Shown here: in pieces, positions 1 through 35,992 of the stretch
How the letters are laid out: every line of letters begins with the position of its first letter
Position numbering within the stretch: the first letter of the stretch is position 1
From: a virus
Length of the DNA: 35,992 nucleotides
Virus record (IMG/VR): IMGVR_UViG_3300027861_000094
Coordinates: 1 to 35,992 of that record
Reading direction: 5' to 3' (one strand)
Translations under genes and position numbers: made by a program
Notes under the pieces: generated by a model
Databases searched by the model: none
Told to the model about the DNA's origin: nothing
What the model saw: the letters and a program-made list of their open reading frames with translations, nothing else

Positions 1-110
1 TCTACCAGTTCTCCAGCTTTATCGATAAAATTAAACTTAGGTAATTCTGGTAACCTTATCTTGAATTTTTCTACCAGTTCTCCAGCTTTATCGATAAAAT
101 TAAACTTAGG
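1..110. repeat. Tandem direct repeat, period 69 bp, in the probable tape measure gene
   Basis: The 41 bases at 1-41 recur exactly at 70-110. The period is 69 bases, or 23 codons, so the frame is kept and the protein repeats LPELPKFNFIDKAGELV. More copies may lie beyond the left edge. Confidence 0.9.
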
Positions 111-635
111 AAGCTCAGGTAATTTAAATTTTGTTACCCAGTTAACTATACGAAAGGCTAGTTCTCCTATTTTAGCGCCAAATGTATTGAGGGCTTTAAA
201 AGCGCCTCTTAAACGAAAGGCTAGTTCTCCTATTTTAGCGCCAAATGTATTGAGGGCTTTAAAAGTGACTCTTATATTTTTAAATATTCTTGGTAAATCC
301 AGAGTTTTTAACCAGTCGTCTAATCCAGTTAAAGATGCTATCAGACCTGTCAACCCTAATAATGAACCGGGTCCAAGTCCGGGCATAGATTTTATTCCAG
401 AAAAATCTTGGACTTTTTGTTTCTGAAAGGTTTGTTTTTTACCTTTGGGATCGTCCGCTAAATCAGCCTGTAATTTTTTCCATTTGATATATACATCGAA
501 AGTTTTTTCTATATTACTTACGGATTTTAATATATTGGAATTAATGTTAGCAATTGCTGCTAACTTTTCATCCGTATTAAAGTTGATTTTTTCTGAAATA
601 TCAACTACGTTAGAAGTTATTTGAGGTAGTGCCAT
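1..635 (-). CDS. Probable tail tape measure / baseplate hub protein (gp29 position), N-terminal part, runs off the left edge
   Basis: An open frame begins at the ATG on the minus strand at 635 (MALPQITSNVVDIS) and stays open for 211 codons to the window edge, so the C-terminus is missing. A predicted coiled or polar N-terminal region (about residues 15-65) is followed by a Gly/Leu-rich hydrophobic stretch (about 75-100) and then two sets of tandem repeats of 21 and 23 residues (FKALNTFGAKIGEL and LPKFNFIDKAGELV types). Repeats plus a hydrophobic segment, lying immediately after gp26 and a short overlapping chaperone-like gene, are what a tape measure gene shows. In T4 that role belongs to gp29. 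The start overlaps the upstream 52-residue gene by 26 bases, which suggests translational coupling. I do not recognise a diagnostic motif, so the product is inferred from position and architecture. Confidence 0.6.
   Translation of the reverse strand, partial: MALPQITSNVVDISEKINFNTDEKLAAIANINSNILKSVSNIEKTFDVYIKWKKLQADLADDPKGKKQTFQKQKVQDFSGIKSMPGLGPGSLLGLTGLIASLTGLDDWLKTLDLPRIFKNIRVTFKALNTFGAKIGELAFRLRGAFKALNTFGAKIGELAFRIVNWVTKFKLPELPKFNFIDKAGELVEKFKIRLPELPKFNFIDKAGELV
151..265. repeat. Tandem direct repeat, period 63 bp, in the probable tape measure gene
   Basis: The 52 bases at 151-202 recur exactly at 214-265. The period is 63 bases, or 21 codons, encoding two copies of FKALNTFGAKIGELAFR. 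Exact identity at synonymous sites points to a recent duplication or an assembly artefact. Confidence 0.9.
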
Positions 636-768
636 TTTCTTTTTCTAATTCCTCTATATGTTTAATTAACATATCAACATAAATCTCTCTTTCAAAGGGT
701 ATTAAATTTTCTATTTCGGTTAAAGAGTATTTATGATGTTGAACCAAAGAAAAATTTATTTTATACAT
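610..768 (-). CDS. Small gp51-like / tail assembly chaperone-like protein (52 aa)
   Basis: A 52-residue frame starts at the ATG at 768 (MYKINFSLVQHHKYSLTEIE) and ends at TAA at 610-612, inside the start of the next gene. A GTGAG sequence lies just upstream of the ATG. The pattern FSLVQHHxYSLTEIExLIPFEREIYVxML resembles short proteins found between gp26 and the tape measure gene in T4-like marine phages. Its place between gp26 and the probable tape measure, overlapping the latter by 26 bases, is what is expected of a tail assembly chaperone or hub-assembly factor (T4 gp51 position). T4 gp51 is much longer, so orthology is uncertain. The reading frame is well supported by tight spacing and by the acidic, amphipathic helix-like composition. 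Confidence 0.7.
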   Translation of the reverse strand: MYKINFSLVQHHKYSLTEIENLIPFEREIYVDMLIKHIEELEKENGTTSNNF

Positions 769-794
769 TCTCACTAAACTGTTATAACAAAAAC

Positions 795-1496
795 TCAGGT
801 AAAAAAATCGTTCAGGCCCTCAAATGTATACTCTTCTTTTTTGCCGCATTTTTCACACTTATAGGAAACCTTTTTTTGTAATTTTGGCATATTTTCAAAG
901 AAACCGATTAACTTTTGTAATTGAGTAGAAGAAAGTTTTTCTATAAATTCTTCCATTTCTTTTTCTGTGAAATCTTCATAAACATCGTCTTCATCAAAGA
1001 CAAATTCTATACATTCATAAATCATGCCAAGCGATTTCTGTAGATCAGATTCTTCTTTAAATTTTAAACCGATATCAATTGTAGGATATTTCATTTTAAA
1101 ACCGAGTTTATCGTCGATCTTTACAATTTTATCATCGTCTTTACATTCTATTTTTATAGAATCTATGTCAATAGAAATTTCTGTTTTACTATCACATTCT
1201 TCTTCATTTTCGTGTCCTAACATAAACGTCATAAATTCATTTACTGATTTACTTCTCAATTGTAAGAATAGATATTCAACATCAAAAGATGCTAACTGAT
1301 TAATATCAACTTCAGAAATTATACAGGCCTTAAGTATTTTCTTTACAGCGCTGGTAATATCTTTTTCATCATTCGATTCTAAAGCCATGTAAAGTACTTT
1401 TTCCTCTTTGACTAAAAATGGACGATATTCTATTTCTTGTCCTGTCGAAGGAATTTTTGTTCTAAATTCTGGGGTAACTAATAATGGTAAAGCCAT
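795..1496 (-). CDS. 26: Baseplate hub assembly protein gp26 (T4_baseplate family)
   Basis: This 233-residue protein begins MALPLLVTPEFRTKIPSTG and continues EYRPFLVKEEKVLYMALES, the signature N-terminus of the gp26 family in T4-like phages (T4 gp26 is 208 residues). The middle is acidic and mostly helical in composition. The C-terminus carries a CxxC pair (YKCEKCGKK) close to a GLNDFF ending, possibly half a metal site. gp26 takes part in assembly of the central baseplate hub and, with gp51, is thought to act as a chaperone rather than remain in the virion. A strong AGGAG site precedes the ATG at 1496. It lies 20 bases after the tube-like gene and 26 bases before the 52-residue partner, in one leftward operon. 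Confidence 0.85.
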   Translation of the reverse strand: MALPLLVTPEFRTKIPSTGQEIEYRPFLVKEEKVLYMALESNDEKDITSAVKKILKACIISEVDINQLASFDVEYLFLQLRSKSVNEFMTFMLGHENEEECDSKTEISIDIDSIKIECKDDDKIVKIDDKLGFKMKYPTIDIGLKFKEESDLQKSLGMIYECIEFVFDEDDVYEDFTEKEMEEFIEKLSSTQLQKLIGFFENMPKLQKKVSYKCEKCGKKEEYTFEGLNDFFT

Positions 1497-1516
1497 AATA
1501 TTTTCTCCTATAATAA

Positions 1517-2155
1517 TTAAGATTCAAAGCCTTTATCGAATTCAATCTTGTTTCTCTTATTATTTTCTATATTTAAATATTTATTGTATTCGTTTTCTAA
1601 ACTTTTTTGTTTTTCATTCTTTCTCAATGAATAGTTGTAATGTAAATCAGTCTCAAAGTATCTATATGCAAATGTAACGTCTAGTGTTGCATGATCTGAA
1701 GTACTCCAATCATAACTAATATCTCCTATTGTTGTGGGAAATGCGTCCAATAATTTTACAGTTTTTGTTTGAACATTCGATTCATTATATATGTTAATCT
1801 CTACAGTTCTTACATAATCTTTATAATAATTTTCTTGTAAGAATCCTCCTGATTTTTTGTTTCTATGATTTCCTACTATACTGTCTTGCCATATTAAAAA
1901 ATATTCTCTTTCTGATAAATCTTCGCTGCAGACAAAACTAATAGAAACATCTGAATAATTTGTGAAAGAACCTAATTTATATTCAGGTCCCAATTCAAAA
2001 TATTCTAATATATTTACATTTCTTCCTGGTAAATTTACTGATCTAGCTCTATAAGTTAAATCTTGAGGGCCCTCAAAGTATATTTCAAAATGATCTGTTC
2101 TTGATACACCGTTTTTATTGATTGAAGAATAAAATTCATTTATGTTAAATGGCAT
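1517..2155 (-). CDS. Tail-tube-fold baseplate protein (gp19/gp54-like)
   Basis: The product is 212 residues, starting MPFNINEFYSSINKNGVSR at the ATG at 2155. I prefer this start to the one at 2227 because a GGAGAGAC ribosome site lies just upstream and the extra N-terminus is only read-through of the previous gene in another frame. The motifs DHFEIYFEGP, ARSVNLPGR, and AFPTTIGDISYDWSTSDHATLDVTFAYRYFE are characteristic of the gp19 tail-tube fold: N-terminal beta strands, a PGR loop and a C-terminal hairpin. T4 gp19 is 163 residues and gp54 320, so this may be a tube monomer variant or the tube initiator. A charged tail (about residues 180-212) is an extension. The start overlaps the upstream gene by 11 bases. 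Confidence 0.7.
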   Translation of the reverse strand: MPFNINEFYSSINKNGVSRTDHFEIYFEGPQDLTYRARSVNLPGRNVNILEYFELGPEYKLGSFTNYSDVSISFVCSEDLSEREYFLIWQDSIVGNHRNKKSGGFLQENYYKDYVRTVEINIYNESNVQTKTVKLLDAFPTTIGDISYDWSTSDHATLDVTFAYRYFETDLHYNYSLRKNEKQKSLENEYNKYLNIENNKRNKIEFDKGFES

Positions 2156-2714
2156 TGTTGCTGTCTCTCCAAACTTTTCTATTATCCGATTTTTCGAATC
2201 TTGCGATAGGTAACATAATCGCAGCATTCCATTGTTCTGGCATTATCTCTAGAAATCTTGATTCCACTTGAGGTCTTAAATATCTTTTCAGTGCTGGTTT
2301 GAATAATCTTGTTCTTGCATTACCCTTCAATATTTCATAAGTCACTTTGATGTTCGATTCTTCATTTAACTCCTCATCGCTTGCATATTCATACAAAGCA
2401 TTCATTAATATAGCTCTTTGTTTATAATGTAGGTAATGAAAATTGATGCCTAGAAATCCTTCTGGTAATCTTTTTAACTTCAAAACCAATGGAAACGTAT
2501 CATAGTATTTCATTCTCTTTTTTGTTTTAGGATCATATTGAAATAGATACATTTTACCGTTCATTGGTTGCATCGTCATATTATCACGATTTTCGCGTAT
2601 GACTCGTTCAGGCGTTGGACGCATACGAGTAACATTATCCCGAAACCAGTCAAGCGAACCTTGACCAGAACCAGGGCTGTTTCGTAATGCTCTTTCAAAA
2701 GTGGTTGCTGGCAA
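2145..2714 (-). CDS. Conserved T4-like phage assembly protein, possibly gp2-like (DNA end protector)
   Basis: This basic protein of 189 residues has a central block GKMYLFQYDPKTKKRMKYYD followed by FPLVLKLKRLPEGFLGINFHYL and ends with RFEKSDNRKVWRDSNNAI. I associate this block with a conserved protein of marine T4-like phages, often labelled DNA end protector gp2, but I cannot confirm homology to T4 gp2 (274 residues). In T4, gp2 and gp4 are neighbours and both act when the head is completed; here the gene directly follows the gp4-type gene, which fits. A late promoter box lies 25 bases upstream of the ATG and overlaps the end of the gp4 gene. The frame is certain; the function is a weak assignment. 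Confidence 0.5.
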   Translation of the reverse strand: MPATTFERALRNSPGSGQGSLDWFRDNVTRMRPTPERVIRENRDNMTMQPMNGKMYLFQYDPKTKKRMKYYDTFPLVLKLKRLPEGFLGINFHYLHYKQRAILMNALYEYASDEELNEESNIKVTYEILKGNARTRLFKPALKRYLRPQVESRFLEIMPEQWNAAIMLPIARFEKSDNRKVWRDSNNAI

Positions 2715-2738
2715 TTTAAAATCCTATTGTTTATATTC

Positions 2739-2746
2739 TATTTATA
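2739..2746 (-). promoter_or_regulatory. T4-type late promoter box (TATAAATA), leftward
   Basis: An exact TATAAATA on the minus strand, 25 bases upstream of the ATG at 2714. It directly abuts the stop codon of the gp4-type gene. T4 late promoters consist of this -10 element alone, recognised by the phage sigma factor gp55. Confidence 0.7.
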
Positions 2747-3694
2747 TCAATACTTTACGTTCAGGTCTTTCTCGGTAATGATTTCAAATTTCATACCTCT
2801 TTTTTTGCAAAATGCTTCAGCTGCTTCCCACTTTGCTTCATTGACTCCCCAAGTTGCCACTTCCTGAATGAACTTCTTGGTTTTCCTTTTTCTACTTTTC
2901 GGAGGCGTGGTTTGACTAGACGGCTTAATTTCAACTATCCACTTTTCTAGTTTTCCGTCTTTGTTGTAGATTTCTACATAAAAATCTGGAAAGTAACGAT
3001 GTGCTCTTCTGTCTAGAGGCGACATATAAGGTATTACGACTTCCTCAGATAACCAACCTTTAACATGATCATTCTTGTCTAACCACTTCATGAATTTGAT
3101 TTCATATGAACTTCGGTAATAAATATTTCTGACATTACCCAAGTATTTCTTTCTATTGATTGGTTTGAAATAACCGCTAACGCATTTGTGATATCCGGTT
3201 TTGCTGCCAAGTGCCACTAGTTGTCTCGCTCCTTTTTCGTTGAGAGCTTCAATCGCTTCATCAGACATAGTGTAATATCTACTGTAACGCTTCATTCTTT
3301 CATCTGGTGTGAGTGCTGCGTTTTTTTCTATATTAGTTGAACTCACCTTTTTGAATATGCGTTTCTTTTCACCAGTAACTTCGCGTTCTTTCCAAATATC
3401 TGCCTGATTTTTGGCGACCCTTTTTCTGAAGCTGTCAAATTTTTCTGGGTCTGCTTTAAGGCGAGCACGACTATACTTCAAACCACAACTTTTTGAACAA
3501 GTTGGTTTGTAACCAACATTGATATTTTCCCAAGTTGTTTCTTTACCACAGATAACACATTCACCGTCACCTTGTTTGTAACAATATTTATCATAGTATT
3601 CTTTACTTGATATTTTGTGATGGTCACGGATGTGCTTAGAGAGTTTGCCATACGAACTGAAATTTTCGTTGCAAATGGAACAATAAATACTCAT
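2747..3694 (-). CDS. 4: gp4-type head completion nuclease with N-terminal zinc-finger extension
   Basis: Residues about 168-315 match the T4 gp4 head-completion family: GYFKPINRKKYLGN, then YRSSYEIKFMKWLD, SEEVVIPYMSPLDRRAHRYFPDF and WIVEIKPSSQTTPPK. These carry a PD-(D/E)XK-like set, with E198, D237 and E255-x-K257 as candidate metal and catalytic residues. gp4 proteins in T4 are about 150 residues; this one is 315. The extra N-terminus has a C2H2-like finger (C5, C8, H21, H25) and a four-cysteine site (C46, C49, C66, C70; form CxxC-x16-CSKSC) of the kind seen in phage homing endonucleases. A conserved-looking linker (about 80-165) is basic. The protein would act on packaged DNA or the portal vertex to make the head competent for tail joining. 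It is the first gene of the leftward operon. Confidence 0.8.
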   Translation of the reverse strand: MSIYCSICNENFSSYGKLSKHIRDHHKISSKEYYDKYCYKQGDGECVICGKETTWENINVGYKPTCSKSCGLKYSRARLKADPEKFDSFRKRVAKNQADIWKEREVTGEKKRIFKKVSSTNIEKNAALTPDERMKRYSRYYTMSDEAIEALNEKGARQLVALGSKTGYHKCVSGYFKPINRKKYLGNVRNIYYRSSYEIKFMKWLDKNDHVKGWLSEEVVIPYMSPLDRRAHRYFPDFYVEIYNKDGKLEKWIVEIKPSSQTTPPKSRKRKTKKFIQEVATWGVNEAKWEAAEAFCKKRGMKFEIITEKDLNVKY

Positions 3695-3728
3695 GCTGGT
3701 ACTCCTTCTTTATGCTTTTAGTACTAGA

Positions 3729-3758
3729 CCCGGCAGATGTTGGCGCATCGTGGCCGGG
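3729..3758 (-). other. GC-rich two-step hairpin in the leader of the gp4-type gene
   Basis: CCCGGC at 3729-3734 pairs with GCCGGG at 3753-3758, and inside it GATG at 3736-3739 pairs with CATC at 3746-3749, around a six-base loop. The element is far more GC-rich than its surroundings. With a leftward start expected near 3762, the hairpin would begin about five bases into the gp4 transcript. It lacks a following U-run, so it is not an obvious terminator. Confidence 0.6.
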
Positions 3759-3767
3759 CTCTATCTC

Positions 3768-3775
3768 TATTTATA
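3768..3775 (-). promoter_or_regulatory. T4-type late promoter box (TATAAATA), leftward, for the gp4 operon
   Basis: An exact TATAAATA on the minus strand, 73 bases before the ATG at 3694. It forms a divergent pair with the rightward box at 3843. Confidence 0.75.
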
Positions 3776-3842
3776 AAAATAAGAATTTCGGGAGACAAAT
3801 TGGTCGGTTTGAATTTACCTTGATAGTATTCTGGCATATTGT

Positions 3843-3850
3843 TATAAATA
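3843..3850 (+). promoter_or_regulatory. T4-type late promoter box (TATAAATA), rightward, for the baseplate operon
   Basis: An exact TATAAATA 30 bases before the ATG of the gp48-type gene. It is the only box seen before the next one at 14375, so it may drive much of the gp48-to-gp7-position block. Confidence 0.8.
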
Positions 3851-3880
3851 TAAAATAAACATTAACGAGTATTTAGTTTT

Positions 3881-4765
3881 ATGGGCAACTCATCAAGCTT
3901 CGCCGCGAGTGCGGGCGATTTGATTCAACAAGCAGCTGAAATTACTCAACCTGTCGTGGATTATGCTAGAAGTTTAAATCCTCCTGGAAGTGTTAAGAGT
4001 ATTGGAAAAACAAAAGATGTTGAATATACAGAAGATGATTCTAAAGAACAATGGTGTAACATAGGAATATATGAGTATACGTATAGAGCAGAGAGTTCTA
4101 AATCTTTGAAATTTGGATTGGGTAATATTAAATTACCTTTGCCTCTGCAATTACAAACTCAATATCAACAACAATGGAATAATACTAACGATGTTACAGG
4201 TTTACTAGGTCAAGCATTAAATTTAACTGATGGAATACAAGGACAAGACTTTAAAAATTTAGCGGTAAATGCTGCTTTGAATCCTCAATTAGTTGGTAGT
4301 GCTATAGCAGCTGCCGGTGCACCTATCGGAAGTTTAGTTGCGTCAGGAGGCATTGCTGTAGGATCTGCTTTAGCAGGAATATCAGCTAATAAATTCGAAA
4401 CTGTTACGTATGAAAAACCTCAACTTAGACAACATCAGTTTAATTGGAATTTGACTGCTAAAAGTAGAGAAGAGGGCGAGGCGATTCAAGATATTATATT
4501 GAAGTTGAAATATCATTCTCATCCTGGAGGCGATGATGGCGCATACTTTAAATATCCAGAACTTTTTGTTGTTAAGTTTTTTTCAGATCAAAATCTTTTT
4601 ACAATTGGACCATCTATCATGGAAAATTTTGCCGTTGATTATCATGCTGCAGGAAGGCCTTTATATCAATCAAGTGATAGAATGCCTATTAATGTAAGTA
4701 TAAGTTGTTCCTTTAGAGAAACATCAGCAATAACAAAAAATATTATAAAAAACGAGAGAAGATAA
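3881..4765 (+). CDS. 48: Baseplate tail tube cap protein gp48-like
   Basis: The 294-residue product ends with NFAVDYHAAGRPLYQSSDRM followed by PINVSISCSFRETSAITK, the C-terminal tube-fold signature of the gp48/gp54 group. An internal small-residue segment (about 145-175, AIAAAGAPIGSLVASGG) resembles the hydrophobic or flexible inserts of this family. gp48 caps the central hub and, with gp54, starts polymerisation of the tail tube; T4 gp48 is 364 residues. The gene is first in the rightward operon, 30 bases after a late promoter, and its stop codon directly abuts the ATG of gp53. gp54 is the main alternative, since both share the fold. Confidence 0.75.
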   Translation: MGNSSSFAASAGDLIQQAAEITQPVVDYARSLNPPGSVKSIGKTKDVEYTEDDSKEQWCNIGIYEYTYRAESSKSLKFGLGNIKLPLPLQLQTQYQQQWNNTNDVTGLLGQALNLTDGIQGQDFKNLAVNAALNPQLVGSAIAAAGAPIGSLVASGGIAVGSALAGISANKFETVTYEKPQLRQHQFNWNLTAKSREEGEAIQDIILKLKYHSHPGGDDGAYFKYPELFVVKFFSDQNLFTIGPSIMENFAVDYHAAGRPLYQSSDRMPINVSISCSFRETSAITKNIIKNERR

Positions 4766-5344
4766 ATGTCGTTCTATTTCAGAAATTTCCCTTTCACGAA
4801 TTACCAAATAAAGGATTACAACATAAATGAAGTTGTGCAAAATCCTTTAGTGAGATTTAAAATTGTCGATGTTTTAAGAAATGTGAAATTTCTATACCAA
4901 GAATATGTTGTAAAAGAAGAAAGTGCTTCTGAAATAGCCTTTAAAACATACGAGGATGAAACTTTAGATTGGATTATCTATATTACGAATAACATCATTG
5001 ATCCAAAATATGATTGGCCATTGGGATATAAAGAGTTTAATAATTTCGTTATAAAGAAATATGGTTCTGTTGAAAATGCTTCAAGAGAAACCACCACAGA
5101 AAATATTCATCATTATGAATGGATAGTTCAACAACAACAAGTTTTATTTGATGGCACAAGAATACCAGAAAAAAGGTTGATTATAGATAAAACAAAATAC
5201 GATTCTCTTATAGCGAGTGAAAGAGACATTGTTAGAAATTTTGAATATGAACAAAGATTAAATGACGATAAAAGAAATATCAAAATATTAAGAGTAGAAT
5301 ACTTACAACAGTTTTTATCTGAAGTGAGAAGTGTTTTGATATGA
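4766..5344 (+). CDS. 53: Baseplate wedge protein gp53
   Basis: This 192-residue protein is close to T4 gp53 (196). The opening MSFYFRNFPFTNYQ, the segment EIAFKTYEDETLDWIIYITNNIIDPKYDWPLGYKEFNNFV and the C-terminal helical region ending IKILRVEYLQQFLSEVRSVL fit the gp53 family (Phage_gp53), in which the 'W-I/V-...-N-...-D-P-...-D-W-P' pattern is typical. gp53 joins neighbouring wedges into the hexameric baseplate around the hub. The ATG follows the gp48 stop without a gap and the stop overlaps gp27 by four bases (ATGA), so the three genes are probably translationally coupled. Confidence 0.85.
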   Translation: MSFYFRNFPFTNYQIKDYNINEVVQNPLVRFKIVDVLRNVKFLYQEYVVKEESASEIAFKTYEDETLDWIIYITNNIIDPKYDWPLGYKEFNNFVIKKYGSVENASRETTTENIHHYEWIVQQQQVLFDGTRIPEKRLIIDKTKYDSLIASERDIVRNFEYEQRLNDDKRNIKILRVEYLQQFLSEVRSVLI

Positions 5345-7545
5345 CACAGGAAAATTTTAATAATACTTACCAGGCAGATTTACAGTATTGTGTTCTGTTT
5401 AATTATTTGAATAAATCTGAAAACATATTACCTATATTAGATGTTATTAATGTAGAATATGATTTATTTAATAATGCTATTACATGTGAAATACAAGTTA
5501 CTGATCCAGTTTCTTTTTTGGAAAATTTTCCTATTATAGGAGACGAAACATTAGTATTGGGTTTCAAAACTCCTAATTTAGATATAAATCCTACCGTATC
5601 TAAATTTAAAAACCTTTTAACATTTGTTTTTAGAATTTATAGAATAGAAGATAGAAAACAAACCGCTAATAGAGCTTCAATTTATACTCTATATGGAATA
5701 TCTTCAGAGGGTATTAATAATTTGAGATATTCTGTCAATAAAACTTATTATGATTGGAAAGGCGAGAATGTTGTTCAGGATATTTACGACAATTATTTAA
5801 AGCCTAGTCCTATTGAATATGATTTAATTAAACAGGTTGACAGTAATGTTAAAGGAAAGAAGTTAAAAAGATTACCTAGTGGCGAAAATATATGTTTGAA
5901 TTTTTCTAACTTTCGGCCTTTAGATGCGATTAAAAGAGTTTGTTTCGAAACTCAAGATGTAGATAAAAGTTTTACTGCGGCAAAGATTAAATATAAGAAT
6001 AATGTTTCTGTCAATATTTCGGGACAAAGAATACCGAACATAAGAATAACAAATCCTTTGGGAACTGCTAGGGGAATGAGAAATAATAATCCTGGTAATA
6101 TTGTATCTAATAGATTCACTCAACAGTATGGTGGTTATATAGATTCTGATGGAAGATTTGCCATATTCGCGTCACCCGAAGATGGTATTCGTGCCATGGA
6201 TAGATTATTAGGTGTTTATAATAAAAAGTACGGTTTAAATACTGTTTCTGGAATTGTAAATCGCTGGGCGCCACCTAATGAAAATCAGACGGGTAGATAT
6301 GTGAATTTTGTTTCTAAGGAAACCGGATTTGCCCCTGATCAAAAAATAGATTTTAATAATAAAGAACAAAGAGCAAAATTAATTAAGGCTATTATCTATC
6401 AAGAAAATGGAAAGAATCAAGGTTCTTTATTTGACGATAGAGTTTTGCCAGCATTGAATGGAGTTACCAGTACAGATACAGCCACATTTGAAGAAGAGAT
6501 TGGTGACGAGGATCCTATACCAAATATTGCTATAAATCAACCTCCTAAAAAGGAATACACGGTAGACATAACCGAAAGAACAAAAAAAACAAAATCTTCT
6601 AATTTTATTTTTTATGAAAATGATGATGGTTGGAATTTTGTAACTATAGATCATTTACTCTATAGAGATAGAAGTTTGGTAGATGCTGGTGGTTTAGTAC
6701 AAGATTTTTATTTTTTAGATAGTAGAGTTGATCCTTCTAAAAACAAATCGATTTTTGGAAAAAATGTTCGCCAAGATCAAAGAATATTAGAATTGGATTT
6801 TGTCAGACAAATGGATAATGCTGAAAACATGGATAGAGGGCTTTATTCTAGTACTTTAGTTTCACTCGATCCGTTAACGAAAAGAATAGAATTTGATCCT
6901 TTCATATACGATAGAGATTATAAAGATATTGCTCATTTAGAAACGGATTTAGATGGACCACAACGAGTTGGCATCTTCACAGAAAACTCTCTTTTTATAG
7001 AAAAAAATGTAAATAATCATAGAACCAAATGCGATGAATTTCAACATAGAAATTATGTTATTACGAATTTAGGACCAGAGTATGATGAATCTGATGGTCT
7101 CTTTAAAGGAGCTAGATTACGGGACCATCAAATAAGAAATCCAAAAAAGTTTCATGAATTTTTAAAATATGATTATGCGTCTAAGGTACAATTCAATAAT
7201 ATTATCATCGATCTTAATATTCCGGGAAACAGTGATATACAAATAGGTCACATGATAAATTTAAATGTTCTTTCTAATAATATTAATGATTCTGAACAAA
7301 AGATACTGTATAATAGATTGTTTGGCAATGAAAATCTTGGAGGTTTTTTCCTAGTAACAAAAGTAAAACATTCCATAACAATCAAAGATAAATCTTATGT
7401 CACTTACTTGCAATGTGTTAAAGATACTTACGCAACAACTAAATTTAGAGATAATACGGCCGAGTCTAGAAAAAATGAAGAAATTGCAGTGCAAAGAAAA
7501 AATCAAGAATTTAATAAAACGACATTTAGTAGTGATTTTGGATAA
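5341..7545 (+). CDS. 27: Baseplate hub protein gp27 with inserted lysozyme-like (transglycosylase-type) domain
   Basis: The 734-residue product is nearly twice T4 gp27 (391). Residues 1-240 (VINVEYDLFNNAITCEIQVTD, LYGISSEGINNLRY) and about 405-734 (FVTIDHLLYRDRSL, DLNIPGNSDIQIGHMINLNV, GGFFLVTKVKHSI) look like the two halves of the gp27 hub, whose barrel domains seat the spike. Between them, residues 244-357 start RGMRNNNPGNIV and continue FASPEDGIRAMDRLLGVY, VSGIVNRWAPPNEN, YQENG, the pattern of virion-associated lysozyme-like/transglycosylase domains; E280 is a candidate active-site acid but not proven. The enzyme would locally open peptidoglycan during injection. The gene overlaps gp53 by four bases and precedes gp5 by five, matching the gp27-gp5 complex. 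Confidence 0.8.
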   Translation: MTQENFNNTYQADLQYCVLFNYLNKSENILPILDVINVEYDLFNNAITCEIQVTDPVSFLENFPIIGDETLVLGFKTPNLDINPTVSKFKNLLTFVFRIYRIEDRKQTANRASIYTLYGISSEGINNLRYSVNKTYYDWKGENVVQDIYDNYLKPSPIEYDLIKQVDSNVKGKKLKRLPSGENICLNFSNFRPLDAIKRVCFETQDVDKSFTAAKIKYKNNVSVNISGQRIPNIRITNPLGTARGMRNNNPGNIVSNRFTQQYGGYIDSDGRFAIFASPEDGIRAMDRLLGVYNKKYGLNTVSGIVNRWAPPNENQTGRYVNFVSKETGFAPDQKIDFNNKEQRAKLIKAIIYQENGKNQGSLFDDRVLPALNGVTSTDTATFEEEIGDEDPIPNIAINQPPKKEYTVDITERTKKTKSSNFIFYENDDGWNFVTIDHLLYRDRSLVDAGGLVQDFYFLDSRVDPSKNKSIFGKNVRQDQRILELDFVRQMDNAENMDRGLYSSTLVSLDPLTKRIEFDPFIYDRDYKDIAHLETDLDGPQRVGIFTENSLFIEKNVNNHRTKCDEFQHRNYVITNLGPEYDESDGLFKGARLRDHQIRNPKKFHEFLKYDYASKVQFNNIIIDLNIPGNSDIQIGHMINLNVLSNNINDSEQKILYNRLFGNENLGGFFLVTKVKHSITIKDKSYVTYLQCVKDTYATTKFRDNTAESRKNEEIAVQRKNQEFNKTTFSSDFG

Positions 7546-7550
7546 TAAAG

Positions 7551-9695
7551 ATGCATAATATAGGTACAGATTTTGTTTGGTTTATGGGAGTTGTTGAAGA
7601 TAGAAGCGATCCATTACAGATGGGCCGTGTTCGTGTACGCACTCATTGGCAAACGGCCGATAAAGATATTCTGCCTACGGATGATTTACCGTGGGCTCAA
7701 ATAACTGTACCTTCTTCTGCTACTTCCGGCGATGTTGGTGGTACATCTACTGGTTATGCTGAAGGTTCTTGGGTTGTTGGTTTCTTCATGGATGGAAAAC
7801 ACAAACAACATCCATTAATACTTGGCGCAATATCTGGTATACCAACAAAACAACCAGATCCGGAATGCGGCTTTAATGATCCTAGAGGTGTATATCCTCA
7901 AAGATTAAATGAACCAGATATGAATCGTTTAGTTCGTACAAGAACAATACGAGAAGAATCTGTAAAACTTTTAAGAACCGAAGAAGAAACGAATGCTAAT
8001 CTACACCCCTCGATTGCGTTTAGAAATCAATATGTAGATGATTTAACGGGAGAACCTGTACCGAGTAGAAACAGTGAGTATCCATATTCACAAGTAAAAG
8101 AAACTGAATCTGGCCACATACAAGAATTTGATGATACCCTAGGTGCAGAAAGAATTGCCACTATGCATCGCACAGGCACAATGGAAGAATATCATCCTGA
8201 TGGTAGCCGTGTGAATCGTACCATGAAAGATAATTATCATATTACTTATGGTGATGATTATGTCAGAGTCCGTGGCGTTTCAAAAGTGTATGTTGATGGT
8301 GATGCGTCTTTATATGTCAGAGGAAAATTAGTCACACAAGTTGACGGTGATATGGAAACATATGTCGCTGGAAACTACACCATGGATGTGGGTGGTAGTA
8401 TTAATGTGACTACAGATGGTAGTCACACGTTAGAAGCGAAACAAGCTATAAGTCAAACAACGACTTCTACCTATACATCTTTGTCATCTGGTAAGATGAC
8501 TTTTAGCACAAAGGATAAACTTCTTGCGCAGTCTGAAAAGAATTTTGATATTAACACGAAAGACGAATTTAGAGTTCGTTCAAGTGAAATTGAACTACAT
8601 TCCTCAGATGATGGAAATATTACTTTTTATTCCGCGAAAAATATCACGGGATTTTATTGTGACAAGACAGAATGGCGTAAGGTTTGTGTTTTTGAATCTC
8701 CAGATAATATTGCAGCCGTTACAGTACCAGATGCATTAATTTTAGAATCTTATGTTTTAAAAGAATTTCCTAGTACATTTCCTAGATATGGTCGAAAATT
8801 AGATGTAGGAAAAGGATTTCAAGATGTTTATCGCGATGATTTAGGTTCAACACCTGGAGGTGAACAGACCGGTTCCGCGCCAGACGATTCTGGTCAGAAT
8901 CCCAATTCATCTTCTAAATATGAAACTGATGTTACTACTTCAAACGAAGCAATCACTACAAGTAGGGCTGTCGGCAATAGTGGTGTAACAGATTCTAATA
9001 ATAGACCTACAGGACAGCAAGTTGAGGATCAAAATGCTCATGGTAAAGATAAACCACATTCGAATGTTTTAGATGTAGCATTGTCGGCAAAAGATTTAGG
9101 TCCTGATGCATGGGTAGACGGTGACGCAGCTGAAGGTCGAGCTAAGTATTCGAATCCAGGAAATCCAAACATAATAAGATGTTTTGAGGATATGGGATGC
9201 TTAGGAGTCGCTAAGTCAATTAATCCCACAAGATATGATAAAACAGCATGGTGTGCTGCTTTTGCGGGCGCAATGCTTCGTAGATCCGGTAATAAATACT
9301 TAAAGACTTTATCTTCAAGAGCATATGAACGAAATGCGAGTAAAATTGGTATTTTAGTTGCTACTACTTATGAACCCGATAAAATGAAACCAGGTGATAT
9401 ACTCGTTTTTGGTCGTAGTGGTAAGAGTGGTAAACCCTTTAGATCTTCTCCTTACGGTCACATAGGATTCTGGACAGGTAATAAAAATGCTCCTGCGGGT
9501 AAAATTATGTGTATTGGAGGCAATCAAAGTAATAGAATTACAGTTAGACCGTATTCAATAGAAAAGGGAACAGAATTTGGATTAGTCGCAGTAATACGAC
9601 CTGTATCTGGAAATGATGGTAAAACGCATCAACCAGATCCAGGTTCAATCAGAGAAATAGTAACAGATAAAGGCGGATCGGACAGAGTAACATAA
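7551..9695 (+). CDS. 5: gp5-type central spike protein with C-terminal CHAP/NlpC-like hydrolase domain
   Basis: Residues about 8-110 form the gp5 OB-fold (VEDRSDPLQMGRVRVRTHW, GSWVVGFFMDGKHKQHPLILG). Residues about 230-325 carry short valine/glycine repeats (VRVRGVSKVYVDGDASLYV, TYVAGNYTMDVGG) typical of the triple-stranded beta-helix needle. The T4 lysozyme domain that should sit between them is absent. Instead, after a low-complexity Ser/Thr/Asn linker (about 430-505), residues about 510-705 look like a CHAP/NlpC-type cysteine hydrolase: AWCAAFAGAML with C568, GHIGFWTG with H637, and GGNQSN with N658. The protein would pierce the outer membrane and cut cell wall peptide or amide bonds. T4 gp5 is 575 residues; this is 714. 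Confidence 0.85.
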   Translation: MHNIGTDFVWFMGVVEDRSDPLQMGRVRVRTHWQTADKDILPTDDLPWAQITVPSSATSGDVGGTSTGYAEGSWVVGFFMDGKHKQHPLILGAISGIPTKQPDPECGFNDPRGVYPQRLNEPDMNRLVRTRTIREESVKLLRTEEETNANLHPSIAFRNQYVDDLTGEPVPSRNSEYPYSQVKETESGHIQEFDDTLGAERIATMHRTGTMEEYHPDGSRVNRTMKDNYHITYGDDYVRVRGVSKVYVDGDASLYVRGKLVTQVDGDMETYVAGNYTMDVGGSINVTTDGSHTLEAKQAISQTTTSTYTSLSSGKMTFSTKDKLLAQSEKNFDINTKDEFRVRSSEIELHSSDDGNITFYSAKNITGFYCDKTEWRKVCVFESPDNIAAVTVPDALILESYVLKEFPSTFPRYGRKLDVGKGFQDVYRDDLGSTPGGEQTGSAPDDSGQNPNSSSKYETDVTTSNEAITTSRAVGNSGVTDSNNRPTGQQVEDQNAHGKDKPHSNVLDVALSAKDLGPDAWVDGDAAEGRAKYSNPGNPNIIRCFEDMGCLGVAKSINPTRYDKTAWCAAFAGAMLRRSGNKYLKTLSSRAYERNASKIGILVATTYEPDKMKPGDILVFGRSGKSGKPFRSSPYGHIGFWTGNKNAPAGKIMCIGGNQSNRITVRPYSIEKGTEFGLVAVIRPVSGNDGKTHQPDPGSIREIVTDKGGSDRVT

Positions 9696-9696
9696 T

Positions 9697-10098
9697 ATGT
9701 TTATAGAATCAAAAGAAAAAATATATACAGACATACCGTTATCGTTTACAGCTCATCCTGTGACTGGTAATGTTAAAACTCTCACAAACGCAGATTCAAT
9801 TATACAATCTGTTAAGAATATCGTTTTGACTAATTTTTTTGAAAGACCTTATGAGCCTTATCTTGGTGGTAATATTTACAATCGTTTATTTGATAATGTT
9901 GAATCTACTTATACACAATTTCTAATTGCTGAAGATATTACTACATCACTTGAAAACTATGAACCAAGAGCAGATATATTAAATGTTTCTGTATTTCCGG
10001 ATACCGACAGAAACACACTTAAAGTAAAAGTAAAATTCATTCCAGTAACCTCAGCAGAGCCCGTGACTGTCGATGTTATCGTAGAAAGAGTAAGATAA
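9697..10098 (+). CDS. 25: Baseplate wedge protein gp25
   Basis: The 133-residue protein matches T4 gp25 in size (132) and family (GPW_gp25). Diagnostic features are the early DIPLSFTAHPVTGNVKTLTN, the core VKNIVLTNFFERPYEPYLGGNI with the conserved ERP-x-x-P-x-x-G turn, and a C-terminal strand pair DILNVSVFPDTDRNTLKVKVKF. gp25 is a sheath-initiating wedge component that binds gp6 and gp53. It begins one base after the gp5 stop and is followed by gp6 after one base, the standard gp25-gp6 order. Confidence 0.93.
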   Translation: MFIESKEKIYTDIPLSFTAHPVTGNVKTLTNADSIIQSVKNIVLTNFFERPYEPYLGGNIYNRLFDNVESTYTQFLIAEDITTSLENYEPRADILNVSVFPDTDRNTLKVKVKFIPVTSAEPVTVDVIVERVR

Positions 10099-10099
10099 A

Positions 10100-11944
10100 A
10101 TGTCACAAATAGATGTAACAGAATTAGATTTTAGTAAAATAAAACAATCAATAAAAGATTACATATCGGACCAAGATGAATTCAAAGATTATAACTTTCA
10201 AGGGTCTGTAGTCAATCTTTTATTGGATATGCTTGCATACAATTCGTACCAGAATGCGTTCTATACGAGTATGGTAGGCAACGAAATGTTCCTCGATTCA
10301 GCACAACTCAGAGACAGTGTTGTTTCACGAGCTAAAATGTTGGATTATATTCCCACTTCAGCTAAATCTGCTGAAACAACGATAAGTATTACTTACAATG
10401 ATATTTCGGGATCTGATGTTGTTGTTATTCCAAAGGGTGAAGTATTTAACGTCGCTTCTGAAATTGGTAGTACTTTACAGTTTATTACAAATCAAGCTTA
10501 TAGTGTTTATAAAGCTTTAGGTTACACAACAAATGTAGATGTATTTGAAGGATTCCTTATAGACCAAACGTTTACAGTAAATACGTCTATTAATCAAAAA
10601 TTTATTTTGAATAATCAAAATATAGATACTGATTCTCTTTCTGTTATCGTAAGAGATTCTTTGGGTTCAACAAATACAGAAGTATTTAATTTAGCTAATG
10701 ATGTTCAAGAAGTTCTTTCTACTACTCCTGTTTATTTCATACAAGAAATTGCAAACGGCGAATATGAAATTTATTTCGGTGATGGTAATATAGGAAAGAA
10801 ACCGATTGATGGAAATATCGTTGAAATAAATTATAGAGTTACTTTAGGTCCAGACGGTAATGATATAAAAACTACATCTTCTAATTGGTCTGCTGTTGAT
10901 ACTGATATTCTTATCAATAGTGTTGAAAGTGTTACGTATGGAGGTTCAGTTGCAGAAACAATTGATTCTATTAAATTTAATGCGCCTAAAAATTACGAAA
11001 CACAAAATCGAGCAGTATTAGCTGAAGATTATAAAAGACTCATCATACGAGAAAATTCAGATTTAGTAGAATCTTTAAGAGTTTGGGGTGGTGAAGATAA
11101 TGATCCGCCTGTATATGGTAAAATATTCTTGTCAATAAATCCAAAAGGTGCAGCAACAGTTCTTTCAAATACACAGAAAGATACACTTCGTAAAAATCTT
11201 AAAAGATATAATGTTATGACCAATGAGATTGAATTTATTGATCCAAGTTACAATTATATTCTACCAACAATTGATGTTTTTTATGATAGTAATCAAACTT
11301 CTCTTACTTCAGATCAAATAGCAAGTAAAGTGGCCGCTTCTGTTCAATCATTTGAAACGAGTAATTTAGGAAAGTTTGATAATGACTATTTTAGATTTTC
11401 TAAATTTTCAGCTGCAATAGATGATAGCGACACTTCAATGACTTATAATAATACAAGTATTCTTTTACAGAAAAGATTTGTTCCTAGTACAACAAATACG
11501 ACAAAATATACAATTAATTTTAATAAAGAATTGTTTAACGAAACGAATGTGAGCACAATTGTTTCTACTGGATTTACCTTAAGTGGTAACGATAGAACTT
11601 ATTATCTAGACGATGATGGAAATGGAAATGTAAGAACATATTATATCAATTCTTTGAATCAAGATATTTACACAAATAATACATTTGGTACAATTGATTA
11701 TGAGAAAGGTATCATTGTTCTACCTTCTTTTGGACCTACATCTATTGTAAATAACGAATTAAAAATAACAGTCATGCCAAAAGACTATAATTTAATAACA
11801 AATAAATATTTGTTAATGTTATTATCTGATGTTGTCATCACTGTTACAGACGAAAGAGCTCAACAAGTAAAGGCAACGGTGACAGTTACAACTACTGGCT
11901 CAGTCACACAAATCAATGAAACAAATATCGGTACTGTTATATGA
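10100..11944 (+). CDS. 6: Baseplate wedge protein gp6 (Baseplate_J family)
   Basis: The 614-residue protein is close to T4 gp6 (660). The N-terminus has DVTELDFSKIKQSIKDYI followed by FQGSVVNLLLDMLAYNSYQNAFY, and SAQLRDSVVSRAKMLDYIP, the recognised start of gp6 proteins. The central part contains YEIYFGDGNIGKKP and ENYETQNRAVLAEDYKR-like motifs of the Baseplate_J superfamily. gp6 dimers form the inner ring that controls the switch from hexagon to star during sheath contraction. The stop overlaps the next gene by four bases (ATGA). Confidence 0.93.
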   Translation: MSQIDVTELDFSKIKQSIKDYISDQDEFKDYNFQGSVVNLLLDMLAYNSYQNAFYTSMVGNEMFLDSAQLRDSVVSRAKMLDYIPTSAKSAETTISITYNDISGSDVVVIPKGEVFNVASEIGSTLQFITNQAYSVYKALGYTTNVDVFEGFLIDQTFTVNTSINQKFILNNQNIDTDSLSVIVRDSLGSTNTEVFNLANDVQEVLSTTPVYFIQEIANGEYEIYFGDGNIGKKPIDGNIVEINYRVTLGPDGNDIKTTSSNWSAVDTDILINSVESVTYGGSVAETIDSIKFNAPKNYETQNRAVLAEDYKRLIIRENSDLVESLRVWGGEDNDPPVYGKIFLSINPKGAATVLSNTQKDTLRKNLKRYNVMTNEIEFIDPSYNYILPTIDVFYDSNQTSLTSDQIASKVAASVQSFETSNLGKFDNDYFRFSKFSAAIDDSDTSMTYNNTSILLQKRFVPSTTNTTKYTINFNKELFNETNVSTIVSTGFTLSGNDRTYYLDDDGNGNVRTYYINSLNQDIYTNNTFGTIDYEKGIIVLPSFGPTSIVNNELKITVMPKDYNLITNKYLLMLLSDVVITVTDERAQQVKATVTVTTTGSVTQINETNIGTVI

Positions 11945-14379
11945 CAACAGACAATAGAACTTCTGTTTTTATAGAGGAACAATTTCCTCTTCTGGCCAGA
12001 TTGTCTGGTCAGAAATTAGTGGAGTTCATTAAAAAATATTACGAGTCTCAAGAACAGGCTAATAATTATATTGAGGCTGTCTATAGTCTTTTAGATTATC
12101 AGGACATTGATACTGCGCCAGAAGATTATTTTGAATATATTGCTCGTGAGATTATACCGAGCATACCCGAAAGGCTCATAACGAATAGAGATTTACTCGC
12201 AAAACATATTAAAGAAGTTTATCGTGTTCGCGGTGCACCAGAAGGATATCGTATATTATTTCGTGCGTTATTTGGTGAAGAGATTGAACTTTATAATCCT
12301 GGGGATGATATTCTCCGCGCATCTGATGGTCGTTGGGTAGAAGAAGTTGGTATTAAAATATCTTCTACTTTAACGGGAGATGTTTTTGATTTACCGGGTG
12401 TAAGAATAATAGGCGAAACATCTGGTGCCTCTGCAATTGTAGATAGAATTGAAACAAGTATATTCAATGGCACAACTCAATTTACAATTTATTTGTTAAG
12501 TTTAACAGGAACATTTTCATTAGGCGAAACCATAAAATCTATTGATGGTACAATTACTTTTAAAATTAGTTCTTCTAACGTTGGACCTCTTTTAGACGCT
12601 ACATTAACTGCTGATGGTGGTCATAGTCATGTTATTGGAGACCGAGTAACAATAACGGGTACAGGTGGAGGTTCAGGTGCACAAGGTACAGTATTAAGAA
12701 CTCGTGCGGATTCAGCTGCGGAATTTTATGTTGCAAATGGTGGCGCTGGTTACTCTGTAAATAATGTTTTAAATGTGCCTGCCACTTTTGGTAGTGGACA
12801 GGACGCATCTTTCATCGTTACTGAAGTGGGTGAACCATTTGAATTTCGCGATATCTATGACGATTTTATTGAATACATTGCCACAGTCACGATAGGTGAT
12901 AGTAATACTGTATATACATCTTTTATAGAAAATTCTGCTAATTGTCAACTCTGGCCCGCAAATGATTACATATCAAAAGTAGATCATGGTTTTGAAGATG
13001 GTAATAAAGTATATTTCTATTTCTTTACCGGTAATACAAGTTACACTGGTATTGATGATTCCGAAACGACTGTAAATCCATATTATGTTTATAATTCAAA
13101 TTCAAGTGCTTTTCAGGTAGTTACAAGTCCGGGCTCTACTGTTGACGTAAATATTCTCGCCAATGCGAACGCACAAGTAAGCCAAGCAAGTGCTAATCTC
13201 GCATTAGCTAATCTTAATTCCACCATAGTCAGTTCTCTTGGTACAAGTGTCGTGAACACAGGCACAATCATTTCTATATCTACTACAGATAATGGTTATG
13301 GATATTATGATGGAACTCCAATAGGAACAGTTACTTTTGGTCAAATCGCAGAACAACAATTACCAGATACATTTAATGGTGGTATATTAGGCGAAAACGC
13401 AGATATACAGTCAAACTATTTGTCCGGCACAATCGCACAAATAAATGTTGATATTCAGGGCGATAATTACATTAACGATGGAAATATTACCCTTACAAAT
13501 GCCACAAGAGATGGAACTGAAAACGCAATTGCTATTGCTTCTTCTTCAGCTATCATTGAATTTCAAGGAAGATATATCGATACAAAGGGTTGGTTAAGTT
13601 GGGATAAATATTTACAAGATAATTTCTATTATCAAGAATTTTCATACGAAATTCGTTCAGAACAAAATCTGGTAGAATATGAAAGCACTGCTTTACAAAC
13701 AATGCATCCGGCAGGAACAAAACTATTTGGCGCGGTATATTTACAAGATGATTTAAGTTTAACTTTAACAGAAGATGAAGAAATAGAACAGTATATTGTT
13801 GTTGCATCAAATACGGTTTCGCCTACATTAACATTTATTCAAAATTCAAATACTCAAAACGATAGAATTGAAATTTTGGGTAATTGGTTTAACAATGTAC
13901 AAGCAAATGATTTTGTTTATATTTCAAACACAAGTTCTTTTGTTGCGAATACCGATGGTTATAGAATCTCATCAGTACTCAATTCAAATACATTGTTAAT
14001 ATATGATACACAGGTTACTGTTAAACAAACACCTACCACAGAAACTACAACGGGTTATGAGTTTAATGTTGCGAATGTAATTAACACGACTAGTGGTTTT
14101 GGTGTTGCGAATGTTGGAGATGATATTTTTATAACAAAGGCCACAAATGAAATCAATAATGGTGGTCCATTTATTGTATTAAGTAAGGTTGGTAATGAAA
14201 TACAGGTAAAAGGATATGACGGTAACACAATGCCGTTTGCGAATTCTGTAAACGATAAGACGGCTAAAGTTGAGATTAGGAGATCTTTCACATTCCCATC
14301 TAATACTTCTTACTCAGCTAATTTAATTATCTATCGTTCAGCGAATACTTATCTCTATAGCAATAACATTGTGTTATAA
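11941..14379 (+). CDS. Baseplate wedge protein in the gp7 position
   Basis: An 812-residue protein lies between gp6 and gp8, exactly where T4 has gp7 (1032 residues). The first 125 residues are mostly helical (EEQFPLLARLSGQKLVEFIKKYYESQEQANNYIE, YRVRGAPEGYRILFRALFGEEIELYNP) and resemble a conserved N-terminal domain of myophage tail proteins. The remainder is rich in beta strand, Gly, Ser, Thr and Asn, with short domains such as GVRIIGETSGASAIVDRI and GDRVTITGTGGGSGAQG. I see no clear sequence match to T4 gp7, so the assignment is positional. gp7 would bridge gp6, gp8 and gp10 in the wedge. The gene overlaps gp6 by four bases, and a late promoter overlaps its stop codon. Confidence 0.6.
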   Translation: MTTDNRTSVFIEEQFPLLARLSGQKLVEFIKKYYESQEQANNYIEAVYSLLDYQDIDTAPEDYFEYIAREIIPSIPERLITNRDLLAKHIKEVYRVRGAPEGYRILFRALFGEEIELYNPGDDILRASDGRWVEEVGIKISSTLTGDVFDLPGVRIIGETSGASAIVDRIETSIFNGTTQFTIYLLSLTGTFSLGETIKSIDGTITFKISSSNVGPLLDATLTADGGHSHVIGDRVTITGTGGGSGAQGTVLRTRADSAAEFYVANGGAGYSVNNVLNVPATFGSGQDASFIVTEVGEPFEFRDIYDDFIEYIATVTIGDSNTVYTSFIENSANCQLWPANDYISKVDHGFEDGNKVYFYFFTGNTSYTGIDDSETTVNPYYVYNSNSSAFQVVTSPGSTVDVNILANANAQVSQASANLALANLNSTIVSSLGTSVVNTGTIISISTTDNGYGYYDGTPIGTVTFGQIAEQQLPDTFNGGILGENADIQSNYLSGTIAQINVDIQGDNYINDGNITLTNATRDGTENAIAIASSSAIIEFQGRYIDTKGWLSWDKYLQDNFYYQEFSYEIRSEQNLVEYESTALQTMHPAGTKLFGAVYLQDDLSLTLTEDEEIEQYIVVASNTVSPTLTFIQNSNTQNDRIEILGNWFNNVQANDFVYISNTSSFVANTDGYRISSVLNSNTLLIYDTQVTVKQTPTTETTTGYEFNVANVINTTSGFGVANVGDDIFITKATNEINNGGPFIVLSKVGNEIQVKGYDGNTMPFANSVNDKTAKVEIRRSFTFPSNTSYSANLIIYRSANTYLYSNNIVL

Positions 14380-14382
14380 ATA
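14375..14382 (+). promoter_or_regulatory. T4-type late promoter box (TATAAATA) overlapping a stop codon
   Basis: An exact TATAAATA spans the TAA stop (14377-14379) of the gp7-position gene, 28 bases before the gp8 ATG at 14410. The gap after it is unusually long for this tightly packed block, as expected if a new transcript starts there. Confidence 0.75.
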
Positions 14383-14409
14383 TATGAATAACTAAAACGG
14401 AGTATCTTA

Positions 14410-16026
14410 ATGCCTTCTATCGTTACACGATTTTATAGAAATGATAACGCTGAACACTTCATCCAAAATTTTGGTGAAGAAGGTGGTTATTATTTCTTTT
14501 TAGCAAATCTGAATGACTGGACTGGTGATCCTCCTACTCCTACACAAAAAATAGAAGATATTGATTTTCGTATTTGGGATAAAATTATCGCAATGAAACG
14601 AATTGTGGTATCTGATTTAAGTTTGGTAATACCTAGATACAATTGGACTTCTGGAACTGTTTATAAAAAATATAAAAGTTATGAAAACATTTTTTCTGGA
14701 CTTTCAGCCGCAAACACATTTTATATAGTAACATCTGATTTTCGTGTTTATAAATGTATTGATAACAATCGAGGCACACAATCAACAATAGAACCAAAAC
14801 AAACGGATTTAATTAATACTTTTAAAACTTCTGATGGATACGAATGGAAATATATGTATCCCATCATTGGTTCAGATATTCAAAAATTTATTAGTTCTGA
14901 ATACATACCAATTAAATTTGCAGAAACGGTAAATAATTTTAATACAGAACAATTTAATATTCAATTAGCTGCGATAAAGGGTTCAGTAGATACAATTGAT
15001 GTTACTGCAAATGGTAGTAACTATGTTAACTTTTCTGGACAAATCAGTGGTTATACCAATACGACTGTTCTGACAATTGATGTTACTGGTGCAAATCGTG
15101 TTGATGATGATTTCTATAACGGTTGCGATCTTTTTGTAGAAAGGGGTACTGGTTTAGGACAACTTGTGGAAATTTCTGATTATGATGCTGCATTAGCTAA
15201 GATTACTTTGGGAACCGCACTTTCACAAGATCTAACAATTCAATCAGCTGACGAACCAAGTTTCATCCGTATTGGTCCAAAAGTAACCATTAAGACAGAC
15301 GGTACAACACAATCAACCGCATATGCAAATATTAATCCTTTAACTTCAAACGGTGTTAATTATATCACCGTTGTCAATAAAGGGGTTGGTTCAAATCGTG
15401 GTACAATCACAATCACCGATAGTACGTTCATTGGTGCTACTGGTTCTGGTGCTACAGCCGAAATGAACTTCTCTCCTACAAAGGGACACGGTTCAAACGC
15501 CGTAAGAGAATTGCACAATGGTGCGTTAATGTTCAATGTCCGTCTTTCAAAGAATGAAGAAGAAGATTTATTAGAAACATCAAATTACGGAACATACGGT
15601 CTTCTTCAATATCCGGAATATGCGAACGGAACAGTTGTCACAAATACTGCAATAAATAATACAACAAGATTGAATTTGTCCGGAGTTTCTTCTGCATCTC
15701 TTACAAATGCAACTGCGCTTACGAGTTGGAAAGTAGAAGGTCTTACTTCTTTCGCCACGGCCAATGCAGTTACATTCGTAAGTAATTTTGATGGTGCAAA
15801 CGGAACACTTTCAATCACAAATGGTGAATATACAAATGGTGAATTTTTTACAACAGGTGAAACGATTCGTTTAGATAACGATATAAGTTATCAGGGTGTG
15901 TTAGATAGTATAACATATAGTACAGTTCAACCATATACTGGTGAAGTTTTATATATTGAGAACCGAGAACAAATTACTAGAAATCCTCTACAGATTGAAG
16001 ATTTCAAAATTATAGTACAATATTAA
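14410..16026 (+). CDS. 8: Baseplate wedge protein gp8 with enlarged middle
   Basis: The 538-residue protein is longer than T4 gp8 (334). The N-terminus has the gp8 pattern IVTRFYRNDNAEHFIQNFG, later VVSDLSLVIPRYNW, TFYIVTSDFRVYKCIDNN, and DGYEWKYMYPI at residues 142-152 followed by SEYIPIKF. The C-terminus GEVLYIENREQITRNPLQIEDFKIIV matches the gp8 end (GEMIYMENR in T4). Between about residues 180 and 500 is a beta-rich insertion with VDTIDVTANGSNYV, FVERGTGLGQLVEIS and GSGATAEMNFSPTKGHG, which accounts for the extra length. gp8 is a dimeric wedge component contacting gp6, gp7 and gp10. It follows its own late promoter and an ACGGAG ribosome site. Confidence 0.88.
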   Translation: MPSIVTRFYRNDNAEHFIQNFGEEGGYYFFLANLNDWTGDPPTPTQKIEDIDFRIWDKIIAMKRIVVSDLSLVIPRYNWTSGTVYKKYKSYENIFSGLSAANTFYIVTSDFRVYKCIDNNRGTQSTIEPKQTDLINTFKTSDGYEWKYMYPIIGSDIQKFISSEYIPIKFAETVNNFNTEQFNIQLAAIKGSVDTIDVTANGSNYVNFSGQISGYTNTTVLTIDVTGANRVDDDFYNGCDLFVERGTGLGQLVEISDYDAALAKITLGTALSQDLTIQSADEPSFIRIGPKVTIKTDGTTQSTAYANINPLTSNGVNYITVVNKGVGSNRGTITITDSTFIGATGSGATAEMNFSPTKGHGSNAVRELHNGALMFNVRLSKNEEEDLLETSNYGTYGLLQYPEYANGTVVTNTAINNTTRLNLSGVSSASLTNATALTSWKVEGLTSFATANAVTFVSNFDGANGTLSITNGEYTNGEFFTTGETIRLDNDISYQGVLDSITYSTVQPYTGEVLYIENREQITRNPLQIEDFKIIVQY

Positions 16027-16039
16027 GAGAGTATAATCA

Positions 16040-19000
16040 ATGGCATTAGCAAATACTGGTAGTTTACAAACAGATTTTAATGTAGACCCTTATTATGATG
16101 ATTATGATGAGAGTAAAAACTTTCATCGTATTTTGTTTAAACCAGGTCTTGCTGTACAGGCACGCGAATTAACTCAACTACAAACAATTCTTCAAAATCA
16201 GATAGATCGTTTTGGCGAACACATTTTCAAAGAAGGTAGTGTTGTTAGTGGTAATGAATTAAATTATGATATTAATGCGAAATTTGTTCGTATACAAGAC
16301 GAGTTTTCCGGATCTGCTGTAACAGTTGCTGATTTTAAAAATTTAGAAATTTCTGGTGGTACTACTGGTATTAATGCGTTTGTTTTTGATTCAGCCGATG
16401 GTTCAGAAGCCGGATTGCCTGATACAAAAACTCTTTTTATTAAATATATTGATAGCGGTACTGATAATGTTACAACTGCTTTTGGAACTAGTGAAACTAT
16501 AACAAGTAATACGGGTAGTATACAAGCTACAACATTGGCTTCGGGTGCAACTGGAAATAGCGCAATTGTTACGTTAGGTTCAGGTATTATATTCGCAAAA
16601 GATAATTTTATTCGTGTTGACGAACAATCGATTGTAGTAAGTAAATATAGTGCAGATGCTTCACTAAAAGTAGGTTACACTATTACGGAAGAAATTGTTG
16701 TTTTTACAGACGATAATACACTTCTCGATCCTGCACAAGGTGCATATAATTATGCTGCACCTGGTGCCGATAGATTAAAACTTACAGCAACTTTAACAAC
16801 AAAAGAATTAAGTGATACGGCCGATGTTAACTTTGTTGAAAGACTTCGTTTAAATAAAGGAAGAATTGAACAGAAATTTGACAAACCAATTTATAACGTG
16901 ATCAATGATTATATCGCAAGAAGAACTTATGACGAGTCTGGTGATTACATCGTAAATGGATTGAATGTTAAATTAAGAGAACACTTAGATGATGAAAATG
17001 GTAACGGAGGATTTTTAAAGGTTGGTGATACTCCTGCTGGAAACGACCAATTATTGATTGTTGATGTAAATCCAGGTAAAGCATATGTTCGTGGTTACGA
17101 AACAGAAGTTTTAGTTACAGAACATGTTCCTATTGACAAAGGAATTGACTTTGTTCAAGTAGATGATGCCACATTCAGTGCAAATTATGGAAATTATGTT
17201 GTGGTGGATGAACTTGTAGGTTCATGGGACATAAACAATCATGGTAAAGTTGATCTGCGTAATACATTTCAAGGCGCAATTTCAAACAATGTGTTTTCGA
17301 CTGCTGGTGCATCTCCATTAGGAACAAAAATAGGTGAAGCAAGAGTAAGAGCTTTAGATCATGTTTCTGGTTCAAAGGGGGACAAAGACACTACTTATAA
17401 TATGTATTTGTACGATATTCAAATGACTTCAAATACATTTAGTCAAGTTAAAAGTATTGTTTCTGATGATGGTACTATTGATGGTGTTGCTGATGTTGTT
17501 ACAGTTTCAAATAATGCTGTATTGAAGGATTCTGCGTTTAACACAGCTTTAGTAAAAGTTCCAGGATCTTATATTAAAAGTTTAAAACCTTCTGGTACAA
17601 CTGATACTGATTGGATATTTTTAAGAAAATTTGAAAATATTTCTGTTACTAGTGGCGTTTTCTCATTAACATCATCTGAACTATCGGCCGATGAAGAATT
17701 TACTGTTTCTTCCTTTCCTTCAGAAACACAAAGACAAGAACTATTTCATGTTTATGTAGATAATGGTTCGGCCGCAAATACTACCAATTACGATACTAGT
17801 GCAACTCTTTCGGGAAATACGGTTAGTAGTTTGACTTCTGCGACTACAAAATATAATGCTGGTGATGTAATTCAAATTGGAACAGATGCTAATTATCGAT
17901 TCAGTGTAGATAACGTCGATAGTACTACACAATTAACTGTCACAAATAAAAATAATCTTAGTTCTGGTGCAAATAATGTTTATAAAGTATTTTTACCAGG
18001 ACAGACGGTATCTCTAGGAGGTTTTGGTGGTTCTACTGTTGCCAGATCCGGAACATATACTGATTCTCAAAACATTCAATTTGATTTAAAAGAACCGACT
18101 CTTGGCACAACAGTTGATATTATTGCTGAATTGAAAAAGGTCAATAAGGGCGAAACAACAAAGACTCTACAGGCAGACAAATTCGTTGAGATTGATATTT
18201 CTACTAACTCGGCCAGTACATCTGGTCCATGGATTCTTGGTGCACCAGACGGATATAGATTAAAAGAAGTTCGTTTCAGTAGTTCAACTTTTACATCTGA
18301 AACGGACGGCACAGATGTTACTTCTGATTTTGAATTAGACACTGGTATGAAGGACAACTATTACGATCTAGCTAAACTTAAATTAAAATCTACTTCAACA
18401 AGAACAATCGGCGGTACAGATTTTTATCTTGTTAAATTCGATTACTTTACTAGATCTGCAAAGGATACTTTCTTCTCTGTAGATTCATATGATGGAGTTG
18501 TAGAGTTAGAAGATATCCCAATTTATGTTTCTCCCGTAACCGGCGAATCTTACGATTTAAGAAACTATGTTGATTTTAGACCATATACTTCAGTTTCCGC
18601 TTCTCCTCCTAATGTCTTTGCGTCTAAACCAACAAATCCGGGTTCATCGCTCGGACTAGATACCACAACAGGTGGCTTTAGATTTATTGCTCCTAATGAA
18701 TCTGTTACCTCTTCTTTCACCTATAATCTTCCTAGAAAAGATAGAGTTATCATTACATCGAAGGGTGAGATGAGAGTTATTCGTGGAGTATCATCTTTAA
18801 ATCCACAGACACCATCTGTTCCTAGTGACGGTTTAACATTAGCCATTCTTGACATTAGACCAAATCCATCTCTTCCATATGATAATGCAATCGCAATCAA
18901 TAGAGAAGATTTGGCCAATGAAGTAACACCAGTAAGACAAGTTCGTTATACAATGCGTGATATTGGTGTATTGAAAAATAGAATTGAGAATTTAGAATAC

Positions 19001-21874
19001 TACACATCGCTTTCACTATTAGAAAATGACACCAAGAATCTCACAATATCCGATGCAAATGGATTAAATCGTTTTAAAAACGGAATTCTTGTAGATCAAT
19101 TCACAGGCCATAATATTGGTAATGTAAAAAACTTGGACTATAAGATTTCTGTTGATCCTAAAAACAACGAGATTCGTCCAACATTTAAGAACTATGATGT
19201 TACATTCTCTTACAATAGTGGTGCTTCCGGTACTACTAAAACCGGTAGTCTCGTCACCTTACCTTATACAGAAGATAAATTAATATCACAGCCATTTGCT
19301 TCTGATAATCGTAATTTGACAAGTCTTTTCTATAGCTTTAATGGTGTGGTCCAGTTAAATCCAGAAACTGATTATTGGGTTGATACCACAACATCACCAG
19401 ATGTTCAGATCAATTTTGATTTCAATACAGATGCGTGGAATAGATTATCTAATTCATGGGGAACTGAATGGGGTAGTTGGTCAAATATTTGGTCAGCTAC
19501 TTCATCTTCAACTACTTCAAATCAGTGGCAAGTAAACACTGTTGCTACGACTCAAACTGGTCAAGAAAGAACTGGTATTCGTACAACAGTTGGTGTTCCT
19601 CTCACACAAGAGCAAAGTATTGGTGAATTTGTAAAAAATGTAAATGTTATACCTTTCATGCGTTCTCGTGTGATTGAAGTGGTCGCTGATGGTTTAAAAC
19701 CAAACACTCGTGTTTACCCATTCTTTGATGATACAACAGTTTCTTCTTATTGTACACCAGCAAATTCATCTTTTGCTAACACCGCGACAGAAGGTTCAAA
19801 TCTGATTACTGACGCTACTGGTAAATTATATACGCTATTCAGAATTCCTAATGAAAATGGTTTAAGATTTAGAACAGGTTCTTTGATATTTAAATTATCT
19901 GATAGCGTAACAGGGCGAGAAAATAGTACCACATTTGCTTCTACTCGTTATACTGCTGACGGTCTTTCACAAGAAGTTGGTGAAACGATAATAAGTACTA
20001 GAAGGCCTAATATTGAGTTACAAACAGTAACTGAAAATAGAGTAATTACTAATAGTACGACAAGAGTAACGAATATTTCTCCTCCTTGGCAGGAATTCTC
20101 GGAGACGAATGACGGCGATCCATCCTTTGATCCTTTAGCCCAAACATTCATTCTTAATTTAAGGGGTACTGAATTCGGATCTTCTTCTGGTGCATTTTTA
20201 ACCAAACTGGATCTATTCTTCCAGAGTAAAGATTCTACATCGCCGATTATTGTAGAAATAAGAGAAGTTGATGCAAGTACTTCTTTTATTACGAAAAGAA
20301 TTGTGCCTTTCGGTAGAGTTGTTGTTCCCGCTTCAAGTATTAATGCAGATTCAAGTGATTCTACTGTTGCAACAACTATCACATTTGATACACCAGTATA
20401 TCTGTTCAATGAACAAGAATATGCATTTGTTGTAAAACCTGGTGGTAATGCACCTAATTTTAGTCTTTGGATTTCAAGACTCGGTGAAAATGATTTAGCT
20501 ACAGGCAATCGTATTGATAAACAACCATACTCTGGTATCTTATTTGCATCTTCAAACGATAGAACTTATAGTCCTATACAAGAAGAAGATGTTAAGTTCA
20601 ATGCATACTTTGCTAATTTTGGTACAGGTTCTACACAAACTGCTGTTTTCCATAATGCTAACAACGATTTCTTAACGGTTAACAATGTGACGGGAACTAA
20701 ACTAACTACTGTTGGTGAAGAAGTACATGGAGAAACTGAACTTGTATTAGACAGCAATATCATTGGAGCAAATGTCGGTGAAGATTTGGTGGATATTGTT
20801 ACAGGCGCAAATGGTGAAATTACATTTACAAACGGAACTGGTACATTTAGGCTTAAAAATGTAACAACGACTAAATTCACTACAAGTAATACAGTTATTT
20901 TATTTCAAGGCGGTGTTGAACAATCTTCAAATAATGCTGTTATTAACAGTCAAACAACACCTATTGGTAAAACAAAACTTTATGACGATTTGAACTTTGC
21001 GAATACTGTTTTACATTTGAGCGATTCAAATGGTCAATTTGATGCTGGTACTTGGGTAAAAGGACAAACTAATTCGGGACAAGCTTACATTGTTTCTGTA
21101 GATGATTTTGAAGTTGATTTGTTCCATACACATTTAAGTAGTTTGGAATTAGAAAAAACTTCTTTGACTGCACAAGCAAAACTAGCAAATAGTCCTACTG
21201 CTGCGGGCACTTTTAAGGACATAAACATTAACAATGATACTTCACCCGAATCTAGAAAATACATTCTTTCTAGATCAAACGAAATTGATGAAGCTGCATT
21301 TTTAGGTGATGAGTCGGTCGATGTTAATGTTGTATTTAAAAATACGATAAATCCTTATCATTCTCCTGCGATTGATGCCGATAGAGCTGCATTCTTTACT
21401 GTAGAAAACTTGATAAACAACGATTCTACTGGTGAAGATGGTGCATCTGGTGGTAACGCAGAAGCTAGATATATCACAAAAACAATCACACTTGCAGAAG
21501 GTCAAGATGCTGAAGATTTAAAAGTTTATCTAACTGCATATAAATCATCTACGAGTGATGTGAAAGTTTATACAAAAGTTCTAAATGCGGAAGATGGAGA
21601 TGATTTTGAAGTGAGTAATTGGATTGAAATGACTCGCTCTTCGGCTACATCCGAACTTTCAGATTCTGAAGATGTATTTGATTATAAAGAATACGAGTAT
21701 GATATTCCAACCGCAAGCTTGACCGGTACAAATGGCGAAATACAATATACAAATTCGCAAAATGTTACCTATACAGGATTTAAACGATTTGCAATTAAAA
21801 TAGTTCTTCTTTCAAGCAATACTGTAAAACCACCAAAGGTAAAGAATTTGAGAGTTATTGCACTTCAAATATAA
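16040..21874 (+). CDS. Giant DUF4815-type virion structural protein, gp10 position
   Basis: This is the largest gene in the window (1944 residues). Residues about 12-72 (FNVDPYYDDYDESKNFHRIL, KPGLAVQARELTQLQTILQN, DRFGEHIFKEGSVVSG) are the hallmark of the DUF4815 family of T4-like marine phage structural proteins. Around residues 960-1010 comes a conserved coil region (VRQVRYTMRDIGVLKNRIENLEYYTSLSLLE). Near residues 1330-1520 a jelly-roll-like section (DPLAQTFIL, FLTKLDLFFQSKDSTSPIIVEIRE, YLFNEQEYAFVVKPG) may bind other baseplate or fibre parts. It follows gp8, where T4 has gp9/gp10, so a peripheral baseplate or short-fibre attachment role is likely, but there is no visible gp10 similarity. 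Confidence 0.75.
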   Translation: MALANTGSLQTDFNVDPYYDDYDESKNFHRILFKPGLAVQARELTQLQTILQNQIDRFGEHIFKEGSVVSGNELNYDINAKFVRIQDEFSGSAVTVADFKNLEISGGTTGINAFVFDSADGSEAGLPDTKTLFIKYIDSGTDNVTTAFGTSETITSNTGSIQATTLASGATGNSAIVTLGSGIIFAKDNFIRVDEQSIVVSKYSADASLKVGYTITEEIVVFTDDNTLLDPAQGAYNYAAPGADRLKLTATLTTKELSDTADVNFVERLRLNKGRIEQKFDKPIYNVINDYIARRTYDESGDYIVNGLNVKLREHLDDENGNGGFLKVGDTPAGNDQLLIVDVNPGKAYVRGYETEVLVTEHVPIDKGIDFVQVDDATFSANYGNYVVVDELVGSWDINNHGKVDLRNTFQGAISNNVFSTAGASPLGTKIGEARVRALDHVSGSKGDKDTTYNMYLYDIQMTSNTFSQVKSIVSDDGTIDGVADVVTVSNNAVLKDSAFNTALVKVPGSYIKSLKPSGTTDTDWIFLRKFENISVTSGVFSLTSSELSADEEFTVSSFPSETQRQELFHVYVDNGSAANTTNYDTSATLSGNTVSSLTSATTKYNAGDVIQIGTDANYRFSVDNVDSTTQLTVTNKNNLSSGANNVYKVFLPGQTVSLGGFGGSTVARSGTYTDSQNIQFDLKEPTLGTTVDIIAELKKVNKGETTKTLQADKFVEIDISTNSASTSGPWILGAPDGYRLKEVRFSSSTFTSETDGTDVTSDFELDTGMKDNYYDLAKLKLKSTSTRTIGGTDFYLVKFDYFTRSAKDTFFSVDSYDGVVELEDIPIYVSPVTGESYDLRNYVDFRPYTSVSASPPNVFASKPTNPGSSLGLDTTTGGFRFIAPNESVTSSFTYNLPRKDRVIITSKGEMRVIRGVSSLNPQTPSVPSDGLTLAILDIRPNPSLPYDNAIAINREDLANEVTPVRQVRYTMRDIGVLKNRIENLEYYTSLSLLENDTKNLTISDANGLNRFKNGILVDQFTGHNIGNVKNLDYKISVDPKNNEIRPTFKNYDVTFSYNSGASGTTKTGSLVTLPYTEDKLISQPFASDNRNLTSLFYSFNGVVQLNPETDYWVDTTTSPDVQINFDFNTDAWNRLSNSWGTEWGSWSNIWSATSSSTTSNQWQVNTVATTQTGQERTGIRTTVGVPLTQEQSIGEFVKNVNVIPFMRSRVIEVVADGLKPNTRVYPFFDDTTVSSYCTPANSSFANTATEGSNLITDATGKLYTLFRIPNENGLRFRTGSLIFKLSDSVTGRENSTTFASTRYTADGLSQEVGETIISTRRPNIELQTVTENRVITNSTTRVTNISPPWQEFSETNDGDPSFDPLAQTFILNLRGTEFGSSSGAFLTKLDLFFQSKDSTSPIIVEIREVDASTSFITKRIVPFGRVVVPASSINADSSDSTVATTITFDTPVYLFNEQEYAFVVKPGGNAPNFSLWISRLGENDLATGNRIDKQPYSGILFASSNDRTYSPIQEEDVKFNAYFANFGTGSTQTAVFHNANNDFLTVNNVTGTKLTTVGEEVHGETELVLDSNIIGANVGEDLVDIVTGANGEITFTNGTGTFRLKNVTTTKFTTSNTVILFQGGVEQSSNNAVINSQTTPIGKTKLYDDLNFANTVLHLSDSNGQFDAGTWVKGQTNSGQAYIVSVDDFEVDLFHTHLSSLELEKTSLTAQAKLANSPTAAGTFKDININNDTSPESRKYILSRSNEIDEAAFLGDESVDVNVVFKNTINPYHSPAIDADRAAFFTVENLINNDSTGEDGASGGNAEARYITKTITLAEGQDAEDLKVYLTAYKSSTSDVKVYTKVLNAEDGDDFEVSNWIEMTRSSATSELSDSEDVFDYKEYEYDIPTASLTGTNGEIQYTNSQNVTYTGFKRFAIKIVLLSSNTVKPPKVKNLRVIALQI

Positions 21875-21887
21875 TAGGTAAAAAGAC

Positions 21888-22094
21888 ATGTTACAAAAAA
21901 TACAAAATGTTTCGGAGTACGTGAAAGATGATAAAAATTCAGCGGTTTTATCAGTGGATAATAATTCTTTGAAAGCATACAAATCAAGAAGAACACAAAG
22001 CCGTGAATATGAAGAAGCAATAAACGATATAAATAATATAAAATCAGAATTAAGTGAAATCAAATCACTATTAACGCAACTGGTAGGAACATAA
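21888..22094 (+). CDS. Small coiled-coil protein (68 aa) of the tail-fibre block
   Basis: The 68-residue product has a polar N-terminus (VSEYVKDDKNSAVLSVDNNS), a basic centre (KAYKSRRTQSREYEEA) and a C-terminal heptad-like helix (INDINNIKSELSEIKSLLTQL). Short proteins with a YVKDDKN start and a coiled-coil end occur next to structural genes in other marine T4-like phages, but no function is known to me. It lies 13 bases after the giant protein with an AGGTAAA site upstream, and three bases before the next fibre gene. Confidence 0.7.
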   Translation: MLQKIQNVSEYVKDDKNSAVLSVDNNSLKAYKSRRTQSREYEEAINDINNIKSELSEIKSLLTQLVGT

Positions 22095-22097
22095 ATC

Positions 22098-23282
22098 GTG
22101 ACAACATTAGCTAATACAGAACTAAGTAATACTTTTAATAAGTGGAGATTAAACACGAATGTAACTACAGATCGTGTAAAAAGTATTACTCATTCTACCG
22201 ATAATGGTAGAATTGTTCTTACCGGTAATGTAGAAGTTAATACAAGTGACTTTGTTGTTGATACCACGACAAGTAGAGTGGGTATCGGTGTTGCTGCTCC
22301 AACAAAAGAATTAGATGTTTCTGGAGAAGTAAAGGTAAGTGCCAATGTAGCCGTAGATACAAATGTATTATATGTTGATGCTGCGAACAATAGAGTAGGT
22401 ATATTAACATCAACACCGCAAGTTGCACTTGATGTAAATGGCACAATTGATGGTACTACGCTCACAGATGGTACAATTTCAATAACTGGTGGCAATATAA
22501 CTGGTGCTACTGGTGTTACCGCAACAACATTTACTGGTGGTTTAACAGGTAATGCTGATACTGCTGATGCTTTATCTAGCGCGGTAACAGTTACATTAAC
22601 AGGTGATGTTACAGGTACCGCAAACTTTACAAATGCGGGAGATACTGCAACTATTACAACAACATATAATAATGATGTTGTTCTTGGAACAGATACTAGT
22701 GGTAACTATGTTGATAATGTAACTGATGGCGAAGGTATTGAAATAACAAATTCTGGTAGTGCGGGAGAAGGTTGGGAACCCGCGGTTGCTTTGAAAAATG
22801 CAGCTAGTCTCACAAATAATACTCTTCTAAAATGGAATGATAGTTCTACACAATTAACAGATTCCATTATTACAGATGATGGATCTGAATCTATTGTCTC
22901 TGGTCATATGAAAGTGACCGGTGTTGCATATGCAAATACAGATACGACTACATATGATAATGAGACTGGAGCAAGTGTTACTTTAGATTTGTCTTTAAGT
23001 AATAATATAGAAGTTGGAATCGCAACAACAAGCGGTACATTTACATTCAATAATCCGACAAATGATGATAAGAAAGGTCAGATTGGTGTTATAAAAGTAA
23101 CAAGGCTTGCGGGTTATGCGATTACTTCAATTGCATTTGCATCTGACTGGAATTTTATGGGTACTATTCCAGATTTAAATGCAGATTTAGGCGCAACTGG
23201 TAAATTCGGTTATCTAGATTATTATGTAGATAGCGCAACAAATATTCGTGCGAATTGGTCTGGTGCTAATACGTCAGTTTAA
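22098..23282 (+). CDS. Tail-fibre-like structural protein, GTG start
   Basis: The 394-residue protein starts at GTG (22098), three bases after the upstream stop; no ATG in this frame lies near enough to keep the conserved-looking N-terminus TTLANTELSNTFNKWRL. Residues about 50-125 contain two copies of a fibre repeat of the form VDTTTSRVGIGVAAPTKELDVSG and VDAANNRVGILTSTPQVALDVNG. After these come Thr/Gly-rich repeats (TLTGDVTGTANFTNAGDTATITT) and a C-terminal globular region (KVTRLAGYAITSIAFASDWNFMG). This is the composition of trimeric phage fibre shafts with a C-terminal head. It precedes the Gly/Pro-rich adhesin-like gene, fitting a fibre plus tip pair. Confidence 0.8.
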   Translation: MTTLANTELSNTFNKWRLNTNVTTDRVKSITHSTDNGRIVLTGNVEVNTSDFVVDTTTSRVGIGVAAPTKELDVSGEVKVSANVAVDTNVLYVDAANNRVGILTSTPQVALDVNGTIDGTTLTDGTISITGGNITGATGVTATTFTGGLTGNADTADALSSAVTVTLTGDVTGTANFTNAGDTATITTTYNNDVVLGTDTSGNYVDNVTDGEGIEITNSGSAGEGWEPAVALKNAASLTNNTLLKWNDSSTQLTDSIITDDGSESIVSGHMKVTGVAYANTDTTTYDNETGASVTLDLSLSNNIEVGIATTSGTFTFNNPTNDDKKGQIGVIKVTRLAGYAITSIAFASDWNFMGTIPDLNADLGATGKFGYLDYYVDSATNIRANWSGANTSV

Positions 23283-23295
23283 GGAGTAATTTAAT

Positions 23296-24174
23296 ATGCC
23301 ATTTTGGAATCCATTGATTGGTGGTAGCAAGGTTTTAGAGTTAGATTATTCTGATCCTGAATCAGGTACTTTATCAGCCTTTAATCTTTACGATTATGTA
23401 AATACTACATTAGGTGATCCTACTGGAGCAACAACAACGGGTTATTCTAAAGTTATTGTTAATATTCCTAATGAATATTATTTTGGATCACCTACTCCTG
23501 GCACCGCATCATTTGATGTTGGAAATTTTGGATCTAATCAAGATATAGAAATTAACTTAGACGGATATATAATTGGCCATGCTGGTTCTGGAGGTGCAGG
23601 TGGCGGTGCCGCTCAACCTAATCCTCCTGGCAGTCCGGGTCAATCTGGAGGCATTGCTTTGTCAAATCCGGGTCAAGCAAAATCTGTAACATTAGATGTT
23701 TCTCCTACCGGATTATTAGCAGGAGGTGGTGGAGGTCAAGGAGGACAAGAGGGGGGAAATGTTTTTAATCCTCCGGGTGGCGAGGAAACTCCTGGTTTTT
23801 CGCAGGGCGCATCTGGTTCACCTGGTCTAGGTGGCGCAGGTTGGCAAAAAGCTCCTAATGGCTCATTTACTAGTCCAGCTACTCCTGCTCCTAGACCGGA
23901 TGGTCCTGGACCCTGGTCTTTTAGAACTAGTTCTCCTGGAGGATATTTGGGACAATCTGGCCCAGCTGGACCCCAAAATCCAACCACTTTCTATCCAGGA
24001 ACAACACCTGGTTCTGGAGGTTCTACTGGTCCTTATGTAGTGGGTCCAACTACAGGAATAAATACTTTAACGATAAATAATCCAGCAAGTAGAGTTTATG
24101 GTCCAAATGTTAATCCTTTAGGATCTACTCATCCTTTGGGTTCACAACCAGGTGGACCTTCTACACCAACTTAA
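23296..24174 (+). CDS. Gly/Pro-rich adhesin-like tail fibre tip protein (gp38-like architecture)
   Basis: The first 85 residues look folded (MPFWNPLIGGSKVLELDYSD, SKVIVNIPNEYYFGSPTPG). From residue about 88 the protein is dominated by glycine and proline: INLDGYIIGHAGSGGAGGGA, VTLDVSPTGLLAGGGGGQGG, then SPGLGGAG, SSPGGYLGQSGPAGPQNP. The 'IxGxGGxGGxGG ... GLIxGGGGGGG' pattern is that of polyglycine-sandwich adhesins on phage fibre tips (T2/S16 gp38 type) and of glycine-rich phage receptor-binding domains. It probably contacts the host receptor. Much of the C-terminal half has collagen-like but irregular Gly-Pro spacing. An AAGGAG site precedes the ATG, and the gene follows a fibre gene by 13 bases. 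Confidence 0.7.
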   Translation: MPFWNPLIGGSKVLELDYSDPESGTLSAFNLYDYVNTTLGDPTGATTTGYSKVIVNIPNEYYFGSPTPGTASFDVGNFGSNQDIEINLDGYIIGHAGSGGAGGGAAQPNPPGSPGQSGGIALSNPGQAKSVTLDVSPTGLLAGGGGGQGGQEGGNVFNPPGGEETPGFSQGASGSPGLGGAGWQKAPNGSFTSPATPAPRPDGPGPWSFRTSSPGGYLGQSGPAGPQNPTTFYPGTTPGSGGSTGPYVVGPTTGINTLTINNPASRVYGPNVNPLGSTHPLGSQPGGPSTPT

Positions 24175-24192
24175 AATAGGATAGAATTTAAG

Positions 24193-24732
24193 ATGTATGC
24201 GAAAATAGTTAACTCTTCTTCCGACCAAAATAACTTAAATGAATCTGATTTAATTTTTATTGATAATCCTAAATCTTTAGTGGATTTTAATGGTATTCAA
24301 TATCCTCTTTCCGTTCTTCGAAATTTTACGAACGAAAAAATTTATAATCTTTTTGGTTTATTAAGTGTTGAGAGTAATAATGATTATACTGAATGGAATA
24401 GTGATATTCAAGATAGAGTTATAAGCCATTATTATGTGTCTAATTATGTTCTTTATAAAAATCTTGTTCTTCAAAACAAATCTCAAGAAATTATTGATGA
24501 AGTAAATGTTAAAAGGGAATTTGAAGCTTCTATCGAATATAGAAAACAAAGAAAAGAGGCATATATATCTGAAATATCACCCGAACAGGATCCTGTAACT
24601 ACTTTGGGTGATGTTGTTGATGCTCTGTATCAAGCAATTTATCACGGCGAAGTTGATAAATTAAATGATCTTGCTTTAAAAATAGAAAATATTAAAGAAA
24701 GATATCCTAAACCCACAGCAAATACTGCATGA
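24193..24732 (+). CDS. Possible tail-fibre assembly protein
   Basis: This 179-residue acidic protein has a small beta-rich N-terminal half (LIFIDNPKSLVDFNGIQYPL) and a helical C-terminal half (EFEASIEYRKQRKEAYISEISPEQDPVTTLGDVVDALYQAIYHGEV), ending KIENIKERYPKP. The final pattern, a helix followed by (K/R)ERYPKP, occurs in phage proteins encoded just after fibres and thought to help fibre assembly, but I cannot name a specific family with confidence. It follows the adhesin gene by 18 bases and overlaps the sulfotransferase start by four bases (ATGA), so expression of the enzyme island is tied to the fibre operon. Confidence 0.55.
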   Translation: MYAKIVNSSSDQNNLNESDLIFIDNPKSLVDFNGIQYPLSVLRNFTNEKIYNLFGLLSVESNNDYTEWNSDIQDRVISHYYVSNYVLYKNLVLQNKSQEIIDEVNVKREFEASIEYRKQRKEAYISEISPEQDPVTTLGDVVDALYQAIYHGEVDKLNDLALKIENIKERYPKPTANTA

Positions 24733-24992
24733 ATTCTTTTTATCTTTATGGTATGCCTAGATCCGGTACTTGGTTTTTAGAACATTTAATTTGTCAAAAT
24801 TTTAAAATAAAAAGAAGTTTTGGTCCAAATGGATATGGTAAACATTATTCAACGCCAGATCCGGGCCATAAATGTGAAGATCCTATATTAGTGATTTATA
24901 AGAATCCTTATAAATGGATAGAGTCTTTTATTTTTCGTGTGGATTGGTTTGTAGCCTCCGTTATAAGAAAAAAAAAATTGAAAACGTTCTGA
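24729..24992 (+). CDS. Sulfotransferase, N-terminal part, ending at an A10 frameshift
   Basis: The 87-residue frame begins MNSFYLYGMPRSGTWFLEHL. The motif GMPRSGTWFL is the 5'-phosphosulfate (PAPS) binding loop of the sulfotransferase superfamily, and ILVIYKNPYKWIESFIF matches the second region that holds the 3'-phosphate. The frame is lost just after a run of ten A at 24968-24977 and stops at TGA 24990-24992. The continuation is present in the -1 frame (next entry); if joined there, the product would be about 265 residues, a normal size for a small sulfotransferase. It could be a real pseudogene, a slippage-controlled gene or a homopolymer sequencing error. The start overlaps the upstream gene by four bases. 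Confidence 0.75.
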   Translation: MNSFYLYGMPRSGTWFLEHLICQNFKIKRSFGPNGYGKHYSTPDPGHKCEDPILVIYKNPYKWIESFIFRVDWFVASVIRKKKLKTF

Positions 24993-25525
24993 AATATAAT
25001 ACTAATGTAGTGATGAAAAATGTAACAGAAAGAATGTTGGAAAATCATTTAAGTCAAGATCCTCTCAAAGTTATGGAAAAAGGTAGTAATGAACCCATTG
25101 TACTCGAAAATGATGATTTGAATAATGAATTTTTACATAAAATGGGTTTAATAATAAATCAGAAATATCTTGCTTTGTATTGGAAAAAACATTTTGAAAC
25201 TTTTAATAAACTTCAAAATAAAGAAATAATTTACTATGAAAATTTACTTTCGTTGAAAAATCGCGTAAAATTGTTGAATGTCATTCAACAAAAATATAAT
25301 TTTGAACCCATAAGTAATGAATGGAATATAGAAGTATTTGATGTGACTTCTTCGCCTCACTATAACGAAGGTGAAATGAACCCTTATTATCAACAAAAAA
25401 ATGTATTTAAATTTTTAAAAAATAATCATTTGAGACTTATAAATGAATGTTTTGAAAATAATTGGTTGAATACAAATACACAATATGAGACAATTTATGA
25501 AATTTCCGATTACCATAGTTCCTAA
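24914..25525 (+). CDS. Sulfotransferase, C-terminal part in the -1 frame
   Basis: This frame continues the sulfotransferase after the A10 tract: KKIENVLKYNTNVVMKNVTE, later LALYWKKHFETFNKLQNKEIIYYENLLS, a pattern (W-K-x-x-x-E-x-x, then I-x-Y-E-x-L) typical of the region after the PAPS sites in sulfotransferases. The residues from the open-frame ATG at 24914 up to the A-run (MDRVFYFSCGLV) are the out-of-frame reading of the N-terminal part and are not expected to be made. Without a frameshift the first usable ATG is at 25013, with no clear ribosome site, so independent expression is doubtful. The end overlaps the next gene. Confidence 0.65.
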   Translation: MDRVFYFSCGLVCSLRYKKKKIENVLKYNTNVVMKNVTERMLENHLSQDPLKVMEKGSNEPIVLENDDLNNEFLHKMGLIINQKYLALYWKKHFETFNKLQNKEIIYYENLLSLKNRVKLLNVIQQKYNFEPISNEWNIEVFDVTSSPHYNEGEMNPYYQQKNVFKFLKNNHLRLINECFENNWLNTNTQYETIYEISDYHSS

Positions 25526-26162
25526 TTTTTTCAGTGATGCCCGAAAAATTTTAAAAATAGCCAACGAACTAGATTATAACTTTGATGCTCCTACTTATCC
25601 TGGTAAAAAAACAATATTTTTAAATCATGTAAATATGGATTTATTTTATTATTTAAGTAGAAAAGTTTTAAATCTTTTTTTTGAAATAGACGACGAAATT
25701 GGAAAATTGCGATATGATGATGTTGAATGGTCTTTTCATAAAATAACATACGATGATATAAAAGATATGAGAAATGGTGAGTTATTCATACATAAAGATC
25801 ATTACGAACATTTAACAGGATTAATATATCTATCAAATAATGAAAAATTAGGCACATCATTCTTTCTTAATGAAAGAGTTCCTTATTTTAGTATGAAAAA
25901 TGGACCAACGTGTGGATTAGATAAAAGTATTTCTGACGAAGAAATGGAAATTCTGTATAAAGAAAATAATGAAAATTATAAACTTATGTCTGAAGTAAAA
26001 CATATTTTTAATACAGCTGTTATATTTCCGGGTTGTGTTCCTCATAAAATTAATTTAGAAGATTTAAAACCAGGTGAGGAAAGATTAACTTTACACTTTT
26101 TATTTCGCGAAATAAGTTATCACACCTTTCCCTATGTTAGATGTAAACTAGAAGATTTGTGA
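25497..26162 (+). CDS. Putative 2OG-Fe(II) oxygenase-like protein, paralogue 1
   Basis: From the ATG at 25497 the protein is 221 residues and starts MKFPITIVPNFFSDARKILK, aligned with the start of its neighbour (MKFNFPLTVVDNFFENPYAV); an earlier in-frame ATG at 25485 would add four residues. A candidate facial triad is H99-x-D101 (in ELFIHKDHYEH) and H183 (in FPGCVPHKIN), inside a double-stranded beta-helix pattern: LTGLIYLSNN, GTSFF, NTAVIFPG. A family of such proteins with this N-terminus is common in marine phages and bacteria. The substrate is unknown. It overlaps the sulfotransferase end by 29 bases, and the next paralogue starts six bases after its stop. Confidence 0.65.
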   Translation: MKFPITIVPNFFSDARKILKIANELDYNFDAPTYPGKKTIFLNHVNMDLFYYLSRKVLNLFFEIDDEIGKLRYDDVEWSFHKITYDDIKDMRNGELFIHKDHYEHLTGLIYLSNNEKLGTSFFLNERVPYFSMKNGPTCGLDKSISDEEMEILYKENNENYKLMSEVKHIFNTAVIFPGCVPHKINLEDLKPGEERLTLHFLFREISYHTFPYVRCKLEDL

Positions 26163-26168
26163 GAAATT

Positions 26169-26852
26169 ATGAAATTTAATTTTCCTTTAACGGTAGTTGA
26201 TAATTTTTTTGAAAATCCTTATGCTGTCATGGAATACGCAAATAGTTTAAATTATTTTAACGAACGAAGAAATTTTCCAGGCAAAAGAACAACTGATTTA
26301 TATCAAATTAATCGAGATTTTTTTAATTCAATTAACAACAAAATATTATCGATTTTTTTTGATAGAGAAAAGTCTATTGAATCAGAAAGTTGTATATTTT
26401 TTCAAAAAGAAACTTACGAAGAATTGGAAAAAATGGGAAAGGCCGCACATTGGATACATCATGATGTGGAGTATGATTTAATTTTTATAGTCTATTTAAA
26501 TCCTAATTTAAATGCTGGAACTTCAGTCTATAAACAAAAAAGAGATTTTGCTATATCTCCTCACAATTTTAATGGTCCTTCTCTTTTTTATGAAAAAAAT
26601 ATGAGTTTAAAGGATATAGATAAAATTTATAAAGAACACGTCGAATATTATGAATTGATATCATTATGTAACGGTAATTTCAATACAGCTTTTATATTTC
26701 CATGTAAATTAGCACATGCAGCAAATGTTATCGATAATGTTAAAAAGCAAGATCGTTTATTTTTAATAGGAATGATGAGAAATTTTATTTCAGAAAAAAT
26801 GCCGTTAGATCAATATAATTATTATAAACATTATTCAAGACATTTTAGTTGA
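26169..26852 (+). CDS. Putative 2OG-Fe(II) oxygenase-like protein, paralogue 2
   Basis: The 227-residue protein is a diverged tandem paralogue of the previous gene. It shares the start (VVDNFFENPYAVMEYANSLNY), the PGKRTTDL segment matching PGKKTIFL, the motif AHWIHHDVEYDLIFIVYLNP with H97-x-D99 (or H98-D99), GTSVY, and FNTAFIFPCKLAHAANV with H183 as the distal ligand. The spacing of the triad equals that of paralogue 1, which supports a shared metal site and fold. Substrates are unknown and may differ. Its stop is three bases from the stop of the convergent oxygenase gene on the other strand, and no obvious terminator hairpin lies between them. Confidence 0.65.
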   Translation: MKFNFPLTVVDNFFENPYAVMEYANSLNYFNERRNFPGKRTTDLYQINRDFFNSINNKILSIFFDREKSIESESCIFFQKETYEELEKMGKAAHWIHHDVEYDLIFIVYLNPNLNAGTSVYKQKRDFAISPHNFNGPSLFYEKNMSLKDIDKIYKEHVEYYELISLCNGNFNTAFIFPCKLAHAANVIDNVKKQDRLFLIGMMRNFISEKMPLDQYNYYKHYSRHFS

Positions 26853-26855
26853 TCT

Positions 26856-27428
26856 TTATCTATAATGACTTCCTCCTACCCAACAAACTAAACTTTTTCT
26901 TTCGCCTTTATTAATTCTTTTAGCTTTATGTAAAGTATAACTAGGAAAAATATTTAAACTTCCCTGCTGTTTAGGTAATAAAATGGGGTTTTTTCCTGTT
27001 TTTATTAATGTTCCTCCTCCTTTATAGTCATATTCGTTTGTTAAATTTACAACACAACTAATTTTTCTGTGTGAAGATTTTTCATTTCCATTATCTACAT
27101 GCCAATCATAATGGCCATTTTTCGTATATCTGGTTAATTGTATATGTTCGTGAAAATTTTCTAACTCAAAATGCCAAATACGGGAGTTAGCTTCTTCTAT
27201 ATGATATTTTAATCTTTCCCATATCCAAGTTAAATCTTGTTTAAAATATAACCAAAAAACATCTGCATCTCTAACTTCTTTATTTCTTGATTTGCTTCCG
27301 TGTGTTAAACCATCTTCCCATTGCCATGCTAAAGAACATATATAATTACACTCTTCTTGATTAAATATATTTTCGTATGAAATGAATGGTTGAAAATTTG
27401 TCAAGTAAGGTTTGTTCAGTTGTAGCAT
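26856..27428 (-). CDS. Prolyl 4-hydroxylase-like 2OG-Fe(II) oxygenase
   Basis: The 190-residue protein has the full P4H-type motif set: H110-V-D112 in YDWHVDNG, H167 in FPSYTLHKAKRI, and R177 (or K178) in NKGERKSLVCWVGG as the likely 2-oxoglutarate anchor. Between these lie the strands KISCVVNLT and YKGGGTLI, as in the 2OG-FeII_Oxy superfamily. Such proteins are frequent in T4-like cyanophages near tail genes; their targets are not established. The gene is on the opposite strand from its left neighbours, has a GAGGT site before the ATG, and its start is only 21 bases from the divergent start of the next oxygenase. Confidence 0.85.
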   Translation of the reverse strand: MLQLNKPYLTNFQPFISYENIFNQEECNYICSLAWQWEDGLTHGSKSRNKEVRDADVFWLYFKQDLTWIWERLKYHIEEANSRIWHFELENFHEHIQLTRYTKNGHYDWHVDNGNEKSSHRKISCVVNLTNEYDYKGGGTLIKTGKNPILLPKQQGSLNIFPSYTLHKAKRINKGERKSLVCWVGGSHYR

Positions 27429-27449
27429 ATTTACCTCGGAGAAAGAGAA

Positions 27450-28118
27450 ATGAAAAAATTAAATGATTTTTTTAATGAAAACGGTTACGTTATTGTTAAA
27501 GATTTTATTTCTACAGATATATTGCAGTCGCATTATCATTATCTTTTAGATATGTATAAAGAAGGAAAAATGAGTGTTGATAAAAATCAAGTTGTGGGAA
27601 ATTTGACTTTAAGAGATGATATTGTTTTTGATACATTATTATCCAAAATGAGACCCCTTATTTCTAAAGTTGTTGATAAAGAACTGTGGCCAACATATGC
27701 CTTTACCAGATTATATAGAAATGGTGAGAAATTAAAAAAACATACTGACAGAGAATCTTGTGAATATAGTATTAGCCTCACTTTAGGTTTTTCAAATGGT
27801 AGAGGAATTTGGCCAATATATCTTAAAAATAAAGAGGGTAAAACAATAAAAACAAAATTGGAAATAGGAGAGGCTTTAATTTATACCGGCCGTGATTTAC
27901 CGCATTGGAGAAAGAAATTCAAAGGCGATCATTATGTACAAACTTTCTTACACTATGTGGATTCAGAAGGTCCTTATAAAGAATGGGTTTTTGATAAAAG
28001 ACAAGGTCTCAATTCTTTAGATTATGATATAAATTTTAATTTTGAAAAAACTGGTAGAAATGTGGACGAATATGAAAGTTTTTATGAAGATAAATCATTT
28101 GATGAAATTATATTGTGA
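27450..28118 (+). CDS. 2OG-Fe(II) oxygenase-like protein (HxD...H type)
   Basis: The 222-residue protein opens MKKLNDFFNENGYVIVKDFI, the 'NGYVVVKNF' start typical of phytanoyl-CoA-hydroxylase-like and related oxygenases. The triad candidates are H98-x-D100 in LKKHTDRESCEYS and H152 in GRDLPHWRKKFKG; the beta-strand before the distal His reads GEALIYTG. YVQTFLHYVD closes the barrel. The final 40 residues are polar. It is distinct in sequence from the P4H-like gene and from the two tandem paralogues, so the island has at least three oxygenase subfamilies. A GGAG site precedes the ATG. The 3' end overlaps the convergent PP-loop gene by 24 bases. Confidence 0.75.
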   Translation: MKKLNDFFNENGYVIVKDFISTDILQSHYHYLLDMYKEGKMSVDKNQVVGNLTLRDDIVFDTLLSKMRPLISKVVDKELWPTYAFTRLYRNGEKLKKHTDRESCEYSISLTLGFSNGRGIWPIYLKNKEGKTIKTKLEIGEALIYTGRDLPHWRKKFKGDHYVQTFLHYVDSEGPYKEWVFDKRQGLNSLDYDINFNFEKTGRNVDEYESFYEDKSFDEIIL

Positions 28119-28883
28119 AGAATATATTTTTTTAAAATTATAAACATAATCTATTTTACTTTTTTGTCTCATTATACAAAAATGACATGTACCACATCCT
28201 TTTTTATTTTTTTTATAGTGATCAATCGTGTAATTAGTAGATAAACATTGTTCCGAATGATATAATATATTTACCATAACTTGATCATTTTGTATTTTTT
28301 TTATATCGTTTACCGGATTTGTTCCAGACATAGAGGTATTTCTATCTTCATGTTTTAAAAATATTTTATAAAAATCTGTATTTTTTATGTCAGTTTTATT
28401 TTGTTTAAAAACCTCTTGATGATAGATATGAAAATCTCTATCGTCAAAACATGATCTATATAACTTATTTTCAAAAAATTTGTCTAAAAAAATAGCATAT
28501 TTTCCTAAATAATACTTAGGAAAATTAGAAGCTCTTTTCATTTGTAAATATATAAAATTTTTTGTTTGATTATTTTTATTCGAAATAACTTTTTCTTCTA
28601 CGGTTTTATAAAAAGAAGTTTCTATTATTTCTTTAAATATATCAGTATAATCATAATCTAAATCTGTTAAATCATATGTTTCAAAATTTTCTAAAATAGA
28701 ATTGTTGAAAATATTTTCTCTCATTAAATCTGAAACTATTTTCATAACTTCGATATTTCTTTGTGTTACAATATCATTACGATTCCAAATCAAAAAAATA
28801 GGCCTCACATTTATACCTCTTCTTAAGCAATCCATGATACTTAATGAGTTAGACATTCCTCCTGACCAAAAATGATTTATCAT
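28095..28883 (-). CDS. QueC-like PP-loop protein with altered ATP motif
   Basis: The 262-residue protein starts MINHFWSGGMSNSLSIMDCL. The PP-loop usually reads SGGxDS; here it is SGGMSNS (residues 7-13), lacking the Asp at its normal position. Four cysteines near the C-terminus (C213, then C230, C233 and C236 in GCGTCHFC) have the spacing of the QueC zinc site. QueC makes 7-cyano-7-deazaguanine (preQ0) from a carboxy precursor using ATP; relatives act on other substrates. The altered motif and low similarity elsewhere mean the activity is uncertain; it could be a degenerate partner of the intact paralogue next door. It overlaps that gene by four bases (ATGA) and the convergent oxygenase by 24. 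Confidence 0.65.
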   Translation of the reverse strand: MINHFWSGGMSNSLSIMDCLRRGINVRPIFLIWNRNDIVTQRNIEVMKIVSDLMRENIFNNSILENFETYDLTDLDYDYTDIFKEIIETSFYKTVEEKVISNKNNQTKNFIYLQMKRASNFPKYYLGKYAIFLDKFFENKLYRSCFDDRDFHIYHQEVFKQNKTDIKNTDFYKIFLKHEDRNTSMSGTNPVNDIKKIQNDQVMVNILYHSEQCLSTNYTIDHYKKNKKGCGTCHFCIMRQKSKIDYVYNFKKIYSSQYNFIK

Positions 28884-29560
28884 AATAAATTTAATCTATT
28901 AAGGTTAATATAATGATGAATTTTTGAATTGTGAATTTCTAAGCATTTAATACATTTATTACAATATTTTTTTGTCTTTTTATAATTTAAAATATTACGA
29001 CAACTTACAGTATTTTCAAACATAAAATTCAATAGATCAAAATCTACGTTTTTAATATCTTCAACACATTCTCTTTTTGTTTTATCGCAATTTGCCCATA
29101 CTATTCTATTCATAAAATAAAGTTCGGATTGAATTATTTTTTTATTTTTTATTTCTATGTTGTTTAACATGTCTGTTATTAAACGCGAATCCTTTTCACA
29201 ACCTATAGATATTTCTATATCATGTGTATTAGTATATTCTATTAAAGTATTGAGTATATCATAATGCCAAATTACAGAAGAACCGGTAGTTTCATCTCTA
29301 AAAATATTAATTCCTTTATTATCAAATTTTTTTATTTCATTTTGTATTTCTTTAGATCTTTTCCTTTCTATGACATCAATAAAAATAGGTTCTTTTATTT
29401 TTTCAAAATGGGTAACAAATTTGTTTAAACATTGTATTTGAATTTTGTTAAAAACCCCTTCTCTTTTTACATAAATTGGTTGAACAGTTTCGCCATTTAA
29501 TATATATTTTAAAACTACATATGCACTATCTAGTCCTCCAGAGAAGGCTACATACTTCAT
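28880..29560 (-). CDS. QueC-like PP-loop ATPase (intact SGGLDS motif)
   Basis: The 226-residue protein begins MKYVAFSGGLDSAYVVLKYI with an intact PP-loop (SGGLDS, residues 7-12) that binds ATP in the N-type ATP pyrophosphatases. Near the C-terminus C187, C200, C203 and C206 (VSCRNI, YCNKCIKCLE) match the QueC zinc-site layout, and the length fits QueC (about 220). The section after ISIGCEKDSRLITDML, however, lacks the GYPDCR-type residues usual in preQ0 synthase, so the substrate may differ. No QueD, QueE or tRNA/DNA transglycosylase is seen nearby. The start codon touches the TAA of the 50-residue upstream gene, and the stop overlaps the second PP-loop gene. Confidence 0.75.
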   Translation of the reverse strand: MKYVAFSGGLDSAYVVLKYILNGETVQPIYVKREGVFNKIQIQCLNKFVTHFEKIKEPIFIDVIERKRSKEIQNEIKKFDNKGINIFRDETTGSSVIWHYDILNTLIEYTNTHDIEISIGCEKDSRLITDMLNNIEIKNKKIIQSELYFMNRIVWANCDKTKRECVEDIKNVDFDLLNFMFENTVSCRNILNYKKTKKYCNKCIKCLEIHNSKIHHYINLNRLNLL

Positions 29561-29713
29561 TTATTTTTTGGGTTCTGGTGCAATCATGGGACTCGCGTGT
29601 AAAGGTAGTTGCGTTGAACTAATATTTTTACCTATCTTGGTTCTTGTAAGTAAATTTTTATTGATAATTTTTTTATTATTAATTAAATTATTCTTAAATT
29701 TTATTTGATTCAT
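29561..29713 (-). CDS. Small Lys/Asn-rich peptide (50 aa) heading the PP-loop operon
   Basis: A 50-residue frame runs from the ATG at 29713 (GAAAGAG ribosome site upstream) to the TAA at 29561-29563, which directly abuts the next ATG (TAAATG). The first 30 residues are rich in Lys, Asn and Ile (MNQIKFKNNLINNKKIINKN); the end is different, with LPLHASPMIAPEPKK. There are no Cys residues and no recognisable domain. The perfect abutment, the ribosome site and its place first after a late promoter make it a probable real gene rather than chance. It might be a substrate, partner or regulator of the PP-loop enzymes; nothing in the sequence proves which. Confidence 0.6.
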   Translation of the reverse strand: MNQIKFKNNLINNKKIINKNLLTRTKIGKNISSTQLPLHASPMIAPEPKK

Positions 29714-29750
29714 CTCTTTCTTACCTTTTTATATTGTAACTAAAACAATT

Positions 29751-29775
29751 ATGTGACATTTTTGATAAGTCACAT
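29751..29775. repeat. Inverted repeat ATGTGAC-N11-GTCACAT between divergent late operons
   Basis: A perfect seven-base inverted repeat with an 11-base spacer lies between the late promoter pair and the 50-residue gene. The expected leftward start (near 29772) falls inside the right arm, so the transcript would not carry the whole hairpin. A DNA-level operator or a weak terminator are both possible. Confidence 0.5.
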
Positions 29776-29777
29776 TT

Positions 29778-29785
29778 TATTTATA
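29778..29785 (-). promoter_or_regulatory. T4-type late promoter box (TATAAATA), leftward half of a palindrome
   Basis: An exact TATAAATA on the minus strand, 65 bases before the ATG of the 50-residue gene. It shares two bases with the rightward box, so TATTTATATAAATA at 29778-29791 is a perfect palindrome. Confidence 0.65.
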
Positions 29786-29791
29786 TAAATA
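29784..29791 (+). promoter_or_regulatory. T4-type late promoter box (TATAAATA), rightward half of a palindrome
   Basis: An exact TATAAATA 28 bases before the gp15 ATG at 29820, the usual distance in this window. Confidence 0.75.
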
Positions 29792-29819
29792 TAACATACA
29801 TTCGCAAGATGGAACATAA

Positions 29820-30974
29820 ATGCTCGGTCATCAATACTGTCACAGCATCATTCGCAAGTATGTTATCGCTTTCGGCAACCTCTTCAATGATATTGTAATA
29901 CAAAGATTCGATAAAGATGGAGATCGCATTCAGACGATTGCGGTTCCTTTAGCCTATTCCCCGAAAGAAAAATTTATTGTACGACTTCAACAAGATCCAG
30001 ACCTCGAAAGAGATGTAGCCATTACTCTACCTCGTATGGGTTTTGAAATCACATCGTTTAACTATGCTCCAGAAAGAAAACTGGCATCCACGCTTCGCAA
30101 CATTAAAGTACCTTCACCGGGCTCATCTACAGTTAGCACACAATATGTTCCTGTACCGTATGATTTAACATTTTCCTTACATTCTTTTTGTAAACACACA
30201 GAAGATGCTACACAAATATTAGAACAAATATTACCGTATTTTAGGCCAGAATTTACAACAAATGTGAAAATTTTACCAGATATGGACATTGTTGTAGATG
30301 TGCCTGTAATACTGAATTCTGTAGCACCAGAAGATTTATATGAAGGTGATTTTCAAACAAGACAGGCTCTCGTTCATACACTTGACTTTACACTGAAAGG
30401 TTATATGTATGGACCTGTTACAAATAAGGGTGTTATCACTCGATCAATCGTAAATATACGCGAAGGCGCAGTTGCTAACACTTCGGCACCAATTTTTGAA
30501 AGAATTATTGTTACGCCATCTGGATCAGTAATTGATACAGAAGGATTTGGGTTCTCTTCAAGCTTAGCAACATCAACTACATCGTTTTCTACATCTACCA
30601 CGAATACACTAAACCTTCGTTTATACGATAAGGATGAATCTAATTTCATCAATCTAAAAGCACCGGATGTGTTAAATAGTAATTATACACTAACACTACC
30701 TACAGATGATGGAGGAGAAGGTCAAGTATTAAAAACAGATGGTAATGGTAATTTAAGTTGGGTAGATGTGTCTGGTGTAACAGATGTGTTTGATCAAATC
30801 AAAATACAACCAGAAAGTGCAGCTGGTGTTGATGAATATATGACTGAGGTTTTAGGTGATATAAGTGGCACGGTATCAAACAATGAGCTGGCAACAGCTC
30901 ATGCGATTAAGACTTATGCAAACACTGTAACGAGTGATGCGATATCAGAATTGGACGGAGGGACATTCCCTTAA
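29820..30974 (+). CDS. 15: Tail sheath stabiliser gp15 with fibre-like C-terminal extension
   Basis: Residues 1-230 match T4 gp15 throughout: MLGHQYCHSIIRKYVIAFGN, LFNDIVIQRFDKDGDRI, VPLAYSPKEKFIVRL, TLPRMGFEITSFNYAPERKL, STVSTQYVPVPYDLTFSL, TEDATQILEQILPYFRPEF and FTLKGYMYGPV. gp15 forms the hexameric ring that closes the tail tube and sheath and binds the neck. T4 gp15 is 272 residues; this is 384. The extra part (about 235-384) has fibre-type sequence: DESNFINLKAPDVLNSNYTLTLPTDDG, GQVLKTDGNGNLSWVDVSG, similar to the fibre encoded at 31209. The gene follows a late promoter, and a small coiled-coil gene follows after 12 bases. Confidence 0.88.
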   Translation: MLGHQYCHSIIRKYVIAFGNLFNDIVIQRFDKDGDRIQTIAVPLAYSPKEKFIVRLQQDPDLERDVAITLPRMGFEITSFNYAPERKLASTLRNIKVPSPGSSTVSTQYVPVPYDLTFSLHSFCKHTEDATQILEQILPYFRPEFTTNVKILPDMDIVVDVPVILNSVAPEDLYEGDFQTRQALVHTLDFTLKGYMYGPVTNKGVITRSIVNIREGAVANTSAPIFERIIVTPSGSVIDTEGFGFSSSLATSTTSFSTSTTNTLNLRLYDKDESNFINLKAPDVLNSNYTLTLPTDDGGEGQVLKTDGNGNLSWVDVSGVTDVFDQIKIQPESAAGVDEYMTEVLGDISGTVSNNELATAHAIKTYANTVTSDAISELDGGTFP

Positions 30975-30986
30975 TGAGGTGAAGAA

Positions 30987-31196
30987 ATGAATGAAGAACA
31001 GGTTGAAGCGTTAAGAATATATTGTGAAAGACAAAAACTAATGATTTCGGAATTAATGAATAAAGTGTTATGGTTAGAGACCAGATTAGAACTTTCAAAT
31101 AAAATAAATATAGAACAGGAAAAAGAAGAGGCTGAGAAAGCGTTTGAAGAACAGAAAACTCCGCCAAGAAAAAGACATTCACAATTTGTAAAGTAA
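30987..31196 (+). CDS. Small coiled-coil protein (69 aa)
   Basis: The 69-residue product MNEEQVEALRIYCERQKLMI is nearly all helix: heptad-like leucines (SELMNKVLWLETRLELSNKI), an acidic run (EQEKEEAEKAFEEQK) and a basic end (PPRKRHSQFVK). It is similar in design, though not in sequence, to the 68-residue gene at 21888. Both sit directly before a fibre gene, which suggests a role in fibre trimerisation or attachment. A GAGGTGAAG site precedes the ATG. Function is not known to me. Confidence 0.7.
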   Translation: MNEEQVEALRIYCERQKLMISELMNKVLWLETRLELSNKINIEQEKEEAEKAFEEQKTPPRKRHSQFVK

Positions 31197-31208
31197 GAGG
31201 TTAGACAA

Positions 31209-32075
31209 ATGGCGTCAACAATTAAACTAAAAAGAAGTACTACTACCGGTGCTATACCCACATTTAGTACTGATTTAGTAGAAGGCGAAATAGCACTTAA
31301 CTTAAAGGACAAGATCCTTTATGCTGCAAATAGTACTGCTGTTTTTGAACTTGCGAGAAACACTGCGAACAACGGTTTGGTTCTTCACGACGGTAGTGGC
31401 AATGAGATTACAATAACAGCTCCATCAATTGCTGGTGATTATAGTTTGACGTTACCAATAGATGATGGTACTTCAGGACAATTTCTGCAAACAGACGGTA
31501 CTGGCGTTTTAAGTTGGGATGCTCCTACTGGTACTGTTGCCTCTGTTGGTGCTGGTGTAGGTTTGTCGGATAGTGGCACAGCTTCCGATCCTGTACTCAA
31601 CGTAAATACTAATGAAGGCCTTGCTGTTGTATCAGATAATGTGGGATTGAAAAATGGTAGTGCTTTTAGTGATAACACAATTTTAGTTTGGGATGATGGT
31701 AATTCACAATTTATAAATTCGGCTATTACGGATAATTCAACTTTAGTAACTATTAATAGTGATACTACAATTACAGGCGATCTTACCGTTTCTGGAACAA
31801 CTACAACTTTAGATGTAACAACAGTTGCTATTGAAGATCCTATTGTAAAATTCGCAAACAATAACACTGCTGATACCACTGATATCGGTTTTTATGGAGA
31901 ATATAATAAAGCTACTACAGTAAAATATGCAGCTTTTTTCAGAGATACTACGGATAAAAGTTGGAAAGTGTATAATGAATTAACAAACGAACCAATTATT
32001 GCTGGTGGTGATATTGTTTTAACTGGCGGTTCTTTAGCTCAACTTGATGCAGTAATTGACGGCGGTACTTACTAA
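31209..32075 (+). CDS. Tail-fibre protein with Mtd_N-like N-terminus (1)
   Basis: Residues 1-50 (MASTIKLKRSTTTGAIPTFS, DLVEGEIALNLKDKILYAAN) form the short N-terminal domain common in phage fibre and tropism proteins (Mtd_N-like). This is followed by ITAPSIAGDYSLTLPIDDGTSGQFLQTDGTGVLSWDAPTG and Thr-rich shaft sequence (TITGDLTVSGTTTTLDVTTV) ending in a small globular domain (DIGFYGEYNKATTVKYAAFFRDTTDKSWKVYN). The YSLTLP-DDG and TDG-LSW strings also occur in the gp15 extension. The 288-residue length suits a short shaft or an adaptor rather than a complete long fibre. An AGAGG site precedes the ATG. Confidence 0.75.
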   Translation: MASTIKLKRSTTTGAIPTFSTDLVEGEIALNLKDKILYAANSTAVFELARNTANNGLVLHDGSGNEITITAPSIAGDYSLTLPIDDGTSGQFLQTDGTGVLSWDAPTGTVASVGAGVGLSDSGTASDPVLNVNTNEGLAVVSDNVGLKNGSAFSDNTILVWDDGNSQFINSAITDNSTLVTINSDTTITGDLTVSGTTTTLDVTTVAIEDPIVKFANNNTADTTDIGFYGEYNKATTVKYAAFFRDTTDKSWKVYNELTNEPIIAGGDIVLTGGSLAQLDAVIDGGTY

Positions 32076-32093
32076 TTTAGAGTATAATTTTTT

Positions 32094-32810
32094 ATGGCTT
32101 CTGAAATAAAATTAAAACGCAGTGGTGTTTCTGGTTCTAAACCGACCACCACTGACCTATCCGATGGCGAAATCGCGGTCAATACCCGTGATAATATCGT
32201 ATTCGTTGCGAATACTACACATGTATTTGAAGTAGGAAGTGTTTTAACCACAAATACAACAATAGGTTCTACGCCAGCAGTTTTTGTAGATACAACAAAC
32301 GATAGACTAGGTATTGGTAAAAACAATCCCTCTTATGCGTTAGATGTTACGGGTGATATAAATTTATCAAACGGCATTCGTATAAACGGTGTTGCTGGCA
32401 CTGATGGTCAAATGTTGGCTGCAAATACAACAGGTGGTATTGAGTGGCGAGATGATGTAGAAGTTTATAATCACACCTGGGCTGTTGCTGGTAATATTAC
32501 CGCGGCCGCATTACCGTGTATGTTTGTGTTAACAGGTAATACAGTAGGCTATAACGAAGTTGTTGAGTTTGGTAGATATCGTGCGAAGATTAATTCTGGA
32601 ACAAGTGTGGATGTTAAGTTTCAGAAAAATGGTGTAGATATTCCAAGTTCAAGTCAAACAATTACTACCGCAAAACAGACAATCACTGCATTTACAGCAA
32701 ATACTATGGTAAACGAAGATGAACTTACAGTTGTAACAAGTTCACCCAGTGGTTCACCTGTAGATTTATCTGTAACTGCGTTTTTTACTAGAAAGAGATA
32801 TATTGATTAA
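32094..32810 (+). CDS. Tail-fibre protein with Mtd_N-like N-terminus (2)
   Basis: The 238-residue protein repeats the N-terminal domain of the previous gene (MASEIKLKRSGVSGSKPTTT, LSDGEIAVNTRDNIVFVANTT) and then has one fibre repeat (VDTTNDRLGIGKNNPSYALDVTGDI) of the type present twice in the fibre encoded at 22098. The C-terminal 110 residues (YNHTWAVAGNITAAALPCMFVLTGN, GRYRAKINSGTSVDVKFQKNG) are predicted beta-sandwich and may be the receptor or partner binding head. The stop shares a base with the start of the next gene (TAATG), so translation is probably coupled. Confidence 0.75.
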   Translation: MASEIKLKRSGVSGSKPTTTDLSDGEIAVNTRDNIVFVANTTHVFEVGSVLTTNTTIGSTPAVFVDTTNDRLGIGKNNPSYALDVTGDINLSNGIRINGVAGTDGQMLAANTTGGIEWRDDVEVYNHTWAVAGNITAAALPCMFVLTGNTVGYNEVVEFGRYRAKINSGTSVDVKFQKNGVDIPSSSQTITTAKQTITAFTANTMVNEDELTVVTSSPSGSPVDLSVTAFFTRKRYID

Positions 32811-34372
32811 TGTCAACTGAAAAATGGACGATAACATATAATGCTGATAATGGTTCTGAAACTGAAGCTAGTGGTTGTGGTCCAACCGCAGCAATAAAGG
32901 GTGTTCATGCTAACAATGTAGATTCCATGACCAAATTTAATTTATCTGTTGATTCACCTAATTTAACTGATGTTACTACAGACCATATTCTATTCGTTGA
33001 TGTAGTGAGTCCTAATACAGATAATGATAGAAAGTTCTTTACCATTAAAAATGTTTATACCGGTAATAGTACGATTGAAGTTAATGAATCCACCAGTATT
33101 CAAGCTAATTCTTTAACTTGGGCCATTGGTGGTAAGAGAAAAAATATATATGATACAATTGACTATAATGCTTTATCTAGAGCAGTGGTAAATAATGATA
33201 TAAAATTAACTACTACATTTATGCCTATTATAGAACTTGATCCAAATACCACTAGTAATTATTTAGTACCTTCTGTTTATAAGACTGGTATCAAGTTAGA
33301 TGCTTACGATAGAAATATATGTAAACTATACGGTCCAATGATAATTAGATCATCTGGCACAGATAAACCTATACTTGAATCAGATACGGGTGACAGTTCT
33401 AAACTCTTTGACAAAACTACCAATAACAACAATAATGCTTTCGCAATTATTTTTGAAAATTTAGAATTTCATATTAATAATAATAATGGTGGGAGCGGTG
33501 GCACTGGGATCACTATAACAGAATCCGCAAGAGTCTACGTTAAAGACTGTATATTTACACGATCTATCAATGATACCAACGAAGCTGAAATCATAGGCAT
33601 CGATGGTGGTGGAAACGGGCCACAAATCCAGTTAGTAGTAATAAACAGTTTATTTGATGGTACCTATGCTTCTGGTGGCACAGATGGAAAATTAACGCGT
33701 GGCATTTCGTTCACCGAGACAGGTAGACTTTTAGACACTTTAACTGTTATAGGTTGTACTTTTAAAAATTTGAGAGAAAATGCTATATATACAGGTGATT
33801 TTGAAAACGTTTTTATTGAAAATAATTTAATTTATAACGTAGGTTCCGATAATGACGGTAATGGTTCAGCAATAAAACTATTTGATGAATTTAATCTTGA
33901 AGGCAGAACTGTAATCATAAAAAATAATACAATATATAATGCTTCAAATAATGGTATTACATTAACAATGAAAGATGCCGTTGACGGTGATTATTATATG
34001 GGAATAATCTATAACAATATAATTTCAGATTGTGGTGAATTTGCTATTGGTAATGAAGGTTATTCTGCAAATACAGATCAAATGTTGGTCATAAGAAATA
34101 ATAATTTTTTTAACAATGGCTCAGATACCGTTGAATCAACTGCCTTTCCACATGCGCTTCAAATAGACAATGTTAGTTTAGATCCTCAGTTTGCAAATCC
34201 CCCCGCTGGTGATTTTTCAGTAGGCACAAACATGAAGGGAATAGGATATGGTGTAAGTAATCCAGAAAACAACAATAAAGTAGATTTGGGAGCAGCACAA
34301 AGAAGTGGACCAGAAAAAGGTGGTCATATTGGAATTATAAGACCTTTAATATCAAGTTTTGATGCGAGGTAA
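32810..34372 (+). CDS. Beta-helix tailspike-like protein, paralogue 1
   Basis: The 520-residue protein has an N-terminal domain of about 112 residues (MSTEKWTITYNADNGSETEA to GGKRKN) nearly identical to the next gene, then a right-handed beta-helix-like region with repeated strands and Asn ladders: VYVKDCIFTRS, IQLVVINSLFDGT, TVIGCTFKNLRENAIYTGDFENVFIENNLIYN, VIIKNNTIYNASNNGITL, YNNIISDCGEFAIGN, VIRNNNFFNNGS. The IxNNxIxNxxxxGI motif is typical of pectate-lyase-like and spike folds. Catalytic residues cannot be picked. Likely a spike or fibre-associated glycan-binding or glycan-cutting protein. Confidence 0.75.
   Translation: MSTEKWTITYNADNGSETEASGCGPTAAIKGVHANNVDSMTKFNLSVDSPNLTDVTTDHILFVDVVSPNTDNDRKFFTIKNVYTGNSTIEVNESTSIQANSLTWAIGGKRKNIYDTIDYNALSRAVVNNDIKLTTTFMPIIELDPNTTSNYLVPSVYKTGIKLDAYDRNICKLYGPMIIRSSGTDKPILESDTGDSSKLFDKTTNNNNNAFAIIFENLEFHINNNNGGSGGTGITITESARVYVKDCIFTRSINDTNEAEIIGIDGGGNGPQIQLVVINSLFDGTYASGGTDGKLTRGISFTETGRLLDTLTVIGCTFKNLRENAIYTGDFENVFIENNLIYNVGSDNDGNGSAIKLFDEFNLEGRTVIIKNNTIYNASNNGITLTMKDAVDGDYYMGIIYNNIISDCGEFAIGNEGYSANTDQMLVIRNNNFFNNGSDTVESTAFPHALQIDNVSLDPQFANPPAGDFSVGTNMKGIGYGVSNPENNNKVDLGAAQRSGPEKGGHIGIIRPLISSFDAR
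32846..33145 (+). repeat. Dispersed near-identical duplication, copy 1 (partner 34411-34710)
   Basis: The DNA encoding the shared N-terminal domain of the two beta-helix genes is almost identical over about 300 bases at a constant offset of 1565. Differences cluster in two short windows, around codons 26-30 and 65-71. Confidence 0.85.
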
Positions 34373-34374
34373 AA

Positions 34375-35976
34375 ATGTCAACTGAAAAATGGATATTAAC
34401 ATTTAATAACGATAATGGTTCTGAAACTGAAGCTAGTGGTTGTGGTCCTGCAACTGCTGTTTTTGGTGTTCATGCTAACAATGTAGATTCCATGACCAAA
34501 TTTAATTTATCTGTTGATTCACCTAATTTAACTGATGTTACTACAGACCATATTCTATTCGTTGATATTAATTCTGCTATTTCCGGCAACGACAGAAAGT
34601 TCTTTACCATTAAAAATGTTTATACCGGTAATAGTACGATTGAAGTTAATGAATCCACCAGTATTCAAGCTAATTCTTTAACTTGGGCTATTGGTGGTAA
34701 GAGAAAAAATCCTTTCGCTGGTCAAAATGATTATCAATATTTAATGCGTGCCACTTCAAACAGTAGTATTCTTTTAGATTGGTATAACTTTGAAATAGAA
34801 CCCAGTACGGCTCCTTATGATATTACTTCAAATGTGATTTATATAAAGGGTGCACAGAACACAACTGAAGGACAAAATTTAAGAAAAAAGTATGGACCAG
34901 TTGTTATTGCGGGAACGTCTTCCACAAACAAATCTAAATTACAAGGATCATCTTCTACTACTGACGCATTATGGAACCTTGGCAGCTCGCGCCGAGGTTT
35001 AATTATAAGAAATTTAGAATGTATTGTTCAAAATGCATATGCGACTGCCGTTAAAGATGTAAGTAATAGTAGTAGTAGCGAATTTATCTTTATGGATTGC
35101 GATTTTGTTTTTAATGGTAATGTTCAAAATTCTATAAATTATAGAAATGGTTTAAGTTTGGCTGGTAATAGTACCAAGGGTCCAATATTTTTTATAGGAT
35201 GTAACTTTTACTCATCGGATCCAGGATCCAGAAAAATTATGAATTATGGTATTTACTCCGGTTCGGATGCGAGCTCCGACGAGGAATTAGTTGTTTTAGA
35301 ATGTTCTTTTAGAGATTGTGAGGTCGCTGTAACGGTTAGTGAATTTACAAATAGTTTTGTTTTTTTAAATAATCTAATATATGATTGTGGTTTTACAGAT
35401 CCAAATAAGGTGAGCTCAGCAATTCCTTATAATGCCAACAATGCAATCGTTATAAGACACTCGACATCGTTCAATTTGAATGATCCATTAAATAATCTTA
35501 TCATAAAAAATAATACCATAATAGGCGCCGAAAAAAATGGAATATTTCAAGATGGTACAGGTTTAATAGAAAGCCTTAATGATGATGTTCAAATGAGTGG
35601 AATTATTATGAATAATAATATTGTTGATTGTGGAGATTATGCATTTCAAAATAATAGTTTATCTGCAAACGTGGCTCAAGGTATTCTTTTTATTGATAAT
35701 AATTTATATAATAATGGACTTGGAGATATAGACACTACATACACTAGAAATTACTATATAAAAGATAACATAAATGTTAATCCTAATTTTGAAAATTCAA
35801 GTACAAACAATTATGTTCCTGGAGACACTTTAAAAAATAAATCAGTTCCTACAAATTATGTAGACACAAGTACAACAAATTATCAATACATTGGTGCTTT
35901 AAATGCTTCTGAAAAAGAAGGTGGCTCTCCACCAAAATTAATTCGTCCTCTAATTATAAATATAGTACCAGGTTAA
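34375..35976 (+). CDS. Beta-helix tailspike-like protein, paralogue 2
   Basis: The 533-residue protein starts two bases after its paralogue. The first 112 residues differ at only a few positions, in two short blocks; after GGKRKN the two proteins diverge completely in length and sequence. The remainder again shows beta-helix rungs: LIIRNLECIVQN, FIFMDCDFVFNG, PIFFIGCNFYSS, LVVLECSFRDCEVAV, SFVFLNNLIYDCG, LIIKNNTIIGAEKNGIF, IIMNNNIVDCGDYAF, LFIDNNLYNNGL. Both end in PLI-type tails (KLIRPLIINIVPG; GIIRPLISSFDAR), so the N- and C-termini are shared while the middle varies. A late promoter lies inside its last codons. Confidence 0.75.
   Translation: MSTEKWILTFNNDNGSETEASGCGPATAVFGVHANNVDSMTKFNLSVDSPNLTDVTTDHILFVDINSAISGNDRKFFTIKNVYTGNSTIEVNESTSIQANSLTWAIGGKRKNPFAGQNDYQYLMRATSNSSILLDWYNFEIEPSTAPYDITSNVIYIKGAQNTTEGQNLRKKYGPVVIAGTSSTNKSKLQGSSSTTDALWNLGSSRRGLIIRNLECIVQNAYATAVKDVSNSSSSEFIFMDCDFVFNGNVQNSINYRNGLSLAGNSTKGPIFFIGCNFYSSDPGSRKIMNYGIYSGSDASSDEELVVLECSFRDCEVAVTVSEFTNSFVFLNNLIYDCGFTDPNKVSSAIPYNANNAIVIRHSTSFNLNDPLNNLIIKNNTIIGAEKNGIFQDGTGLIESLNDDVQMSGIIMNNNIVDCGDYAFQNNSLSANVAQGILFIDNNLYNNGLGDIDTTYTRNYYIKDNINVNPNFENSSTNNYVPGDTLKNKSVPTNYVDTSTTNYQYIGALNASEKEGGSPPKLIRPLIINIVPG
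34411..34710 (+). repeat. Dispersed near-identical duplication, copy 2 (partner 32846-33145)
   Basis: The second copy of the N-terminal anchor DNA. Identity, including synonymous sites, ends sharply after the GGKRKN codons, where the receptor-side beta-helix begins. Confidence 0.85.
35955..35962 (+). promoter_or_regulatory. T4-type late promoter box (TATAAATA) at the end of the spike gene
   Basis: An exact TATAAATA inside the last codons of the second beta-helix gene, 29 bases before the expected next start. It implies a further late gene just beyond the window. Confidence 0.7.
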
Positions 35977-35979
35977 AAT

Positions 35980-35984
35980 AGGAG
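35980..35984 (+). promoter_or_regulatory. Ribosome binding site of the next, unseen gene
   Basis: AGGAG lies six bases before the terminal AT at 35991-35992. If the next base is G, a gene starts at 35991, at the normal distance from the late promoter at 35955. Confidence 0.6.
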
Positions 35985-35992
35985 AAATCAAT

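Follow-up and report, generated by a model that had tools for sequence, protein, structure and literature searches.

A marine T4-like phage carries in its host recognition cluster a recurrent pair of prolyl-hydroxylase-like oxygenases linked to glycine-rich tail tips

In marine phages, oxygenases of the 2OG-Fe(II) type rank among the commonest accessory genes that lack an explanation, and they tend to be classed as auxiliary metabolic genes. PGII glycine-rich adhesins, i.e. gp38 of S16 and PP01, are receptor-binding tail tips rich in glycine, and we know of no hydroxylase genes beside T2-type gp38. In pelagimyophages and cyanomyophages a region has been named the host recognition cluster (HRC) (Zaragoza-Solas 2020, PMC7029224). 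The HRC is hypervariable, extends from VrlC to the neck genes and holds tail fibres alongside modification genes of unrelated kinds, among them radical SAM cassettes and glycosyltransferases, the latter being proposed to alter the host surface. In pelagiphages of the HTVC023P type, 2OG oxygenases have been shown to cluster with a gene taken as 'ferrochelatase' (Wittmers 2022, PMC9599517).

Here we analysed 35,992 nt of viral DNA (IMG/VR record IMGVR_UViG_3300027861_000094, positions 1-35,992; hereafter the window) from a marine T4-like phage of the pelagimyophage/cyanophage type. An initial annotation had described an island of modification genes, encoded on either strand and flanked by the fibre block and gp15, as a candidate undescribed system. 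The open reading frames claimed for this interval are present on both strands (Table 1), and the reading as accessory modification enzymes within the late structural region is right. 'Undescribed' is too strong, as the site is the published HRC (PMC7029224) and the clustering of oxygenase and 'ferrochelatase' has been published as well (PMC9599517). The interval lies between the VrlC-type gene and gp15, and HTVC008M has VrlC annotated at the place matching the phrog_358 gene of the window. Compared with the HRC of PMC7029224, the window agrees in position, hypervariability and the combination of fibre and modification genes, while its cargo of oxygenases, a QueC-like pair and a sulfotransferase-like gene differs. 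The interval is real, yet it belongs to a hypervariable region already known, and its genes do not form one self-contained unit.

Table 1. Features of the island and its borders in the window.
Feature	Position	Strand	Evidence or remark
VrlC-type protein (phrog_358)	16040..21874	+	hmmscan phrog_358 1322 bits; left HRC border
Gly/Pro-rich tail-tip-like protein, 292 aa	23296..24174	+	composition and position; proposed substrate
179-aa protein, between tip and island	24193..24732	+	weak phrog_2687 match
Sulfotransferase-like gene, frame broken	24729..25525	+	frames 24729-24992 and 24914-25525
DUF6445 oxygenase-like a	25497..26162	+	PF20043 E 2.6e-7; phrog_1644 E 1.2e-16; HxD..H..R conserved
DUF6445 oxygenase-like b	26169..26852	+	PF20043 E 7.4e-12
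F61, PKHD/prolyl-4-hydroxylase-like 2OG-Fe(II) oxygenase (phrog_61)	26856..27428	-	PF13640 E 1.9e-14; phrog_61 E 7.9e-32
F2954, 2OG-Fe(II) oxygenase of prolyl-4-hydroxylase fold (phrog_2954)	27450..28118	+	phrog_2954 E 1.2e-48
QueCb, QueC-like, degenerate PP-loop SGGMSN, Cx16CxxCxxC	28095..28883	-	
QueCa, QueC-like PP-loop protein, SGGLDS, Cx12CxxCxxC	28880..29560	-	phrog_1550 E 1.7e-8
50-aa frame ahead of QueCa	29561..29713	-	sequence
Overlapping divergent TATAAATA candidate late promoters	29778..29791	both	- for QueC operon, + for gp15
gp15 tail sheath stabiliser, right border	29820..30974	+	phrog_227 E 4.7e-78

Comparison with relatives demonstrates the replacement of this cargo. The nearest relative (G001, L004) shares ~80% DNA identity with the window over much of 4841-12759, the island is unrelated between the two, and similarity restarts at 29770. 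Its slot holds two glycosyltransferase-like genes and a radical SAM enzyme, and downstream of its gp15 come gp13 and gp14; gp14 was not identified within the window. A DNA-level search of the interval among phages gave zero matches. The equivalent slot of HTVC008M and of Mosig contains oxygenases, and that of Mosig also harbours a haem oxygenase and a phycocyanobilin reductase.

At the left end of the island the stop codon of the 179-aa gene overlaps the following ATG (as ATGA). The gene that starts there had been counted as one sulfotransferase, a call that has to be weakened: it consists of two overlapping frames split at an A10 run (24968-24977), the longest homopolymer of the window, and the PF00685 match (E 0.012, 15.4 bits against a cut-off of 22) covers the 87-aa N-terminal piece only. 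Searches of Pfam, PDB, phage and IMG/VR collections with the joined protein returned no match worth noting. The break may reflect slippage, a pseudogene or an assembly error. Programmed frameshifting was set aside, a stable structure being absent past the A10 run (z -0.95).

The GC content of the island is 25.5% compared with ~34% in the flanks. At third positions its genes (GC3 14-18%) differ little from the neighbouring backbone genes (18-24%), and we therefore do not take GC as proof of recent transfer. It is very unlikely that the island represents mostly decaying, functionless cargo, i.e. a recent arrival that is AT-rich and partly broken. The low GC, the frameshift in the sulfotransferase-like gene and the degenerate PP-loop of QueCb would fit such decay, but the oxygenases retain their catalytic residues and long intact frames, tight overlaps with coupled starts are kept, and the third-position gap to the backbone is small. 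Late promoter use, also proposed initially, could not be confirmed in that form: TATAAATA occurs in both orientations between the QueC operon and gp15, and the nearest relative retains the + copy but not the - copy. The total count of TATAAATA is no more than expected by chance, so that these candidate promoters are supported by their position only. A hairpin near the gp15 promoter was discarded, being no stronger than in shuffled sequences (z -1.27).

We then characterized the oxygenase-like proteins. As initially annotated there are four, belonging to three subfamilies, i.e. two DUF6445/phrog_1644 proteins, one phrog_61/PKHD protein (F61) and one phrog_2954 protein (F2954), and the HxD...H iron-binding triad is invariant in alignments of all three. 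The second DUF6445 protein is 32% identical to the first and has homologues across 28 marine phage records; a PDB sequence search with DUF6445 gave no significant match. F61 conserves HxD..H..R, and its profile matches PKHD hydroxylases and prolyl-4-hydroxylases in the PDB. The AlphaFold model of F2954 (pLDDT 88.4) adopts a double-stranded beta-helix whose best PDB fold matches are prolyl-4-hydroxylases (E 6.5e-11, probability 1.00), the nearest being P. putida P4H, the structure of which was solved with EF-Tu as partner, and PHD2. Fold and HxD...H iron site are thus common to the window proteins and known P4H/PKHD hydroxylases (4j25, 4iw3, 5c5t, 3dkq, PiuC), while, compared with these bacterial and viral enzymes, F2954 is phage-encoded and 10-19% identical in the fold matches listed. 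In public records phrog_2954 is labelled 'ferrochelatase'. Based on the P4H-like fold of the model, and with ferrochelatase absent from the families listed for 52 members, this widespread label is probably wrong. The HTVC023P-type pelagiphages have the same two families adjoining as in the window; PMC9599517 takes the partner of the oxygenase as a ferrochelatase, while our model indicates a P4H-fold oxygenase and our comparison ties the pair to an upstream Gly-rich tip.

This tie emerges from the comparison of loci. In 59/71 testable loci (27/34 after dereplication) F61 and F2954 are no more than 3 kb apart, both domains are fused in a single open frame in L092, L093 and L094, and PHROG 3531 matches both proteins. 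A Gly-rich ORF is present in 46/80 F2954 loci, compared with 6/78 gp15 control loci. The association is directional: in 27/33 loci a Gly-rich ORF ends no more than 5 kb upstream of F2954, compared with 1/21 downstream (Fisher p 1.5e-8); after dereplication the counts are 11/15 versus 0/15 (Fisher p 5e-5). Taken by itself, F61 shows a weaker link (upstream 26/50, downstream 13/45, p 0.036). The podophages HTVC033P and HTVC023P show an identical gene order. In L061 and L063, which are short fragments only, the pair occurs without a Gly-rich ORF. What is new here is that F61 and F2954 recur as a pair and that this pair is tied to Gly-rich tips, a link with a defined hydroxylase pair of which the available part of PMC7029224 makes no mention. 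Of the island genes that might have travelled together in relatives, it is these two, with the Gly-rich tips, that do so; DUF6445 rarely accompanies them (3/80 loci), and co-travel of the sulfotransferase-like gene, the QueC-like pair and the peptide was found in 0 of the fetched loci.

In the corresponding protein of the window, glycine reaches 33 and proline 11 residues per 100 aa. Its position matches that of the Gly_rich_2 (PF21722) tips of HTVC008M and Mosig, and the protein itself falls below Pfam detection. By composition it resembles the PGII adhesin tips (gp38 of S16 and PP01) in general kind, and in comparison with these it is additionally proline-rich. A PPx(2-3)PPQG motif is conserved in 13/55 linked tips and in 0 shuffles; it is absent from the tips of the window, HTVC008M and Mosig. 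A literature search for hydroxyproline in phage virions found no paper so titled.

Modification of virion tips was among the options raised initially, and for the oxygenases it is the one that the comparison favours, with the tip as putative substrate. We give about even weight to the interpretation that the stretch forms the cargo-bearing end of the HRC, comprising a tail-tip gene and tip-finishing enzymes, in which F61 and F2954 hydroxylate the phage's own Gly/Pro-rich tip, most likely on prolines. The two prolyl-hydroxylase-like proteins would act on the tip protein late in infection, and the receptor-binding tip would be stabilised or diversified; the DUF6445 proteins would probably do similar work.

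Possible, but rather doubtful, is that the oxygenases act on the host instead, i.e. on a protein such as EF-Tu, on surface polysaccharide to block superinfection or on free metabolites, in a cluster that serves as a dumping ground for accessory genes. The nearest solved folds include the bacterial P4H complexed with EF-Tu, which speaks against the tip as substrate insofar as it makes a host target possible. The slot also accommodates the glycosyltransferase-like and radical SAM genes of the nearest relative and the haem oxygenase and phycocyanobilin reductase of Mosig, and PMC7029224 proposes host-surface alteration by HRC glycosyltransferases. However, action on the host leaves unexplained both the directional link between F2954 and the tip and its recurrence in podophages. 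Co-location in a variable region could also reflect shared hitch-hiking, a point against tip hydroxylation.

At the right end of the island the 50-residue peptide of the initial annotation is present as a frame whose TAA directly abuts the ATG of QueCa, and QueCa and QueCb overlap by ATGA; translation of the three is therefore probably coupled. The two proteins are paralogues. The description as two PP-loop proteins holds for QueCa (SGGLDS), while the loop of QueCb is degenerate (SGGMSN). Matches to PF06508 (QueC) reach 20.7 and 16.8 bits, under the curated cut-off of 22; QueCa aligns end to end with the QueC profile and matches QatC models (E 1e-5 and 1.9e-6). Four cysteines are kept in both proteins with a spacing of x12 in QueCa and x16 in QueCb, compared with Cx8CxxCxxC in QueC. 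With QatC (qatABCD) and Cap9 (type IV CBASS) the pair has in common the QueC-like core, the PP-loop (QueCa) and the four-cysteine site. In contrast to these systems, it is encoded in a phage genome, its cysteine spacing is unusual, and it comes without recognised defence partners and without the Cap9/QueC substrate motifs: based on CDG-recognition motifs taken from PMC13329287, profile alignment shows YxQxHxxE, VPxRN and YPDC to be absent from QueCa. The PP-loop lies at residue 7 in both proteins, which lack the N-terminal extension of ~145 residues ahead of the QatC core (beginning at 145).

Relatives of QueCa and QueCb were found neither by tblastn in phages, nor in IMG/VR scans with each protein and their alignment, nor in GTDB scans with each, nor in a profile search of the fetched loci; an HTVC008M match to the QueC-like profile is an annotated NAD synthetase. 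Family searches with the 50-aa frame gave no match worth noting. PADLOC matches of QueCb and the peptide (Cas8a, PDC-M02B) were weak and judged chance, and an AlphaFold model of QueCa alone (pLDDT 41) was set aside. The pair is probably an ATP-dependent adenylating enzyme pair and, together with the peptide, constitutes extra cargo seen only here.

That a QueCa/QueCb heterodimer and the peptide form the core of a conjugation pathway, in which an ATP-activated carboxylate is attached to the peptide or a virion protein in a manner comparable to deazaguanylation (a report exists for Cap9, a proposal for QatC), appears unlikely. The tightly packed peptide-QueCa-QueCb operon, the QatC and phage QueC profile matches of QueCa and the paralogy of the two proteins are consistent with it. 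The missing CDG-recognition motifs, the degenerate loop of QueCb and the finding of zero relatives in the collections searched argue against it. N-terminal deazaguanylation of the peptide was rejected, as these motifs are absent and the peptide lacks a Met-Gly start; the Met-Gly start of a QatC/Cap9 partner with N-terminal glycine occurs in no island protein, the only one in the window being 3881-4765.

A broader reading, which we offer tentatively, is a tip-and-hydroxylase cassette portable across morphotypes. In marine tailed phages such a cassette would act before virions are released and hydroxylate loops that bear prolines in polyglycine adhesins of the tail tip, resulting in post-translational host-range tuning or tip stability, and in this phage the QueC-like heterodimer would add a further group to the dedicated peptide or the tip. 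The conserved link between a prolyl-hydroxylase-like pair and Gly-rich tips provides these oxygenases with a specific role that can be tested, in the maturation of the virion and the recognition of the host. The presence of the same pair beside glycine-rich tips in many ocean viruses suggests that these viruses themselves carry out the chemical finishing of their tail tips.

We retrieved 80 IMG/VR loci by similarity to F2954, a phrog_2954 oxygenase encoded between the tail-tip gene and gp15, and annotated them. F61, a phrog_61-like oxygenase, lies within 3 kb of F2954 in 59 of the 71 testable loci, mostly as its direct upstream neighbour in the same orientation; with F2954 dereplicated at 70% identity the count is 27/34. 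L092, L093 and L094 carry both fused as a single open frame of 423-440 amino acids, and PHROG 3531 likewise matches both. F61 and F2954 form a real unit. The same adjacency was described in podophages by Wittmers et al. (PMC9599517), where the partner is called ferrochelatase. In contrast, F2954 is here prolyl-4-hydroxylase-like in its model fold, and no ferrochelatase match occurs among the families listed for 52 F2954-family members. The alignment-based AlphaFold model (pLDDT 88.4, pTM 0.84) finds its best solved-structure matches among prolyl-4-hydroxylases (P. putida P4H, PHD2 and others), and in sequence comparison the profiles of F61 hit both PKHD hydroxylases and prolyl-4-hydroxylases; these matches argue that both are protein-prolyl-hydroxylase-like, F2954 by predicted fold and F61 by profile. 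The iron ligands are intact in both. The public labels 'ferrochelatase' (phrog_2954) and 'minor coat protein' (phrog_1644, the DUF6445 family) look wrong. An oxygenase-type HxD...H is present in both families.

This unit goes together with glycine-rich tail tips. Open reading frames with at least 30 Gly per 100 amino acids were counted up to 5 kb from F2954 on either side: one ends upstream within that distance in 27 of the 33 loci with enough sequence, and one begins downstream within it in 1 of 21. As the loci are mutually related, p-values overstate independence and the dereplicated figures, 11/15 upstream versus 0/15 downstream, are safer. F2954 loci hold 55 such frames versus 7 in gp15 control loci of about equal total length. 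For F61 alone, where a broader family was sampled, the link is weaker (26/50 upstream, 13/45 downstream). The cultured podophages HTVC033P and HTVC023P carry, in close order, glycine-rich tips, a small MAHFA-type protein, 2OG oxygenases and F2954. The tips of the pelagiphages HTVC008M and Mosig are PF21722 glycine-rich proteins. In T2-type phages, PGII glycine-rich tips are receptor-binding (PMC12892980). A PPx(2-3)PPQG motif, common to 13 of the 55 linked tips and found in none of the shuffles, is a candidate proline target; the window's own tip lacks the exact motif and is simply proline-rich.

Features of the window and of related loci
Feature	Position	Strand	Remark
Tail tube cap homologue	3881-4765		sole Met-Gly start in window
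VrlC (phrog_358)	16040-21874		left border
Gly/Pro-rich tip protein	23296-24174		leftmost of interval
179-aa protein			follows tip
Sulfotransferase-like gene			two frames
A10 run	24968-24977		longest homopolymer of window
Two DUF6445 proteins			precede F61
F61	26856-27428	-
F2954	27450-28118	+
QueCb	28095-28883	-	right end
QueCa	28880-29560	-	right end
50-aa frame	29561-29713	-	right end
gp15	29820-30974		right border
gp15 extra C-terminal part	30480-30974		fibre-like look
Two gene pairs	31209-35976		near-identical starts
Fused F61-F2954, L092	ends 1662
Fused F61-F2954, L093	ends 1595
Fused F61-F2954, L094	ends 3856
G001 slot cargo	L004:6698-9947	-	four genes
Mosig-like cassette	L106:10290-11596		3' of hydroxylase pair
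Mosig-like cassette	L140:10635-11712		3' of hydroxylase pair

The linear-class IMG/VR record of 35,992 bases is probably a fragment of a virus genome; it encodes baseplate, tube, neck and sheath-stabiliser proteins of T4 type. Its gp15 is 46% identical to those of Mosig and cyanophages and 86% identical in two further IMG/VR contigs (L004 and L005); a DNA-level search of the interval among phages gave no close cultured phage. The 384-residue gp15 aligns with relatives over only about its first 245 residues. Beyond it, neighbouring genes begin MASTIKLKRS/MASEIKLKRS and MSTEKWTITY/MSTEKWILTF, near-identical starts that suggest tandem duplication of fibre-type genes.

Within the interval, F61 and F2954 start 21 bases apart on opposite strands. 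The ATG of QueCa directly abuts the stop of the 50-aa frame, and no separate ribosome-binding site is evident in front of it, so the small frame is probably translated. QueCa and QueCb are paralogues whose QueC kinship has weak but consistent profile evidence: a phrog_1550 match (E 1.7e-8), hits to QatC models at E 1e-5 and 1.9e-6, a QueC profile to which QueCa aligns from end to end, and 72% probability over the PP-loop region in profile-profile comparison. SGGLDS is kept in QueCa, not in QueCb; four unusually spaced cysteines are retained in each. Residues shown to be needed for preQ0 synthesis (PMC13329287) are missing from QueCa in the profile alignment, and scans of phages, IMG/VR, GTDB and the fetched loci found no relatives. 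Most likely the two would form an ATP-using adenylating pair of one active and one structural subunit.

The initial annotation saw an island of modification enzymes here, an observation that is mostly right. The sulfotransferase has to be downgraded: the label comes from a PF00685 match below threshold and a PRSGTW motif that resembles a P-loop, and its two frames can be joined only by slippage at the A10 run, which may be a site of slippage or phase variation, or else an error of assembly.

VrlC and gp15 border what has been named the host recognition cluster (Zaragoza-Solas et al., PMC7029224). Compared with G001, the nearest relative and the contig from which locus L004 was taken, baseplate genes show about 80% DNA identity, and protein identity across 4841-22094 declines gradually from 95% (7551-9695) through 67%, 54% and 46% to about 40% in VrlC. 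Tip and island are without counterpart in G001; similarity returns at 29770, just ahead of the gp15 promoter, a sharp border compared with the gradual left side. The G001 slot instead holds two glycosyltransferase-like proteins (called by eye, Pfam match absent), one radical SAM-SPASM protein and one unknown protein. Six minus-strand genes occupy the HTVC008M slot (one hypothetical, one annotated ferrochelatase, four annotated 2OG oxygenases), and Mosig has a run of oxygenases with haem oxygenase and bilin reductase. Two further Mosig-like cassettes carry haem oxygenase and phycocyanobilin reductase. From the slot contents of HTVC008M, Mosig and G001, minus-strand cargo within the late region is thus usual for this slot. 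The proposal of one undescribed system is unsupported, since the island genes have different histories; what holds substance is the pair of hydroxylases and how it is linked to glycine-rich tips.
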